From contig NZ_JWJD01000001.1 in assembly GCF_000820505.1 (NCBI RefSeq), positions 521,923-585,922 on the forward strand: 64,000 bases of DNA, given 5' to 3'. The first letter of the stretch is position 1. Each line of letters starts with the position of its first letter. The position numbers and the translations under genes are program-made. This document shows positions 1 through 64,000 of the stretch, one piece after another. This DNA comes from Geoalkalibacter ferrihydriticus DSM 17813. Its GTDB lineage: Bacteria > Desulfobacterota > Desulfuromonadia > Desulfuromonadales > Geoalkalibacteraceae. The notes under the pieces were generated by a model, which was given only the letters and a program-made list of their open reading frames with translations, made no database searches and had not been told where the DNA came from.

Positions 1-1177
1 CCCCGCCGCTGTTGCGGCCTTTGAGCAGGTCGCGCAGTTGCTCGCGGCTCTCGACGCTGACGACGGTCTGGTCGCCAATGTAGTTTTTGGCGCCGGTGAA
101 CTGGCCCGAGAGCTGATCGTCGAGATCGGTGCGGTCGGTGATCAGCACAATGGTCGGGCTTTCGAAATCGACGCTCTTCATCAGCAACCGGGTGAGAAAG
201 AGCATGGTGAAGCTCTTTCCGCAGCCGGTGGCGCCGAAGTAGGTTCCGCCCTTGCCGTCGCCTTCCGGCTTACGGTGGCACTTGATGTTCGCGTAGAGCT
301 TGCGCGCGGCGTAGAACTGCGGGTAGCGGCAGACGACCTTAACCTGCTGCTTGGAGACATCGGGAAAATAGATGAAATGGCGGATCACCTCGCGCAGGCG
401 GTCCCTGTCGAAGAGCCCCTTGATCATGGTGTGCAGAGAGCTGATGCCGTCATGCTCAATGGTCTCGTTGCCGGTGACTTTGCGCCAGGTGTAAAAGAAG
501 TCGTAGGGGGCGAAGAGTGAGCCCATGCGCGAGTTGACCCCGTCGGAGATCACGCACAGGGCGTTGTACTTCATCAGCTCGGGGATGTCGCGGCAGTAGC
601 GGTTGGTGAGCTGCACGTAGGCATCATGGATGGTCGCCTCTTCGCGGATGGCGCTCTTAAACTCGAAGACCACCAGCGGCAGGCCGTTGACGTAGAGGAT
701 GGCGTCGGGGATGCGTCTCTCCGTCCCCTCGATTTCCAGCTGATTGACGATCTTGAAGATGTTGTTGGACCCGCCGTAGCCGTCCTCGCCTTCAGCCACC
801 AGGGTTTCCACCTCGCCAGGCCGGGGAATCCGCTGCTCGGGCAGTCCCGCGTAGTCGATGAGCTGGATGTAGAGGTCTTTCTGGGTGCGGTCTTCGCGCT
901 TGAGAAGGAAGCCGTCGGCAATGCGCTTGTGGATGGATCTGTTGGATTCGTAGAGGTCGTTGGCGGGGAGGGTCTCGAGCTGGCGGATGATGCTGTCGAT
1001 CTCGCCTTCGGTGATACTGTCGCCGGCGTAGCGTCTGGCGAGGTAGGCGCGCAGGTCATCTTTGATCAGCACCTCGCTCGGCGGGCGGGTGAAGGAATCG
1101 CCCCGGTGGTGCGGGTAGCCCTGCTTTTCCATCAGGGCGATGATCGCCTGCTCGAGCTTTTCCTCGGTGAACGTCAT
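1..1177 (-). CDS. hsdR: Type I restriction enzyme R subunit (HsdR), N-terminal part, runs off window
   Basis: Translocase/endonuclease subunit of a type I restriction-modification complex; cuts unmodified DNA with HsdM and HsdS. The reading frame is open from an ATG at 1177 to the window edge, giving the first 392 residues. Visible parts are the N-terminal PD-(D/E)xK nuclease region (IPDAILYVNGLPLVVFEFKS, with D and the E-x-K pair) and, near residue 330, the helicase Walker A motif FGATGCGKS followed by a VLITDRTDLDDQ segment. The rest of the helicase and the C-terminal HsdM-binding part lie outside. It starts 3 bases after the stop of the four-helix-bundle gene and is the last visible gene of the hsdM-hsdS-rhuM'-hsdR run. 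No frameshift was seen in the visible part. Confidence 0.93.
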   Translation of the reverse strand, partial: MTFTEEKLEQAIIALMEKQGYPHHRGDSFTRPPSEVLIKDDLRAYLARRYAGDSITEGEIDSIIRQLETLPANDLYESNRSIHKRIADGFLLKREDRTQKDLYIQLIDYAGLPEQRIPRPGEVETLVAEGEDGYGGSNNIFKIVNQLEIEGTERRIPDAILYVNGLPLVVFEFKSAIREEATIHDAYVQLTNRYCRDIPELMKYNALCVISDGVNSRMGSLFAPYDFFYTWRKVTGNETIEHDGISSLHTMIKGLFDRDRLREVIRHFIYFPDVSKQQVKVVCRYPQFYAARKLYANIKCHRKPEGDGKGGTYFGATGCGKSFTMLFLTRLLMKSVDFESPTIVLITDRTDLDDQLSGQFTGAKNYIGDQTVVSVESREQLRDLLKGRNSGG

Positions 1178-1180
1178 GGT

Positions 1181-1822
1181 TTAATAACCCCGCTTCTGCT
1201 TGCGTACCCGGTACAGTCGTTCGGTAAACCCGCCATCGTTTTCAAAGTTTTCCGCCAGTTGCGCCACCTGCCGGTCGAGCAAAGAGCAAGCCACGGCCAG
1301 CAGCACCAGGGCTGCGTTGGCGGACAGCTCGGGGTAGGTTCGGGTGGACAGTGTGGACCGGGTGGACGCGGTGGACTTTTTTCCGAGCTGTCCACTAAGT
1401 CCACACTGTCCACCAGGTCCACTGCTCTTCGCCACGACCATCACCCAGGCCGCAACCTCATCGGCGGTTCGGCAGCGCCGGTCGATCAGCTCTTGCCGCA
1501 AGGGGTCTTCTTTCGACCACTGGCGCAGCCGCCGCTGGCGCAGAAAATCCTCGTAATCGAGCTTCAGTTCTTCCAGGCTGGCCCGTGCCACCTGGGTCAG
1601 TTTCAGTTCGGTTTTCTTCGAGGTTGCCGAGGCCTGGGACCCTTCGGCGATGTTCTGCACCCCGCTGCGGGCCGCCTGCACCATCTGGTCGCGGGTGCGG
1701 CTGAAGCGGTCGATATAGCGGTCGCAGAATCGCACCGTCACATCGTAGACCAGCTGCGCGATCTGAAAGCTCTTCAGCTTTCGGTAGCCCCCATGTTTTG
1801 CAATCAGCCGCTCCCGTTCCAC
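1181..1822 (-). CDS. Four-helix-bundle protein (23S rRNA IVP-like, suffix-domain type)
   Basis: About 213 residues. The start is taken as GTG at 1822 because GGAGG lies 6 bases before it; the frame is open further upstream without an RBS. The N-terminal part (GGYRKLKSFQIAQLVYDVT, then DQMVQAARSGVQNIAEGS and KKTELKLTQVARASLEELKLDYEDFLRQR) matches the S23/intervening-sequence four-helix-bundle family; the C-terminus (LAENFENDGGFTERLYRVRKQKR) is the suffix seen in a subset of that family. The function of these proteins is unknown; relatives are encoded inside 23S rRNA intervening sequences. A low-complexity Ser/Thr/Arg linker in the middle is encoded by two facing arrays of 9-bp units (1344-1425), and a further array lies just upstream (1832-1867). 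It sits between truncated rhuM and hsdR. Confidence 0.78.
   Translation of the reverse strand: MERERLIAKHGGYRKLKSFQIAQLVYDVTVRFCDRYIDRFSRTRDQMVQAARSGVQNIAEGSQASATSKKTELKLTQVARASLEELKLDYEDFLRQRRLRQWSKEDPLRQELIDRRCRTADEVAAWVMVVAKSSGPGGQCGLSGQLGKKSTASTRSTLSTRTYPELSANAALVLLAVACSLLDRQVAQLAENFENDGGFTERLYRVRKQKRGY
1344..1425. repeat. Two facing arrays of 9-bp GTGGACNNN units
   Basis: Four consecutive 9-bp units with core GTGGAC (1344-1379) are followed, after a 10-base spacer, by four units with core GTCCAC (1390-1425), so the two arrays form a long imperfect inverted repeat. The period is three codons, so it stays in frame inside the four-helix-bundle gene and encodes its Ser/Thr/Arg- and Gly-rich linker. 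Confidence 0.85.
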
Positions 1823-1831
1823 CTCGCCCCT

Positions 1832-1867
1832 CCACAAAGTCCACAATGTCCACAATGTCCACTCAGT
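1832..1867. repeat. Array of four 9-bp CCACNNNGT units at the rhuM truncation point
   Basis: Units CCACAAAGT, CCACAATGT, CCACAATGT and CCACTCAGT run head to tail. They carry the same GTCCAC core as the array at 1344-1425. The array spans the stop codon of truncated rhuM (1863-1865) and the region just upstream of the four-helix-bundle start. Confidence 0.85.
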
Positions 1868-2183
1868 CAACACAAACTTGCTCTGGTGCTCCGTAACCAA
1901 CGGCCAGGATGGCTTCGAGGTTGTAGTGCTGCACATCGTAGCCTTTGCCAACGCTGGCAGTTGTCCGGAAATTCCGGACAACTGAATCAGAGTCCAGTTC
2001 CCCTTCGTCAAAGAGGTTCTGCAGGTGTTCACTGATGGTCTTCTTCGAGCGATCGTATAATTCCGCCATCAACGCCTGCGAAAGCCAGATCGTCTCGTTT
2101 TCGAAGCGACACTCGACCCGGGTCTTGCCGTCCTCGGTGGAGTAGAGGATGAATTCGCCGACGGATTCCTGATTCTGGCTCAT
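1863..2183 (-). pseudogene. RhuM-family protein, truncated to N-terminal 106 residues
   Basis: The N-terminus (GEFILYSTEDGKTRVECR, NETIWLSQALMAELYDRSKKTISEHLQNLFDEGEL, VVRNFRTTASVGKGYDVQHYNLEAILAVGY) is typical of the RhuM (virulence protein/DUF4062-neighbour) family, whose members are usually about 300 residues or more. Here homology stops right after AVGYG and a short unrelated tail leads to a stop inside a 9-bp repeat array; the C-terminal two thirds is not found downstream. Its ATG overlaps the hsdS stop by 4 bases, so it is translationally coupled to hsdS. RhuM genes often ride between hsdS and hsdR, and their role is unknown. It may be a remnant, or a short protein retaining the HTH-like N-terminal region. 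Confidence 0.75.
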
Positions 2184-3559
2184 ACGGCCTCCGCCGCCAG
2201 TTTCTCGGCATCCGGGAGGCGAAGTTCGCCGGAGAGGAGCTTGGGGAGGAGGGTGTCTCTTGTCGCCACCAGAGACTCTATTTCTTCCTGAATTAATAAT
2301 GACTTCCGGTGGCCAACCCTAAGCTGGATCTCTACCTCTTTCAGTATTGACTCACCAGGCATTACAACTAAATGGTTTTTAAGAATATCAGTCTTTAAGT
2401 TAGTGAATACACTCCCGTTACCCTGCAAAAGCAATTCGCTGCGAACAACCAAAAAAAGCTGATAAAGATACAGATCCCCAAACCATCTTTTTTTGGGAAA
2501 AAAGAGCCAACCATCGTGTATGCATGCGTCCAGATTCAAAAACATTGGCAAGCCTGGCGTCGCACTGTTGGAAAGGATTAGCTCTCCTTTCTTTAACATT
2601 ACCGTTTTCTTCAGTCCTTCTGGTTTGATGTACTGCTTTGTACTCATTATAAAGCGTGAAGAGCTTGCGGTAGCATCACTGATTTTCACCCAAGGTAGAC
2701 CGTTTTCGACCAAGTAATCATGAATGGGCCTTGGAGAACCTCCTCTTTTGACAGTGACATAGTCCCCAAGCTTAACCGGGTTCCACCCCTCCGGCACCCA
2801 CCCCATCACCTCGGTAAAGACAAAGCGGCTCGGAAACTGCTTTTGAATCGCTTCGGGGAGGGGTTTGCGCTTGTCACCGAGGGCCGCCCGGGCATCGGCC
2901 CTGGCTTGCAGCTCCTCGGGGATGGGGTTGCCTGCGGCAAGGGCGTTGTCGATCACCGGATCGAAATCGACAAACCAGCTCTTGAACAGCGCCTGCGCCA
3001 TCGCCTCCAGCGTGACATTCATCTGGCGGTTGAGTTCGATTTTGTCGTCGAGGGTTTTCAGAATATAGGCGATCGTTCTTTGTTCTTGGATCGAAGGATG
3101 GGATATCTTTAAGCGGCTGATCATTCCATTATTGAGACTTGCCCTCGTGGACATTGTGGAAAATGCCAACATCGCCCTTCTAAATTTTTGGCTTCGCAGA
3201 AAATAGCCAACATATTCTGGTACAAGGCAGTTCCCCTCTTTCGGGCGCAGTCTCTTTGTGAAGCCGTTAAAAGTAGCTTTTTCATAGTCTTTCAGGGAAA
3301 CACTACTCATCCCAAGCTCATCCATCGTTTCGCTGGTACGAGTAAGAAATACATCCCCGCGTTTCACAGAGCATTTTTCTTGCTCTTTTTCGCTCGACTG
3401 AACCAACTGGGTAAGGGTCTCAGGCAAAAAGAAGTTGTTAAAAACGTCTTTGAAGGCGAGAAATGGGTACCCAGAGCCAAAATCTTTTGCCGGTTTTGAT
3501 AAGCCTGAGCCGATTTCATACAAGTCAGTGAGAAATGATTCTTGCCACTCACCCCCCAT
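2180..3559 (-). CDS. hsdS: Type I restriction-modification specificity subunit HsdS
   Basis: 459 residues; sets the DNA target of the HsdM/HsdR complex. Two target-recognition domains alternate with two conserved helical spacers: TRD1 about residues 1-155, spacer QEQRTIAYILKTLDDKIELNRQMNVTLEAMAQALFKSWFVDF near 160-200, TRD2 about 245-410, and a second spacer ending EIESLVATRDTLLPKLLSGELRL near 420-445. The gene overlaps the end of hsdM by 11 bases and the start of rhuM' by 4. The TRD-coding DNA (about 2.3-2.7 and 3.1-3.5 kb) is clearly more AT-rich than the flanking hsdM and spacer DNA, as expected for exchanged recognition domains. Confidence 0.93.
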   Translation of the reverse strand: MGGEWQESFLTDLYEIGSGLSKPAKDFGSGYPFLAFKDVFNNFFLPETLTQLVQSSEKEQEKCSVKRGDVFLTRTSETMDELGMSSVSLKDYEKATFNGFTKRLRPKEGNCLVPEYVGYFLRSQKFRRAMLAFSTMSTRASLNNGMISRLKISHPSIQEQRTIAYILKTLDDKIELNRQMNVTLEAMAQALFKSWFVDFDPVIDNALAAGNPIPEELQARADARAALGDKRKPLPEAIQKQFPSRFVFTEVMGWVPEGWNPVKLGDYVTVKRGGSPRPIHDYLVENGLPWVKISDATASSSRFIMSTKQYIKPEGLKKTVMLKKGELILSNSATPGLPMFLNLDACIHDGWLFFPKKRWFGDLYLYQLFLVVRSELLLQGNGSVFTNLKTDILKNHLVVMPGESILKEVEIQLRVGHRKSLLIQEEIESLVATRDTLLPKLLSGELRLPDAEKLAAEAV

Positions 3560-5351
3560 AACCCAACACCTCCAGATTCTTCCGAATCTCAGTATCGAGT
3601 TTCACCGACTCGTCCATCTGCCGGTAAAGGGTCTGGGTCAGCTCAGCCATCTTCTCTTCGAAAGGCACGCCATCATCCGCGATTTCCGCAGCACCCACAT
3701 ACCGCCCCGGCGTCAGAACGAAATCGTTGGCCTTGATTTCCTCCAGCGTTGCCACCTTGCAGAAACCGGGTTTGTCCTCATAAGCCCCATCCTTCGCTTC
3801 ACCTCGCCATGCGTGATAAGTACGGGCTATCTCGGCAATGTCGTCGGAGGTTAACTCCTTATGGGTGCGATCGATCATCATCCCCATATTGCGGGCGTCG
3901 ATGAAAAGCGTCTCTCCCTGGCGATCGCGGTGATTGCTGTCGCTGTGCCCTTCGATGATCTGGGCTTTCTTGTTCTTGGTGATAAACCAGAGGCAGACCG
4001 GAATCTGGGTGGTGTAAAAGAGCTGTCCCGGCAGGGCAATCATGCAGTCGACCAGATCATTTTCGATCATCTTTTGGCGTATCGCTCCTTCGCCTCGCGT
4101 GTTGGTCGACATCGACCCATTCGCCAGGACGAAGCCCGCCACCCCGTTCTCGGAGAGCTTGGAGATCATGTGCAGAATCCAGGCGTAGTTGGCGTTGCCG
4201 GTGGGCGGGACGTCGTAGCCGGACCAGCGCGGGTCGTCGAGAAGCTCGTCGGCTCCGCGCCACTGGTCGAGGTTGAAGGGCGGGTTGGCCATGATGAAAT
4301 CGGCCTTGAGGTCGGGATGCTGATCCCTGAAGAAGGTATCGGCGGGGACGTCCCCCAGGTTGGTGGCGATCCCCCGGATAGCGAGGTTCATCTTCGCCAG
4401 CTTGTAGGTGGTGGCGGTCAGCTCCTGGCCGTAGATGGAGACATCCTTCTTGTTCCCCTGATGGCTCTCGACGAACTTGACCGACTGCACGAACATGCCG
4501 CCCGAACCGCAGCAGGGGTCGTAGATCTTCCCCCGGAAGGGTTCGATCATCTCGGCGATGAGGTTGACCACGCACTTGGGGGTGTAGAACTCACCGCCGC
4601 CCTTGCCTTCGGTGGCGGCGAACTTGCCGAGAAAGTATTCGTAGACCCGCCCGACGACATCCTCTTCTTTGTCCGCGACGGTGTCGATGTTGTCAATGGA
4701 GTCGATCAGGGCAGCCAGCTTGCTGACCTGGATACCGAGGCGGGAGAAGTAGTTGTCGGGCAGCGCCCCGCGCAGGGATTTGTTGTTCTTCTCGACCGTG
4801 TGCAGGGCGGTGTCGATCTTCACCGCGATGTCGTCCTGCTTGGCGTTTTTCTGGATGAACGACCAGCGCGACTCTTCGGAGAGGTAGAAGACGTTCTTCA
4901 TGGTGTAGAACTCCACCATGTCGACATACGCTTCTTTCCCCTCGGCGATAATCTCCCTGCGGCGCTCCTCGAACTTGTCGCTGATGAACTTGAGGAAGAT
5001 CAGGCTCAGTACCACGTGCTTGTACTCGGACGACTCGACGCTGCCCCGCAGCCGGTCGGCAGTATCCCAGAGCGTCTGCTCGAAGCTCTTCTGCTTCTTC
5101 GGCGCAACCGCCCTGCCGTTGCCGTTTTTCGCTTTGCGCGGTTTTTCGGCAGGCTTGGCGGCAGGTTCTACTTTCGGCGCTGGGTTGCCGAACAGCTCTG
5201 TCAGCTTCGCACCCTGTTCCGGGGACGGCTCCGCCTTGCCGGTTTCCCACTGCGACACCAGCACCTGGGTGGCGCCGACCATTTTCCCCAGCTTGCCCTG
5301 GGACAGGCCCAAGGCCTTGCGCCCGGTACGAATCCATTCCAACTGACTCAT
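3549..5351 (-). CDS. hsdM: Type I DNA methyltransferase HsdM with N-terminal XRE-type HTH domain
   Basis: 600 residues from ATG 5351, chosen because AGGAG lies 8 bases upstream; a GTG 6 bases earlier is too close to it. N6-adenine methyltransferase of the type I complex. SAM-binding motif I DPCCGSGG (about residue 278), catalytic motif IV NPPF (about 356) and the upstream GEFYTP box (about 253) are intact. Residues 1-55 form a Cro/C1-type helix-turn-helix (GLSQGKLGKMVGATQVLVSQWETGKAEPS), joined by a Pro/Lys-rich linker (about 58-88) to the HsdM N-terminal helical domain. Ordinary HsdM is near 500 residues, so the HTH is an addition; it could autoregulate the operon. First gene of the hsd run. 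Confidence 0.93.
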   Translation of the reverse strand: MSQLEWIRTGRKALGLSQGKLGKMVGATQVLVSQWETGKAEPSPEQGAKLTELFGNPAPKVEPAAKPAEKPRKAKNGNGRAVAPKKQKSFEQTLWDTADRLRGSVESSEYKHVVLSLIFLKFISDKFEERRREIIAEGKEAYVDMVEFYTMKNVFYLSEESRWSFIQKNAKQDDIAVKIDTALHTVEKNNKSLRGALPDNYFSRLGIQVSKLAALIDSIDNIDTVADKEEDVVGRVYEYFLGKFAATEGKGGGEFYTPKCVVNLIAEMIEPFRGKIYDPCCGSGGMFVQSVKFVESHQGNKKDVSIYGQELTATTYKLAKMNLAIRGIATNLGDVPADTFFRDQHPDLKADFIMANPPFNLDQWRGADELLDDPRWSGYDVPPTGNANYAWILHMISKLSENGVAGFVLANGSMSTNTRGEGAIRQKMIENDLVDCMIALPGQLFYTTQIPVCLWFITKNKKAQIIEGHSDSNHRDRQGETLFIDARNMGMMIDRTHKELTSDDIAEIARTYHAWRGEAKDGAYEDKPGFCKVATLEEIKANDFVLTPGRYVGAAEIADDGVPFEEKMAELTQTLYRQMDESVKLDTEIRKNLEVLGYGG

Positions 5352-5680
5352 CGTCACTGCTCCTGCTTATAGAGCCCACACGATGGCAGCACCGAAAGGT
5401 GATAAGGATCGCATGTGCGTAAACCCCTTCCGTCGCCGGCCGAGATCATCAATGGGGATATCGGGAATTGGTGGTACGGAATGGCCATGCTCGCCCTCGG
5501 TTTTTCCGCATCGAATCAGAAAAGCAAAAAACGCTTGCAGCATAACATTTTTCTAACCGTCCGTGAACCGAAAAGCCAAGGAATGACTTGGGGATGGTGA
5601 ATGACGGTGGAAGGGATAAGAGAAGTGATCAGCCTCGGGAACGCCGGACCACAGTCAGACAACCGAGACCTTAAAAACCA
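5352..5680. other. Intergenic stretch between hsdM and the tRNA-Arg terminator
   Basis: About 330 bases upstream of hsdM. The only open frame is a 61-codon plus-strand one at 5415-5600 with no ribosome site or recognisable product; I do not call it. It must hold the hsdM promoter, but no convincing -35/-10 pair was found. Confidence 0.5.
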
Positions 5681-5712
5681 AAAAAGGCTTAGCTGAAATT
5701 TCAGCTAAGCCC
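5681..5712 (-). terminator. Rho-independent terminator after tRNA-Arg
   Basis: An uninterrupted dyad GGCTTAGCTGAAA/TTTCAGCTAAGCC at 5686-5711 is followed on the minus strand by a T-run (5681-5685 and further T-rich sequence). It lies 11 bases beyond the tRNA-Arg CCA. Confidence 0.8.
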
Positions 5713-5722
5713 TTGATTTTAG

Positions 5723-5799
<77 letters not shown>

Positions 5800-5845
5800 G
5801 CAAAGAGGGTACTCTTATCTCTCAAATTCGAGAGAATGTCAAGGC

Positions 5846-6382
5846 CTAATTGAGGTCATCCTGTTCGCTGGGAAAGAAATCCACCAGATTGAAAACGTAG
5901 CGGGGGTGCTCATAGGCATGGGCCTCGGGGTAGAGGCTGAACAGCCAGCCGCAGTAGATTTCCTCACCCTCGTCGTGAATGGCGATCTGGGTGCCCGGAT
6001 TTTCGGGGCGATTGGAAGCCGAGGTCATCACCAGACCGTTCATGACAAAGTGCGGGAGAAAGTTTCTGACCTCCAGACTGAGCCCTGCGTCACCGAATTT
6101 GAATTCTTCGCCGATATGGGCGGTGTGAACTTCTTCGTGTCCCGTTTCGCGGTCGTAAACGGCGATTCTCACCGCCTTCCATTGCCCATGAACTTCGGGA
6201 GGCACGATGATCAACGCCCGCGAGGGGCAGACCCGCAGGGGCTCTCCGAGAGTCTCCACTGCCGAAGATTCCAGAGGCGGTTCCTGCTTTTCGGTGCACC
6301 CAAGCAACAGGAAGCACAGAATAAGGGCAAAAAAAACATTTATGGGCAAATCGTGAGTGATCCTCTGTTCGGCAAAAAACAT
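5846..6382 (-). CDS. DUF2155 domain lipoprotein
   Basis: 178 residues from ATG 6382; a TTG codon about 11 residues in is an alternative start. A hydrophobic segment ends in the lipobox LLLGC (cysteine about residue 29), so it is probably an outer- or inner-membrane lipoprotein. The remainder fits DUF2155: YDRETGHEEVHTAHIGEEFKFG, then NPGTQIAIHDEGEEIYCGWLFSLYPEAHAYEHPRY near the C-terminus. Function is unknown. It lies between tRNA-Arg and tRNA-Ser, on the same strand as both. Confidence 0.75.
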   Translation of the reverse strand: MFFAEQRITHDLPINVFFALILCFLLLGCTEKQEPPLESSAVETLGEPLRVCPSRALIIVPPEVHGQWKAVRIAVYDRETGHEEVHTAHIGEEFKFGDAGLSLEVRNFLPHFVMNGLVMTSASNRPENPGTQIAIHDEGEEIYCGWLFSLYPEAHAYEHPRYVFNLVDFFPSEQDDLN

Positions 6383-6462
6383 CGTGCCAGACCGGATAAG
6401 GCGAAAAACAGTGGAAGGGGCTGGGTAACGCGTCTCTTACAATGAAAGGAATGTTTTTAAAC

Positions 6463-6556
<94 letters not shown>

Positions 6557-6622
6557 GTACAACCTGCTTATATATTCTATTTCCAACGATGCTTCAATCC
6601 CTACCAGACCCGAAATCAAAAT

Positions 6623-6708
6623 TGGCGGAGGAGGTAGGATTCGAACCCACGGAACTTTCGTTCAACGGTTTTCAAGACCGCCGCCTTCAACCACTCGGCC
6701 ACTCCTCC
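6623..6708 (-). tRNA. tRNA-Ser (anticodon TGA)
   Basis: Acceptor GGAGGAG pairs with CTCCTCC, anticodon TGA in loop CTTGAAA, extended variable arm, T-loop TTCGAAT, encoded CCA at 6623-6625; 86 bases. It begins 11 bases after the serS stop. Confidence 0.95.
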
Positions 6709-6719
6709 GCAGGTCTGTC

Positions 6720-7994
6720 TCAACTCTTGCTGATGCGTTCCAAACCGCCCATGTAAGGTCGCAGAACTTCAGGAACAACCACCGAACCGTCCTGCTGCTG
6801 GTAGTTTTCCAGAATCGCCACCAGAGTGCGCCCAACGGCCAGTCCCGAACCGTTGAGGGTATGCACGAATTCAGGCTTGGCACCTTCTTCACGGCGAAAA
6901 CGGATGCCGGCGCGGCGCGCCTGGAAGTCGCGGAAGTTGGAGCAGGAGGAAATCTCGCGATAGGCCTCCTGACCGGGCAGCCAGACTTCGATATCAAAGG
7001 TGCGGGCTGCGGAAAAACCCAAGTCACCGCTGCACAGATCCACCACCCGATAAGGCAGTTCGAGCAACTGCAGCACTTTTTCGGCATGACCGAGCAGGGC
7101 CTGCAACTCGGTGTCGGAATCTTCGGGGCGGGTGAACTTGACCAGCTCGACTTTGTTGAACTGGTGCTGACGGATCAGCCCGCGCACGTCGCGTCCGTGA
7201 GACCCGGCCTCCTTGCGGAAGCAGGGCGTGTAAGCGGCGTAGGAAATCGGCAACTGCGCGGCGGCCAGAATTTCATCGCGGTGGATATTGGTCACCGGCA
7301 CTTCGGCCGTCGGCACCAGAAAGAAATCGACGTCGTCGGTATGAAAAAGATCGCTTTCGAACTTGGGGAGCTGTCCGGTCCCCGTCATGGATTCTCTGTT
7401 TACCATAAAGGGCGGCAATACTTCAACATATTTGTGTTCTTGCGTATGCAGGTCGAGCATCAGGTTGATCAGCGCCCGCTCCAGGCGCGCACCGGCGCCG
7501 CGCATGAGGGAAAAACGCGCCCCGGTAATCTTGCCCGCTCGCTCAAAGTCTATAATGGCGAGATCCTCGCCCAGATCCCAGTGGGCCTTGGGGGTGAAGG
7601 AAAAACTCGGCGGCGTGCCCCAGCGACGCACCTCGACATTGTCGGCCTCGGAGGTGCCCAGGGGAATCTGCTCGTGGGGAAGGTTGGGAATCTGCATGAG
7701 CAGGCCCTGCAGGGCCTCTTCGGCGGCCTTGAGTTCGGCATCGAGATCCTTGATTCGGCCGGAGACCTCTTTCATGCGGACGATCTCGCCCTGCACTTGG
7801 CTTTTATCCTTGGTGCGGCCGATGAGCGCCGAAACCTGGTTACGCTCGGCCTTGAGGCTTTCCGCCTCCTGCAACAGGGCGCGCCGACGCTGGTCGAAAT
7901 CACGAAAATCAGAGAGATCGAGTTCGCCGCCGCGCTGCTGCAGGCGCCGCTCCGCTTCGTCGAGTTGGTCACGCAGATATTTGAGATCGAGCAT
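6720..7994 (-). CDS. serS: Seryl-tRNA synthetase
   Basis: 424 residues, usual length. Charges tRNA-Ser with serine in the cytoplasm. An N-terminal coiled-coil arm that grips the long variable arm spans about residues 30-100 ([18 protein letters not shown] ... [12 protein letters not shown]). Class II motif 2 is [21 protein letters not shown], and motif 3 runs [18 protein letters not shown] near the C-terminus. Two tRNA-Ser genes follow directly on the same strand, placing enzyme and substrates in one likely transcription unit. Confidence 0.97.
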
Positions 7995-8076
7995 GGATAG
8001 CCTTCTTTCGGAAAATGAGCAGGTATTATTAGCACCTCATGAGCCTTGCGTCAACCGCCGAACAGAGCCTAGGAGC

Positions 8077-8649
8077 CTAGCTGCCTCCCCTCACCCACCA
8101 GTCGCTGTTCTCGTCGAACCACCAGCGCGTCGAATCCGTAGCCCAGATGGTTTCCGCCAGGCGCTTGGCGGACTCGGTGCGCAGACGGCGCACGGCGAAG
8201 GGATACCACTCGTCGGCATAGCGGTTGCCAAGGTCCTTGTACTCTTTGAGTGCCAGGATCATTTCGAGCTGATCGGCATCGTGGGCGATGCGCGCTTCAG
8301 GTGTTTCGCCGGCGGCGAATTCGGCGAGCAGCCCGCGGTAGTCATCACCGAAGGGCAAGGTGCGGGCAAGATCGTCCACGGCACGCTCTTCATCGACCTT
8401 TACGTACTTTTTGTTGACGTAGTTGAGATCGCCGGTGCGCGCTTCGGGAATGTCGTGAAAAAGGCACAGCGCCAGTACCCGCCCGACATCCACGCCGCCG
8501 TCGAGACGCGCCAGGGAATAGCCGATGAGCGTGGCGCGAAAGATATGTTCGGCCACCGATTCGGTACCCGAGCCGAGAAACTGAAAGCCGGTGCGTGGCG
8601 TGCGCTTGAGCATACCGGCTTCGAAGAAAAAATTGGCGAGATTTTTCAT
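8077..8649 (-). CDS. HD-domain phosphohydrolase (YfbR-like 5'-nucleotidase family)
   Basis: 190 residues. HD-superfamily metal-dependent phosphohydrolase: metal ligands H35 (SVAEHIFR), H65-D66 (LFHDIPEARTGDLNY) and D126 (IAHDADQLEM) are all present. The length and the HDIPEARTGD box match the HD_3/YfbR group, some of which dephosphorylate deoxynucleoside monophosphates; the substrate here is inferred only. Monocistronic or ahead of the EamA gene, separated from it by an inverted repeat. Confidence 0.85.
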   Translation of the reverse strand: MKNLANFFFEAGMLKRTPRTGFQFLGSGTESVAEHIFRATLIGYSLARLDGGVDVGRVLALCLFHDIPEARTGDLNYVNKKYVKVDEERAVDDLARTLPFGDDYRGLLAEFAAGETPEARIAHDADQLEMILALKEYKDLGNRYADEWYPFAVRRLRTESAKRLAETIWATDSTRWWFDENSDWWVRGGS

Positions 8650-8660
8650 AAAATAAATCG

Positions 8661-8746
8661 TCCCTTGTCCCCAGTCCTTTGTCCTTAATTACCGGTTTTG
8701 AGCCTTTGAGCTTTTAGCAAAGGGCCAAGGACCAGTGACCAGGGAC
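8661..8746. repeat. Imperfect inverted repeat (TGTCC-rich dispersed element)
   Basis: Arms 8661-8686 and about 8721-8746 match in about 20 of 26 positions when one is reversed. Built of repeated GTCC/GGAC blocks, it lies between two minus-strand genes and could act as a transcript 3'-end hairpin or be a REP-like element. Confidence 0.5.
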
Positions 8747-8753
8747 AGCCCCT

Positions 8754-9626
8754 CTACCCCAGCCTCAGGAAACAGGCTCCGGTGAGAATCACCAACGCCG
8801 CGGCGAAGCGGATGCGGCCACAGCTTTCACGCAGAAACAGCACGCCGATAAGCACACCGATGAGCAGGCTGACCTGGCGCATGGGCACGGCGTAGCTGAC
8901 CGGCGCCAGTTGCAGGCCGAAGCGAAAGGTGAGAAAGGAGCCCATCATCACCGGCCCGGAAATGAGAATCAAATGGCGACTGCGCCGCCATTCAGCGACG
9001 ACCCGACCCCGGTAGCGCGGGCGCAGCAGGTTGGCGGTCATGAACACCAGCATGAACATGACCAGCAGATAGGTGAAATGAAAAGGCGGATAGATCATCA
9101 CCCCGGTCTTGTCGATGACCGCCCCCACCGAGTAGATAAACCCGGCGATGAGCGCGGCGATAACCGGTGGCTCGCTGAGGCTGCGGAACGGGCGCAGCAC
9201 CTCGTTCAGGGCGAAGCGGCGCAACTGGATGCTGTAGGCGCCTGCAGCAATCAGGGCGATGCCGAGCAGGCCGAACAGAGACAGACGTTCACCGAAAAAC
9301 AGAACGCCCCATACCGGCACGTAAAGCATGGAGGTCTGCGCCAGGGGATAGGTCAGAGACATATCGCCGTCGCGATAGGCGCGGCCGTTAAACAGATGGT
9401 AGAGCACGAAACACAGCCCGCCGACGGCACCGAGGAGCAGAATGCGCAGATCGGGCACGGGGAACGCGCCGGGCAGAAACAGCAGCGCGAGGTTGAGCAG
9501 GAGGCCCGAACTGATGAACATCCACCAGATGAAGACTGTCTTGTCGACGCTGCGCTTGACCAGCAGGTTCCACAGGGCGTGCATGAAGGCACTGAAGAGA
9601 ATGAGAAAAAAGGCCAGATCGCTCAT
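8754..9626 (-). CDS. EamA/DMT-family permease
   Basis: 290 residues with about ten hydrophobic segments arranged as two EamA repeats: the first from residue 1 (AFFLILFSAFMHALWNLLVKR) to about 130, the second from about 155 to 290. The closing PVSYAVPMRQVSLLIGVLIGVLFLRE is typical of the drug/metabolite transporter superfamily. Substrate unknown. Inner-membrane location. Confidence 0.85.
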   Translation of the reverse strand: MSDLAFFLILFSAFMHALWNLLVKRSVDKTVFIWWMFISSGLLLNLALLFLPGAFPVPDLRILLLGAVGGLCFVLYHLFNGRAYRDGDMSLTYPLAQTSMLYVPVWGVLFFGERLSLFGLLGIALIAAGAYSIQLRRFALNEVLRPFRSLSEPPVIAALIAGFIYSVGAVIDKTGVMIYPPFHFTYLLVMFMLVFMTANLLRPRYRGRVVAEWRRSRHLILISGPVMMGSFLTFRFGLQLAPVSYAVPMRQVSLLIGVLIGVLFLRESCGRIRFAAALVILTGACFLRLG

Positions 9627-9740
9627 CGGCGCATTCTACTGCAGATCGCGTTGCGCACAAAGCGCCGAACGCAGCCACCCTGAAAATATTGACAAATCAG
9701 CGCCAGGCGGCAGAATTATAAGATAAATGGCAAAGCACTG

Positions 9741-9863
9741 GGACACGGACCAGATCTGATCAAGGCGGATCAGGGCGAAAAGACAAAGTTTCATCTTTCC
9801 CCTGGTTTTTCAGATAATTCCTTTCGCTTTCAAATCCGATTTGATCAGATTTGATCCGTGTCC
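9741..9863. repeat. 29-bp inverted repeat, dispersed-element type
   Basis: Arms at 9741-9769 and 9835-9863 agree in 25 of 29 positions when one is reversed (GGACACGGA ... ATCTGATCAA ... CGGA). It fills most of the gap between the divergent EamA and fumC genes. The left arm on its minus strand resembles the sequence at 17947-17995 (shared CGCCCTGATCC and TCCGNGTCCC), pointing to a genome-dispersed family. Confidence 0.65.
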
Positions 9864-9897
9864 AAGAAGTTTATATGATTTTCCGAGGAGCGGCGTC

Positions 9898-11304
9898 ATG
9901 AGCGATTTTCGTGTTGAAAAAGATTCCATGGGTGAGATGCAGGTGCCGGCTGATGCGCTCTATGGTGCGCAAACGGCCCGTGCGGTGGAGAATTTTCCCA
10001 TTTCCGGACTACGCATGCCGCGTCCCTTCATCCGTGCGCTGGGCATGATCAAGGAGGGCGCGGCGCGCGCCAACCTGGAGCTGGGACTGCTTGACAAGGA
10101 AATCGCCCTGGCCGTCATGGAGGCCGCGGAAGAGGTCATTACCGGAGAACTCGACGCGCATTTCGTGGTCGATGTGTTCCAGACCGGCTCGGGGACCAGC
10201 ACCAACATGAACGCCAACGAGGTCATCGCCCGGCGCGCCGCGCAGATGCTGGGCGCCGCATCCGGCGCGCATCCCGTGCATCCCAACGATCACGTCAATC
10301 TCGGCCAGTCGAGCAACGATGTCTTCCCCACCGCCCTGCACCTTGCGGCGGCGGTGGAAACCCGTCAGCGCCTCATCCCGGCGCTCTTCGACCTGCAGGA
10401 GGCTCTGGGAGAAAAATCCGGCGCTTTCGACGACATCGTCAAGATCGGCCGCACCCATCTGCAGGATGCGGTGCCCATCCGCCTCGGCCAGGTGTTTTCC
10501 GGCTACGCGCGCCAGGTGGCCCTGTCCATCCGCCGCCTGGAGGGTGCCTCCAACGGTCTCAACGAGCTGCCCCTGGGCGGCACGGCGGTGGGCACCGGTA
10601 TCAACACCCATCCGGAGTTTGCCGCCAAGGTCATCGCCGGGCTCGCCCAGGCCACGGGGTTGCCCCTGCGCGAGGCGGCCAATCATTTCGAGGCCCAGGC
10701 CGGCCGTGATGCCGTGGTCAATCTGAGCGGCGCCCTCAAGGCCTGCGCCACGGCCCTGTTCAAAATCGCCAACGACATCCGTTTTCTCGGCAGCGGGCCG
10801 CGTTGCGGACTGGGCGAGCTGGAACTGCCGGCGGTGCAGCCGGGCAGCTCGATCATGCCGGGCAAGGTCAACCCGGTCATGGCTGAGAGCCTCATGCAGG
10901 CCTGTGTCCAGGTTATCGGCAACGATGCCGCCATCGGGGCTGCGGGGCTCTCGGGCAATTTTGAACTCAACACCATGATGCCCGTCATGAGCCACAATCT
11001 GCTCCAGAGCATCGAACTGCTGACGCAGGCGAGCCGGGTTTTCAGCGCGCGCTGCATTCAGGGGCTGGCGGCCAATCGTGAGCGCTGCGAGGCGCTGGTG
11101 GAGCAGAGCCTCGCGATGGTCACCGCCCTGGCGCCGGTCCTGGGCTATGACCATGCCGCGGCCATCGCCAAGGACGCCTGGGAGCAGAACAAAACGGTGC
11201 GGGAGGTGGTCAGGGAAAAAAATCTGTTGAGCGCGGAAGAATTGGAGCGAATTCTCGATCCGCGCCCCATGACGGAGCCGGGCATCCCCGGCAAGACGCG
11301 CTGA
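9898..11304 (+). CDS. fumC: Class II fumarate hydratase
   Basis: 468 residues from ATG 9898, preceded by GAGGAG at a proper distance. Interconverts fumarate and malate in the TCA cycle. Family signature GSSIMPGKVNP is present near residue 315, with TGSGTSTNMNANEVIA (about 96-111) and the catalytic GRTHLQDA region (about 185). Class II enzymes have no Fe-S cluster, so it is oxygen-stable. It is the only plus-strand gene in the first 38 kb and faces the convergent DUF2007 gene, with 3 bases between the stops. Confidence 0.95.
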   Translation: MSDFRVEKDSMGEMQVPADALYGAQTARAVENFPISGLRMPRPFIRALGMIKEGAARANLELGLLDKEIALAVMEAAEEVITGELDAHFVVDVFQTGSGTSTNMNANEVIARRAAQMLGAASGAHPVHPNDHVNLGQSSNDVFPTALHLAAAVETRQRLIPALFDLQEALGEKSGAFDDIVKIGRTHLQDAVPIRLGQVFSGYARQVALSIRRLEGASNGLNELPLGGTAVGTGINTHPEFAAKVIAGLAQATGLPLREAANHFEAQAGRDAVVNLSGALKACATALFKIANDIRFLGSGPRCGLGELELPAVQPGSSIMPGKVNPVMAESLMQACVQVIGNDAAIGAAGLSGNFELNTMMPVMSHNLLQSIELLTQASRVFSARCIQGLAANRERCEALVEQSLAMVTALAPVLGYDHAAAIAKDAWEQNKTVREVVREKNLLSAEELERILDPRPMTEPGIPGKTR

Positions 11305-11307
11305 AGG

Positions 11308-11622
11308 TCAAACCCGCTCGCGGCCGCACTTCCAGCACAGGTCAAACTGTCTTTCCAGCTCTTCGCCGCAGTCCGGGCAGCGCCAAGGCTGGGCGGCGAT
11401 GTCCTCATAGAGCCAGTTTTCCACCAGTTGCCGAGCGCGCGGCAGGACTTCATCGTCGACCACCCAGATTTCGGGGCGACATTCGAGAAATGGGATTTCG
11501 CCCATGGCCGCGAACAGTTCCTCGTTGCGCAACAGACAGGCAACGCCTTGCTGTTCCAAACGCCCTTTGAGCAGGGCGGCCAGGGGTCGTTCATGGGGAC
11601 CGAAGGCGCGCAGCTTTTTCAT
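11308..11622 (-). CDS. DUF2007-type putative signal-transducing protein with zinc ribbon
   Basis: 104 residues. The N-terminal 75 residues fit the DUF2007 fold (GPHERPLAALLKGRLEQQGVACLLRNEE ... EIWVVDDEVLPRARQLV), and the C-terminus carries a CPDCG ... CWKCG zinc ribbon. No biochemical role is known. Its start overlaps the rnd stop by 4 bases, so it ends the hisC-mutY-rnd run. Confidence 0.75.
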   Translation of the reverse strand: MKKLRAFGPHERPLAALLKGRLEQQGVACLLRNEELFAAMGEIPFLECRPEIWVVDDEVLPRARQLVENWLYEDIAAQPWRCPDCGEELERQFDLCWKCGRERV

Positions 11623-12746
11623 TGGGGAGCAAAGAGCACGGCAATAATATCGTCACCGAGCACGTCCTTCTGCCAGTTTTTCAAGGCGCTTTCAGCCAGT
11701 GCCCGGGCGGTTGCGGGGGGCCGACGCGACAGCTCCTCCAGAGCGGCGTTGTTGATCAGGATGCCCGGATCCATCCCCAACTCCCCGGCTTTGGCGGTAC
11801 GCCATTTTTTCAGCAGATTCAGACGCGCTTCGGCCTCCGGATTGCGCTCGGATCTTTCGCTGCGGGGAAACTGGGGCAGTTGGGCATCGGGCAACTCCAT
11901 GGCCGCCTCGATGACCTTGAGCAGCCGGCTGCCGTAGCGCTCCACCAAGCGCGCCGGCATGCCCGCCAGCCCGACCAGGGCGCGCAGGCTGGTGGGCGCG
12001 GTACGCGCTATCTCCAGCAACGCTGAATTGCCCAACACCTTGAAGGCTGGGCAATCACGGCGCTGCGCCTCTGCATCGCGAAATTGCAGCAGAGCATCGA
12101 GCACCGCCAACTGGCGCGGCTTGAGCATTCCAGCGCCCTTGAATCGCAGATAGAGCGGCCCCTGGTTCTCGTTATGCCGCACGCCCTCAAGCAGAGCGAA
12201 TTCCTCCGCCACCCAATCCAGGCGGCCTTTGGCGGCCAGCCGTCCTTCCAGCCACTCCCCCAGCCGATGCAGATGGCGGGTGTCCTCTGCGGCATAGCGA
12301 ATCATCTCGCCGGAAAGGGGGCGCTTCGACCAGTCGGCACGCTGAAAGCGCTTGTCGAGACTCACATCGAAATAGGTTTGCAGCACATCGGCCAGTCCCA
12401 CTTTCTCTTCGCCGAGAAACTGGCAGGCGATCATGGTATCGAACAGACCGCGGACCTCAATGGCAAAATCACGGTGCAGGCAGCGGATGTCGTAATCGGC
12501 GGCATGAAAGTATTTGCGCACGGCGGGATCGGCGAGCACCGGTTTGAGGGGCGACAGATCGCGCACCGCCAGGGGATCGATAAGCACCGTGCGCGCCGTG
12601 GTGGACACCTGCAGCAAGCACACCTGCTCGCGGTAATGGTGCATGGAATCGGCTTCGAGATCCACGGCGATGGCCGCTTGGCCGGCCAACTCTTCGGCCA
12701 GGGTGAGAAGCTCATCGGTGGTCGTGAGTATCGGGGTGTCGGGCAT
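11619..12746 (-). CDS. rnd: Ribonuclease D
   Basis: 375 residues, the family length. 3'-to-5' exoribonuclease of the DEDD class, used in tRNA 3' maturation. The N-terminal exonuclease domain shows AVDLEADSMHHYREQVCLLQVS (first D and E), AADYDIRCLHRDF (second D) and YAAEDTRHL (Y...D of the DEDDy type); an HRDC domain follows from about residue 205 (ARQLAVLDALLQFRDAEAQRRDCPAFKVL). Co-directional with mutY, 50 bases downstream of it. Confidence 0.93.
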   Translation of the reverse strand: MPDTPILTTTDELLTLAEELAGQAAIAVDLEADSMHHYREQVCLLQVSTTARTVLIDPLAVRDLSPLKPVLADPAVRKYFHAADYDIRCLHRDFAIEVRGLFDTMIACQFLGEEKVGLADVLQTYFDVSLDKRFQRADWSKRPLSGEMIRYAAEDTRHLHRLGEWLEGRLAAKGRLDWVAEEFALLEGVRHNENQGPLYLRFKGAGMLKPRQLAVLDALLQFRDAEAQRRDCPAFKVLGNSALLEIARTAPTSLRALVGLAGMPARLVERYGSRLLKVIEAAMELPDAQLPQFPRSERSERNPEAEARLNLLKKWRTAKAGELGMDPGILINNAALEELSRRPPATARALAESALKNWQKDVLGDDIIAVLFAPQ

Positions 12747-12796
12747 CAGAATCAGCTTACTCCATGAAGGTTAAAAGGGCTCTTATCTTGCCAGAA

Positions 12797-13894
12797 TCAG
12801 CCCGCGCCTGCAACCAGATCCAGGGCTTTCTTGTGCGCCCCGTGTAAAGCGAACTCAGACAGGGCGGCCGGAGGGAGCCATCGACATTCTTCGCCCTCAG
12901 CCACCCTCCGCGCTCCCTTGAACAGGGTCGCGTAAACACGCAGATCGAGGCGGAAATGGCTGTAGGCATGACGCACCGCGCCGAGGCTCTGCACCTCCGC
13001 CCCACCCCAGCGCGCCGCCAGTTCGGCGGCCGTCGCATCGGGACTGCGACCGGCGGACACCTCGGCATCGGGAAATTCCCACATGCCGCCGAGCAATCCA
13101 TGGTAGGGCCGTCGGCAGATCAGCACCTCGCCCTGACGCCGAACCAGCAGTGCCACGCGCATGATTTCGGGAACAGCCTTTTTCGCCGCCTTCAGAGGCA
13201 GCTTTTCGGCCAGCCCCAAGACGCGCGCGCGACACAGGCCCGCCAGGGGACAGCGTGGGCAAGCGGGTCGACGCGGCACGCACAGGGTCGCGCCCAGATC
13301 CATGATCGCCTGCGCGTAGTCATGAGAACGATCGGCGGGGGTCAGAGCCGCGGCCCAGGCCCAGAGTTTCTTCTCGGCGGCACTGCCGCGCGGGTTTTCC
13401 TCCAGGGCAAACAGCCGGCACAGAACGCGCCGCACATTGCCGTCAAGAATCGGCGCCGGGCGGTCAAAGGCAATGGAGAGAATCGCCCCGGCGGTGGAGC
13501 GCCCAATGCCGGGCAATGCCATGAGGCCTTCCAGGGTGTCGGGGAAAATCTCTCCAGGCGCGCTCGCCACCTGGCGGGCTGCGGCGTGCAGGTTGCGCGC
13601 GCGGGAATAATAACCGAGGCCCGCCCACAGATCGATGACTTCATCCAGGGGGGCAGCGGCCAGCGCGTGAACATCGTCAAAGCGCGCGAGAAACCGCAGA
13701 TAGTAGGGGATTACCGCTTCGACGGTGGTCTGTTGCAACATGACTTCGGAAAGCCAGATGCGGTAGGGATCGCGGCTGTGGCGCCATGGCAGGTCGCGCC
13801 CGGCATCGGAGTACCAGGCGAGCAGGCGACGCGACACCTCGGCGGGATCAAAGGAAAAATCCGCACCTGAGCCATTGGCGCCCAGTGGTGTCAT
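12797..13894 (-). CDS. mutY: A/G-specific adenine DNA glycosylase
   Basis: 365 residues from ATG 13894 (GGAG 6 bases upstream; a GTG 12 bases earlier is less likely). Removes adenine mispaired with 8-oxoguanine. Catalytic Glu lies in LSEVMLQQTTVEAVIPYY, helix-hairpin-helix ALPGIGRSTAGAIL, and catalytic Asp in ILDGNVRRVL; the [4Fe-4S] loop is C-x6-C-x2-C-x5-C (CVPRRPACPRCPLAGLC). The C-terminal Nudix-like domain that reads 8-oxoG begins near residue 225. It follows hisC by 18 bases from this start. Confidence 0.95.
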   Translation of the reverse strand: MTPLGANGSGADFSFDPAEVSRRLLAWYSDAGRDLPWRHSRDPYRIWLSEVMLQQTTVEAVIPYYLRFLARFDDVHALAAAPLDEVIDLWAGLGYYSRARNLHAAARQVASAPGEIFPDTLEGLMALPGIGRSTAGAILSIAFDRPAPILDGNVRRVLCRLFALEENPRGSAAEKKLWAWAAALTPADRSHDYAQAIMDLGATLCVPRRPACPRCPLAGLCRARVLGLAEKLPLKAAKKAVPEIMRVALLVRRQGEVLICRRPYHGLLGGMWEFPDAEVSAGRSPDATAAELAARWGGAEVQSLGAVRHAYSHFRLDLRVYATLFKGARRVAEGEECRWLPPAALSEFALHGAHKKALDLVAGAG

Positions 13895-13912
13895 TCGCGG
13901 CTCCACACCATT

Positions 13913-14965
13913 TCAGCCGATCTCTTTCAGCGCGGCCAGGGTCGCTTCCATTTCCTCACGGGTGCCGATGGAAATGCGCAGGCCGTGACTCAGGCTCGGA
14001 TCGGAAAAATGCCGCACCAGGATGTGCCGCGCAAACAGCGCGTCGTAGACCCGCCGGCCGTTGCGATCCGGGGGCGTGGCAAACAGATAATTGCCACTTG
14101 ACGGAATAACGCTGTAGCCGATGACGCGCAGCTCGGTGCTGAACCAGTCGCGCGTCGTGCGGATTTTTTCCACCGCCCGGCGAAAGTAGTTCTGATCGCG
14201 CAACGCCGCCAGGGCTGCCGCCTGAGCCAGGCGATCGAGGTTGTAATGGTCGCGGATCTTGTCCAGCGCCTCGATCACCTCGGGTCGTGCCACCGCCAGC
14301 CCCAGACGCATGCCGGCCAGGGCATAGCTTTTCGACAGAGTGCGGGTGACGACGACGTTTTCGTGCTTTTTCACCAACGCCAAGGCATTTCCATCGGCGA
14401 AATCCGCATAAGCCTCATCCACGACCAGCATGCCGGAAACGCGCCCGGCCAGCTCTTCGATGAACGCCGGGGGATAGCTAAATCCCAGAGGCGCATTGGG
14501 GTTGGTGAGGAAAAACAGCTTGCCTTCGTAGCGCGGGGGAAAGTCCAGCAAATCCCAGCCCTCGCCGAGGCCGAAGGTGCGCACCCGCGCGCCCTGAATC
14601 TCGGCCAGGGTCGCGTAATAGCTGTAGGAGGGCTGTACGTAGGCGATTTCCTCACCCGCCTCGGCAAAAGCACGGATCAGGTTGTTGAGCAGTTCATCCG
14701 AGCCGTTGGCCAGGATCACCCAGGAAGGATCGAAGCCGTAGAGACGCGCCGCTTCCTCGCGCGCCGCCGTGCTGGGCGGATCGGGATACTGGCGCAAACT
14801 TGCTCCGTCTTCGCCCAGTTCGGCGAGGATCGCGGCCCGCACCCTTGGGCTGGGCGGGTAAGGATTTTCGTTGGTGTTGAGCTTGATCCAGCGCTGCTCG
14901 TCGCGGGGCTGGAAGCCCGGCACATAGCCGGTCATATTTCTGATGTTGGGGCGCAGGGGAATCAT
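13913..14965 (-). CDS. hisC: Histidinol-phosphate aminotransferase
   Basis: 350 residues from ATG 14965, the family start [17 protein letters not shown]; upstream in-frame codons encode no family sequence. PLP-dependent class I/II aminotransferase: [37 protein letters not shown], and the lysine motif [14 protein letters not shown]. Expected to convert imidazole-acetol phosphate to histidinol phosphate, though such enzymes may also act on aromatic amino acids. It follows mqnC by 17 bases and lies outside any visible his operon. Confidence 0.92.
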
Positions 14966-14982
14966 CGTCTCTCCAAAATGGG

Positions 14983-16047
14983 CTAATATTCCTCCAGTAT
15001 TTCGTACAGGGTATTGCGCTTGGCCGGTTTGAAGCCGGCGCCGCGCGCCAGCTCGACGACTTGCTCCTGAGACATGCGAAAAGAGATCCCGGCGGCGGCC
15101 ACCACGTTTTCTTCGAGCATGGTGCCGCCGAGGTCGTTGGCGCCGAAGAACAGCGCCACCTGGGCCATCATCGCCCCCTGAGTGACCCAACTCGCCTGGA
15201 TGTTGGCGATGTTGTCGAGCAGAATACGCGACAGCGCCAGCACTTTGAGGTATTCGACGCCGCTCGCCGTCTCGCCGCCCAGTTCGGTGTTGGTGGGCTG
15301 AAACGTCCAGGGGATGAAGGCGGTAAAGCCGCGCGTACGGGACTGGATCTCGCGGATCCGCAGCAGATGCTCGACGATGTCGGCGGGGGTTTCCCTGCTG
15401 CCGAACATCATCGTCGCCGTGGTGCGCATGCCCAGACGGTGCGCCTCTTCCATCACCGCCGCCCAGTCGCGCCAGCCGATCTTGTTGGGCGAAATCACCT
15501 GGCGCACCTCATCGACCAGCACCTCGGCACCGCCGCCGGGCACCGAATCGAGTCCGGCGGCCTGCAGGCGGCGCAAACACTCAGCCATGGACAGTCCGGA
15601 CAGCTTGGCGATATGGATCACCTCGGCGGGCGAGAGCGAATGCACCTGGACTTGGGGAAAGCGCTGCTTGATGGCGCGAAACAGCTCTTCGAACCAGGTG
15701 ATTTTCAAGTCGGGGTGCAGACCACCCTGCATGAGCAACTGGGTGCCGCCGTGCGCCACCAGTTCCGCGATCTTGGCGAAAATCGCCTCGGGCTCTAGCA
15801 GATAGGCGTCGTCGGCTGCGGCGTTGCGATAAAACGCGCAGAACTTGCACTGCGACTCGCAGACGTTGGTGTAGTTGACGTTGCGGTCGACCACGAAGGT
15901 CACTCGCCCGTGGGGATGTTTGCGCCGCCGGATACGGTCGGCAAGCTTGCCCACCTCAAGCAGATCGGCATCGCTGAGCAGCCACAGAGCTTCGTCGCGG
16001 TTGAGTTGCTGCCCGTCGGCTATTTTATCTGAAAGAGTCTGCATCAT
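14983..16047 (-). CDS. mqnC: Cyclic dehypoxanthinyl futalosine synthase (radical SAM, MqnC)
   Basis: About 354 residues from one of two adjacent ATGs at 16047/16044; no clear RBS decides, and an ATG at 16089 is also in frame. Radical-SAM enzyme that cyclises dehypoxanthine futalosine in the futalosine pathway to menaquinone. The radical-SAM cysteines are in [13 protein letters not shown]; family landmarks include [44 protein letters not shown] and [11 protein letters not shown], with ASWVTQG towards the end. Co-directional with mqnE upstream and hisC downstream. Confidence 0.93.
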
Positions 16048-16080
16048 CGTCAACATCTGTCGCTCACTTGCCAAGTTCGC

Positions 16081-16156
16081 CCCAGGCACAAAGTCACCAA
16101 GGGCAAAGTTCGGACCGGTTTTTCTTTGGCGCTATGCGCCTTTGCGTGAGATTGCC
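16081..16156. repeat. Dispersed intergenic repeat (TTTGCG / CACAAAG type)
   Basis: The gap between mqnE and mqnC contains, read on the minus strand, CTCACGCAAAGGCGC, a short A-run, then CTTTGCCCTTGGTGACTTTGTGCC. I recognise this as a sequence type dispersed in many bacterial genomes between genes; only one copy is seen in this window. Confidence 0.55.
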
Positions 16157-16157
16157 C

Positions 16158-17237
16158 CTAAAATTGGCGCAATTCCCGGTACAGGGTGTCGCGCTCCACC
16201 GGCACCCGCCCGGCCTTGCGGATCAGGGCGCAGAGCTGTTCGCGCGACAGGGCCTGGGGCGACTCGGCGCCGGCATCGTGGCCGATCTTCTCCTCGACCA
16301 CTGTGCCGTCGAGATCGTTGACGCCGAAAGCGAGGGCTACCTGGGCGATCTTGAGGCCGAGCATCACCCAGTAGGCCTTGATGTGGCGAAAATTGTCGAG
16401 GTAGATGCGGCTGATGGCCAGGGTCTTGAGGGCATCGACGCCCCCGACGCCCTTGGCGCCGGGCACGCGCGTGTTGTCGGGCTGAAAAGCCAGGGGGATG
16501 AAGGCCTGAAAACCGCCGGTTCGATCCTGCAGCCGGCGCAGACGCGCGAGGTGATCGACGCGATCGACGTATTCCTCCACATGGCCGAAAAGCATGGTGG
16601 CGTTGGTCTTGAGGCCGGCGCGGTGGACCTTTTCGGTGACCTCCAGCCAGCGCTCGCCGGAGATCTTTTCCGGGCAGATTTTTTCCCGCACCCGCGCGGC
16701 GAAAATTTCCGCTCCGCCGCCGGGCATGGAGCCCAGACCCGCTTCCTTGAGCTCCGCGATGACCTGCTCGACGCTCTGGCCGGTGAGCTGCGCGAAGTAG
16801 TCGATCTCCACCGCGGTAAAGGCCTTGATGTGCAGCTGCGGACAGTCGGCGCGCACTGCGGCGAGCATCTCCAGATAAAAATCAAAGGGCAGCTCGGGAT
16901 GCAAGCCGCCCACCATGTGAAGTTCCGTGGCACCGGCAGCGGCCGCTGCGCCGGCCTTTGCGAGGATGTCGTTGAGGGCCAGGGTGTAACAGCCCTCGTC
17001 CTCCTCACCCTTGCAGAAGGCGCAGAAAGTACAGCGATTGACGCAGAGGTTGGTGTAATTGATGTGGCGGTTGAGGTTGAAATACACCTTGTCGCCGTTG
17101 CGCCGGCGGTTGGCCTGAGCCGCCAGTTCTCCGATACCCAGCAGGTCAGGACTTTCAAACAGCGCCAGGGCTTCGGCATCGGAAATACGCGCGCCGCTTT
17201 CGAGCTTGGCGCGGATGGTTTCAAACAGTCGGATCAT
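16158..17237 (-). CDS. mqnE: Aminofutalosine synthase (radical SAM, MqnE)
   Basis: 359 residues from ATG 17237; a TTG two codons earlier is also in frame. Radical-SAM enzyme joining SAM-derived adenosyl to carboxyvinyloxybenzoate, the first committed futalosine step. Cluster cysteines are in CVNRCTFCAFCKG; LHMVGGLHPELPFDFYLEML, SMPGGGAEIF, and AGLKTNATMLFGHVE follow, and the C-terminal half has AFIPLAFQPDNT and AYWVMLG. Similar overall to MqnC but distinguished by CAFCKGEEDEG and the FNLNRHINYTN start. Neighbours mqnC and ubiX are on the same strand. Confidence 0.93.
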   Translation of the reverse strand: MIRLFETIRAKLESGARISDAEALALFESPDLLGIGELAAQANRRRNGDKVYFNLNRHINYTNLCVNRCTFCAFCKGEEDEGCYTLALNDILAKAGAAAAAGATELHMVGGLHPELPFDFYLEMLAAVRADCPQLHIKAFTAVEIDYFAQLTGQSVEQVIAELKEAGLGSMPGGGAEIFAARVREKICPEKISGERWLEVTEKVHRAGLKTNATMLFGHVEEYVDRVDHLARLRRLQDRTGGFQAFIPLAFQPDNTRVPGAKGVGGVDALKTLAISRIYLDNFRHIKAYWVMLGLKIAQVALAFGVNDLDGTVVEEKIGHDAGAESPQALSREQLCALIRKAGRVPVERDTLYRELRQF

Positions 17238-17271
17238 GGGCAAAGCTTACGGACCTCTCCCTGGTTTCGGG

Positions 17272-17871
17272 TTATCCCTCGCCCCAGCGCTCGAACAACT
17301 TATGTTCAAGCCGCAGGCTGTCAAGAATTTTGCCGACCACAAAGTCAATCAGATCTTCCATCGTTTGCGGGCGCTGGTAAAAGGCCGGCATGGCCGGCAG
17401 GATGTGCGCCCCGGCGCGCGCCAGACGCAGCAGATTTTCCAGGTGCAGCTGGTTGAAGGGCGTTTCGCGCGGCACCAGGACCAGCTCGCGGCGCTCCTTG
17501 AGCATGACATCGGCGACCCGCTCCACCAGGTTGTCGCTGATGCCGGCGGCCATGCGCGCCGCGCTGCCCATGGAGCAGGGCGCCACCACCATGGCATCGG
17601 GCGCCGAGGAGCCGCTGGCGACGGGCGCGAAAAGATCGTCCGCGTCGTAGTGCAGCAGACTTTGATTGCCGTCGAAATAATCGCGCATCAGCACCTGGCG
17701 CTCGCTGGTCGTGCCACTCCACTTCAACCCGGTCTCATAGCGCAACACATCCATGCCGGCGCGAGTGACCAGCAGAGTCACGCGATACTTGGCGCGCAGC
17801 AACTCTTCGACCAGGCGCAAGCCGTAGATGGAACCCGAGGCGCCGGTTATGGCAACCAGGATATGCGTCAT
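17272..17871 (-). CDS. ubiX: UbiX-family flavin prenyltransferase
   Basis: 199 residues. Makes prenylated FMN, the cofactor of UbiD-type decarboxylases. ILVAITGASGSIYGLRLVEELL (FMN phosphate loop) opens the protein; APCSMGSAARMAAGISDNLVERVADVMLKERRELVLVPRETPFN is the family core, followed by LLRLARAGAHILPAMPAFY. Between mqnE and the ubiA gene it probably serves the menaquinone decarboxylation step with the ubiD gene at 21167-22519, as proposed for MqnL/MqnM-type proteins. Confidence 0.93.
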   Translation of the reverse strand: MTHILVAITGASGSIYGLRLVEELLRAKYRVTLLVTRAGMDVLRYETGLKWSGTTSERQVLMRDYFDGNQSLLHYDADDLFAPVASGSSAPDAMVVAPCSMGSAARMAAGISDNLVERVADVMLKERRELVLVPRETPFNQLHLENLLRLARAGAHILPAMPAFYQRPQTMEDLIDFVVGKILDSLRLEHKLFERWGEG

Positions 17872-17946
17872 ATCACCCTTCTCCCCAAAGAGGCCGAAAC
17901 GGCACGCCGATTTGCAGGATAAACGCCGAGCGAAGATCCCTTCGTG

Positions 17947-17995
17947 CCTTAATCCGCCCTGATCCCGCCTTTTCCGCGTTCATCCGCGTCCCCAT
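17947..17995. repeat. Dispersed intergenic repeat (ATCCGCGTCC type)
   Basis: Between ubiX and ubiA: AATCCGCCCTGATCCCGCC followed by TTCATCCGCGTCCCC. It shares CGCCCTGATCC and a TCCG(C/T)GTCCC block with the inverted repeat at 9741-9863. Confidence 0.5.
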
Positions 17996-18006
17996 GATTG
18001 TTCTGG

Positions 18007-18882
18007 TCAGATCAAGGCGTCAAGCAGAGTAAAAGCGAAAATCGTCAGGCTGATATAGCCGTTCATGTTGAAAAACGCCGCATCAATGCGCGAGAAGTCA
18101 TCGGGTTTGACCAGCAGGTGCTCGTAGGCGAGCAGCCCCGCCACCACGCATACGCCGAGAAAATAAATCCAGCCCAGCCCCGTGCCGATGAGCAGCAGCA
18201 GGAGCAGAAACACCATCATGATGTGAAAGGCGCGCGCCAGCCACAGAGAGCGCTCCACGCCAAAGCGTGCGGGAATGGAGTGCAGCCCCTGCTCACGATC
18301 GAATTCCAGATCCTGCAGGGCATAGAAAATGTCGAATCCGGCCACCCAGAACAGCACCGCCAGGCCCAGGGCGATGATCTGCCAGCTGACGTCGCCACGC
18401 AGGGCGATCCAGGCGCCGATGGGCGCTGCCGCCAGACAAATGCCCAGCACTACGTGGGCCAAAGCGGTAAAGCGCTTGCAGAAAGAATAAAGAAAGAGAA
18501 AGAACAGCGCCACCGGCGCCAGATAGAAACACAGGGGATTGAGCATCCAGGCGGCAAACAGCATCAGCGCAAAGGAGCCCAGGACAAACAGCCAGGCCTC
18601 GCGCAGAGAGACTTGGCCGGCGGGAATGTGGCGCGCTGCGGTGCGCGGGTTTTTCGCATCGATGCGCGCATCGATGATGCGATTAAGGCCCATGGCGCCA
18701 GAGCGCGCGCCGATCATGGCGAGGCAAATCCAGAAAATCTGCCCCAGGGTCGGCGGCGCCTGATTGGCGAGGCTGGCCAGCACCACACCCATGAGGGCAA
18801 AGGGAAAGGCGAAGACGGTGTGGGAGAATTTGATCATCTCCAGCAGAGTGCGGGTTTTTTCCCAAAGGGTGGCGGGCGCCAT
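18007..18882 (-). CDS. mqnP: UbiA-family prenyltransferase (MqnP-like)
   Basis: 291 residues, eight to nine membrane helices. Attaches the polyprenyl chain to the aromatic menaquinone precursor. First aspartate motif NRIIDARIDAKNPRTAARHIP (about residues 66-86) and second DLEFDREQGLHSIPARFG (about 190-207) are intact. Annotation tools often label such proteins 4-hydroxybenzoate octaprenyltransferase (UbiA); the mqnE-mqnC-ubiX neighbourhood favours the futalosine-pathway prenyltransferase MqnP. Likely first gene of the run, with a terminator for the preceding transporter just upstream. Confidence 0.85.
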   Translation of the reverse strand: MAPATLWEKTRTLLEMIKFSHTVFAFPFALMGVVLASLANQAPPTLGQIFWICLAMIGARSGAMGLNRIIDARIDAKNPRTAARHIPAGQVSLREAWLFVLGSFALMLFAAWMLNPLCFYLAPVALFFLFLYSFCKRFTALAHVVLGICLAAAPIGAWIALRGDVSWQIIALGLAVLFWVAGFDIFYALQDLEFDREQGLHSIPARFGVERSLWLARAFHIMMVFLLLLLLIGTGLGWIYFLGVCVVAGLLAYEHLLVKPDDFSRIDAAFFNMNGYISLTIFAFTLLDALI

Positions 18883-18978
18883 GCATGCTTCTCCGATAGA
18901 TTTGATGAGGCCGCCCAGGCGGCCAAGAGGCGCCTAGTTTATACCTCTGCCGCGTCCCGCACAAGGTCTTTCAAAAGC

Positions 18979-19005
18979 AAAGGGGCCGCGAGCGCGGCCC
19001 CTTTC
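18979..19005 (-). terminator. Rho-independent terminator after the SLC13 transporter
   Basis: GC-rich hairpin (AAAGGGGCCGC / GCGGCCCCTTT) at 18979-19003, followed on the minus strand by TTTGCTTTTG. It lies 24 bases past the stop of the transporter and upstream of ubiA. Confidence 0.8.
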
Positions 19006-19028
19006 AGGATCAGCAATGAGCAATAGCA

Positions 19029-20774
19029 TCAGGGACTGACGGCATTGACCCAGCTCGGCAATTCGCCGATCACCACATCAAAGGCGGGAATGACCAGCAA
19101 GTAGGTCAGCACCACCGTGAGCATGATGCCGATGATGTTGAGGCCGAAGCCGCTTCTGGCCATCTGTGGTATCGTCACATAGCCCGAGCCAAACACGATG
19201 GCATTGGGCGGCGTTGCGACCGGCAGCATGAAGGCACAGCTCGCCGCCACCGCCGCCGGCACCACCAGCAGCAGGGGATTCTGTCCCAGACCAATGGCCA
19301 CCGCCGAGAGGATCGGCATGACCATGGCCGCGGTGGCGGTATTGGAGGTCAACTCGGTAAGAAAGATAATCAGAGTCGCAACGGCGATTATCAGGATGAG
19401 AATCGGGGCATTTTCCAACAGGCTGACCTGGCCGCCGATCCATTCGGCCAGCTTGGTATCTTTAAAGCCGTCCGCCAAGGCAAGGCCACCGCCGAACAGG
19501 ATCAGCACGCCCCAGGGCATCTTGCTCGCCCAGTGCCAGTCCATGACGAACTGATTTTTACGCAGGTTGATGGGGATTAGAAACAGCACCAGCGCTCCGA
19601 TCATGGCAATGGTGGCATCGGTAATGAACTTGGGCTCGGGAAAAATCACGCTGATCTGTTTCTGGAATATCCAGGCGAAGGCGGTCAGTCCGAACACCAA
19701 AGAGGTCCAGCGCTCACCGGTATTCATCTTGCCCATCTTGCGCAGTTCGTTGCTGATCAAATCCTTTCCGCCCGGCACTTTCTTGAGCTTGAGGGGATTG
19801 GCAACGCGCGTCAACCACAGCCAGCACAGGGGCAGCATGACCAGCACCAGAGGCACACCTACCGACATCCACTTGGCGAAGGTGATTTCATAACCGTAGG
19901 TCTTGTTCAAATAGCCCGCCAGCACCGTATTGGGCGGCGTTCCGATGAGGGTGGCGATGCCGCCGATGGAGGCGGCATAGGCGATGCCCAGCATCAGATT
20001 GAGGCCGAATGCGAACTTGTCCGGCGAAAAATCGATTTCCTTATCCAGACCTTCTTTTTTGCCTTCGGCCACCACATGGGCGATGATCGCCAGTCCGATG
20101 GGCATCATCATGACTGTGGTTGCGGTATTGGAGACGAAGGCGGAAAGCGCAGCGGTGGCAACCATGAAACCCAGAATCAGGCGGCTCGGGGAAAAGCCCA
20201 TGACCTTGACGATGTTCATGGCGATGCGCCGGTGCAGGTTCCAGCGCTGCATGGACAGGGCGATGATGAATCCGCCCATGAACAGAAAGATCAGGTGGTT
20301 GGCATAGGGCGCAGTCGCTTTGCCGGTGGCCATGATGCCCATCCACGGAAACAGGGCGATGGGCAGCAGACTGGTGGCGGGAATGGGGATTGACTCGCAC
20401 ATCCACCAGGTCGCCATGAGCAGGGCGATAGCCGCCATTTTCTGGGCAGCGGGCTCCATGCCCGCAGGTGCGGGAAGCAACAGCATCAGAGCAAAGAGAA
20501 TCGGACCAAGGAAAAGTCCCAACATCTGGCGGCGACTGTATTCGCGCGGCTCCCCTTCCTCGATGCCATCGGGCCCCGAAGAAAGGCGGTTGATGTGTTC
20601 GGCGGGCGCTTCTTCCATCTCGTCAGCAAGGTCGACATCACGCTCCTGGCGACCCTTGCTGAAATCCAAATACTTGCGTTTCAGTTCGCGGCGGGCCGCC
20701 GCCGGAGTGAAGACAAAAAGCCGTTTTGTTTCATCGTGCATTACCCACATTTGACGCCACAGTGCGGTCAACAT
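19029..20774 (-). CDS. SLC13/DASS-family sodium:carboxylate (or sulfate) symporter
   Basis: 581 residues, about 12 membrane helices from residue 83 on. Inner-membrane uptake of di- or tricarboxylates with Na+ is the family role. Both inverted-repeat ion-binding motifs are visible: SNTATTVMMMPI (about residue 215) and TSNTATAAMVMPIL (about 475), each with the S-N-T core, and TLIGTPPNTVLAGYL. The first 80 residues are hydrophilic and charged (RELKRKYLDFSKGRQERDVDLADEMEE), an unusual cytoplasmic extension. A sigma-54-like promoter lies upstream at 20850-20865. Substrate is inferred; it fits carboxylate feeding of a TCA cycle with fumC nearby. Confidence 0.88.
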   Translation of the reverse strand: MLTALWRQMWVMHDETKRLFVFTPAAARRELKRKYLDFSKGRQERDVDLADEMEEAPAEHINRLSSGPDGIEEGEPREYSRRQMLGLFLGPILFALMLLLPAPAGMEPAAQKMAAIALLMATWWMCESIPIPATSLLPIALFPWMGIMATGKATAPYANHLIFLFMGGFIIALSMQRWNLHRRIAMNIVKVMGFSPSRLILGFMVATAALSAFVSNTATTVMMMPIGLAIIAHVVAEGKKEGLDKEIDFSPDKFAFGLNLMLGIAYAASIGGIATLIGTPPNTVLAGYLNKTYGYEITFAKWMSVGVPLVLVMLPLCWLWLTRVANPLKLKKVPGGKDLISNELRKMGKMNTGERWTSLVFGLTAFAWIFQKQISVIFPEPKFITDATIAMIGALVLFLIPINLRKNQFVMDWHWASKMPWGVLILFGGGLALADGFKDTKLAEWIGGQVSLLENAPILILIIAVATLIIFLTELTSNTATAAMVMPILSAVAIGLGQNPLLLVVPAAVAASCAFMLPVATPPNAIVFGSGYVTIPQMARSGFGLNIIGIMLTVVLTYLLVIPAFDVVIGELPSWVNAVSP

Positions 20775-21166
20775 ACATTCCTATCTCCTTTTGCTCTAGT
20801 TTGAGCGGGGGCGCAGCCCGCCGCGGAAATGACACTGCATTCTATTTTGAGCAACCGCAATGCCAATCTAGGAAAAAGGAGAAAAGACCTGTCCTCTTGA
20901 AATTCAAAACTTCGCGTTTACGCCATGTTGGCACGCACAGCACGGCAGAAACCATGAAATAGTGTTTAATTCTAACCACTTTCCATACTTGCAAGGCCTT
21001 CCGTAAATGGCTGAAAACGGCCCTGCCATGAGAGATTAAAAAACGTCTCAAGGCTCGTATTTTCAAGACAATTTACATATTGGTGAAAATTGGCCAAAGG
21101 CGGGAATTGGTCAGCAGCGACTCGATCTGGCAACAATAATTTGGAATAGGCTATAGATCCCGGCAT
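20775..21166. other. Intergenic region between ubiD and the SLC13 transporter
   Basis: About 390 relatively AT-rich bases without a supported gene. It holds the sigma-54-like element at 20850-20865 facing the transporter. Nothing else convincing was seen. Confidence 0.5.
20850..20865 (-). promoter_or_regulatory. Candidate sigma-54 (RpoN) promoter for the SLC13 transporter
   Basis: On the minus strand TGGCATTGCGGTTGCT matches the -24/-12 consensus TGGCACGNNNNTTGCW except at two positions, with GG and GC exactly spaced. The -12 end is about 76 bases before the transporter start. Confidence 0.55.
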
Positions 21167-22519
21167 TTAGCCACCCAGACCATACTCCCGCCATCGCCGC
21201 TCTATGTGTGCAGCAATCCCCGGAGCAGGGCGCACTTGCGGCCAATTTTTCTTGCAGGTGGCATCAATCGCCAGACGACCTGTACATTCCAGAATATCGC
21301 GACCCGGCAGCGCTTGGTTGATCGCTCGCCAGAGAAGGCGTGATGAATTGGAGAGCTCTTCTTCGGCATCAACAAAGAGCAAAAGACGTGAACGACGCAA
21401 AGGACCTTTGCGCCACAACTCGCGTGCCAGGTCCAGCGGCGGCGGTGCTGCGGACTGCAGTGCGACAATGACGCAACCATGGAACACGCCCTCGTTCAGA
21501 TAGCGCAGACCGCTGATACTCGGATAATCGTGGCGCAACAAAGCAAGCACCAAAGGTTCTCCCGATCTCACCAGATGAATATTTTCCATGGGCGGCGGCC
21601 CCACCACTGTCGCAGGAAAGATGGCATCCTCGGCACGGTAAAGCCCCTGAACATGGAAAACCGGGGCCGGCGCGGCAGGCTGGTAAAAGCCGGTGTGGTT
21701 ACCAAAAGGCCCTTCGTTTGCCAAAATTCCTGAAGAAATTTCTCCCTCGATCACAATTTCCGCATCCGCTGCCACCGGTAGGCCGGTCAGTGGTCCTGCG
21801 GCCAATCTGGGTGCTTCCCCGCGCACAAGGCTCAGAAAAGCCGCCTCATCAATGGATCCCGGCAACGGCAGCACGGCCGCGGCCAGCAAACCTGGATCTC
21901 CACCCAGCGTCACCGCCAAAGGCAAGGATAGCCCGCGCCGGGCATGTTCTTTAACCAGCTGTGCCCCTTGGGAACCAGGCAGAAAATGGATGGCGGCGCT
22001 GGTCCTGTCCAAAATCTGCATCCGATAAACGCCCCAGTTCGTCCGACCGCTGTCAGGGTCGCGCATACTGACCAGGGCCAGTGTCAAATACCGGCCGCCA
22101 TCGCCCGGCCAGGCCTGAAGCGCCGGCAGACTGCGCAAATCGGGGGGAACCTGGGGCAATACCAAGGATTCCAGAATCGCCTCGGTCCCTGGAGAAACCC
22201 GCACCAGGTTGAGCAAGCAGGCCTCCATGTCATCATGTCGGGCGCTTTGAAGACGCGAGGATAAACCACCAGCCATTTCCTGAGGCGCGACCTTTCCCCA
22301 GGCCAGAGCAGCGCGCCGCTCGGAGCCATAAAGGTTGGTAGCCACCGGTAAAGCAGAGCCATTGACGCGCCTGAACAAAAGCCCCTGGCCGCCCCCAGGC
22401 TGCTTGCATACCCGGTCGGTAATGGCCGCGATTTCCAACAGCGGATCAACCTGGACCCTTACCTCGTGCAGATCGTCTTCACCCTTCAATTGGCGTATAA
22501 AATTCGGCAAAGATCGCAT
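21167..22519 (-). CDS. ubiD: UbiD-family prenyl-FMN-dependent decarboxylase
   Basis: 450 residues. UbiD-type decarboxylase using the cofactor made by UbiX. The opening LPNFIRQLKGEDDLHEVRVQVDPLLEIAAITDRV, VATNLYGSERRAALAWG, the central IVIEGEISSGILANEGPFGNHTGFY (with the conserved E and G-P-F-G-x-x-T-G-x-Y loop), and VVGPPPMENIHL are family landmarks. It probably decarboxylates the naphthoate intermediate in futalosine menaquinone synthesis (MqnL-like), given mqnC/mqnE/ubiX/ubiA within 6 kb; an aromatic-acid substrate elsewhere in metabolism is possible. Confidence 0.88.
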   Translation of the reverse strand: MRSLPNFIRQLKGEDDLHEVRVQVDPLLEIAAITDRVCKQPGGGQGLLFRRVNGSALPVATNLYGSERRAALAWGKVAPQEMAGGLSSRLQSARHDDMEACLLNLVRVSPGTEAILESLVLPQVPPDLRSLPALQAWPGDGGRYLTLALVSMRDPDSGRTNWGVYRMQILDRTSAAIHFLPGSQGAQLVKEHARRGLSLPLAVTLGGDPGLLAAAVLPLPGSIDEAAFLSLVRGEAPRLAAGPLTGLPVAADAEIVIEGEISSGILANEGPFGNHTGFYQPAAPAPVFHVQGLYRAEDAIFPATVVGPPPMENIHLVRSGEPLVLALLRHDYPSISGLRYLNEGVFHGCVIVALQSAAPPPLDLARELWRKGPLRRSRLLLFVDAEEELSNSSRLLWRAINQALPGRDILECTGRLAIDATCKKNWPQVRPAPGIAAHIERRWREYGLGG

Positions 22520-22595
22520 GGGCGCGCAACTCCTGGTGAATCAATCTATTTCCCGCTAGTATCGCCTCGGATGCTATATGTTAGCCTAGATTCAA

Positions 22596-22634
22596 TAAAA
22601 AAACCCCCCGCATAGCGGAGGGTTTTTTTGGTTT
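22596..22634 (-). terminator. Terminator of the nuo operon
   Basis: AAAAAAACCCCCCGC ... GCGGAGGGTTTTTTT at 22596-22629: a short GC stem with T-runs in both directions. It lies 38 bases past the nuoN stop and can work bidirectionally. Confidence 0.88.
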
Positions 22635-22667
22635 TTATTCAGATGAGACGATTTCGCACACTCAGCC

Positions 22668-24128
22668 TTAGAAAATTGCCAACCGGGCCAAATCCATGAA
22701 CGGACCGGGAACAATCCCCAGCAGCAGAACCCCGACGATGGCAATAGCGATAGAGACCATGGCCCCGACCGGCATTTTCACCCAGGCGAAATCCTCTACC
22801 GGATCGCGGAAGTACATAACGACCATGACCCGCAGATAATAGTAGAGAGAAACGGCCGAGGCCAGAATGCCCAGAACCGCTAACCAGATGTAGCCTTCTT
22901 TGATGGCACCGGCGAAGATATAAAATTTCCCGGCAAATCCCGCCGTCGGGGGTAGACCCATCAGGGAGAAGAGGAAGATGGCCATGGCCACTGCAAGCAC
23001 GGGGCGACGATAGCCGAATCCGGCGAAACCGTCCAGAGTGAGGTTGTCCTCCCCTTTTTTGCCCGCCAACACCAGGACGGCAAAGGCCCCCAGGTTCATG
23101 AAGGTATAGGCCAGCATGTAAAAGAGAATTCCGGAAAGCCCGACTTCATTGAAAGCCACCAGACCAACCAGCGCGTAGCCGGCATGCGCCACGGAGGAAT
23201 AAGCCAGCATCCGCTTGAGATTGGTCTGTGAGATGGCGATGACGTTGCCGACCACCATGGTCAGAACCGCCAGCACCCACAAAAGACTGGTCCACTGATC
23301 AGCCATCCCGCCCAAACCGACAACAAACACGCGCATGAAGGCGGCAAAGGCTGCTGCCTTGGGTCCGGCACTCATAAAAGCGGTGATCGGGGTGGGAGCG
23401 CCGTGATAAACATCAGGTGTCCACATATGGAAGGGAACAGCGGCGATTTTAAACAAAAAGCCCGAACTCATCAAAACCATGCCGGCGACCATCAGGGGGT
23501 TGCCGAGCAGTCCGCCATCGGTCTGCAGGGCCTGGGCGATTCCAGCCAGATTGGTCGTCCCCGTAGCACCGTACACCAAAGCCATGCCGTAGAGCAGAAA
23601 GCAGGTGGAAAAGGCGCCGAGCAGGAAATACTTCAGGCCTGCCTCGTTGGAGCGCAGTTGCCCACGGAACATTCCTGCCAGCACATAGAGACTGACGGAG
23701 AGCACCTCGAGACCCAGGAAGATGGTCATCAGATCCGTCCCCGAGGCCATCCACATGGCGCCTGCGGTGGTAAACAGAATCAGCGGATAATACTCGCCGA
23801 TGGCGTAGCCTTCGCGCTTGAGATAGTCCTCGGACATGAGGATCGTCAAACCGGCTGCCAGCAGGAAAATAATGTTGAAAAAGGTCGCAAACTTATCCAA
23901 CTGAACCGCGCCGTAAAACCCGGTCTGGGGCTCACCCCATCCCGCCAGGGAAACCAGCCCGGTTACCACCAAGGCGGCAAGACTGAGCCAGGCAATGGGC
24001 GCGGTCTTGCCTTTAGGCAGAAAGACCGTGATGAGCAGGATCGCCATGCCGAAGCAGCATAGGACCACGGACGGCATGATGGCCGCCATGTTGACATTCT
24101 GGATTGCATCTTGCACCAGGTTTTCCAT
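22668..24128 (-). CDS. nuoN: NADH-quinone oxidoreductase subunit N
   Basis: 486 residues, about 14 membrane helices; an antiporter-like proton-pumping subunit of complex I. Conserved elements are TIFLGLEVLSVSLYVLAGM (key Glu in helix 5), FKIAAVPFHMWTPDVYHGAPTPITAFMSAGPKAAAFAAF (helix 7/8 Lys and His), and LKRMLAYSSVAHAGYALVG. Last gene of the operon, 44 bases after nuoM, followed by a strong terminator. Confidence 0.96.
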   Translation of the reverse strand: MENLVQDAIQNVNMAAIMPSVVLCCFGMAILLITVFLPKGKTAPIAWLSLAALVVTGLVSLAGWGEPQTGFYGAVQLDKFATFFNIIFLLAAGLTILMSEDYLKREGYAIGEYYPLILFTTAGAMWMASGTDLMTIFLGLEVLSVSLYVLAGMFRGQLRSNEAGLKYFLLGAFSTCFLLYGMALVYGATGTTNLAGIAQALQTDGGLLGNPLMVAGMVLMSSGFLFKIAAVPFHMWTPDVYHGAPTPITAFMSAGPKAAAFAAFMRVFVVGLGGMADQWTSLLWVLAVLTMVVGNVIAISQTNLKRMLAYSSVAHAGYALVGLVAFNEVGLSGILFYMLAYTFMNLGAFAVLVLAGKKGEDNLTLDGFAGFGYRRPVLAVAMAIFLFSLMGLPPTAGFAGKFYIFAGAIKEGYIWLAVLGILASAVSLYYYLRVMVVMYFRDPVEDFAWVKMPVGAMVSIAIAIVGVLLLGIVPGPFMDLARLAIF

Positions 24129-24172
24129 TGAAACGCTCCTCCAGATGCGGTGTTATGCCAAATCGATCTAAA

Positions 24173-25735
24173 TTACTTCAGCAACGCGTCGGTGTGGGCC
24201 GCGGTTTGAACAATTTCAACCTGCGCAACCTGATTGTTCTTGATCTGATCAATCATGTTTTCCAGAGCCGGGTTCATCTTCTCAAAGAAGGTGTTGGGAT
24301 AGAGCCCGATCCAGAAGACAAACAGTAGCAGAGGCATCATAAGAGCAATTTCGCGTGCATTGAGATCTTTGATCTTCTCGTTGGCGGGATTCTTGATTTC
24401 ACCAAACATTACGCGCTGGAACATCCAGAGCATATAAACGGCTGCGAAAATGACGCCGGTGGTGGCGATGACCGCGAACCAGCGCAGATCGCTTTCAAAG
24501 GCGCCCAACAGGATGAGGAACTCACCGACGAATCCGTTAGTGCCGGGCAGTCCGATGGACGAGAAGGTCACGATCATGAAGATCGTGGCAAAAATCGGCA
24601 TCTGCTTGGCCAACCCGCCGAAATCGGCAATCAGACGGGTATGGCGGCGCTCGTATATGAAGCCGACGATGAGAAACAGCGCTCCGGTGGAAATGCCGTG
24701 ATTGATCATCTGGATCATGCCGCCGGAAAGACCTTGGATGTTAAGGGCGAAAAGACCGAGCATAACAAACCCGAGATGGGAGACCGAAGAATAGGCGACC
24801 AGTTTCTTTACGTCGTCCTGCATCATCGCGACCAAGGCACCATAGATGATACCGATAACCGCCAGTACCGACAGGAAAGGAATAAACTTGAGAGTGGCGT
24901 CGGGAAACAGCGGCATGGCGAAACGCAGATAACCGTAGGTGCCCATCTTAAGCAGGATGGCGGCCAGAATGACTGAGCCGGCCGTCGGGGCCTCGGTATG
25001 GGCATCGGGCAACCAGGTGTGCACGGGGAACATGGGCACCTTGATGGCAAAGCTGAAAGCAAAGGCCAAAAACAACCAGATCTGCAGATCAAGGGGAATG
25101 TCGAGAAGGTAGAAATGCAGGATACTGAAGCCGCTGTCGAAATCAATCCCTGCCTGCATTGAGAAGAAATACACGTAGATGATCGCAACCAGCATCAGCA
25201 GAGAGCCGACGGCAGTAAAGATAAAGAACTTTACGGCGGCGTAAATCCTGCGGCTCCCACCCCAGATACCGATCATGAAATACATGGGAATAAGCATCAA
25301 TTCCCAGAAAATGTAAAACAGGAACAGGTCGAGGGAAATGAAAGCGCCGAGCATTGCCGTTTCGAGCAGCAACATCAGAGCCATGAAACCCTTGACATTC
25401 TTATCTACGGCTTTCCAGGTCGAGAGCACCGTGATCGGCATAATGAAGGTGGTCAACAGAACCAACCATAGGCTGATGCCGTCAACGCCGACATTGTAGT
25501 TCATCTGGAAGAAGTCACCGACGCTGATCCAGCGGGCGAATTCGGTATAGTGGAAAGCGGCCGAGGTTTTGAAGACGTCATCAAAGGCCAAAGGCAGACT
25601 GATCAAAAAGGTGATCACTGTCACGACCAGAGTGAAGATCTTCAGAAGCCCATGATTATCCCTGGGGATGAAAAGCAGCAGCAGCATCCCGAGAATCGGG
25701 AAAAACGTCATCAGGCTTAAAAGGTGGTCGGTCAT
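24173..25735 (-). CDS. nuoM: NADH-quinone oxidoreductase subunit M
   Basis: 520 residues, about 14 membrane helices; antiporter-like pump of complex I. Key Glu in LFYIFWELMLIPMYFMIGIWG, Lys in FAIKVPMFPVHTWLPDAHTEAPTAGSVILAAILLKMGTYG, and DVKKLVAYSSVSHLGFVMLG in the second repeat. Lies 44 bases after nuoL. Confidence 0.97.
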   Translation of the reverse strand: MTDHLLSLMTFFPILGMLLLLFIPRDNHGLLKIFTLVVTVITFLISLPLAFDDVFKTSAAFHYTEFARWISVGDFFQMNYNVGVDGISLWLVLLTTFIMPITVLSTWKAVDKNVKGFMALMLLLETAMLGAFISLDLFLFYIFWELMLIPMYFMIGIWGGSRRIYAAVKFFIFTAVGSLLMLVAIIYVYFFSMQAGIDFDSGFSILHFYLLDIPLDLQIWLFLAFAFSFAIKVPMFPVHTWLPDAHTEAPTAGSVILAAILLKMGTYGYLRFAMPLFPDATLKFIPFLSVLAVIGIIYGALVAMMQDDVKKLVAYSSVSHLGFVMLGLFALNIQGLSGGMIQMINHGISTGALFLIVGFIYERRHTRLIADFGGLAKQMPIFATIFMIVTFSSIGLPGTNGFVGEFLILLGAFESDLRWFAVIATTGVIFAAVYMLWMFQRVMFGEIKNPANEKIKDLNAREIALMMPLLLFVFWIGLYPNTFFEKMNPALENMIDQIKNNQVAQVEIVQTAAHTDALLK

Positions 25736-25779
25736 GGAAATCGCTCCTTATCTCAACAATACAAGGGGTTGGCGCTTTT

Positions 25780-27756
<1,977 letters not shown>

Positions 27757-27794
27757 CTCCTCTGTCGATTAGATCGGATCGAATCAGAAATTGA

Positions 27795-28097
27795 TCACCA
27801 TTTCAGCAGGTTGAAATCGTCGACTTCCACGGACTCTTTGTTTCGGAAGAAAGCGATCATCAGGGCGAGTCCCACAGCAGCCTCAGCCGCCGCAACCGAC
27901 ATGATGAAAAGGACGAAGATCTGACCGTCAATGTTTCCTAAAAAGCTCGAAAGAGAGATGAAGGTAAGATTCACGGCATTGAGCATCAACTCAATGCACA
28001 TGAAAATGACGATCGCGTTGCGCCGGGTAAGAACCCCGTACGTCCCCAGAGCAAAGAGAATGCCGCTGAGCACAAGATAATGATAAACGGTAAGCAT
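27795..28097 (-). CDS. nuoK: NADH-quinone oxidoreductase subunit K
   Basis: 100 residues, three membrane helices. Membrane-arm subunit of complex I; conserved Glu residues lie in [16 protein letters not shown] (helix 2) and [18 protein letters not shown] (helix 3). Between nuoJ and nuoL. Confidence 0.96.
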
Positions 28098-28120
28098 GGT
28101 CGGCTCCTGTCAGTTCCCGT

Positions 28121-28624
28121 CTAAACGTCTTTTTTTGCCAGCACGAGGGCGCCCACGATCGCAATCAGAAGGAGTATCCCGGTGATCTGGAAGGGCAACA
28201 TAAATTCAGTGAACAATTTCAAGCCCATAATTTGCATGTGACCTTCTTCAAGCACCCGCTGCTTAGTGATGTCGCCCTGGACTCCGGCGACCGTGCCACG
28301 GTTCACAAACATCATGACCTGCAGCATGACGATGGCGGAGACAATGGCACCACCGATGACCCCATGGCGAAATTTTTTCATCATCTCGGGCCCGAGGTTG
28401 AGCAGCATTATGACGAACAAAATCAAGACCATGATGGCTCCGGCATAGACCAGAACCTGAACGGCGGCCATGAAAGGCGCGTAAAGCATGACATAGAAAA
28501 TGGCCAGGCAGAAGAAGGTCATGACCAGGGATATGCCGCTGTTCACCGGATTTTTGCACATGACCACCGAAAAACCGGAAAGGACCGCGACCATCGCAAC
28601 GAGATAAAAAAATAGTAATTCCAT
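28121..28624 (-). CDS. nuoJ: NADH-quinone oxidoreductase subunit J
   Basis: 167 residues, five membrane helices. Membrane-arm subunit of complex I; the conserved AVQVLVYAGAIMVLILFVIMLLN helix, whose Tyr and Gly belong to the E-channel bend, is present. Between nuoI and nuoK. Confidence 0.95.
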   Translation of the reverse strand: MELLFFYLVAMVAVLSGFSVVMCKNPVNSGISLVMTFFCLAIFYVMLYAPFMAAVQVLVYAGAIMVLILFVIMLLNLGPEMMKKFRHGVIGGAIVSAIVMLQVMMFVNRGTVAGVQGDITKQRVLEEGHMQIMGLKLFTEFMLPFQITGILLLIAIVGALVLAKKDV

Positions 28625-28644
28625 GAGGCTTCGCTCCTTTCCGC

Positions 28645-29040
28645 TTAACGCAGCAGCCGCTCTTTAGTGAATTCGAAGTCGGACCGCCGATAATTAGCCA
28701 ATTCGTACTCCCCTGTCATTTCAAGGGCCTCGACGGGGCAGGCCTCAACGCAGTAGCCGCAAAAGATGCAGCGCAGCATATCTATTGTGTAAACTTTGGG
28801 ATATTTTTCTCCCTTGTCATTCTCCGCGGACTCAACCGTGATGCATTTGGCCGGACAAACCGTAGGACACAGATAGCAGGCCACGCACTTTTCCCGGTCC
28901 TGTGTGGGCACGAGCCGATGCAGTCCGCGATAACGCTCTGAGGGCGTCAACTTCACATGCGGATATTGGACCGTGGTGCTGTGCCCCGGCAGCAGGTGTT
29001 TAAAGGTGATGCTCAAACCTTTGGCAAATTCTTTGAACAT
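28645..29040 (-). CDS. nuoI: NADH-quinone oxidoreductase subunit I
   Basis: 131 residues. Ferredoxin-like subunit that carries clusters N6a and N6b between NuoG and NuoB: CVACYLCPTVCPAKCI and CIFCGYCVEACPVEAL each give four cysteines. The N-terminus KGLSITFKHLLPGHSTTVQYPHVK is typical. Between nuoH and nuoJ. Confidence 0.96.
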   Translation of the reverse strand: MFKEFAKGLSITFKHLLPGHSTTVQYPHVKLTPSERYRGLHRLVPTQDREKCVACYLCPTVCPAKCITVESAENDKGEKYPKVYTIDMLRCIFCGYCVEACPVEALEMTGEYELANYRRSDFEFTKERLLR

Positions 29041-29070
29041 GGTGATATCCCTCTTCTTCTCAATCAGGTT

Positions 29071-30111
29071 TTATTGCATCAGGACGACGACCACGCCGGT
29101 GACGATCACGTTGGCCAGACCCAAGGGAATGAGAACCTTCCAGCCCATAGTCATCAACTGGTCATACCTGACTCGCGGCATGGTGGCACGCAGCCAGATG
29201 GCGAAAAACATGAATGCCACAATTTTGAGCAGAAGATTGATCGGACCGAAGAAGGGGCCGGACCAACCACCGAGGAAAAGAGTCGCGGCAATGGCAGCGA
29301 TAACCACCATGTTGGCGTATTCCGCCATGAAGAACAGAGCGTACTTCATGGAAGAGTATTCCGTACAGAAGCCTGACACCAACTCCGATTCGGCCTCAGG
29401 AAGATCGAAGGGAGTACGATTTATTTCAATCAAGGACGTGAGAATAAACAGGCCGAAAGCGAGCGGCTGGGTAAAAATGTACCAGTTCGGCAAAAAGGTG
29501 ATAACTCCCCACAGCGGCTCCATCTGCAGGGCCACGATCTCGCGCAGGCTCAGGGTTTCCGAAAGCATGAAGACCGCAACAATGGAGAGACCAGCGGCCA
29601 GCTCGAAGGAAATCATTTGCGCGGTGGAACGAATGCCGCCAAGAAGGGAGTATTTACTATTCGAAGCCCAACCGGCCAACACGATCCCATAAGCGCCAAG
29701 TCCGGCCATTGCGAGAACGTACAGGACCCCGACATTGAGGTCGGTGATCTGCAGAGGGACGATGTAGCCGCCGATCTCGATGTCACGTCCGAAAGGCACC
29801 ACCGCGAAGGTGATAAAAGCGGGCACCAGAAGCATCATGGGCGCAAGGACAAAGGTAAACTTGGCTGCCTTGGCCGGAATAATGTCTTCTTTGAAAAAGA
29901 GCTTAAGTCCATCGGCGATCGGCTGCAAAAGGCCATGCCACCCCGTTTCCATGGGTCCAAGGCGGGTCTGCATATGGCCGATGACCTTGCGCTCGAGCCA
30001 GGTCGCATAGGCAACGATCAGGATAACGACCACAAAGACGACCACGATCTTCACGAGCATCGTGGAAACGAACAAGGGCCAGTTGTTGGAGAGACTCACT
30101 ACAGGCGTCAT
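29071..30111 (-). CDS. nuoH: NADH-quinone oxidoreductase subunit H
   Basis: 346 residues, eight membrane helices. Forms the quinone chamber and first proton channel of complex I: WLERKVIGHMQTRLGPMETGWHGLLQPIADGLKLFFKEDI and the charged loop LTSLIEINRTPFDLPEAESELVSGFCTEYSSMKYALFF are both present. It follows the TPR gene rather than nuoG directly, a departure from the usual order. Confidence 0.97.
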   Translation of the reverse strand: MTPVVSLSNNWPLFVSTMLVKIVVVFVVVILIVAYATWLERKVIGHMQTRLGPMETGWHGLLQPIADGLKLFFKEDIIPAKAAKFTFVLAPMMLLVPAFITFAVVPFGRDIEIGGYIVPLQITDLNVGVLYVLAMAGLGAYGIVLAGWASNSKYSLLGGIRSTAQMISFELAAGLSIVAVFMLSETLSLREIVALQMEPLWGVITFLPNWYIFTQPLAFGLFILTSLIEINRTPFDLPEAESELVSGFCTEYSSMKYALFFMAEYANMVVIAAIAATLFLGGWSGPFFGPINLLLKIVAFMFFAIWLRATMPRVRYDQLMTMGWKVLIPLGLANVIVTGVVVVLMQ

Positions 30112-30145
30112 GGCAATCCTCTCTGCAAAGTTTTAAATGGTCTCA

Positions 30146-31108
30146 TCAAAATCCAGGTTTGTGGGGAGTGGCCATTTCCCCGACGTGCTTGCTGAGATAT
30201 TGCGCCTCACGATGGTTGGGGTTGATCGCGAGTGCCTTTTGGAGGGCCTTGCGCGCTTCGTCGAGAAAATCGAGTTGAATATTGCACTCGGCAATCCGGA
30301 CCCAAGCGTCAGCATCCTTGGGGTTGATCTCCAGAACCTGCCCATAGGCGCTGATCGCCTCTGAGAAATCCCCCATGCGGCGAGATGTTTCGCCGAGCAT
30401 GTAAAAAGCAGGGGCAAAACGGGCGTTGGTTTCCGCGGCCTGGGTGAATTCCTGCCCCGCCTCGGCCAGCAACCCTTCCTTAAAAAAAGCCATCCCCAAT
30501 TCGAAGCGAGCTGCGGTATAGGTGGGACTCAATTCCACCACCCGGCGGAATTGTTGAATCGCCGAAGCGTAATCCCCTTTCTGGGAGTACACCATGCCAA
30601 GCATATATAGCACCCGCGTGTAACTGGGATTGATGCGGGCGGCTTCCTGAAGTGATTTTTCAGCCTGAACCAGATCGGTGTTGCGCAGATATGACAGGCC
30701 GAGTCGGTAATGGGTTTCGGCACTGTTGGGATTGATTTCCCGCGCCTTTTGGAAATTCTCGATACTCGCATCAAGATCACCCAGTCCGTACTGGGCCATG
30801 CCCATTTTGAAAAAAACCCGGAAAAGGTCCTTCCCGCCCTCCAAAGCCTTGCGAAAGCAACTTACTGCGGCTTCCAGATCGCCCTGGTCGTAAAGAGCAA
30901 GGCCCTTGTAGTAATGAGCTTTTGACGAGGTCGAATCGATTTTCAGAACCTCCTCCCAGCAACTAAGAGCCTCCTCGATCATCCCACGGTGGAAAAGATC
31001 AAGGGCCTTTTGATGGATAAAATCCACGTCGCTGGACAGGTTCGCACCACACTGATCGCAAAACTTGGCCTGGGCCGGTACTGAAGCGCTACACTTGGAA
31101 CATTGCAT
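30146..31108 (-). CDS. Zinc-ribbon TPR-repeat protein inside the nuo operon
   Basis: 320 residues. A zinc ribbon (C3, C6, C17, C20 in CSKC ... FCDQCG) is followed by about seven to eight tetratricopeptide repeats from residue 30 to 310, each with A-HYYKGLAL / A-FELGMAF-type helices and P at the repeat end (INPNSAETHYRLGLSYL, LSPTYTAARFELGMAFF, INPKDADAWVRIAECNI). No signal peptide, so cytoplasmic. It begins 14 bases after the nuoG stop and ends 35 bases before nuoH, in the operon direction. TPR proteins are interaction scaffolds; a role in complex I assembly or regulation is inference. It is not a recognised complex I subunit. Confidence 0.9.
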   Translation of the reverse strand: MQCSKCSASVPAQAKFCDQCGANLSSDVDFIHQKALDLFHRGMIEEALSCWEEVLKIDSTSSKAHYYKGLALYDQGDLEAAVSCFRKALEGGKDLFRVFFKMGMAQYGLGDLDASIENFQKAREINPNSAETHYRLGLSYLRNTDLVQAEKSLQEAARINPSYTRVLYMLGMVYSQKGDYASAIQQFRRVVELSPTYTAARFELGMAFFKEGLLAEAGQEFTQAAETNARFAPAFYMLGETSRRMGDFSEAISAYGQVLEINPKDADAWVRIAECNIQLDFLDEARKALQKALAINPNHREAQYLSKHVGEMATPHKPGF

Positions 31109-31121
31109 GGCGAGCTCCTGG

Positions 31122-33614
31122 CTAGACGCTTAACTTGCTGACTTCAACAGCCACGGCTGCTTCACCGTGGTAAATTCGATTAACTCCGGCGCCGGCAAAA
31201 TGGTAAGGAACGAACACCACCCCGCGCTGCAAACGCTTGCCGACCTTTGCCTTGAGTCGCAGTTCTTCGCCGTTACCTTTGAGGGATACGGTTTCGTTAT
31301 CTTTAATGCCCAGCTCAGCCGCATCCTCATAAGCGAACTCGACATAGCTTTCGGGCATGGCGGCCAGAGGGCCCTGGGCACGCGCGGAGAGGGTGCCGCT
31401 ATGGTAAAGAGCGCTTCCCGTAATCATCTGGAAACGAGCGGCTAGGGGCTCGCCCCCTTTAACCGCCACGAGTTTGCGCCTCGCAGGCGCCAGGCGCTCT
31501 CCGCCCCAGACCACCCCTTGCGGGCCGATGCCATTAAAATCGATGCCTTTATACTCAGGTACAGTCGCCGTGATTTCGGCAAAAACCGCATGGGGTCCGG
31601 TGAAGGAAAGGGGATCTCCCATCCGCCCTGCCAGCATGGAGAAGATCGCCAGATCGCTCCGTGCCTCGCCGGGACTTTTAACACCAGAGTGCAAACGCTG
31701 AATGCGGCGCTCCGCGTTAGTGAAGGTTCCCTCTTTTTCGGCAAAGGAAATCGCCGGCAGGATCACATCGGCTTCACGGGCGGTATCGGTGAGGAACAGA
31801 TCCTGTACCACCAGAAAAGGGACCTTTTCAAGGGCGGCCTGGACTTGGTTGCGATCCGGATAAGACGCAAGGGGGTCTTCCCCGATGACATACAGAGCGG
31901 AAAGCTCGCCCCCGGCTGCGGCAGTCAACATCTCCTGCGCACTCATTCCTCCCGCGCGGGGAAGGATATTCTGATCGATGGCGCCCTGGCTGTTGGCTTT
32001 TTCTCCACACAGATACAACCCGCCGTTGTCGCCGTCGAACGCACCGCAAAGAATGGCCAGGTTGGCCGCAGCGATTCCGAGCTCACGCGAATAAGCACTG
32101 TAGGGCAGCCCGTAGGCCAACAGAATCGCCTTGCTTTTCCCTTTGGCAAGATCACGCGCCGCGGCTTCGATGATTTCGGCGGCCACGCCTGTTTTAGTTG
32201 CCACGGCCTTGGGCGAATAGTCTGCCAGGCCGGCGCGCAGTGCTGCGACACCCTCGACCCCGTCGGTACAGGCCAGATCTTCGACCAGCAGCACATGGGC
32301 CATGGCGTTAAGAATGCTGATTTCAGTACCGGGCTTGGTCAGGAGCGTTTTAGTTCCCGCCAGCTTGGTGAACTTGCCTTTCTTGTCGCTGATGACTGAG
32401 AATTTGGCGTTATTGCGCTTGACGGCCTGGTTAACCACCATGCCGAAGACGGGATGGGTTTCGTACAAATCCGACCGTATGGCAAGAATGGCATCGCACT
32501 CCTCAACCTGCGGGAATGTCCCCGTGGAGGCCTTGATGCCGAGAGTTTCAGCCAGACCTTCACTCACCCCCTTGTAGCACTCACCGCCGTTGTGATCGAG
32601 ATGGGGGGTTTTCAGCACCTTGTCGGCAAGGTGGCCGAGAAAATAGTATTCCTCGTTGGTCAATCGCCCGCCACTGAGAATACCCAACCCTTTTTCGCCA
32701 CGCGCTTTTTCAAATCCGGCGACCATGGCTTCCAAGGCTTCGTTCCAGGAAGCGGGCTCCAAACGTCCATGCTTACGCACAAGGGGCTTTTGCAGCCGAT
32801 CATCGGAATTGATAAACGAATAGCCGAAGCGACCACGCACACACAAATTCCCATCATTGACGCCGATTTTGTCATTGAAGCGAATTGTTTCGACCTTATT
32901 GTTGAGTACTCCCAGGGTCAGAGTACAGCCGTTGCCGCAGTAACCGCAGACGGTATCGACCTCCTTGAGCTGCCAGGGACGAGCCTTGAATTTGAAGGGA
33001 CGCGGCAGAAGAGCGCCAACCGGGCACATGGACACACACTGCCCGCAAAACTCGCAGTCAAGCCCACGATCGTAAGCTGTGGCAACCTTGGTATCAAATC
33101 CTCGATTGATAAAGCTATAGGAGCCGTAAGATACGATCTCGTCGCAGACGCGGACACATTTACCGCAGAGTACGCAACGATTCATATTTCTTTCGATAAA
33201 AGGGTTCTGTTCGTCAGTTTCGAGGTTGAACTTCTCATCCTTGAAACGATTTCCGACGACTTCATATTCATACGTCAGGTCTTGCAGGTCGCACTCTCCA
33301 CCCTTGTCACATACCGGACAGTCAACCACATGGTTGACCAGGAGGAATTCAAGAACCGTTTTGCGAACCTTGTCGATGACTGCGGAACCTGTAGTAACAA
33401 CCATACCCTCGGTTACCGGCGTGGTGCAGGCAGGAATCAGACGCCCTTTCATCTGCTCGACCTCGACCAAACAGACGCGGCATGCGCCATAAGGGAGCAG
33501 CTTTTTAGCGTGACACAGAACGGGAATATGAATTCCCACTGTCTCGGCTGCTTCGAGAATGGTGGCAACCTTGCTCACCTTGACCTGTTTTCCGTCTATC
33601 GTCAGTGTAACCAT
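31122..33614 (-). CDS. nuoG: NADH-quinone oxidoreductase subunit G
   Basis: 830 residues. Iron-sulfur wire subunit of the complex I peripheral arm. N-terminal [2Fe-2S] (CHAKKLLPYGACRVC ... C), the His-Cys region HVVDCPVCDKGGECDLQD, two ferredoxin-type clusters (CVLCGKCVRVCDEIV, CEFCGQCVSMCPVGAL), then a further CGYCGNGC motif that would carry cluster N7, followed by the molybdopterin-oxidoreductase-like domain from about residue 220 and a C-terminal dinucleotide-binding-type domain. Between nuoF and the TPR gene. Confidence 0.96.
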   Translation of the reverse strand: MVTLTIDGKQVKVSKVATILEAAETVGIHIPVLCHAKKLLPYGACRVCLVEVEQMKGRLIPACTTPVTEGMVVTTGSAVIDKVRKTVLEFLLVNHVVDCPVCDKGGECDLQDLTYEYEVVGNRFKDEKFNLETDEQNPFIERNMNRCVLCGKCVRVCDEIVSYGSYSFINRGFDTKVATAYDRGLDCEFCGQCVSMCPVGALLPRPFKFKARPWQLKEVDTVCGYCGNGCTLTLGVLNNKVETIRFNDKIGVNDGNLCVRGRFGYSFINSDDRLQKPLVRKHGRLEPASWNEALEAMVAGFEKARGEKGLGILSGGRLTNEEYYFLGHLADKVLKTPHLDHNGGECYKGVSEGLAETLGIKASTGTFPQVEECDAILAIRSDLYETHPVFGMVVNQAVKRNNAKFSVISDKKGKFTKLAGTKTLLTKPGTEISILNAMAHVLLVEDLACTDGVEGVAALRAGLADYSPKAVATKTGVAAEIIEAAARDLAKGKSKAILLAYGLPYSAYSRELGIAAANLAILCGAFDGDNGGLYLCGEKANSQGAIDQNILPRAGGMSAQEMLTAAAGGELSALYVIGEDPLASYPDRNQVQAALEKVPFLVVQDLFLTDTAREADVILPAISFAEKEGTFTNAERRIQRLHSGVKSPGEARSDLAIFSMLAGRMGDPLSFTGPHAVFAEITATVPEYKGIDFNGIGPQGVVWGGERLAPARRKLVAVKGGEPLAARFQMITGSALYHSGTLSARAQGPLAAMPESYVEFAYEDAAELGIKDNETVSLKGNGEELRLKAKVGKRLQRGVVFVPYHFAGAGVNRIYHGEAAVAVEVSKLSV

Positions 33615-33649
33615 CTTGACCTCGTCCTTGTTCGTCGTAGGGGGTTCGG

Positions 33650-35431
33650 CTATTCGATGGCCATGAAGCGGCAGGCATCATAGCAGGACGTGCACTTGGT
33701 GCACTTCTCCTTGTCGATGACGGCGAGCTGTCCCTTTTCCCACCGGACGGCGTCAACAGGACAGATCTTGTAGCACAGGCCACACTTTTTGCAGGCAGCG
33801 TCAACAACTTCAAATTTGAGCAATGCCTTACAGGAATTGGAAGGGCATCGTTGATGATGGATGTGCGCCTCATATTCATGGCGGAAATAACGAATCGTCG
33901 AGAGAACCGGATTGGGTGCCGTCTGCCCGAGCCCGCAGAGAGACGCTTTTTTTATGTCTTGGCACATGTCCTCCAGCAGTTCTATGTCTCCCTCACGCCC
34001 CTTGCCCTCTGTAATACGCTCCAAAATATCAAGCATAATCTTCAGGCCGATGCGACAGGGAACGCACTTTCCGCAGGATTCTGCGCGGGTAAAGTTAAGA
34101 AAAAACCGCGCGATATCCACCATGCAGGTGGTTTCGTCCATAACGACCAGGCCACCGGATCCCATCATCGCCCCGGCCTTGATCAGAGAGTCATAGTCGA
34201 CCTCGGCGTCGATGGCTTCGCTGGGCAAACAACCACCCGAGGGCCCGCCGGCCTGCACTGCCTTGAACTTGCGGTTGTTGAGAATGCCCCCGCAGACATC
34301 ATAGATGACTTCACGCACCGTGATGCCGGCAGGAACCTCGACCAGACCGGTATGCTTGACCTTGCCGGTGAGGGCGAAGATCTTGGTGCCCTTGGTACCC
34401 TCGGTGCCGATGGACGCAAACCAGTCGCCCCCGCGGTAGAAGATATAAGACACGTTGGCGAAGGTTTCGACGTTGTTGATGTTGGTGGGCTTGGTCCAGA
34501 GGCCGCGCACGGCGGGAAACGGCGGGCGCGGGCGCGGCATGCCGCGTTCGCCCTCGATGGAGGCCATCAGCGCGGTCTCCTCGCCGCAGACAAAGGCGCC
34601 GGCGCCGGCTTTGATGCGCAGATCAAAATCGAATCCCAGGCCCAGACAGTCCTTGCCGAGAAAGCCTTTTTCGTAACAGACATCTATAGCCTTCTGCAAA
34701 CGCTTGATGGCCAGAGGATATTCAGCGCGCACATAAACATAGCCGCTCTCGGCGCCGATGGCATAAGAGGCGATCATCATCCCCTCGATCAAACCATAGG
34801 GATCGCCTTCGAGAATGGAGCGGTCCATGAACGCCCCGGGATCGCCCTCGTCCGCGTTGCAGATCAAATACTTGTCTTTGCCGGGAGATGCGGCGCAGAA
34901 ACTCCACTTGACCCCCGTCGGAAAGCCCCCGCCCCCACGACCGCGCAGGCCGGATTTTTTCACCTCTTCAATGACCTCCTGCGGGGTCATGGTTACGGCT
35001 TTTTTTATGCCGGTAAAACCGTCATGAGCGAGGAACTCCTCAAGGCTCTCGGCATCGATGGTGCCGCAACGGGAAAACACCACCCGCATCTGCTTTTCAA
35101 GAAATTTCTGGTAGTAATTGCCGGCCTTTTTCTTCTCAACGATTTGGCCCTGCAGGATATGCTCTTCGACGAGTTGAGGAACCATTTCAGGCTTGACGAA
35201 GTCATAGGTTACGGCTTCCTGGCCGGGGATGACGATATCGACCAGCACGTCATTGGCGCATAGACCGCGGCAACCGGTCCCCACCAAAGTGCAGCGCTTG
35301 CCGACCTTGGCCTCAACACCGTGCTTTTCAAATTCAGCCCGAAAGGCTTCTTCCACCGGCTTGGCGCCGGCGGCAAGACCACCTGTTCCCTGGCAGATTA
35401 GAACCCTGATTTGCTCTTCGATCGCGGCCAT
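33650..35431 (-). CDS. nuoF: NADH-quinone oxidoreductase subunit F, extended form
   Basis: 593 residues, versus about 440 for classic NuoF. NADH dehydrogenase subunit with FMN. N-terminal thioredoxin-like [2Fe-2S] domain (C13, C47, C54, C58 region), then FMN/NADH motif GRGGGGFPTG (164-173), ESGYVYVRAEYP, an SLBB domain, cluster N3 motif SCGKCVPCRIG, and an added C-terminal two-cluster ferredoxin (CKKCGLCYKICP, CTKCTSCYDAC). This layout resembles HydB/NfnB-type flavoprotein subunits and NuoF of Geobacter relatives. The extra domains could allow additional partners; that is inference. Confidence 0.95.
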   Translation of the reverse strand: MAAIEEQIRVLICQGTGGLAAGAKPVEEAFRAEFEKHGVEAKVGKRCTLVGTGCRGLCANDVLVDIVIPGQEAVTYDFVKPEMVPQLVEEHILQGQIVEKKKAGNYYQKFLEKQMRVVFSRCGTIDAESLEEFLAHDGFTGIKKAVTMTPQEVIEEVKKSGLRGRGGGGFPTGVKWSFCAASPGKDKYLICNADEGDPGAFMDRSILEGDPYGLIEGMMIASYAIGAESGYVYVRAEYPLAIKRLQKAIDVCYEKGFLGKDCLGLGFDFDLRIKAGAGAFVCGEETALMASIEGERGMPRPRPPFPAVRGLWTKPTNINNVETFANVSYIFYRGGDWFASIGTEGTKGTKIFALTGKVKHTGLVEVPAGITVREVIYDVCGGILNNRKFKAVQAGGPSGGCLPSEAIDAEVDYDSLIKAGAMMGSGGLVVMDETTCMVDIARFFLNFTRAESCGKCVPCRIGLKIMLDILERITEGKGREGDIELLEDMCQDIKKASLCGLGQTAPNPVLSTIRYFRHEYEAHIHHQRCPSNSCKALLKFEVVDAACKKCGLCYKICPVDAVRWEKGQLAVIDKEKCTKCTSCYDACRFMAIE

Positions 35432-35484
35432 ATATCAATTCCCCGACGCATTAAATGGGTTGGCTTGAAGGAAACGCTCCGTCC

Positions 35485-35982
35485 TTAATCCATCGCCTGG
35501 TATTTGTGGACGACTTCTTCCATCTTTTTTACCGAGATGCTGCCGTAAGTGTCTTCATTGACCATGATGACCGGGGCCATGCCGCAGGCGCCGATACAGG
35601 CCACGTGCTCAACCGTGAACTTGAGATCTTCCGTGGTCTCCGCGTGCCCGACACCGAGAATCTGACTGAGGGTATCGGCAATACGCCCAGCCCCCTTGAC
35701 GTGACAGGCAGTCCCCATGCACACACGGACAATATATTTGCCGCGTGGCTCGAGGTGAAACTGCGCATAGAAGGTCAGGACCCCGTAAATCTGGCTCGTA
35801 TACACATTGAGACGCTCAGCGATCAAGTGAATGCAGGGCTCGGGCAGATACCCATACTCATCCTGCACTTCCTGCAGAACGGGCATCAGGGCGCCCTTCA
35901 ATGTGAGGTACTTATCGATCACCTTGTTGGCAGGGCCAAGATCAATTTCCTCTTGTGCCACAGGCGCTTCAGCGTTACTCAT
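35485..35982 (-). CDS. nuoE: NADH-quinone oxidoreductase subunit E
   Basis: 165 residues. Thioredoxin-like [2Fe-2S] (N1a) subunit beside NuoF: CMGTACHVKG and CIGACGMAP supply the four cysteines. The N-terminal helix region ALMPVLQEVQDEYGYLPEPCIHLIAERLNV is typical. Between nuoD and nuoF. Confidence 0.96.
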   Translation of the reverse strand: MSNAEAPVAQEEIDLGPANKVIDKYLTLKGALMPVLQEVQDEYGYLPEPCIHLIAERLNVYTSQIYGVLTFYAQFHLEPRGKYIVRVCMGTACHVKGAGRIADTLSQILGVGHAETTEDLKFTVEHVACIGACGMAPVIMVNEDTYGSISVKKMEEVVHKYQAMD

Positions 35983-36011
35983 GGAGAAACCCTTTCTGCG
36001 GTGATGGATAA

Positions 36012-37193
36012 TTAACGGTCGATATCGCCAAGGACGATATCGAGGGTTCCAATAACTGCAACCACATCGGCGATCATCCGTCCCTGAACCATCTGCGGCA
36101 GAGCCTGAAGGTTCATGAAGGAAGGGGGCCGTATCTTCATACGATAAGGGCGACCGGAACCATCGGAAACCAGATAGAAACCCAACTCACCCTTGGGCGC
36201 CTCGATACTCTGATAGATCTCGCCGGCTTCGGGCTTGAAACCCTCGGTGACGATTTTGAAGTGATGGATAAGACCTTCAATGGTTTCTACCACATCCTTC
36301 TTCGGCGGCAAGCAAACTTTGGGCACATCGGCGAGGATCGGACCAGGCTTGAGCTTGTCCAAAGATTGAAGAACGATCTTGCAAGATTCGCGCATTTCGT
36401 CCAGCCGCACCTTGTAACGCGCCCAGGTATCGCATCCCTCGCTCACCGGAACCTTGAAATCATATTGCTCATATCCGCTATAGGGATGGTCGCGACGCAG
36501 ATCCCAATCGACCCCAGACCCGCGCAGACTCGAGCCGGTAATGCCGATATCGAGAGCCGCCTCACCACTGATGACGCCAACCCCGCAGATACGCTTTTGC
36601 CAGATCTTGTTTCCGGTCAACAGGCCTTCATAGGTCTCGAGATGCTCGGGCATCTTCTCGACGAACTCGCGCACTTCCTTCTCGAAGCCATCCGGCAGAT
36701 CCGCCGAGAGCCCGCCAACTCGAAAGTAGTTGGAGGTCATGCGTGCGCCCGAGATCTTCTCGTACAGGTCCATGATGTGCTCACGCTCACGGAAACAGTA
36801 GATGAACACGGTCATGGCACCGATATCCAGCGCGTGACAGGCGAGCCACACCAGATGGCTCTTGATGCGGGTCAACTCGGCAAGCATCACGCGGATGACC
36901 TTGGCGCGCTCAGGGATGACATCGGTGATGCCGAGCAGTTTCTCGACCGCCAGCACATAGCCGAGGTTGTTGGCCATGGGCGCGAGATAGTCGAGTCGGT
37001 CCGTCAGGGGAATGACCTGGTGGTAGGTGCGATATTCGGAGAGCTTTTCCACCCCGCGGTGCAGATAGCCGATATGCGGAGTGGTCTTGACGACGTGTTC
37101 GCCGTCAAGCTCCAGAACGAGCCGCAACACCCCGTGAGTAGAAGGGTGCTGGGGCCCCATATTTATGGTCATGGTTTCGGTTGTCGCTGCCAT
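36012..37193 (-). CDS. nuoD: NADH-quinone oxidoreductase subunit D
   Basis: 393 residues. 49-kDa subunit lining the quinone site: GPQHPSTHGVLRLVLELDGE near the N-terminus, HIGYLHRGVEKLSEYRTYHQVIPLTDRLDYLAPMANNLGYV, and LGDIDR at the C-terminus. Separate from nuoC, unlike the fused NuoCD of enterobacteria. Confidence 0.97.
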   Translation of the reverse strand: MAATTETMTINMGPQHPSTHGVLRLVLELDGEHVVKTTPHIGYLHRGVEKLSEYRTYHQVIPLTDRLDYLAPMANNLGYVLAVEKLLGITDVIPERAKVIRVMLAELTRIKSHLVWLACHALDIGAMTVFIYCFREREHIMDLYEKISGARMTSNYFRVGGLSADLPDGFEKEVREFVEKMPEHLETYEGLLTGNKIWQKRICGVGVISGEAALDIGITGSSLRGSGVDWDLRRDHPYSGYEQYDFKVPVSEGCDTWARYKVRLDEMRESCKIVLQSLDKLKPGPILADVPKVCLPPKKDVVETIEGLIHHFKIVTEGFKPEAGEIYQSIEAPKGELGFYLVSDGSGRPYRMKIRPPSFMNLQALPQMVQGRMIADVVAVIGTLDIVLGDIDR

Positions 37194-37234
37194 GGCGTGC
37201 CTCGTTCCTTTGGGGTTTCTCGATTGGGTTCCCG

Positions 37235-37726
37235 TCAGACTTCCCGACCCTGATAGGACTCGCGATCAGGGCCCTGCAACGGATAGTCCTTACGCAGTGG
37301 GTGGCCGACCCAATCGTCAGTCATGAGGATGCGGCGCAAATCGGGATGGTTATTAAAAGAAATACCCATGAGATCCCAACATTCACGCTCCGGCCAGTTG
37401 GCCGCGCCCCACACGCTGCAGACCGAATCGATGCGCGGATCAGCCTCGGCCACGGGTGCCTTGAGGCGCAGCCGCTGCTTGGCCTTCATGTTGTAGATGT
37501 TGTAAACCACCTGAAAGCGCGGCCCAGCCCCGCCCATGGCGAGGAGATCCACACCGCACAGGTCGGCAAGCATGTTAAAGCCGAGGTCATTCTTACAAAA
37601 GGCACAGATCGCCAGAATGTCCTCTGCCCGCACTGTCAGCGTAACCTCCCCCCGGTACTCCTTAACCTCGAGCACGGAGGACGAAAATTTTCCCTTGAGT
37701 TTTTCTACTGCGGCCTGATCGGTCAT
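37235..37726 (-). CDS. nuoC: NADH-quinone oxidoreductase subunit C
   Basis: 163 residues. 30-kDa subunit of the complex I peripheral arm, with the signature ERECWDLMGISFNNHPDLRRILMTDDWVGHPLRKDYPL near the C-terminus. Separate from nuoD; 48 bases after nuoB. Confidence 0.96.
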   Translation of the reverse strand: MTDQAAVEKLKGKFSSSVLEVKEYRGEVTLTVRAEDILAICAFCKNDLGFNMLADLCGVDLLAMGGAGPRFQVVYNIYNMKAKQRLRLKAPVAEADPRIDSVCSVWGAANWPERECWDLMGISFNNHPDLRRILMTDDWVGHPLRKDYPLQGPDRESYQGREV

Positions 37727-37774
37727 CCTTCTATCCTCATCACAAGGTTTCCGAACCCAAAATTCAGCCAGGAA

Positions 37775-38284
37775 TCAAGCGTCCCTGACAACCTCGCCCA
37801 ACCCGATGGCGGCTCCGAAAGTGTTGCGCTCCTTCATGATCTTTTCCTGAAGCTTTAGCAGACCATAAAGAAGCCCCTCGGGACGGGGAGGACAACCGGG
37901 GATGTAAACATCGACGGGCAGGGCTTCGTCGACACCCTGCACGGTACTGTAGGTATCGAAAACACCGCCGGAACACGCGCAGGCGCCCATGGCAATGACA
38001 TAACGCGGCTCGGGCATCTGGTCGTAAACCGTCTGAATCACCGGCAGCATCTTCTTTGTGACCGTACCCGCAATGACGATCAGATCCGCCTGCCGCGGCG
38101 ATGCGCGAAACAACACGCCGAAACGGTCAAGGTCAAAGCGCGCCGCACCCGTAGCCATCATCTCGATGGCGCAACAGGCAAGGCCGAAGGTCATCGGCCA
38201 AAGAGAACGGGACCGGGACCAGTTGACGACCTTGTCCAGACTGGTGGTGACAAAACTGCTTCCCAGAGGCTGATCTACTCCCAT
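37775..38284 (-). CDS. nuoB: NADH-quinone oxidoreductase subunit B
   Basis: 169 residues. Carries the terminal cluster N2 next to the quinone: tandem cysteines in [14 protein letters not shown], then [18 protein letters not shown] and [17 protein letters not shown]. Its start overlaps the nuoA end by 10 bases. Confidence 0.97.
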
Positions 38285-38637
38285 TCCAGTGCTCCTTTTT
38301 TCCAGTCATAAATGAAGCCGACAATGAGGACGAAGACAAAAACCCCCATGACCGCGGCGCCATAAAGACCCAACTGCTTAAAAACCACCGCCCAGGGGTA
38401 AAGAAAGACCATCTCGAGATCAAACACGATAAAGGCCACCGCCACCAGATAGAACTTGATCGAGACACGCTCCCGCGCAGAACCCACAGGCGGCAAGCCG
38501 CACTCATAGGGAGCAAACTTGACCGGGCTCGGATTGCGCTTCTTCATTCCGATCAAGCCGGAGAAAATCACCGACCCAAGAGCGAAAGCCAGGGCAATCC
38601 CGATAAGGACGAGAATCGGCAGATAAGCGTCAAGCAT
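38275..38637 (-). CDS. nuoA: NADH-quinone oxidoreductase subunit A
   Basis: 120 residues, three membrane helices, first gene of the operon. Membrane subunit near the quinone site: [44 protein letters not shown] is the family core. A GGGAGGAG ribosome site precedes the ATG. A promoter and a 16-bp palindrome lie upstream at 38714-38765. Confidence 0.96.
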
Positions 38638-39108
38638 AGGGCGACTCCTCCCAACGTTGTTTTATTACGACTCCCTAATGGGCCCGGATGCCGTTTACGG
38701 CTCAGGCCAAGGCAAGGTAGGACAAAAGCCATTTCTTGTCAAGGAAAAAATACAGTATACTGTATGCACTTTAAGCCAGCTAAATCACCTGTTAAAACAG
38801 TTGTTTATCCATACACCGAGAGGCTTTCGAGACAACCCTTCACGGACCAGATCCGGGGCTCGAGACACTCTTGTGGGTCGCCTAAGAGAGCGGGCTTAAA
38901 GGAGATTTTGTGCTTTGCGCGACTGTGCGCCATACGGGATCCTCTTTGTGCAGTCGCACACTTGAATGGCGCCACCCCTTTTGCCCGCCCCCGACACAGA
39001 CATAAGGTAAACACTCTTGATCTTTCCCTTGCGCCTCCGGCACAATCAGGACCAATCAATTAAACCGTCGGCCTGCTACGGCAGCCGCTCTCAAGAATCG
39101 GGATACCC
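38638..39108. other. Divergent intergenic region between nuoA and moeA
   Basis: About 470 bases. It holds the nuo promoter and palindrome (38714-38765), an inverted pair GCGACTGTGC/GTGCAGTCGC (38919-38928 and 38948-38957), and the dyad TGTGCAGTCGCACA (38947-38960). Small open frames here have no ribosome site or recognisable product. Confidence 0.55.
38714..38765 (-). promoter_or_regulatory. nuo operon promoter with adjacent 16-bp palindrome
   Basis: On the minus strand TTGACA (38742-38737), a 17-base spacer and TACCTT (38719-38714) form a sigma-70-like promoter about 77 bases before nuoA. Directly upstream of the -35 lies the perfect palindrome ATACAGTATACTGTAT (38750-38765), placed as an activator or repressor site would be. 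The regulator is unknown. Confidence 0.55.
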
Positions 39109-40329
39109 ATGCTCCGTTTTGAAGAAGCCCGCCGTCTCATTCTCACCCACACCAGCCCCCTGGACACTGAGCGCATCTCTCTGTTTACCGCTGGAGGACG
39201 AGTTCTCGCCGAAGAGATCCGCGCGCCCTGGGATCTACCACCTTGGGACAACTCGGCCATGGATGGCTATGCGGTTCGTCTGGCGGACTGCGCCCCGGGA
39301 CGGCGCTTGCCGGTGAGAGGCTATCTGCCCGCCGGTGCCGTTCCCGGAGCGGCCCTCGCCCCGGGTGCCGCGGCAAAAATCATGACCGGTGCGCCCCTTC
39401 CCGCCGAGGCCGACACCATCGTCCCTTTTGAACAGGCCGATGAACAAGACGGCCAGGTAAGCTTTAGCTCCACCCCCCAGGCAGGTGCGCACATTCGCCG
39501 GCGCGCCGAGGATCTCCGCAGCGGCGACCTGGTAATTCCCGCCGGAACACCCTTGCGTCCCGCTGAAATCGGCATGCTCGCAACATTCGGCAAAATTCTC
39601 ATTCCGGTTTTTCGCCGGGCACGCATCGCGGTGCTGTCCACCGGCGACGAACTGGTTGAGCCCGGAGATCAGCTCGGCGAGGGACGCATCATCAACAGCA
39701 ATGCCCTGGCCATCGCCGCCGCCCTGAGTGAACTGGGCGCCGAACCCGTGCTCCTCGGCATTGCGCGCGACAATCGCGAAAGCCACCTGCAGCTGCTCGG
39801 CGAGGGCCTGAAGGCCGACGCCCTCATCACCTCGGCCGGAATCTCCACCGGCGATCGCGACCTGGTTCGCGAGGTGCTCCTTGAACTGGGCGCGACCGAA
39901 ATATTCTATAAAATCAACATCAAGCCCGGGCGCCCCACGGCATTTCTGCGCTTTGGAGCCAAACCCGTATTTTGCCTGCCAGGCAATCCCGTGGCGACCT
40001 TGATCACCTTCGAGGAACTGGTTAAACCGGCGGTGCTCAGGATGATGGGACATCACCGGGCCATACAGCCCTTTATCAAAGGCACGCTGCGCGAAGATGT
40101 CCGCAAGAAACCAGGTCGCGGCCAGTTCTTGCGGGTCGCCCTGGAGATTCGCGACGGGCGTATCCTGGTCAGCACCAGCGGCGACCAGAATACCGGAATC
40201 CTGCGCACCCTGGTGCGCGCCGGCGGCCTGGTCTACCTGGCGCCCGAGGCCACGCATCTGCCGGCCGGCAGCGAAGTCGACGTGCATCTTCTCGGAACCC
40301 CGCGGGAGGCCCTCGACGAGCAGGCTTGA
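39109..40329 (+). CDS. moeA: Molybdopterin molybdenumtransferase MoeA
   Basis: 406 residues. Inserts molybdate into adenylylated molybdopterin in the cytoplasm. Family features: PPWDNSAMDGYAVR (about residues 44-57), AKIMTGAPLPAEADTIVPFEQ (about 90), the MoCF domain IAVLSTGDELVEPGDQLGEGRIINSNA and ITSAGISTGDRDLVREVL, then CLPGNPVATLITFEELVKP. It stands alone on the plus strand between the divergent nuo operon and the convergent rnf operon. It would serve molybdo- or tungsto-enzymes encoded elsewhere. Confidence 0.95.
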   Translation: MLRFEEARRLILTHTSPLDTERISLFTAGGRVLAEEIRAPWDLPPWDNSAMDGYAVRLADCAPGRRLPVRGYLPAGAVPGAALAPGAAAKIMTGAPLPAEADTIVPFEQADEQDGQVSFSSTPQAGAHIRRRAEDLRSGDLVIPAGTPLRPAEIGMLATFGKILIPVFRRARIAVLSTGDELVEPGDQLGEGRIINSNALAIAAALSELGAEPVLLGIARDNRESHLQLLGEGLKADALITSAGISTGDRDLVREVLLELGATEIFYKINIKPGRPTAFLRFGAKPVFCLPGNPVATLITFEELVKPAVLRMMGHHRAIQPFIKGTLREDVRKKPGRGQFLRVALEIRDGRILVSTSGDQNTGILRTLVRAGGLVYLAPEATHLPAGSEVDVHLLGTPREALDEQA

Positions 40330-40351
40330 GCGAGCCGGACAACCCGGCCTT

Positions 40352-40948
40352 TCAAGCTCGCGAGCGAGCAGATTCTATGCGGTTCATGCCCGCCAGTAAA
40401 AAACCCAGAGTGATAAAGGCGCCCGGCGGCAGAATCATCAGGAGAAAGGGTTGATAGCCTCCACCCAGCAGGGTAACGCCGAGCAGAGTTCCGGCACCGA
40501 ACAGCTCACGCACCGCGCCGAGAATAAACAGAGCCAGGGTAAAGCCCAAACCCATGCCGACACCATCGATCACCGCCGCACGCAGGGGATTTTTCGAGGC
40601 AAAGGCTTCGGCGCGCCCGAGAATCAGGCAGTTGGCCACGATCAGGGGGATGAAAATCCCCAAAGCCTTGTGCAGATCGTACATATAGGCTTCCATGGCC
40701 AGCTGCACCAAGGTAACGAAGGACGCTATCACGACAATGAAGGCCGGAATGCGCACCTTGCCGGGAATCACCTTGCGCAACAACGACACCACGATGTTGG
40801 AGCACAACAGCACAAATGTGGTCGCAAGCCCCATTCCCAGACCGTTTTCCGCACTGGTGGTAACGGCAAGCACCGGACACAGGCCGAGCAGCAGCTTGAA
40901 AACGGGATTTTCACGCCACAGCCCGCGGGTAAAAACGGCCTTCAACAT
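40352..40948 (-). CDS. rnfE: Rnf complex subunit RnfE
   Basis: 198 residues, six membrane helices. Inner-membrane subunit of the Rnf ferredoxin:NAD+ oxidoreductase; [43 protein letters not shown] and [33 protein letters not shown] are characteristic of the RnfA/RnfE/NqrD/NqrE group. The [15 protein letters not shown] start marks RnfE rather than RnfA. Its start overlaps the rnfG stop by one base. Last gene of rnfABCDGE. Confidence 0.95.
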
Positions 40949-41556
40949 CAGGATCCCCCTTGTGGCGCTGAGGCAAGGATTTTTTCCCGCTCGGCACGAA
41001 AAAACTCCAGCCCATCGAGCACCGCGCCCACCACGGCCCGCGCCGAAATAGTCGCTCCAGTCAACTGATCAAAGTCGCCGCCATCTTTTTTCACCGACCA
41101 GCGTACGTTGTCCCGCGTCTTGCCGACGAACTGTTTCCTGAACCAGTCATCTTCGATCTTGTCCCCCAGTCCCGGGGTCTCGGCATGATGCAGGATGGCG
41201 ATGCCGGACACCTTGGCCTCGGGCGCGACCCCTACCATAATGTGGATGTTGCCGCTATACCCATCCGGCGCAACCACCACGAAAGCCACCCCGCTGATTT
41301 CACCCTCCAGGCGCCCCCGGTAGAAGGTTCGCTCCAGAGGGGCGCCCCTGCGGTCACGGCCGACCTCCAGGGTGACGACGTCCTGGTCGGGTTGGTTGTC
41401 AAACGTCGGCAAAACCTCGCGCAGCGCCCGCAGGGTCTCCTGCCGGCGCTGTTCGGCGATGGGCTCGCGGGTCACCTGCTCCGCCAGAGAGAGGACCAAC
41501 CCGGCACCGCTGGTGATCAGAGTGAGAACCAATGCAAGACGAAAAATATCTTTCAT
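40948..41556 (-). CDS. rnfG: Rnf complex subunit RnfG
   Basis: 202 residues. Flavoprotein subunit with one N-terminal membrane helix and a periplasmic FMN-binding domain; FMN is attached to the Thr in [11 protein letters not shown] (about residue 170). [31 protein letters not shown] is the typical core. Follows rnfD by 12 bases. Confidence 0.95.
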
Positions 41557-41568
41557 GGAATGCTGCCT

Positions 41569-42564
41569 CTATGCCTGAGCCTTGGCCGCACCATGGCCGA
41601 AGACGCGCGGCCGCGTATAGCGGTCGATAAGCGGGGTGGCTGCATTCATGAGCAGAATGGCGAAGGAAACCCCCTCGGGATAGCCGCCGAACAGCCGGAT
41701 CAATACCGTGAGCAGGCCGCAACCCACCCCGAAAAGCGCCATTCCCCAAGGCGTAACGGGGGAAGTCACCATATCGGTGGCCATGAAAAACACCCCAAGG
41801 ATGAGGCCTCCGGTTAATAAGTGGAACAGGGGACTGGGGTAGCGCGACGGATCGATCAGCCAGAAAATCCCCGAGAGCAGTACGACGCTGCCGATAAAAC
41901 TCAAGGGAATGTGCCAGGTGATAATCCGCTTCCAGAACAAAAAAGCGGCGCCCAACAGCAATGCCAGTGCGGAAACCTCGCCGAGACATCCGCCCATATT
42001 GCCGAGAACGTAATTAAGGGTGTTTTGCTGCAAGGCTGCGGGGAGTTCGCCGGTGAGCATCACCGCGCTTTGCATTTCGCCCAGGGGAGTGGCCGTAGTC
42101 ACCACATCCAGCCCTGAGCCCCAGGGTGTCGGCGCACTCCAGGTGGTCATCTGCACGGGAAAGGAAATCAGCAAAACCACCCGCGCCACCAGGGCCGGGT
42201 TGAAAGGATTATGCCCAAGCCCGCCAAAAACCTGTTTGCCGATGACGATGGCGATGACCGCCCCGATGAGCACCAGCCACCAGGGACTGGAGGGCGGCAG
42301 ATTGAGAGCCAGCAGGATGCCGGTCAGAGCAGCGCTGCCGTCGCGCCAGGTGAAGGGCCGCCCCATGAGTTTTTGGCAACACACCTCCGTCAGGACGCAG
42401 GTCAGTGTACATAGAGCCAGAACTCGCAGCGCCGGCAGACCGAAAAGGTAGACGGCCACGGCGCACGCCGGCAGCAAGGCATAGATGACCGCGCGCATGA
42501 TCTGCTCGGTGTCCTGCTTCGCGCGAAGGTGGGGCGATGAGGAGATATAGAGTTTCTGGTCCAC
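41569..42564 (-). CDS. rnfD: Rnf complex subunit RnfD
   Basis: 331 residues from GTG 42564, one base after the rnfC stop; no upstream codon encodes family sequence. Membrane subunit (about nine to ten helices) with covalent FMN, probably on the second Thr of VTTATPLGEM (about residue 165). ISSSPHLRAKQDTEQIMRAVIYALLPA and GKQVFGGLGHNPFNPALVARVVLLISFP are diagnostic. The initiating valine codon and direct coupling to rnfC explain the weak ribosome site. Confidence 0.93.
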   Translation of the reverse strand: MDQKLYISSSPHLRAKQDTEQIMRAVIYALLPACAVAVYLFGLPALRVLALCTLTCVLTEVCCQKLMGRPFTWRDGSAALTGILLALNLPPSSPWWLVLIGAVIAIVIGKQVFGGLGHNPFNPALVARVVLLISFPVQMTTWSAPTPWGSGLDVVTTATPLGEMQSAVMLTGELPAALQQNTLNYVLGNMGGCLGEVSALALLLGAAFLFWKRIITWHIPLSFIGSVVLLSGIFWLIDPSRYPSPLFHLLTGGLILGVFFMATDMVTSPVTPWGMALFGVGCGLLTVLIRLFGGYPEGVSFAILLMNAATPLIDRYTRPRVFGHGAAKAQA

Positions 42565-42565
42565 G

Positions 42566-43888
42566 TCAGTGTTTCTTTCTCTTGGCCGAGATCGACGCCT
42601 TGGCATGACGGATGGACTGCACCAGCGGAATGGCAGACGGGCAGATGTAGGCGCAACTGCCGCATTCGATACAGTCCATGGCGTTAAACGCCCGTGCCTC
42701 AGACATCCTGTCGAGACGGGCATAGGCGGCAATTGTGGTAGGGGCAAGACGCGCTGGACAAACCTGCAGGCAGCGCCCGCAGCGGATACAGGGCCCCTCG
42801 GGCCGCACGGCAAGATCTTCTTCGCGCAACACCAGAACGCCGGAGGTCCCGCACACTGCGGGCACATCGAGTCCAAGCTGCGCCGTTCCCATCATCGGCC
42901 CGCCGACGATGATCTTGGCGGGCACCCCCTTGAGGCCGCCGCAACAGGCGATTAAGTGCGAAAGGGGCGTGCCGATACGGACCCGCAGGTTTTTCGCCTC
43001 GGCCACCCCGGGTCCGGTTACGGTAAGAACACGCTCGATCAAAGGTCGGCCACTGCTCAGAGCTGCGGCCGCCGCCTCCGCGGTACCGACATTCTGTACC
43101 AGCGCTCCGACATCCATGGGCAAACCGCCACTGGGCACCTCGCGCCCGGTCATGGCATAAATCAGCTGTTTTTCCGCGCCTTGAGGATATTTGGTCGCAA
43201 GCGCCACCACCTCAATGCCGGTCTCGCGGCATGCCTGACGCATGGCGAGAACGGCATCGGGCTTGTTATTTTCGATGCCTACGCATACCCGCCGCGCACC
43301 AAGCGCCCGACGAAAAATATTGATGCCGAGCACAATCCCCGCAGCAGCCTCGACCATCAGGCGATGATCACCCGTCAGATAGGGCTCGCATTCAGCGCCG
43401 TTTATGATCAGGGTATCAATGGATTTCTCGGGCGGCGGCGAGAGCTTGACATGCGTAGGAAAGGTCGCTCCACCCAAGCCGACAATACCCGCCCCACGGA
43501 TACGCTCGCGCAACTGTTCTGGGCTTAGGCTACGATAATCCGCGCCGCTTAAAGCGCCGTGTCGTTCATCAATGCCGTCGGGGCGAATAACCACTGCCTC
43601 AAGAGTTTTGCCGGACGGGTGAGGCCGCGGCTCCACGGCCACCACCTCGCCCGAAGTCGAAGCATGCACCGGAACCGATACCATACCGCGCGCGCGCCCA
43701 ATGGCTTGGCCCTTGAGAACCCGCTCACCGACGGCTACGCAGACTTCAGCCGGCACCCCGATGTGCTGGGACAGGTGAATGCTCAGCTCTTCAGGCAGGG
43801 GACAGTCCTCGATAGCCTTGTGTGCCGAACCCGCCTTGCAGTCGGGGGGGTGAAGGCCACCGCGAAACGTTTTATACTGCTTGATCAT
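42566..43888 (-). CDS. rnfC: Rnf complex subunit RnfC
   Basis: 440 residues from ATG 43888 (MIKQYKTFRGGLHPPDCKAGS), the family start. Peripheral NADH/flavin-binding subunit: GIVGLGGATFPTHVKLSPP and TLIINGAECEPYLTGDHRLM, an SLBB segment, then two ferredoxin clusters CIRCGRCLQVCPARLAP and CIECGSCAYICPSAIPL near the C-terminus. Between rnfB and rnfD. Confidence 0.95.
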   Translation of the reverse strand: MIKQYKTFRGGLHPPDCKAGSAHKAIEDCPLPEELSIHLSQHIGVPAEVCVAVGERVLKGQAIGRARGMVSVPVHASTSGEVVAVEPRPHPSGKTLEAVVIRPDGIDERHGALSGADYRSLSPEQLRERIRGAGIVGLGGATFPTHVKLSPPPEKSIDTLIINGAECEPYLTGDHRLMVEAAAGIVLGINIFRRALGARRVCVGIENNKPDAVLAMRQACRETGIEVVALATKYPQGAEKQLIYAMTGREVPSGGLPMDVGALVQNVGTAEAAAAALSSGRPLIERVLTVTGPGVAEAKNLRVRIGTPLSHLIACCGGLKGVPAKIIVGGPMMGTAQLGLDVPAVCGTSGVLVLREEDLAVRPEGPCIRCGRCLQVCPARLAPTTIAAYARLDRMSEARAFNAMDCIECGSCAYICPSAIPLVQSIRHAKASISAKRKKH

Positions 43889-43913
43889 GATGGGCGGTCC
43901 CTGAAAAACGGCC

Positions 43914-44762
43914 TCAGGCCGCGATATCCGGTTTGGAAGATGATGCAGGCCCCAGGAAGGAGCTTCCCGCGGGATAGCCCTTGGCAAAGTCGCGAATACA
44001 TTTGGTCGGACACTTCTCGACCCCCGGCGCCGCGTCCCCGTGATGCTCATACACCACCCGCGCGAGAAAATCCTCGACGATGTAGGCCTGGGGCGCGGCC
44101 TTGTGGCAGATATGGCAGGCGATACAGCCGATCGAACAATATTTGCGCACCACCGCGCCCTTGTCGTGGCTGTTGCACAGCACATGCACCTCGGCGGCTG
44201 CGGGTGTCATGCGGATCAATTCGCGCGGGCAGACCGCGACGCACTTGGTACAGCCCGTGCAGAATTCGCGGCTGATCACCGCAAGCCCCTGGGGAGTGAT
44301 TTCGATGGCGCCGAAGGGGCAAACCCGCAAACAGCTTCCCAGACCCAGACATCCACCGGGACAGTGTTTGGGGCCGCCGATTAGCTTCTGTGCCGCGTTG
44401 CAATCGTCGATCCCCAGATAGCGATACTTATCCGCGGCGTGCTGACGATCGCCCTGGCACAGGACCACCGCAACCTGCGGGTCAGAACTGACCGCCGCCA
44501 CACCAAGGATGCGCGCAACCTGTTCCACCGTTTCCTTGCCACCCGGCGTGCAGTCACCGGGATCAGCCCGGCCTTCGGCCAGCGCCTGGGCAAACCCGCT
44601 ACAGCCGGGGTAGCCGCAAGCGCCGCAATTGGCTCCGGGCAACGCCTCAAGCAGAGCCAGTTCGCGCGGATCGACTTCAACGGCGAATTTTTTCGCGGCC
44701 AGGCCCAGAATAATCGCGGCCGTCAAGCCGATGCCACCAAGACTCAGTATCGCTTCAAGCAT
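43914..44762 (-). CDS. rnfB: Rnf complex subunit RnfB
   Basis: 282 residues from ATG 44762 (AGGA upstream). Ferredoxin-accepting subunit: one N-terminal membrane helix, the CGACGYPGC ... C [4Fe-4S] domain (about residues 45-70), then ferredoxin-type cysteine clusters (CPGGCLGLGSCLRVCPFGAI, CTGCTKCVAVCPREL, CIACHICHKAAPQ). It has a Ser/Pro/Ala-rich tail. Between rnfA and rnfC. Confidence 0.95.
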   Translation of the reverse strand: MLEAILSLGGIGLTAAIILGLAAKKFAVEVDPRELALLEALPGANCGACGYPGCSGFAQALAEGRADPGDCTPGGKETVEQVARILGVAAVSSDPQVAVVLCQGDRQHAADKYRYLGIDDCNAAQKLIGGPKHCPGGCLGLGSCLRVCPFGAIEITPQGLAVISREFCTGCTKCVAVCPRELIRMTPAAAEVHVLCNSHDKGAVVRKYCSIGCIACHICHKAAPQAYIVEDFLARVVYEHHGDAAPGVEKCPTKCIRDFAKGYPAGSSFLGPASSSKPDIAA

Positions 44763-44799
44763 AACCAGGATTCCTGTCGACCAGAGCACGCACCGGGCA

Positions 44800-45381
44800 T
44801 CATCCCTTCACCAATCCGGCAAAGCCCATAAAGGCCAGGGAAAGCAGGCCGGCCGTGACAAAACCGATGGCCGCCCCGCGAAAGGCAGCGGGCACCGGCG
44901 CAAGCTCGATACGCTCGCGCAAACCGGCAAAGAGCACCAGCGCCAAGGTAAAACCGATGGCAGCCCCGAGAGCAAACACCACGGCCTCAAGAAATGTGTA
45001 CTCGTTCTGGATACTGAGAACCGCCAACCCGATCACTGCACAGTTGGTGGTGATCAGCGGCAAGAAAATGCCGAGGGACTGATAAAGTGCCGGGCTGGTT
45101 TTCTGCATCACCGTTTCCACCAACTGCACCAGCGAGGCAATAACGAGAATAAAGGCGATGGTTTGCAGATATTCAATGTTCAAAGGGGTCAGGATAAAAT
45201 ATTGGATCAGCCAGGTCGCGACAGCCGCGACGGTCATGACAAAGGTTACCGCCATGCCCATTCCCAAGGCCGTTTCAACCTTTTTCGACACCCCCATAAA
45301 GGGGCAGATGCCGAGGAACCGGGCGAGCACGAAGTTGTTGACGAAGACGGCACTGATGAGAATGAGGGCAAGTTCGGTCAC
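44800..45381 (-). CDS. rnfA: Rnf complex subunit RnfA
   Basis: 193 residues from GTG 45381, with GGCGGAGA upstream; six membrane helices. [35 protein letters not shown] is diagnostic of RnfA, and [23 protein letters not shown] holds the second conserved Cys that binds the intramembrane Fe-S centre shared with RnfE. First gene of the Rnf operon, order rnfABCDGE. Confidence 0.96.
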
Positions 45382-45400
45382 GAAAGTCTCCGCCGATAAT

Positions 45401-45661
45401 TTATTCCAGAAAGCGCGCAGCGACCTGAGGGCTCAATTTAATGGAGGGCTTGGTCTCTGTCAAACACTTAACGGTGGAGGGAGACACTCCCTTCAGCCGA
45501 CAAGCCTGATTCCAGGCACTTATCGCACCCTTCAACCGCCCCTCGAGCGACTCCTGGACAGATTTGCGCCGCAAACCAAAGGTAGACCGCGCCTGCTTTT
45601 TCTTCAGGGCATTCAGAGCCCGCGGCAGCGCTTGACATCCCCTCTCGCCCATGCTAAGCAA
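45401..45661 (-). CDS. Possible small hypothetical protein upstream of rnfA
   Basis: An open frame of 86 codons (TTG start; ATG at 45652 would give 83) ends 20 bases before rnfA on the same strand. The product is basic, with no recognised domain, signal peptide or clear ribosome site, and its 5' part overlaps the hemL promoter candidate. It may be a leader peptide of the rnf operon or simply non-coding. I do not recognise it. Confidence 0.25.
45632..45660 (+). promoter_or_regulatory. Candidate sigma-70 promoter for hemL
   Basis: TTGACA at 45632-45637, a 17-base spacer, and TAAGCA at 45655-45660; the -10 is weak. It is about 100 bases before hemL. Downstream, GGAGGAGCGCCTCC could form a hairpin in the leader. 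Confidence 0.4.
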
Positions 45662-45758
45662 GCCCTCATCCTCGAGTGACCGGGCTCCCGTGCGAACCGG
45701 CGGGGCTCATCAATTTTCAACGGAGGAGCGCCTCCGCATCGACAAAAGGATTCTCATC

Positions 45759-47042
45759 ATGGAACACAAGGAATCGGCAAAGCTTTTTGCCCAGGCCAAG
45801 CAATTCATTCCGGGCGGGGTGAACAGTCCGGTGCGGGCCTTTAAATCGGTGGGCTGCGATCCGGTGTTCATCAGCCGCGCCCAGGGCGCCCATGTGGTCG
45901 ACGCCGACGGCAACGATTATATCGATTATGTGGGCTCCTGGGGACCGATGATCCTTGGCCATGCCCATCCCAAGGTCATCGAAGCCATTACCAGGACCGC
46001 CGCATCGGGTTGCTCCTTCGGCGCGCCCACCGCCCTGGAAACCCAGCTGGCGCAAATGGTGTGCGAAGCCTATCCCAATATGGAAAAAGTCCGCATGGTC
46101 TCCTCTGGCACCGAGGCGACCATGAGCGCCATCCGTCTGGCGCGCGGCTATACCGGGCGCGACAAGATCCTCAAATTCGACGGCTGCTACCATGGGCATG
46201 CCGACAGCCTGCTGGTCAAAGCCGGCAGCGGCGCCGCCACCTACGGCGTGCCCACCTCGCCCGGCGTGCCCGCCGATTTCGCCAAACACACCCTCACTGC
46301 GACCTACAACGATCTGGGCGAAGTCAAAGCACTGATCGCCGCCAACTCCGGCGACATCGCCTGTATCATCCTTGAACCGGTCGCCGGCAACATGGGTTGC
46401 GTCCTTCCGCAAAAGGGCTTTCTCGAAGGCTTGCGCGCACTGTGCACCGCCGAGGGTATCGTGCTGATCATCGATGAGGTTATGACCGGCTTCCGCCTGG
46501 CCTACGGCGGCGCCCAAGAGCGCTTTCAGGTCTGGGGCGATCTGGTGTGTCTGGGCAAAATCATCGGCGGCGGCATGCCGGTGGGCGCCTTCGGCGGCAA
46601 AGCCGAAATAATGGACAGGCTCTCGCCCCAGGGCGGAGTTTACCAAGCCGGAACCCTCTCCGGCAATCCTTTGGCCATGAGCGCCGGGATCGCCACCCTG
46701 AGCCTGCTTAAAGAAGAAGGCTTCTACCAACAGATCGAAGAAAAAAGTGCCTACCTTGAGCAAGGATTGCGCCAAGCAGCCGGCCGGACCTCACTGCAAA
46801 CCTGCTTCCAGCGGGTCGGCGGCATGTTCTGCACTTATTTTCAAAATGGGCCGGTCGACAACTTTGCCCAGGCCGCGCAGAGCGACACCGACGCCTTCGG
46901 CCGCTTCTTCCGCAAGCTTCTCGATCAGGGGGTCTACATCGCCCCTTCGCAGTTTGAGGCCGGGTTCATGAGCATGGCCCACAACCGGGACGATCTCGAC
47001 CGCACCATCGAGGCCGCCGAGCGTGCGTTTGCAGCGCTCTGA
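45759..47042 (+). CDS. hemL: Glutamate-1-semialdehyde 2,1-aminomutase
   Basis: 427 residues from ATG 45759 (AAAAGGA upstream). PLP enzyme making 5-aminolevulinate, the heme and corrin precursor, from glutamate semialdehyde. [15 protein letters not shown] opens the family sequence, with [52 protein letters not shown] and the PLP-lysine motif [16 protein letters not shown]. The gene directly precedes the atp and cytochrome genes, which is consistent with high heme demand. Confidence 0.97.
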
Positions 47043-47061
47043 GCCGAAGAGATTCCAACTT

Positions 47062-47113
47062 GCGCACCCCTCCGCGGCAGGTGCCACACGGCCCTGCCGC
47101 GGAGGGGTGTGCG
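47062..47113 (+). terminator. Long GC hairpin after hemL, no T-run
   Basis: CCCCTCCGCGGCAGG ... CCTGCCGCGGAGGGG forms a 15- to 17-bp near-perfect stem around an 11-base loop, directly after hemL. No run of T follows, so it may stabilise the 3' end or need Rho rather than act alone. Confidence 0.55.
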
Positions 47114-47125
47114 CCGAAAAAGCCG

Positions 47126-47154
47126 TTGACATCCCCCAAACCCTGTGATAATTA
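47126..47154 (+). promoter_or_regulatory. Sigma-70 promoter of the atpZ-I-B-E operon
   Basis: Perfect -35 TTGACA (47126-47131), a 17-base spacer, and -10 TAATTA (47149-47154), about 40 bases before atpZ. The strongest vegetative promoter recognised in the window. Confidence 0.65.
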
Positions 47155-47197
47155 GGACGGGTTTTTCCGTATCCCTTGCATGCTGTATACAAAAGCC

Positions 47198-47446
47198 ATG
47201 GCCTCAAAAGACCGCCAACTGATTAAATCGCTGGGCTTTTTGTCCGGCATCGGGATATCCATGGTGGTTGCGACCCTGATGGGTCTGGCCATCGGCTACT
47301 ACCTCGACAAGTGGCTGGGCACATCGCCCTGGTTGACCCTGCTCTTTCTGCTGTTCGGTGTCGTTGCGGGCTTTCGCAACATCTACATTCTGACCGATCG
47401 CGAACTCAAGCGGCAGCAGAAAAACGACGACGATGACCGACAGTGA
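47198..47446 (+). CDS. atpZ: AtpZ/AtpI-family protein
   Basis: 82 residues from ATG 47198 (88 if from 47180; no clear ribosome site decides). Two membrane helices: FLSGIGISMVVATLMGLAIGYYLDKWLG and LTLLFLLFGVVAGFRNIYILT, the AtpZ family pattern, with a charged C-terminal tail. AtpZ-type proteins are encoded ahead of Fo genes and have been tied to ATP-synthase assembly or ion supply. Overlaps atpI by 4 bases. Confidence 0.82.
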   Translation: MASKDRQLIKSLGFLSGIGISMVVATLMGLAIGYYLDKWLGTSPWLTLLFLLFGVVAGFRNIYILTDRELKRQQKNDDDDRQ

Positions 47447-47817
47447 GTGATTCGGATCGGGAATTTCTGTCGCGACTCGCTCAGCGCAATTGGATTATCC
47501 TGCTTGGCCTGGTCGCGTTGAGTCTTTTATGGCGCTCCGCGATGCTGACTTCCGGGATCCTTGCCGGTGGTGTCCTGGCCCTCGCCGGTTTCTGGTGGCT
47601 GCACAGAGGGCTGCAACAGATACTGGCTCAGCCATCGCCTCAAACCGCACGGGCTTTTCAGGTGCGTTACTTTTTGCGCATGGGGGCCCTCGGCATAATT
47701 CTTTACTTCCTCATCGCCCGCCTCGGCGTCCATCCGGTGGGATTGGCGCTGGGCCTTTCGGTGGTGGTTATCAACATCTTCTGTACCGCGATCGTTCGCT
47801 TCGTCCGGCACAGGTGA
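47443..47817 (+). CDS. atpI: ATP synthase subunit I
   Basis: 124 residues from GTG 47443 overlapping the atpZ stop. Four membrane helices in the AtpI (subunit I) pattern, with FQVRYFLRMGALGIILYFLIARLGVHPVGLALGLSVVVINIF. AtpI assists c-ring assembly in studied species. Lies 28 bases before atpB. Confidence 0.8.
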   Translation: MSDSDREFLSRLAQRNWIILLGLVALSLLWRSAMLTSGILAGGVLALAGFWWLHRGLQQILAQPSPQTARAFQVRYFLRMGALGIILYFLIARLGVHPVGLALGLSVVVINIFCTAIVRFVRHR

Positions 47818-47845
47818 CAAGACCTCGCGAGGAGACTTTCATCTC

Positions 47846-48520
47846 ATGATTCACCCGTTTTTATTTCTGGATTGGCTGGCCGATTTGGTCAACCTGCATG
47901 TCGGAGAACACGTACTCTATGCCTGGCTCGCCATGGCGCTGCTCATCGTTTTGGCATTTGCCGCCGGGCGCAACCTCAAGATGGTTCCCCAGGGTCTGCA
48001 GAATTTGATGGAGGTGGTCGTCGGTGCAATCCTCGATCTCATGGATCAGATCATGGGCCCCAAGGGCCGCGGCTATCTGCCCCTGATCGCCACTCTGGCC
48101 CTGTTCATCCTCACCTGCAACCTGCTGGGTCTGGTGCCCAGTTGCTTTCCTGCAACGGCCAACGTCAACACCAACCTGGCCATGGCCGCCACCGTTGTGG
48201 TGCTCTCGCACATCGTCGGCTTCAAGGAGCACGGCCTGCACTATCTGAAGCATTTTGTCGGACCCGTCTGGTGGTTGGCCCCAATCATGATCCCCATTGA
48301 GGTCATCGGTCATATTGCCCGGCTGGTATCACTGACCCTGCGTCTTTTCGGCAACATGTTCGGCAAGGAAGTCGTGCTCATGATCTTCCTCACCCTGGTG
48401 CCGTTTCTGCTACCGGTGCCGATGATGTTGCTCGGTCTGCTCATCGCTTTCATTCAAACTTTCGTTTTTACGCTGCTGGCCATGATCTATCTGGCCGGCG
48501 CACTGGAAGAACAGCACTAA
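47846..48520 (+). CDS. atpB: ATP synthase Fo subunit a
   Basis: 224 residues, about five to six membrane helices. Stator channel subunit: the essential Arg lies in HIARLVSLTLRLFGNMFGKEVVLMI, and VPIPMMLLG-like FQ helix residues follow in GLLIAFIQTFVFTLLAMIYLAGALEE. Separated from the F1 genes, which are not in this window; this split is common in Geobacter relatives. Confidence 0.96.
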   Translation: MIHPFLFLDWLADLVNLHVGEHVLYAWLAMALLIVLAFAAGRNLKMVPQGLQNLMEVVVGAILDLMDQIMGPKGRGYLPLIATLALFILTCNLLGLVPSCFPATANVNTNLAMAATVVVLSHIVGFKEHGLHYLKHFVGPVWWLAPIMIPIEVIGHIARLVSLTLRLFGNMFGKEVVLMIFLTLVPFLLPVPMMLLGLLIAFIQTFVFTLLAMIYLAGALEEQH

Positions 48521-48604
48521 TCAAGAATCAAAGCAAGGTGAACTCAGTTATGTCCACAGTCCTATGCCATATAGGAAAAACAAACCGCAAAAAGGAGAAA
48601 AAAC

Positions 48605-48880
48605 ATGGATTTCTTTACTTGGTGCATGATCGCTGCAGGCTTTTCGATGGCTCTCGGTTCCCTGGGGACCGGTCTCGGTATGGGTAACGCCATCCGCAGC
48701 GCGGTCGAAGGCGTGGCGCGCAACCCCGGTGCCAGCGGCAAGGTTCTGACCACTCTGATGATCGGTCTGGCCATGATCGAGTCCCTCGCCATCTACGTGT
48801 TCGTTGTGGCCATGATCATCCTGTTCGCCAACCCCTTCACCGAGCAGGTCATCGCTCTGGCGGGTACCGTCGCTTACTAA
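48605..48880 (+). CDS. atpE: ATP synthase Fo subunit c
   Basis: 91 residues, two membrane helices with the polar loop ARNPGASGK. The ion-carrying Glu is E59 in [16 protein letters not shown], followed by Ser60. The helix-1 position that is Gln in Na+-binding c-rings (GxGxGQG) is Met26 here (GTGLGMGNA), which favours proton coupling; that is inference. Strong AAAAGGAG ribosome site, as expected for a subunit needed in excess, and a strong terminator after it. Confidence 0.96.
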
Positions 48881-48887
48881 GAAGAAA

Positions 48888-48925
48888 AACAGGGTGTGTT
48901 CCCCAGGAACACACCCTGTTTTTTT
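48888..48925 (+). terminator. Rho-independent terminator after atpE
   Basis: AACAGGGTGTGTTCC / GGAACACACCCTGTT stem of 15 bp with a three-base loop, followed by a seven-T run. Ends the atpZ-I-B-E transcript. Confidence 0.95.
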
Positions 48926-49035
48926 AGATTCAAACCCTACCATTTCACCTTGTCTTTTATTTTTGTACACTGCCACCTCGTTCCAATTTGCACAACCTGT
49001 GATTTTTAGGGAGCAACCACGCTAGGAGGAGTTCA

Positions 49036-50898
49036 ATGTTTAAGTTATTTTCCAGGTTTGCCGTTGCGGTACTTTTGTTGTTGCCGTTAAGCCTACCCGT
49101 CCAGGGGGCTGAAAACGGCCTTGCCATCGACCCCATGACCTGCCTCGAATGCCACGACAACGTGGTGTCCGCGGAAGTTTTCGCCGCTTCAGTCCACGGC
49201 CGCAACGCCTGCACCAGCTGCCACACTGACATTACCGACCTGGACGCCCACATGATGGGCGAGCAGATGCCCGGGCCGGCCCAGTGCGTGCGTTGTCACA
49301 AGCAGGAGACCGCCGAGCATTTTGCTTCGGTGCATATGCTGTCCGGCATCGGCTGCGCCGATTGCCATCACGACATTCACAGCCACCAGTACTGGCAGGG
49401 CGACAAAAACATCGCCAACGACAAATGCACCGAGTGCCACTGGGATTCCTGGGAAGTATACAACGACTCGATTCACGGCCAGGCCGTGGCTGAGGGCAAG
49501 ATGGATTCGGCTGCCTGCTTTGACTGCCACAACCTGCACCGCATCGAGGAAATTGGTGATCCAACCTCCTTCCACAATCGCGAATTTCATACCACGGTGT
49601 GCCTCGATTGCCATGCCGACCAGGAAATGATGGCGCGCAACAACGTCACCAGCGTTGCCGTCTCCACCTACATGAGCAGCTACCACGGCAAGACCTATCG
49701 TCTCGGCTATCCTGAACTGGTCGCAGGCTGTGCCGATTGCCACACATCCCATGGGGTTTTTAATCACAATGATCCGCGCGCCAGCACCCATCAGGACAAC
49801 CTGGTGGCTACCTGCGGCGCCTGTCATCCCGGGGCCACCCCGCTGTTTGTACAGTTCTATTCCCATGGCGACATGACTGACCGGGCAAACTATCCGATTC
49901 TCTACTGGACTTTCATCGCCATGACCACCTTGTTGGTCTCGGTTTTTGCGGTTTTCTGGATACACACCCTGCTTTGGATGTTCCGCGGTTTTGTCGAAAA
50001 CCGTGAAAAGCGCGCCGCTCTGATTCGCGGGGAAGTTCCGCACCACATTCCCGAAGCACACAAGATCTATCGGCGCTTTAACCGCCTGCATATCTTCCTG
50101 CACCTGCTGGTCATCATCAGCTTCCTCGGGCTTTCCTTGACCGGTTTGCCGCTCAAATTTGCGGGGCAACCCTGGGCCAAATTGCTGATGGAGTTCTTCG
50201 GCGGAGCCCACAATGCAGCCCTCATTCACCGCTGGTGCGCCGTCATCACCTTTGTCTACTTCGGTGCCTCCCTGGTGATGAGCTGGAACTTTCTTTTCGT
50301 GCGCAAGGATCTTCCCGGAAATCCCCTGCAGCGACTGTTCGGACCGGATTCCTTGTTCCCCAACCTGCGTGATGTTCGCGACATTACCGCAATGGTGCGC
50401 TGGTTCTTGTTCCTGGGACCCAAGCCGGTTTTCGAGCGCTGGACATATTGGGAAAAGTTCGACTTCCTCGCCGTGTTCTGGGGCATGATCGCCATTGGCG
50501 GTTCGGGCCTGATGCTCTGGTTCCCTGAGTTTTTCGGCGGCTTCCTGCCCGGCTGGGCCTTCAACGTCGCGACCATTGTCCATTCGGACGAGGCGCTTCT
50601 CGCGACCGGGTTTATCTTCACCGTCCATTTCTTCAACACCCATGGCCGGCCAGAGAAATTCCCCATGGATTTCGTTATATTCAACGGTGAAATGAACAAA
50701 GAAGAGTTCATCCACGAGCGTCTTGACCAGTGGAAACGCTACGAGGAACTCGGCATCACCGAGCAGTTCGTCAAGCCCAAACCTTCAGGCGTTGTGTATG
50801 ATTTCATCCTTAAGACCTTCGGCTTCCTTGCCGTATTTACCGGCATCGGTCTGGTCTTCCTGATGATCTACGCCTTCATGACCTCTGGGTTTCACTGA
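49036..50898 (+). CDS. cbcL: CbcL-like nine-heme c / cytochrome b inner-membrane protein
   Basis: 620 residues. N-terminal signal (residues 1-24), then nine CxxCH heme motifs between 36 and 264 (CLECH, CTSCH, CVRCH, CADCH, CTECH, CFDCH, CLDCH, CADCH, CGACH), followed by a membrane domain of about six helices (from 297) with HxxxH-type histidines, for example RLHIFLHLLVIISFLGLSLTGLPLKF, IHRWCAVITFVYFGAS and IVHSDEALLATGFIFTVHFFNTH, of the HydB/cytochrome b561 type. This layout is that of Geobacter CbcL, a menaquinol oxidase needed for low-potential extracellular acceptors. Ortholog status is inferred from architecture. It sits alone between two terminators. Confidence 0.85.
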   Translation: MFKLFSRFAVAVLLLLPLSLPVQGAENGLAIDPMTCLECHDNVVSAEVFAASVHGRNACTSCHTDITDLDAHMMGEQMPGPAQCVRCHKQETAEHFASVHMLSGIGCADCHHDIHSHQYWQGDKNIANDKCTECHWDSWEVYNDSIHGQAVAEGKMDSAACFDCHNLHRIEEIGDPTSFHNREFHTTVCLDCHADQEMMARNNVTSVAVSTYMSSYHGKTYRLGYPELVAGCADCHTSHGVFNHNDPRASTHQDNLVATCGACHPGATPLFVQFYSHGDMTDRANYPILYWTFIAMTTLLVSVFAVFWIHTLLWMFRGFVENREKRAALIRGEVPHHIPEAHKIYRRFNRLHIFLHLLVIISFLGLSLTGLPLKFAGQPWAKLLMEFFGGAHNAALIHRWCAVITFVYFGASLVMSWNFLFVRKDLPGNPLQRLFGPDSLFPNLRDVRDITAMVRWFLFLGPKPVFERWTYWEKFDFLAVFWGMIAIGGSGLMLWFPEFFGGFLPGWAFNVATIVHSDEALLATGFIFTVHFFNTHGRPEKFPMDFVIFNGEMNKEEFIHERLDQWKRYEELGITEQFVKPKPSGVVYDFILKTFGFLAVFTGIGLVFLMIYAFMTSGFH

Positions 50899-50939
50899 TC
50901 CCTGACGGCCGGGGTTCCGGCCTGGGTTAACTGCAAGAA

Positions 50940-50976
50940 AAAGGGCTGCTCCCATGGGGGCAGCCCTTTTTTTTTG
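50940..50976 (+). terminator. Rho-independent terminator after cbcL
   Basis: GGGCTGC ... GCAGCCC hairpin at 50943-50967 with a nine-T run. The DUF2339-like gene ends on the other strand at 51026, and A-rich sequence on the left gives it limited bidirectional character. Confidence 0.92.
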
Positions 50977-51025
50977 CACCATCAACCACCAAGCTTAGCT
51001 GAGCGCCAGGAAACCCTTATACTTG

Positions 51026-52864
51026 CTACCTGCGGGCGGCCGATGACTCTGAGCCCTGTCCGGATTGCTCTTTCTGGGTGGGTGTGCAGGCCGCGCCAAT
51101 GCGCAGCCAGCGACCCAAAACCAGGGATTGAACGGCGATGGCAGCCCCGAAAGAAAAGATGCTCACTACCAGAGGAAATCCTTCAATACCCTGCCCCGAA
51201 AGTCCGAGCAGATCAAACAGGAACACCTTTCCGGCACCCACCAGTGTGATCAGGACCGCAAGGTTGCGCATCTCGCGATCCCGACGCACCAAAGACCAAA
51301 TCATGACAAATACTGCCCCGACACTGATGAGTACGGACTGCATCCCCATAAAACCAAACAGTCCGGTCGACGAGAAATCCGGTACCACCAAGGCATATAC
51401 CCCCCGTGCAAAATAATAGGCATGCCCCAGGGAGGCCAGCAGCAGAAATATGCAGAGCCGGTTACCTTCATCGAGTTTAGAAAAAAATCGCGATTCAGCC
51501 GGCGGCGGATTGCGCAGACACCAGCGATAATGCCAAAAAACAGCGACCGCCAAGGCTCCGGCCAGAGCCATGGCCGGAAGGTATTGCGTACGATGGAGAT
51601 CCGCCAGAAGCCAACTCCCCAGCGCAAAGCACACGTAAAATTGCACGAGATAGGACACCAGCCTCAAGGCACCTAGGCGCCATTGCGCCGAAAGGTGGGC
51701 TCCCCAAAAGGCGGTCCCGGCGAGCACGCCCAGGGCCAACAAGGGCGCACCAGCCCCCAGACCAAGCACCAGACCTGCGAGGACTGACCCACCCAGGAAA
51801 AAGCTGGTTGCCGCCCGCCTTTCAGCACCCGGGCGCTGCCCCAGCCAAAGCGCCAGGGAAAAATAGGCGATGGCGGCCGAGGCGCCAAGCAGCGTCACGC
51901 CCACAAGGTTTCCCAACCAAATTTGCGCCACATAGACTGTCACCGAAAAAGACCAGACCCCAGCTACCGCTGGCAACGCAAAATCAAACCGGGCGATTTT
52001 CTCCGAGGCGGGACGCAAGATTCCGTAGAGTGCGCTGAGCAAATATCCCATGGCAAACAGCAACATGGACGGGAAAAACCACCGTTGCGCCAGATCACCT
52101 GAAGGCTGCGCCTTTCCCCCCAGCGTTAAACCGATTTTGTAGCCCCACACCTGAATCAGCACCGCGGTTACCAGAAAAAGCGTCCACCGCAGCCAGGAGC
52201 AGCGCTGCAGCCGCGAAGCGACAAAGCCTAGAGCATTAGCAGAAATGAGCAAAATGACCAGAGCCGGATAGGAAGGATTGGGGTAATCGAGGGCCACTCC
52301 GGCAATGCACAGGCCCAGCGTTCCGACAAAAATAGGCAGGGCCGCGCGGGACACATAGCTGATGACGGCCATCAAGGCACCAGTCCCAATGACCAGAATG
52401 TAGGCTAAAGCCGTCGGCAGAAAAGAGAAGCGTGCATGGGTCTCACTGACCACCAGAAACATCAGAAGCGCACCGCATATGGCAAACACCGGCGCCAGAG
52501 GTCTACCGCTGCGGTACTGCAGCAAACCAAGAAGCATTAGAGCGGTTGCGTAAAACATTCCTGTCGGGGAACCAATGCGGATGTCAAGCCATCCGCTGTC
52601 GGTCAGTGTGCGCAGGATCAAGGCAATAACCATTAAAAAACAGACTGCCGAAACCCGCTGCAGCAAAGCCGAGCGGCCCACCCAGGAGAAAAAGGCATCA
52701 GCGGGTTCGGCTTCGCCGACCGCTTCGGAAGCCTTCAATGAAACCGCAGGGTTGGGCACAGGCGAACTCTGCTGCCTGCTCAGGTGATCAACCTGCTCAC
52801 GAAGCCTCTGAACCTCTGCGGAAAGTCGCTCGATACGATCTTCCAAAGACGAATTATCACCCAT
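51026..52864 (-). CDS. DUF2339-like multi-pass membrane protein
   Basis: About 612 residues from ATG 52864, which has GGGGAG upstream; an ATG 45 bases earlier is also in frame. An N-terminal coiled coil (SLEDRIERLSAEVQRLREQVDHLSRQ) precedes about 18 to 20 membrane helices from residue 70. The C-terminal part REMRNLAVLITLVGAGKVFLFDLLGLSGQGIEGFPLVVSIF resembles DUF2339. No function is known and no catalytic motif was seen. It lies between cbcL and the cbcSTU-like operon on the opposite strand. Confidence 0.6.
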   Translation of the reverse strand: MGDNSSLEDRIERLSAEVQRLREQVDHLSRQQSSPVPNPAVSLKASEAVGEAEPADAFFSWVGRSALLQRVSAVCFLMVIALILRTLTDSGWLDIRIGSPTGMFYATALMLLGLLQYRSGRPLAPVFAICGALLMFLVVSETHARFSFLPTALAYILVIGTGALMAVISYVSRAALPIFVGTLGLCIAGVALDYPNPSYPALVILLISANALGFVASRLQRCSWLRWTLFLVTAVLIQVWGYKIGLTLGGKAQPSGDLAQRWFFPSMLLFAMGYLLSALYGILRPASEKIARFDFALPAVAGVWSFSVTVYVAQIWLGNLVGVTLLGASAAIAYFSLALWLGQRPGAERRAATSFFLGGSVLAGLVLGLGAGAPLLALGVLAGTAFWGAHLSAQWRLGALRLVSYLVQFYVCFALGSWLLADLHRTQYLPAMALAGALAVAVFWHYRWCLRNPPPAESRFFSKLDEGNRLCIFLLLASLGHAYYFARGVYALVVPDFSSTGLFGFMGMQSVLISVGAVFVMIWSLVRRDREMRNLAVLITLVGAGKVFLFDLLGLSGQGIEGFPLVVSIFSFGAAIAVQSLVLGRWLRIGAACTPTQKEQSGQGSESSAARR

Positions 52865-53444
52865 GAAACGGCTCCCCAGGGAAAACCCCTTGCTGCTGCG
52901 GAACGTCATCGCGGACCAAAAATTTTAGCCCTACCAATGATTTTTGAAATAGGCTGCTATAATTTCTGAACAGGCATTGAATAATTGCGAAAATGAGCAC
53001 CCAAAGACCCAACCTAAACCCCCAAAACCCTTTTTTATATTTTTTACCGTACAAATTCTTGCCATCTAAAACATTTGTTTTTTAACTGTTTTTTTTGTAT
53101 AACATTTTTATATTTTTTTTACTACCCAGCTTTTCACATCCATTTACTGACGCACATTGGCCAAACCTAAGCCTGTGCTTCTGCAAGCACTTCTCGACCC
53201 GGTCTTTACAGAACTGCGAAATAGAACACAAGTTTGCTTTTTAGCGCAGGGGCAAGTGCGCAACCGCACACCCTAGAACGGTTCAAAAATTCGTTGTTTT
53301 TTCGTTTTGTCTGTGGTTTCTTGACGCGTCCTTCAGGCAGAGTCGGAAATCTCTTAAACCCTCGCACAAGGAAAGTTAAATGCTTTTTTATGCAGATCAC
53401 CTGCAATCCACCGGGACAATTATCATTTCGGAAGGGAGTTGATC
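52865..53444. other. AT-rich intergenic region upstream of cbcS-like gene
   Basis: About 580 bases without a supported gene, with T/A homopolymer tracts (53030-53130) unlike the GC-rich surroundings. Contains the dyad GTGCTT-N4-AAGCAC at 53175-53190 and GCAAGTGCGCA at 53252-53262 beside AGTGCGCAACCGCAC. The long leader suggests heavy regulation of the downstream operon; no riboswitch core was recognised. Confidence 0.6.
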
Positions 53445-53918
53445 GTGAAAAATCATATCTGGCGCCCCCTCTATGTCGTGCTGGCTCTGGTCGTCGTCAT
53501 CCTGATCGGCCGCGCCTTTTATGTGCCAAAGGATTTCGGCGTCCACGGCGGTGAAGGCTACATGTACGGTTGGTACCGGGCGAGCAATGTCGAGGAATGG
53601 AAAGAGTTCCCCTCCCTTTACCGTTCCATGACCTACTGCGCTGACTGCCACATGGACAAGACGGACCTTGCCCCGACCTCCATGCACGGCGCGATCCAGT
53701 GCGAAAACTGCCATGGTCCAGCCCTCAACCATCCCGAGGATCCGGTGCAACTCACCATCGACCGCAGCCGCGAGCAATGCCTGCGCTGCCATGCCCGCTT
53801 GCCCTACCCGGGCAGCGACCGCGGAAAGCTGTCTGGGATCGAACCCGATGAGCACAATCCGGGCATGTCCTGTGTTGATTGCCACGATCCCCACAATCCA
53901 AGCCTGGAGGAGATGTAG
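53445..53918 (+). CDS. cbcS: Tetraheme c-type cytochrome, CbcS-like
   Basis: 157 residues from GTG 53445 (AAGGGAG 6 bases upstream; a TTG two codons earlier is less likely). One N-terminal membrane helix (YVVLALVVVILIGRAF), then four CxxCH motifs at 65-69, 86-90, 112-116 and 143-147. With the following ferredoxin and NrfD genes it forms a three-gene unit like Cbc4 (CbcSTU) of Geobacter sulfurreducens, a predicted menaquinol:cytochrome oxidoreductase. The assignment rests on gene order and composition. Confidence 0.8.
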   Translation: MKNHIWRPLYVVLALVVVILIGRAFYVPKDFGVHGGEGYMYGWYRASNVEEWKEFPSLYRSMTYCADCHMDKTDLAPTSMHGAIQCENCHGPALNHPEDPVQLTIDRSREQCLRCHARLPYPGSDRGKLSGIEPDEHNPGMSCVDCHDPHNPSLEEM

Positions 53919-53920
53919 TC

Positions 53921-54694
53921 ATGAAGCGTCGTGATTTTCTCAAAGGCACAGCCGTTGCCGTCGTCGGAGCGAGCGCACCCCTGGCCGCTTTCGACTGGCT
54001 CGATCCGCGCGAGGTATTTGGCGCACGTCCCGACCTGCGCTGGATCTTTCTCGTCGATACTCATAAATGTGTGGGCTGCGGCTTTTGCGTCAAGGCCTGC
54101 AAGGACGAAAACGGCATTCCCCAGGAAACCAATGCCACGCGAACCTGGGTCGAGCGCTATGTTATGACCAAGGACGGCCAGGTCCACGCCGACTCGCCGC
54201 GCGGCGCCAACGAAGGTTTTCTCAACCGTGAAATCGAGCGCGGCACCGCCGGAAAACTCAAAATTGCCGATGAAGACATCGCCCAGGCATTCTTTGTACC
54301 CAAGCTCTGCAACCAGTGCGATCACCCCTCCTGCGTACAGGTCTGCCCGGTGGGCGCCACCTACAAGACCGAGGACGGCGTGGTGCTCGTCGATCGCACC
54401 TGGTGCATCGGCTGCGGCTACTGCGTCATGGGCTGCCCGTACGGTGTGCGCTTCTTTCACCCGATCCACCATGTGGCGGAAAAATGCAACTTCTGCTACC
54501 ACCGCATTCATCGCGGCGAGACCACGGCCTGCGCCTTCGCTTGCCCCTTCGGGGCGCGCAAGCTCGGCAATCTCAGAGACCCTGAAGATCCGGTTACCAA
54601 GGTGGTCATGACGCAGAGGGTCGGGGTGCTCAAGGATGCTTTCGGAACCAAGCCCCAGGTTTACTATCTCGGGCTCAACATGGAGGTGCGTTGA
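53921..54694 (+). CDS. cbcT: Tat-exported four-cluster ferredoxin, CbcT/NrfC-like
   Basis: 257 residues from ATG 53921, 2 bases after the cbcS stop. Tat signal RRDFLKG opens the protein, so it is exported folded. Four [4Fe-4S] sites: CVGCGFCVKACKDE, CNQCDHPSCVQVCPVGA, CIGCGYCVMGCPYG and CNFCYHRIHRGETTACAFACPFGA. NrfC/DmsB-type electron-transfer subunit that would link the NrfD quinol site to the tetraheme cytochrome. The stop overlaps no gene; cbcU starts 1 base later. Confidence 0.88.
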   Translation: MKRRDFLKGTAVAVVGASAPLAAFDWLDPREVFGARPDLRWIFLVDTHKCVGCGFCVKACKDENGIPQETNATRTWVERYVMTKDGQVHADSPRGANEGFLNREIERGTAGKLKIADEDIAQAFFVPKLCNQCDHPSCVQVCPVGATYKTEDGVVLVDRTWCIGCGYCVMGCPYGVRFFHPIHHVAEKCNFCYHRIHRGETTACAFACPFGARKLGNLRDPEDPVTKVVMTQRVGVLKDAFGTKPQVYYLGLNMEVR

Positions 54695-54695
54695 G

Positions 54696-55946
54696 ATGCT
54701 GACTCACGGTGAAATCTGGACGGCAAAAGAAATGTTCGTTCTGCCCAATGAATATATCTACTGGTCCATCCAGATCGTCATGTACCCCTTCATGACCGGT
54801 CTGGTGGCCGGTGCTTTCGTTCTCTCTTCGCTCTACCATGTGTTCGGCTTTAAACAACTCAAGGATATCGCGCGCTTCTCGCTGGTCTTTTCGTTTGCTC
54901 TGCTGCCGGTGGCGATGATGCCCTTGATGCTGCACCTGTCCCAACCGCTGCGCGGCATTCATGTCATGATGACACCTCACTTCACCTCTGCCATAGCAGC
55001 CTTCGGCATCGTCTTTCTGACCTATGCCTGCATCGTTGCCTCGGAGCTCTGGTTCGTCTACCGCAAGCATTTTGTCGATACCGTGCAGGGCCTGAAAAAC
55101 AAATCTGATCGCAACGGCATGGACAACCTGCGGCTCAAGTTCTTTTCCCTGCTCACCCTGGGGGCCACGGACATCAGTCCCGCGGCACTGGAAAAGGACC
55201 ACAAGGCAGTCACGGTCCTTGCGGCTATCGGTATTCCCGTCGCCTGCTTCCTGCATGGTTACGCAGGTTTTATTTTCGGCTCGGTCAAGGCCAATGCCCT
55301 GTGGATGACTCCTCTGATGCCTGTCATTTTCATCTGTTCGGCAGTGGTGTCCGGCATCGCCCTGTGCATTCTGTGCTACATCCTCACCATGGAAATCCGC
55401 AAATTCAGGGCACGTCGCAAAGGGACAGCCGGTGGTGCCACCGTCGAGCAGCTCAAAGGCGTTGAAGATTATGAAGTCCGCGTAAGCGCCCGTTATCTGC
55501 TGATCTTCATGATTTTGGCGGTAACCTTGGAGTTGCTGGACATCATTTTCCGCGGCTATACAGCAGTCAAATCCTGGGAAATTCTTCGCTCGGTCATTTA
55601 CGAAGTGGACTTCACACAGATTTTCTTGCTGCAGTTCGGCCTGGGCAACCTGGTTCCTTTCATTCTTCTGCTCATTCCCGGGCTGACGGTAAAGCGTGCG
55701 GCCCTGGCCAGCGCCCTGGTGCTCTTTGGTGTGTTCATGATGCGCTGGAACGTCGTCATCGGCGGCCAGGCGTTCTCCCTGACCTTTGCCGGCTTCATGC
55801 ACTACCATGTGCCGATCATTCCAACTACGTGGGAAACCTTCCGTGAGGGCCTGGCGGGAGCCCTGCTGGTGATTACAACACCGTTTGTGCTTTTTTACTT
55901 TCTTAACAAAATCTTCCCCGTGTTTTTGAAGGAAGAAGCCCACTAA
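54696..55946 (+). CDS. cbcU: NrfD/PsrC-family membrane quinol subunit, CbcU-like
   Basis: 416 residues from ATG 54696, with TGGAGGTG upstream inside cbcT. About nine to ten membrane helices of the polysulfide-reductase NrfD family (YIYWSIQIVMYPFMTGLVAGAFVLSSLYHVFG, HLSQPLRGIHVMMTPHFTSAIAAFGIVFL). Expected to oxidise menaquinol in the inner membrane and pass electrons to CbcT/CbcS. Third gene of the unit; a weak hairpin follows near 55976-56010. Confidence 0.88.
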   Translation: MLTHGEIWTAKEMFVLPNEYIYWSIQIVMYPFMTGLVAGAFVLSSLYHVFGFKQLKDIARFSLVFSFALLPVAMMPLMLHLSQPLRGIHVMMTPHFTSAIAAFGIVFLTYACIVASELWFVYRKHFVDTVQGLKNKSDRNGMDNLRLKFFSLLTLGATDISPAALEKDHKAVTVLAAIGIPVACFLHGYAGFIFGSVKANALWMTPLMPVIFICSAVVSGIALCILCYILTMEIRKFRARRKGTAGGATVEQLKGVEDYEVRVSARYLLIFMILAVTLELLDIIFRGYTAVKSWEILRSVIYEVDFTQIFLLQFGLGNLVPFILLLIPGLTVKRAALASALVLFGVFMMRWNVVIGGQAFSLTFAGFMHYHVPIIPTTWETFREGLAGALLVITTPFVLFYFLNKIFPVFLKEEAH

Positions 55947-56291
55947 GGAACGCGATTCGAGCCCTTAACAAGAAGAAATGCCGACCGCCTATGCGCCGGC
56001 GTTTCTTTTGTCGGCCCGTGCAATTGCACAGTCTTTCAAGGGGGCATAACACAGCCGCGCCTGTACGGTTTCCTCTTTTTTTATGCGCACTTGCTCACCC
56101 CTGGCGGGCATTTTATGCATTGACAAACCGATGTTTTTCCAGGTATTTTTCACACCTGTGTGAAAATCGGGATATATACGGTCGCCTGGCGACCGCCGCG
56201 CGATGGTTGATTTGCTGCGCTCAGGACTAGCCGCGAAGCCGTCTTATAAATCTCACTCCTGCAACAATTCCAACACAAAGGGGCTGCAAGA
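55947..56291. other. Intergenic region upstream of the ImcH-like gene
   Basis: About 345 bases. It holds a weak hairpin (55976-56010), the 12-bp palindrome GTGCAATTGCAC (56018-56029), TGCGCACTTGC (56084-56094, reverse of the element at 53252-53262), and the promoter/operator cluster at 56120-56194. No gene supported. Confidence 0.6.
56120..56194 (+). promoter_or_regulatory. Promoter with two dyad operators upstream of the ImcH-like gene
   Basis: TTGACA (56120-56125), 17-base spacer, GTATTT (56143-56148). The perfect dyad TTTTCACACCTGTGTGAAAA (56147-56166) overlaps the -10 and start region, a repressor position, and GGTCGCCTGGCGACC (56180-56194) follows 14 bases later. The regulators are unknown. 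Confidence 0.55.
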
Positions 56292-57755
56292 ATGAAGAGC
56301 TTGACCAACATCGTCACCGCCTTTGCCAAAGGCATCACCCACAGTCGGGTGTCTCTCATCGGTGCCATGATCGTCACTGTAATTTTCCCGTTTCTGCTCG
56401 GCGCCATTTTCTATGATCTTATCTGGCATATTCAGAACACCTACGTTGCTGCGCTTATTTACATGGTTCTGGGACCCGCCTTCATCACCGGCCTGGTCAT
56501 GGTGTTCCTCGGCCTGTTTTTCTTCAAGGGCCAGGAAGAGGTGCGCCTCTTCACCATGGAATACCTGCGCGACTATTTCACTGATCCAGCCAAATTCAGC
56601 AAGCTACGTAAGCTGGTGTTTTTCGCAGTGTTTCTGACCGGCATCAACCTCTTCATCATGGGCCTGCTGGCCTATCGTGGCTATCACTACATGGAGTCCA
56701 ACGCCTTCTGCGGCCAGTTCTGCCATACGGTCATGAGCCCGGAGTACACGGCCTACCAGAACTCGCCCCACTCCCGCGTCGCTTGTGTTGAGTGTCACAT
56801 CGGCGCCGGTGCCGACTGGTTCGTCAAATCCAAAATCACCGGCGCCTATCAGCTGCTTGCGGTCATGCTGGACACCTTCCCGCGTCCCATTCCCACGCCG
56901 CTCCATGACCTGCGCCCGGCCACGGAAACCTGCGCCGAGTGCCACCGGCCCGAGAAATTCCACGGCAACCGCCTGGTGGTCAATGATCATTTCGACGAAG
57001 ACGAAGAGAACACGCACCGGAAAAACGTGCTGCTCATGAAAATCGGCTCGGCGGGCGATCGCACCACCAGTCCCCATGGCATCCACTGGCATGTGTCGGA
57101 AGACAACCTCATCACCTACAAGGCATCTCCCGACCGCACGGTGATCCCCGAGGTCACCCTGCATCGTCCAGACGGCACCAAAGTCATCTATCGTACGCCC
57201 GATGCCGACGAGGTACTCGCCGAAATCGGAGCCGATGTCGTCGAACGCACCATGGACTGCATCGACTGCCACAACCGGCCTACGCACATCTATAAAAAGC
57301 CCGGTCCCGCCCTGGACCGCAAGATGCTTGAGGGTGTCATTTCCCAGGAATTGCCCTATATAAAGCGCCAAGCCATGGAAGTCATTCAGCGTGACTACGC
57401 CAGCCACGATGAAGCGCGCAACGCCATCGCCAACGAGCTCAACACTTGGTACAAAAAGAACTATCCCGATTTCATCGCCGCAAATCCCGGCAAATTGGAG
57501 CAAGCCATCGCCGGCGTTCAGGCGGCCTACCTGGAGAACGTCTTCCCCGAGATGAACATTACCTGGGGAACCTATGTGGATCACATCGCCCACACGGAGG
57601 ATTTTGACTTCCAGAACGGCTGCATCCGCTGCCACAACGATATGCATGAGGCGGAAACCGGCGAGTTCATCTCCATGGACTGCACCATCTGCCACGAAGT
57701 GCTGGCCCAGGACGAAGTCCGTCCCCAGGTTCTCAAAGATCTCGGCTTCTATTAA
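56292..57755 (+). CDS. imcH: NapC/NirT-type multiheme cytochrome, ImcH-like
   Basis: 487 residues. Three membrane helices (about 20-45, 52-78, 108-128), then a periplasmic domain with five CxxCH motifs (165, 214, 323, 444, 464) and an unusual six-residue motif C140-GQF-C-H145 at the first heme, followed by HxVM. The NapC-like start SNAFCGQFCHTVMSPEYTAYQNSPHSRVACVECHIG is clear. Three helices plus a large heme domain resemble Geobacter ImcH, the menaquinol oxidase for higher-potential acceptors; the usual ImcH has seven hemes and here I count six, so the name is tentative. Single gene with own promoter and terminator. Confidence 0.75.
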   Translation: MKSLTNIVTAFAKGITHSRVSLIGAMIVTVIFPFLLGAIFYDLIWHIQNTYVAALIYMVLGPAFITGLVMVFLGLFFFKGQEEVRLFTMEYLRDYFTDPAKFSKLRKLVFFAVFLTGINLFIMGLLAYRGYHYMESNAFCGQFCHTVMSPEYTAYQNSPHSRVACVECHIGAGADWFVKSKITGAYQLLAVMLDTFPRPIPTPLHDLRPATETCAECHRPEKFHGNRLVVNDHFDEDEENTHRKNVLLMKIGSAGDRTTSPHGIHWHVSEDNLITYKASPDRTVIPEVTLHRPDGTKVIYRTPDADEVLAEIGADVVERTMDCIDCHNRPTHIYKKPGPALDRKMLEGVISQELPYIKRQAMEVIQRDYASHDEARNAIANELNTWYKKNYPDFIAANPGKLEQAIAGVQAAYLENVFPEMNITWGTYVDHIAHTEDFDFQNGCIRCHNDMHEAETGEFISMDCTICHEVLAQDEVRPQVLKDLGFY

Positions 57756-57784
57756 AAGTCTCGCATTTTGAGTATTTCGTTGTC

Positions 57785-57817
57785 ATCCCCGGCTCCTGCG
57801 GCCGGGGATTTTTTTTG
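57785..57817 (+). terminator. Rho-independent terminator after the ImcH-like gene
   Basis: ATCCCCGGC ... GCCGGGGAT stem at 57785-57809 followed by an eight-T run. Confidence 0.92.
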
Positions 57818-57895
57818 TTTTCCCTAAAGGCTCTCGGATTCTTGCACCGGCTCGGAACTGTGTTATTTGTTATAGAAATCAAAAGGAGGTACGGT

Positions 57896-58243
57896 ATGAG
57901 TGATCAGAGCCACAAGACCCTGACGGGAGCATTGCTGTTGTTGGCAGGGGGTGCTGCAGGAGCGGCGGTTGCCTTGTTGTTCGCACCGCAATCGGGACGC
58001 CGTACCCGCCGCAAGATCGAGCGCAACCTGCACCAGGTGAGCCGCCGTGCCGGCCAGAGCACCCAGGAAGCCGCGACCCGCCTGCATGACATGATTGAAG
58101 GTCTGGGTGAGCAGGCTGGGGATCTAGTCGAGCGCGGCGAGGAAATGGCGGGTGATTTGCGCCAGCAATTGCTGCAGCAGTTTGAGCGCGGCGAAAAAGC
58201 TCTGGCACGGCGACGGCGTCAACTGGCCAAGTACGACGAATGA
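57896..58243 (+). CDS. YtxH domain protein
   Basis: 115 residues from ATG 57896, with an AAAAGGAGG ribosome site 8 bases upstream that decides the start. The N-terminal TGALLLLAGGAAGAAVALLFAPQSGRRTRRKIERN is the YtxH (gas-vesicle/stress-type) glycine-zipper membrane anchor; the rest is a charged helix (QSTQEAATRLHDMIEGLGEQAGDLVERGEEMAGDLRQQLLQQFERGEKAL). Function unknown; some relatives are stress-induced. Converges with the mechanosensitive channel gene. Confidence 0.82.
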   Translation: MSDQSHKTLTGALLLLAGGAAGAAVALLFAPQSGRRTRRKIERNLHQVSRRAGQSTQEAATRLHDMIEGLGEQAGDLVERGEEMAGDLRQQLLQQFERGEKALARRRRQLAKYDE

Positions 58244-58247
58244 AAAT

Positions 58248-60644
58248 TCAGGCGGAAGGAGGCGCAGAAGCTTTTTCGGATTCTCGTTTCGCCCGCGTTA
58301 TAATCTCGCCGTCCACCGAACGCAGGTGCAAATCACGCTGGGGAAAGGGTATTTCAACCCCGGCTTCGCGAAAGCGACGGTCGATATCACGGCCCAGATC
58401 GCTGCGCACACTGAGCCGTTTAGAGACATCGGCGATATAACAACGCAGCTCAAAGTTAAGCGAACTGTCGCCAAAGCCGACAAAAATCGCCGACGGAGCA
58501 GGCTCTTCCAAAGCGAGGGGATGGCGGCTTCCCGCCTCATTCAGTATCTCTATAACGCGCTCGACATTGCTGCCGTAGGCCACGCCCACCGGCATAATCA
58601 CTCGCGCCCTCGAGGTTGACAGCGTCCAGTTGGTGACCTTATCCGAAATCAATTGCGAATTGGGCACGATCAGCTCTGAATTGTCAAAGGTTTCGATAAT
58701 CGTCGAACGCAGGCCGATTTTGCGCACCGTGCCCCAATCCTGATCGACCACGATCAGATCTCCCACCTTGACCGGCCGCTCAAACAACAGAATCAGCCCG
58801 CTGACGAAATTGTTCACGATATTCTGCAAACCGAAACCTATGCCGATGCCGAACGCTCCAGCTAGCACGGCAAAATTGCGCATTTCAATGCCTGTCAGAC
58901 TCATGGCCAGCAGAAAACCAAGGAACACCAGAAAATAGTGTATGAGTTTTTTGATCGCGTCGCGGATGCCGCGATCCACCTGACTGTAGGGAAAGACCTG
59001 GGTGTCGAGAATCGCGCGCAGCAGCCAGGAGGCCTGGATCGACAGGTATATAACCAGCAGCGACAACAGCAACATAGCCAGGGTTAGCTGGACCTGGCCG
59101 ACCAGCACACCAACACCGGTCAAATCCCCCCAAGCCTGGGCGAAACTGTCGTAAAAACCCCAGACGGCCAGGAAATGATACAACGCGGCGCCCCATACGA
59201 GAACGGCGAGCAGGGCCTTGAGTCGCTTGGCGACTTCCACGCCGAACTGTTGCACGAAGGCGCGCTTTTGCAGCAGGGGATGTTCCCGAAAGAAATCAAT
59301 ACCGCCCTGTCCGAGGTGCACGACCATCACCGCAAAAATGCCGACGAACACCGATTTGATCGAGGCGTCGATGAGATGGGAAGCCAGGGTGCTGTAGCCT
59401 GCCGCCTGGGCGAGGAAGGACACCAGACAGACCAGTGCTCCGGCGCGCAAGCCCAGAGTGAAAATATTGATGTGCCCCTCATGGCGCCGGATGTTGAGGT
59501 GTGCCAGAAACAGGCTGAGAGGCAGGCCGATAAGAGCCAACGCCGCCATAAACAGGCGCAGCAGAGGCGTCGGCAAATGAATGAGCTGAAGCGTCATGGA
59601 CAGGACCAGAACTGTGGCCAGCAGGTAGACGGTAAAACGCTTCATGGGGTTGCGCACAAGCCCTGAAATCAAAACCGCCGTGGAAAAGGCAAGCAGCACC
59701 CACAGCACCAGCCGCCACAGTGCCGGAGGAATGACATAAAGGGGAGTCAGGGCCGCCGTGGAGACAAAGATGCCCGTTGCCCAGGGATGGTCGAGAATAA
59801 AGCGCCACTCCGGCGTCCCTTCTACCTGGCGACGATAACGCAAAATAAAGGCGGCGGTGGCAAAAACGACCAGCACCTGAGACACCAGGATCCAGCCCTG
59901 GCGGATAAAGTAGCGCAGATCCAAGCGTATTGCTTCCCGCAATCCACGCCGCACCTCATCAACGAACCCTGCGGTGAACTGGTGAAAAAACTCGGCACTG
60001 AACAGCGGATGCCCGGTGCGCTGCAGAATCTGGCCACGCACCAAGCGCAAAATGTCATCGACCTGGGTTAAATGGGAAAGGTTGAGATTGAGCAGACGTG
60101 TCAACTCTTCCTGCAGCACCACCAGGGGCGCGCTGCCGGAATCCACGCCCTCAAGGACGCGGCGAACAGCTTCCTGCGCTTGGGCAAAGGTTTCCCGCGG
60201 AAAGACAACCTCATCACCGCGCAGTTGCTGTTCCCAACGCTGCCAGAACTGCCGGCGTTCCTCCCAGGTGCGGCGCAGCCGCTCGTTTTCCTCCTGGCGA
60301 GCCGCAAGCGCCAGGAGTACACGCTCCAGGCGCGAGCGCTCTTCCTGCAGCAGGGCACGCACCTCAAGCAGCCGATCAATGCTCCAGGTGGCGGGATCGC
60401 CATATTGATCCATGCGCTGCTGTAATTGGTGATAACGTCCCTCAGCGAGGTGCAACTGGGTTTCAAAGGCGGCCGTGTCGAGCAAGCCCTCCACTTGCCT
60501 TTCGGCTTGCACGGCTTGTGCCGCCACCTCAGCGGCCAGACCGGGAACCTGAGAGACTCCCGGATACTCCGCCCCTGCGACTGAACCGGCCAGCATCCAG
60601 AGAAAAAACACCAGGCCACAGAAGCGTCGAATTATCCGTTTCAT
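58248..60644 (-). CDS. MscS-family mechanosensitive channel, large (MscK/MscM-like)
   Basis: About 798 residues from ATG 60644, where a signal peptide begins (MKRIIRRFCGLVFFLWMLAGSVAGAE). A periplasmic coiled-coil domain (residues 25-250) precedes about 11 membrane helices and the MscS pore and beta domain: LTGIEMRNFAVLAGAFGIGIGFGLQNIVNNFVSGLILLFERPVKVGDLIVV (pore helix and beta start, about 620-670), then GTVRKIGLRSTIIETFDNSELIVPNSQLISDKVTNWT. Protects against osmotic shock by opening under membrane tension. Monocistronic on the minus strand. Confidence 0.9.
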   Translation of the reverse strand: MKRIIRRFCGLVFFLWMLAGSVAGAEYPGVSQVPGLAAEVAAQAVQAERQVEGLLDTAAFETQLHLAEGRYHQLQQRMDQYGDPATWSIDRLLEVRALLQEERSRLERVLLALAARQEENERLRRTWEERRQFWQRWEQQLRGDEVVFPRETFAQAQEAVRRVLEGVDSGSAPLVVLQEELTRLLNLNLSHLTQVDDILRLVRGQILQRTGHPLFSAEFFHQFTAGFVDEVRRGLREAIRLDLRYFIRQGWILVSQVLVVFATAAFILRYRRQVEGTPEWRFILDHPWATGIFVSTAALTPLYVIPPALWRLVLWVLLAFSTAVLISGLVRNPMKRFTVYLLATVLVLSMTLQLIHLPTPLLRLFMAALALIGLPLSLFLAHLNIRRHEGHINIFTLGLRAGALVCLVSFLAQAAGYSTLASHLIDASIKSVFVGIFAVMVVHLGQGGIDFFREHPLLQKRAFVQQFGVEVAKRLKALLAVLVWGAALYHFLAVWGFYDSFAQAWGDLTGVGVLVGQVQLTLAMLLLSLLVIYLSIQASWLLRAILDTQVFPYSQVDRGIRDAIKKLIHYFLVFLGFLLAMSLTGIEMRNFAVLAGAFGIGIGFGLQNIVNNFVSGLILLFERPVKVGDLIVVDQDWGTVRKIGLRSTIIETFDNSELIVPNSQLISDKVTNWTLSTSRARVIMPVGVAYGSNVERVIEILNEAGSRHPLALEEPAPSAIFVGFGDSSLNFELRCYIADVSKRLSVRSDLGRDIDRRFREAGVEIPFPQRDLHLRSVDGEIITRAKRESEKASAPPSA

Positions 60645-60808
60645 CTCAAACCCCAATACCTGAAAACCACTTTTGACAGCCACCCTGAAAGCCCACCAGG
60701 TTCTTATCAGTGCTGAAATAATCGAGTTTTGTCAAAGAAAAAATAGTGAACTGGAGGCAGATCGACCTGGATTTTGCAGTCGCAAGCGACAAAAGGTTCA
60801 GGAACCCC

Positions 60809-61537
60809 TCAGGTCGGCCGTCCGATCTCGGCCAGCAGGGGAAGATGGTCGGAGGCCAGGGCCGCCGCGCCCTTTCGGATGACCTGTAAACTGTGCAAAG
60901 CTCCCCGGGGAGCGACGAAAATACGGTCGAGAGAGAATATCGGCCAGCGGGCGGGAAAGGTCGCCGGGGCGGGCATACCGGGAAACGCCCGGTTGAGCCG
61001 GCGCGCCGGTCGTCCCCAGGGCCACCACTCGTTGAAATCGCCGGCCAATATCAGGGGTTGCGTGCCCTCTTCGGCCAACTCCAAAAGCCTGCGTACCTGA
61101 CGGCGCCGTTCCCGCGGCACCAACCCCAGATGGGTGGCGATGAGGCGCACCCGACCGATGTCCGTGTCCAACTCAAGCTCGACCGCGCCCCGGGGTTCAC
61201 GCGACCCATAACTGAGGTCGTGCAACCGCTGACGCACCACAGGCACCCGTACCAGCACCGCATTGCCGTAGTGGCCATCGGGGCGCAGCATCGTCGGGCC
61301 ACTGATGCCGACCATGCCCGTGGCTACGGCCAGATCGTCGAGCTGACGCCGCTCGCTGGAGCTGCCGAAAAGCACGTGGACTTCCTGCAGAACCACTACA
61401 TGGGCATCCATAGCTGTGATGACCTGCGCCACCCGTTGCAGGTCGCGCCGGCCGTCGCGCCCCACCCCCTGATGGATGTTATAGCAGGCGACACGCAAAA
61501 TATCTTGAGGGCTCTTTCCTGTCGCACCAGATGACAT
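60809..61537 (-). CDS. Endonuclease/exonuclease/phosphatase (EEP) family protein
   Basis: 242 residues from ATG 61537; in-frame codons upstream cross the ccp terminator and are not favoured. EEP-fold metal-dependent hydrolase: LRVACYNIHQGVGRDG, VVLQEV (metal Glu), LIATHLG, LILAGDFNEW (N-D pair) and SDHLPLLAEI (C-terminal Asp-His) are all intact. Relatives cut DNA, phospholipids or inositol phosphates; the substrate cannot be read from sequence. Confidence 0.85.
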   Translation of the reverse strand: MSSGATGKSPQDILRVACYNIHQGVGRDGRRDLQRVAQVITAMDAHVVVLQEVHVLFGSSSERRQLDDLAVATGMVGISGPTMLRPDGHYGNAVLVRVPVVRQRLHDLSYGSREPRGAVELELDTDIGRVRLIATHLGLVPRERRRQVRRLLELAEEGTQPLILAGDFNEWWPWGRPARRLNRAFPGMPAPATFPARWPIFSLDRIFVAPRGALHSLQVIRKGAAALASDHLPLLAEIGRPT

Positions 61538-61571
61538 GAATAGTCTGTCCCCCCTCCTTTTTTTATCGAAC

Positions 61572-61619
61572 AAAAAAATCTCAGGGCCCTCGCCATAGTC
61601 GACGGGGGCCCTGAGATTT
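61572..61619 (-). terminator. Rho-independent terminator after the cytochrome c peroxidase
   Basis: AAATCTCAGGGCCC (61576-61589) pairs with GGGCCCTGAGATTT (61606-61619), a 14-bp perfect stem; on the minus strand it is followed by a T-run. It lies 24 bases past the peroxidase stop. Confidence 0.92.
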
Positions 61620-61642
61620 CTCGCCTTATTCAACCGTCGCGC

Positions 61643-62683
61643 TTAGTCCAGACTGGGCTTGGGCGTCTTTTCGGTCGTTGGGGGCAGCACCGGGTGCAGG
61701 ACTTCGGGCTGCTCACCGGTCAGGGTAGCGAGAAAGGTCGTGATCTGATCAGCTTCCTCGGGGGAGAGCTGGATGCCGAGCTGCGCGGAACCCATGATGG
61801 CGACGGCGTCACGCAGGCTCCATACCCGGCCCGAGTGGAAATAGGGCTGGGTAATCGCGACATTGCGCAGCGGCGGTGAGCGGAACACATACTTGTCGGC
61901 GGCCGTGTTTGTCACCTGATAGCGGCCGAGATCTTCCTCGGGCAGGATGTCCACGCCGGGACGCTCGACCACGCCGAAGGGGAAATAGCCGAGGCCACCC
62001 ATGTTGACGCCGTTGTGGCAACTGGCGCAGCCCTTGCCCATAAAGGCCCTGAGTCCGTCTTTCTCAACGGCGCTGAGGGCGTTGGCGTCACCCTTGAGAA
62101 ACTGATCGAAGGGGGCGTTGGGGGTGATCAGGGTGGCCTCGAAGACCTCGATGGCCTTGGCCATGTTGTCGAAGCTCAGAGACTCCTTGTCGTCCGGAAA
62201 GGCAGCCTTAAAGGCATCCACATAGCCGGGCATGCTGCCCAGAGTTTCCATGACCCGCTCCGGGGTGTTGTTCATCTCGACGGAGGCCTGCACGGGGCCC
62301 TTGGCCTGTTCCGCAAGATCCTGCGCGCGCCCGTCCCAGAACTGCGCGACGTTAAACACCGCGTTGAAAGTCGTGGGGGAATTGCGCGGGCCTTTCTGCC
62401 AGCCGTGGCCGGTTGACACTTCCTGCAGGTCGGCGCCGGCCAGTCCGACGTTGTGGCAGGTTTGGCAGCTGATCAATTGCGATTTGGACAGGCGCGGGTC
62501 AAAGTAGAGCATGCGCCCCAGTTCGACCCTTTCCGGCGTCGCGGGATTGCCCTCAAGCACCGGCGGAGTGTCGGGAATCGGTTGGAACTGTGCCTTGGCG
62601 CGCCGCATTAAATCGTCATCGGCCCAAGCAAAACCCAGGCTCAGCAAAACCAGCATCATTGCAGACAAAAGTAAACGAATCAT
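61643..62683 (-). CDS. ccpA: Di-heme cytochrome c peroxidase (CcpA/MacA-like)
   Basis: 346 residues from ATG 62683 (GGGAG ribosome site just upstream), which begins with a signal peptide (IRLLLSAMMLVLLSLGFAWA). Two heme motifs: CQTCH (73-77, low-potential peroxidatic heme) and CASCH (219-223, high-potential electron-transfer heme). ISCQTCHNVGLAGAD, FNVAQFWDGRAQDLAEQA and FRSPPLRNVAITQPYFHSGRVWSLRDAV are typical. Reduces H2O2 in the periplasm; the Geobacter relative MacA is also linked to metal reduction. Stands apart from the main cytochrome block by 4 kb. Confidence 0.93.
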   Translation of the reverse strand: MIRLLLSAMMLVLLSLGFAWADDDLMRRAKAQFQPIPDTPPVLEGNPATPERVELGRMLYFDPRLSKSQLISCQTCHNVGLAGADLQEVSTGHGWQKGPRNSPTTFNAVFNVAQFWDGRAQDLAEQAKGPVQASVEMNNTPERVMETLGSMPGYVDAFKAAFPDDKESLSFDNMAKAIEVFEATLITPNAPFDQFLKGDANALSAVEKDGLRAFMGKGCASCHNGVNMGGLGYFPFGVVERPGVDILPEEDLGRYQVTNTAADKYVFRSPPLRNVAITQPYFHSGRVWSLRDAVAIMGSAQLGIQLSPEEADQITTFLATLTGEQPEVLHPVLPPTTEKTPKPSLD

Positions 62684-62931
62684 TGATATCTCTCCCTTGA
62701 TATAAAGTGACGATAAGCCCTCGGTTCGCTCAAATGCGAGCAGATCCGCAAAAAAAACCTTTTTAACCAAATAACCGATGCGGAGTGGAAGTCAAGGCAT
62801 AAAACCTCGCCGGCACCGGCAGCGTATTCAATACAGATGCAACTATTGACTTTTCTGCCGAGTGTGTAATCTTGTTGCTGTAATACTCGGGCAATCCATA
62901 GAGATGAGCAATCTACAAGGAGAAAAGAACA

Positions 62932-63126
62932 ATGAACGTTGCGGAAATTCGGGAAATCGCCAAGACCATGGGAATCAAGGCGACCAGCAAGATGAAGAAA
63001 GCTGAACTCATCCAAGCCATTCAGAGGCATGAAGGCAATGCCGATTGTTACGGCGCACCCTGGCGCCTGGAATGCGGCCAGGACGACTGTCTGTGGCGCC
63101 GTGACTGCCAACACCAAAGCCACTGA
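62932..63126 (+). CDS. Small SAP/Rho-N-like protein with four cysteines
   Basis: 64 residues with an ACAAGGAGAA ribosome site. The N-terminal 32 residues (NVAEIREIAKTMGIKATSKMKKAELIQAIQRHEGN) match the SAP/Rho N-terminal helix-extended-helix fold that binds nucleic acid. The C-terminal half carries C39, C48, C53 and C59 (CYGAPWRLECGQDDCLWRRDC), which could bind zinc or an Fe-S cluster. I recognise similar small proteins in Desulfuromonadales but know of no function. Confidence 0.75.
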   Translation: MNVAEIREIAKTMGIKATSKMKKAELIQAIQRHEGNADCYGAPWRLECGQDDCLWRRDCQHQSH

Positions 63127-63138
63127 CCCCCCCGGCCA

Positions 63139-63171
63139 GGTTTCGCGACCTCAGAGCAGATCGCGAAACCT
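63139..63171. terminator. Perfect 11-bp hairpin between convergent small genes
   Basis: AGGTTTCGCGA at 63139-63149 and TCGCGAAACCT at 63161-63171 form an uninterrupted stem with an 11-base loop. It overlaps the stop region of the 57-residue minus-strand gene and follows the SAP-like gene; no T-run, so its role as a terminator is uncertain. Confidence 0.5.
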
Positions 63172-63324
63172 GACCAGGGCGTAGAAGCAAAGAATTCCTC
63201 CGATTGCGAGCAACAAATCACGTTGCCAGGCAATAGGGCGTCCCAAGCCACTGACCCACAGAGGGTCAAGGAGCGCGGCCATGGAAAAACCCACCGCACC
63301 AAGTTGCAGCAAGGTCCGCATCAT
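63151..63324 (-). CDS. 57-residue two-helix membrane protein
   Basis: A short open frame from ATG 63324 (a second ATG follows directly) to TGA at 63151. The product begins MMRTLLQLGAVGFSMAALLDP and has two hydrophobic segments (residues 4-25 and 37-50) with a basic C-terminus (VRFRDLL). The weak GGAGAG upstream, high coding-like GC at third positions and correct spacing before DoxX on the same strand support it. No family recognised. Confidence 0.5.
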   Translation of the reverse strand: MMRTLLQLGAVGFSMAALLDPLWVSGLGRPIAWQRDLLLAIGGILCFYALVRFRDLL

Positions 63325-63373
63325 AATCTTCGCTCTCCAGTCCTCAAGCTGCTTTCACCTGGATTTCTGATCC

Positions 63374-63787
63374 TCAGCTCCGGTCGAGGCTGAAGCGGCC
63401 GGGACCCAGGATGAGCAGGCCGCAGAACACGATCCCCAGCTCAATGGCGTGGGAGGCAACTTGCAAGCCGTCGCCACGGCCAAGGTGCATGGTGGCGGCC
63501 ACCGCCATGGTGCAGGCCAGCACCAGGCAGGCCGGGCGCATGAAAAACCCGAAAATCAGACAGAGCGCACCCAAGGTCTCGGCCAGGGCCGCAGCGATGC
63601 CCCACATATGCGGCATGAAGTCGATTCCCAGATAGCTCATGGCTAGCCCCAGTTGATACCAGCGCTCGGGTCCACCGAGCAACTTAGGCACGCCATGCAC
63701 GAGAAACATGACTCCCAGGCCAAGGCGCATGAGCAGCAAACCAATGTCCCGATATTTGTTCAGAAATCTCCACATAAGTTGACCCAT
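63374..63787 (-). CDS. DoxX-family membrane protein
   Basis: About 137 residues from ATG 63787; an ATG 12 bases later is as plausible. Four membrane helices with the DoxX core LLLMRLGLGVMFLVHGVPKLLGGPERW and GIAAALAETLGALCLIFGFFMRPACLVLACTMAVAATMHLGRGDG. DoxX proteins are linked to redox stress and quinone-related functions in a few species, but the role here is unknown. Confidence 0.85.
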   Translation of the reverse strand: MGQLMWRFLNKYRDIGLLLMRLGLGVMFLVHGVPKLLGGPERWYQLGLAMSYLGIDFMPHMWGIAAALAETLGALCLIFGFFMRPACLVLACTMAVAATMHLGRGDGLQVASHAIELGIVFCGLLILGPGRFSLDRS

Positions 63788-63932
63788 CCTTTCCTTTTGC
63801 CCAAGTCGCTCGTCCTTGCCCACCGCCAGGGTCTTTCACCAAAGACCGGTTGCGCCTCTTGCACCGGCGGCAGCTTGGGGCTATTGTGTAAACACATTCG
63901 CTGTGCCATTGCCGCCCCAAGGAGCAGATATC

Positions 63933-64000
63933 ATGGCTCGTAAGATTTTCGTCGCCGCCACCGGCCAGAATTGCGGCAAAACCACCACCAGCATCTCCCT
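63933..64000 (+). CDS. Start of a P-loop ATPase (CobB/DRTGG-type), runs off window
   Basis: ATG at 63933 with AAGGAG upstream. The visible 22 residues (MARKIFVAATGQNCGKTTTSIS) contain a Walker A variant (TGQNCGKTT) of the dethiobiotin-synthetase/CobB-like group; proteins with this start commonly continue with a DRTGG domain or a phosphotransacetylase part. The rest is outside the window. Confidence 0.7.
   Translation, partial: MARKIFVAATGQNCGKTTTSIS

Follow-up and report, generated by a model that had tools for sequence, protein, structure and literature searches.

Several described systems bear comparison with the TPR protein encoded at 30146..31108 on the minus strand of the window, by which we mean the whole stretch of 64,000 nucleotides analysed here. 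LapB (YciM) joins TPRs to a rubredoxin-type metal site and serves as an FtsH adaptor, and Hop-type TPR domains carry a carboxylate clamp, K5-N9-N6-K2-R6, spread across three repeats. Like DZR/Zn_Ribbon_1 plus TPR proteins in general, the window protein has an N-terminal Cys4 ribbon and a TPR superhelix; unlike these generic proteins, it represents a distinct family, conserved along the entire protein. Among the best 25 of its 52 NCBIfam matches there was no whole-protein equivalog above cut-off, and the sole model to pass was that of the short TPR end-of-group domain (52 versus 32 bits). The best of these 25, the magnetosome TPR scaffold MamA (NF040959), scored 153 bits, below its cut-off of 200, with its best stretch confined to residues 19-143. 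With LapB/YciM the protein shares TPRs, a metal-binding Cys4 element and, possibly, an adaptor logic. However, it reached 66.1 bits on the corresponding NCBIfam model, for which the cut-off is 363, and its ribbon is N-terminal and begins at residue 3, leaving no space for a preceding membrane anchor. The first solved structures listed were a consensus TPR superhelix (8chy) and the TPR domain of OGT (6eou), with a TMq of 0.81 each; one is a designed protein and the other a domain of a eukaryotic enzyme, and common to all is the repeat fold only. In a comparison with the carboxylate clamp, TPR3 has invariant R97 at position 2 and K101, likewise invariant, at position 6, and TPR1 has H32 at position 5, whereas L36 and Y67 stand in the places of N9 and N6.

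The gene encodes 320 residues, begins with ATG in an open frame that holds no alternative start further upstream, and has an AGGAG ahead of it. An initial annotation of this DNA had described a four-cysteine ribbon and seven to eight TPRs, and both descriptions hold. The ribbon spans residues 1-24 (31037..31108, minus strand) and contains two CxxC knuckles (C3, C6, C17, C20). The N-terminal fragment passes the Pfam cut-offs for DZR (28.1 against 27.3 bits) and Zn_Ribbon_1 (27.1 against 25), albeit by margins of 1-2 bits; the ribbon of one copy from family f17 (L100) falls just below these cut-offs, and that of L107 lies above the Zn_Ribbon_1 cut-off. All four cysteines are invariant in the 39 orthologues with an N-terminus present, and we infer that the ribbon binds zinc. 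Pfam TPR_2 matches the remainder in seven stretches (183.3 bits, cut-off 27), while an AlphaFold model (39 orthologues, mean pLDDT 94.7) has the ribbon followed by eight TPRs, which start at residues 28, 62, 96 and so on to 266, and then by a cap helix at residues 300-309 (30182..30211, minus strand). The eight repeats occupy residues 28-299 (30212..31027, minus strand) with an exact 34-residue period, their helices running from 28-40 to 282-295.

Conservation of this family, with 40 orthologues and the cysteines invariant in 39, is far above chance. Across 39 orthologues it averages 0.83 in the inner groove, 0.80 in the fold core and 0.62 elsewhere, groove positions being TPR positions 2, 5, 6, 9, 12 and 13 under the numbering that we assume. 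Invariant groove residues include H32, H40, D74, R97, K101, E131, R135, R142, R165, Q176 and E240. Among 14 hand-picked pairs, one of them saturated, the remaining 13 gave dN/dS estimates of 0.042-0.185, with dS above 1 in six of the 13.

The gene stands between nuoG (31122..33614) and nuoH (29071..30111), with nuoA-nuoF at 33650..38637 and nuoI-nuoN at 22668..29040, all on the minus strand, in a collinear nuoA-N operon spanning 38637-22668. Open reading frames and family matches thus bear out its reported placement within a full 14-gene operon. The close, operon-like spacing reported with it also stands, although the distances are 13 nt to nuoG and 34 nt to nuoH, each one fewer than the 14 and 35 bases first given. 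NuoB, C, E, F, I, K, L, M and N each exceed their curated NCBIfam cut-offs, NuoH and NuoD exceed those of Pfam, and NuoA, NuoG and NuoJ have their own NCBIfam model as best match, yet below cut-off (NuoG by 4 bits). Scans for promoters and terminators gave counts at chance level (3 versus 2.6 and 6 versus 5.6, respectively). In the genome itself (3,839,692 bases in 23 contigs) the next best match, at 1.5e-13, is to a generic TPR protein. A second nuoA-N operon is found there on contig 5 (L229:1220-15926), with 14 of 14 subunits matched (approximately 30-54% identity to those of the first), a single long frame for NuoC and NuoD, and no TPR gene.

The surroundings of the operon were also noted. 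An Rnf-type cluster lies at 40352-45381, between hemL (45651-47042) and nuo, with RnfC identified by TIGR01945 and the other genes as putative Rnf components; hemL and rnfC matches recur upstream of nuo in eight of 14 upstream stretches of relatives. Rnf as an obligatory partner was rejected: at 1e-60, RnfC was not matched in four TPR-positive genomes (G003, G021, G022 and G023), and the 93 genomes with a match do not include G109-G111. Downstream of nuoN, genes of the UbiD, UbiA, UbiX, MqnE and MqnC families (14983-22519) place futalosine-type menaquinone synthesis next to complex I, the UbiD-family gene (21167..22519, minus strand) passing the Pfam UbiD cut-off.

Orthologues, defined by hits at 2.1e-63 or better (the next match being at 4.7e-23), were found in 40 of the 136 genomes of the order Desulfuromonadales, including another of the same genus (G042). 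No comparable protein was found outside the order in a 395-genome sample of the phylum, where the best match (3.2e-38, 32% identity) covers residues 44-265 without the ribbon. A phage origin was considered and dismissed, the matches being generic TPR matches only, in eight records and at no more than 29% identity among the best five of eight. The initial annotation had proposed to check the position of homologues across genomes, and they are not scattered without regard to nuo: 28 of the 40 are flanked by nuoG and nuoH on their own strand, and the remaining 12 all belong to family f17. Both neighbours are seen in 27 of the 28; in the last (G123) the contig begins 120 bases before the TPR gene, yet retains the final NuoG residues. 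Outside f17, then, every orthologue found in the order occupies this one position, and the link to nuo is genuine. In the literature searched, which covered few subscription journals, we found no earlier description of a nuo operon containing a TPR gene. A scan of the genome contigs returned four loci, one being a generic TPR match and another a piece of 24 residues at the end of a contig. One Desulfuromonadaceae contig breaks off within another copy of the gene (L068:6001-6078); it has no nuo match within 6 kb upstream, so that its arrangement is probably of the f17 type.

In 73 genomes a high-identity NuoG and NuoH share one contig and strand; the gene is present at 27 of these junctions, which measure 1013-1055 nt, and absent from 46. 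All but one of the gene-less junctions span 48-108 nt, the other (601 nt, G077) deriving from a broken NuoG match, and no obvious remnant of the gene was seen in the ten stretches inspected by eye. About half of the 46 genomes belong to families that may never have held it. A further 24 gene-less genomes (G027-G040, G048-G060) have a NuoH at 70-77% identity and no high-identity NuoG, and perhaps possess a complex I without the usual NADH module.

On a tree of NuoG-M that retained 71 of the 74 nuo-bearing rows, presence of the gene requires six changes, as against a mean of 22.3 in shuffled data, and none of 500 shuffles was as low; this argues that the gene is old and mostly vertically inherited. 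Among the 43 gene-less rows, 24 comprise families f8 and f14, where it may never have been present, and 19 are interspersed among gene-bearing lineages. The simplest reading of the tree would be one early entry into the nuo operon and several later losses with the operon retained, a reading that depends on the root, and the roots are midpoints. The NuoG-M columns do not track absence of the gene. At least three of five loser lineages differ in 5 columns, compared with a control mean of 10.0 (maximum 32), and at least four of five differ in 1, compared with 1.25, where the control took TPR-positive groups as pseudo-losers in 60 draws and G025 and the f8/f14 genomes were left out. The nuo genes and rpoB of G025 (L151, L226) place that assembly in different families; its rows are 42% and 31% filled, and it may be a mixed assembly, or its placement may be distorted by the short rows.

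Family f17 presents the converse case. Twelve of its 14 genomes carry the TPR gene, the two without it (G119 and G121) being 86% and 67% complete, and NuoG and NuoH of the window type are absent from all 12, with no nuo genes found in the flanking stretches examined. The f17 protein is under purifying selection (dN/dS 0.059 for G110/G111), and its groove residues are invariant as in the nuo-linked members. Downstream of the gene lies a UbiD-family gene in 12 of 12, preceded in eight by two intervening hydantoinase-family genes; a pcnB-like gene lies upstream in ten, and UbiA-, UbiX- and MqnE/MqnC-like genes follow downstream in two. The UbiD-family gene of the window is 41.6% identical to the L100 copy, which likewise passes the Pfam cut-off. 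This neighbourhood fits the idea that nuo disappeared on either side of the TPR gene, which was retained, and a move of the gene could also explain it. In a TPR tree without the partial G117 copy, f17 forms one clade (99/99) adjoining f3 with weak support (91/29), and in an rpoB-rpoC tree, which drew on 58 of the 101 rpoB-matched genomes, it again forms one clade, placed within lineages that carry the nuo-linked gene, with support for this nesting limited (84). The nesting suggests that nuo linkage is more likely ancestral than derived; that f17 is one clade means that retention without nuo counts as a single event.

How far f17 separates the protein from complex I varies among its members. 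Nine of the 12 have NuoH and NuoD homologues, so that a complex I role is excluded only by the other three (G109, G110 and G111), in which no PF00146 (NuoH) or PF00346 (NuoD) match was found. These are 100%, 89% and 99% complete, respectively, and rpoB was matched in each, absences here being read against the fact that rpoB itself went unmatched at E 1e-100 in 35 of the 136 genomes and in 11 of the 84 good ones. Another member (G113), presumably Pelobacter carbinolicus, has a second complete nuo operon (L228) with 14 subunits matched and no TPR gene. One NADH dehydrogenase I of Pelobacter carbinolicus is described in a 2010 paper as lost, all fourteen genes with it, and a second as kept (PMC2923632), and the available text of a later genome paper on this organism contains no mention of NADH dehydrogenase, nuo or TPR (PMC3543383).

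The C-terminus differs between the two groups. Residues 314-320 (30149..30169, minus strand) form a TPHKPGF tail that is predicted to be disordered, with AlphaFold pLDDT below 50 at residues 315-320. TPHKPG stands at or near the C-terminus in 24 of the 28 nuo-linked members and in none of the 12 others, all f17; of the exceptions, G090 has TPHKSG, and G093, G094 and G123 are without the motif. The tail codons differ at synonymous sites, which indicates that the conserved thing is the peptide, and the motif pattern has a single occurrence in its own genome. The tail may serve as an additional docking element, whose partner would perhaps be complex I or one of its assembly intermediates. As f17 is one clade, absence of the tail without nuo is again a single event, and the correlation of tail with nuo rests on few events.

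Any explanation must accommodate what is established, namely the gene, its predicted fold, its conservation, its operon position and its pattern of absence and retention. With moderate confidence we favour a cytoplasmic peptide-binding adaptor with a core role independent of complex I, probably co-expressed with that complex and perhaps docked to it by the tail. Such a protein would be a soluble scaffold: an N-terminal zinc ribbon would cap a superhelix of eight TPRs, and the concave groove of the superhelix, mostly basic, would bind a peptide or protein terminus. Its core job would not need complex I, since the protein is kept where no complex I was found. The gene is probably co-transcribed with nuo in most lineages, which would supply the adaptor in proportion to complex I, and the disordered tail may dock it, perhaps to the complex or to assembly intermediates. 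Its action might be of a co-chaperone or quality-control type on respiratory membrane enzymes. More tentatively, the adaptor may be two-faced, the groove serving an older client everywhere and the tail tying it to complex I where nuo is present; the tail would then have decayed after complex I was lost, and the core stayed.

A rather unlikely alternative is a function unrelated to complex I altogether, in which the nuo position would be a convenient means of co-expression with energy metabolism and the tail would have no connection to the complex. Absences of the gene without matching change in nuo, its retention without nuo, and the three nuo-linked members that lack the tail are all in keeping with this. 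However, a merely convenient position might drift, yet all 28 orthologues outside f17 sit at one place, and the tail tracks nuo linkage, though over few independent events.

The initial annotation had envisaged an assembly factor or accessory subunit of complex I. Its operon link survives, but the dedicated role probably does not, and a secondary, non-essential role at the complex is possible. We consider it improbable that the groove helps to bring the NuoA-G and NuoH-N sides together while the complex is being assembled, as the position of the gene between two blocks of nuo genes would suggest, even though that position and its uniform junction lengths, together with a tail confined to nuo-linked members, speak for such a role. 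Against it, the gene does not occur only together with complex I, as f17 and its three genomes lacking NuoH and NuoD matches attest; nor, on the genomic test afforded by the 46 of 73 junctions without it, does the complex I of close relatives need it; and the five loser lineages show fewer changed NuoG-M columns than the control mean. A scaffold for the enzymes of futalosine-type menaquinone biosynthesis, which the Ubi- and Mqn-family genes beyond nuoN and the UbiD-family gene following the TPR gene in f17 might suggest, is very improbable, for a UbiD-like stretch also lies downstream of nuoN in genomes without the TPR gene (L118, L127, L148) and its adjacency in f17 could result simply from loss of nuoH-N.

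A gene inside a conserved respiratory operon that is kept where the operon is gone constitutes a natural experiment on operon logic, and a warning against inferring function from operon position alone. Should the adaptor indeed be two-faced, its operon-mates would set its supply. The TPHKPGF motif and the few invariant groove residues provide testable handles for finding its client.
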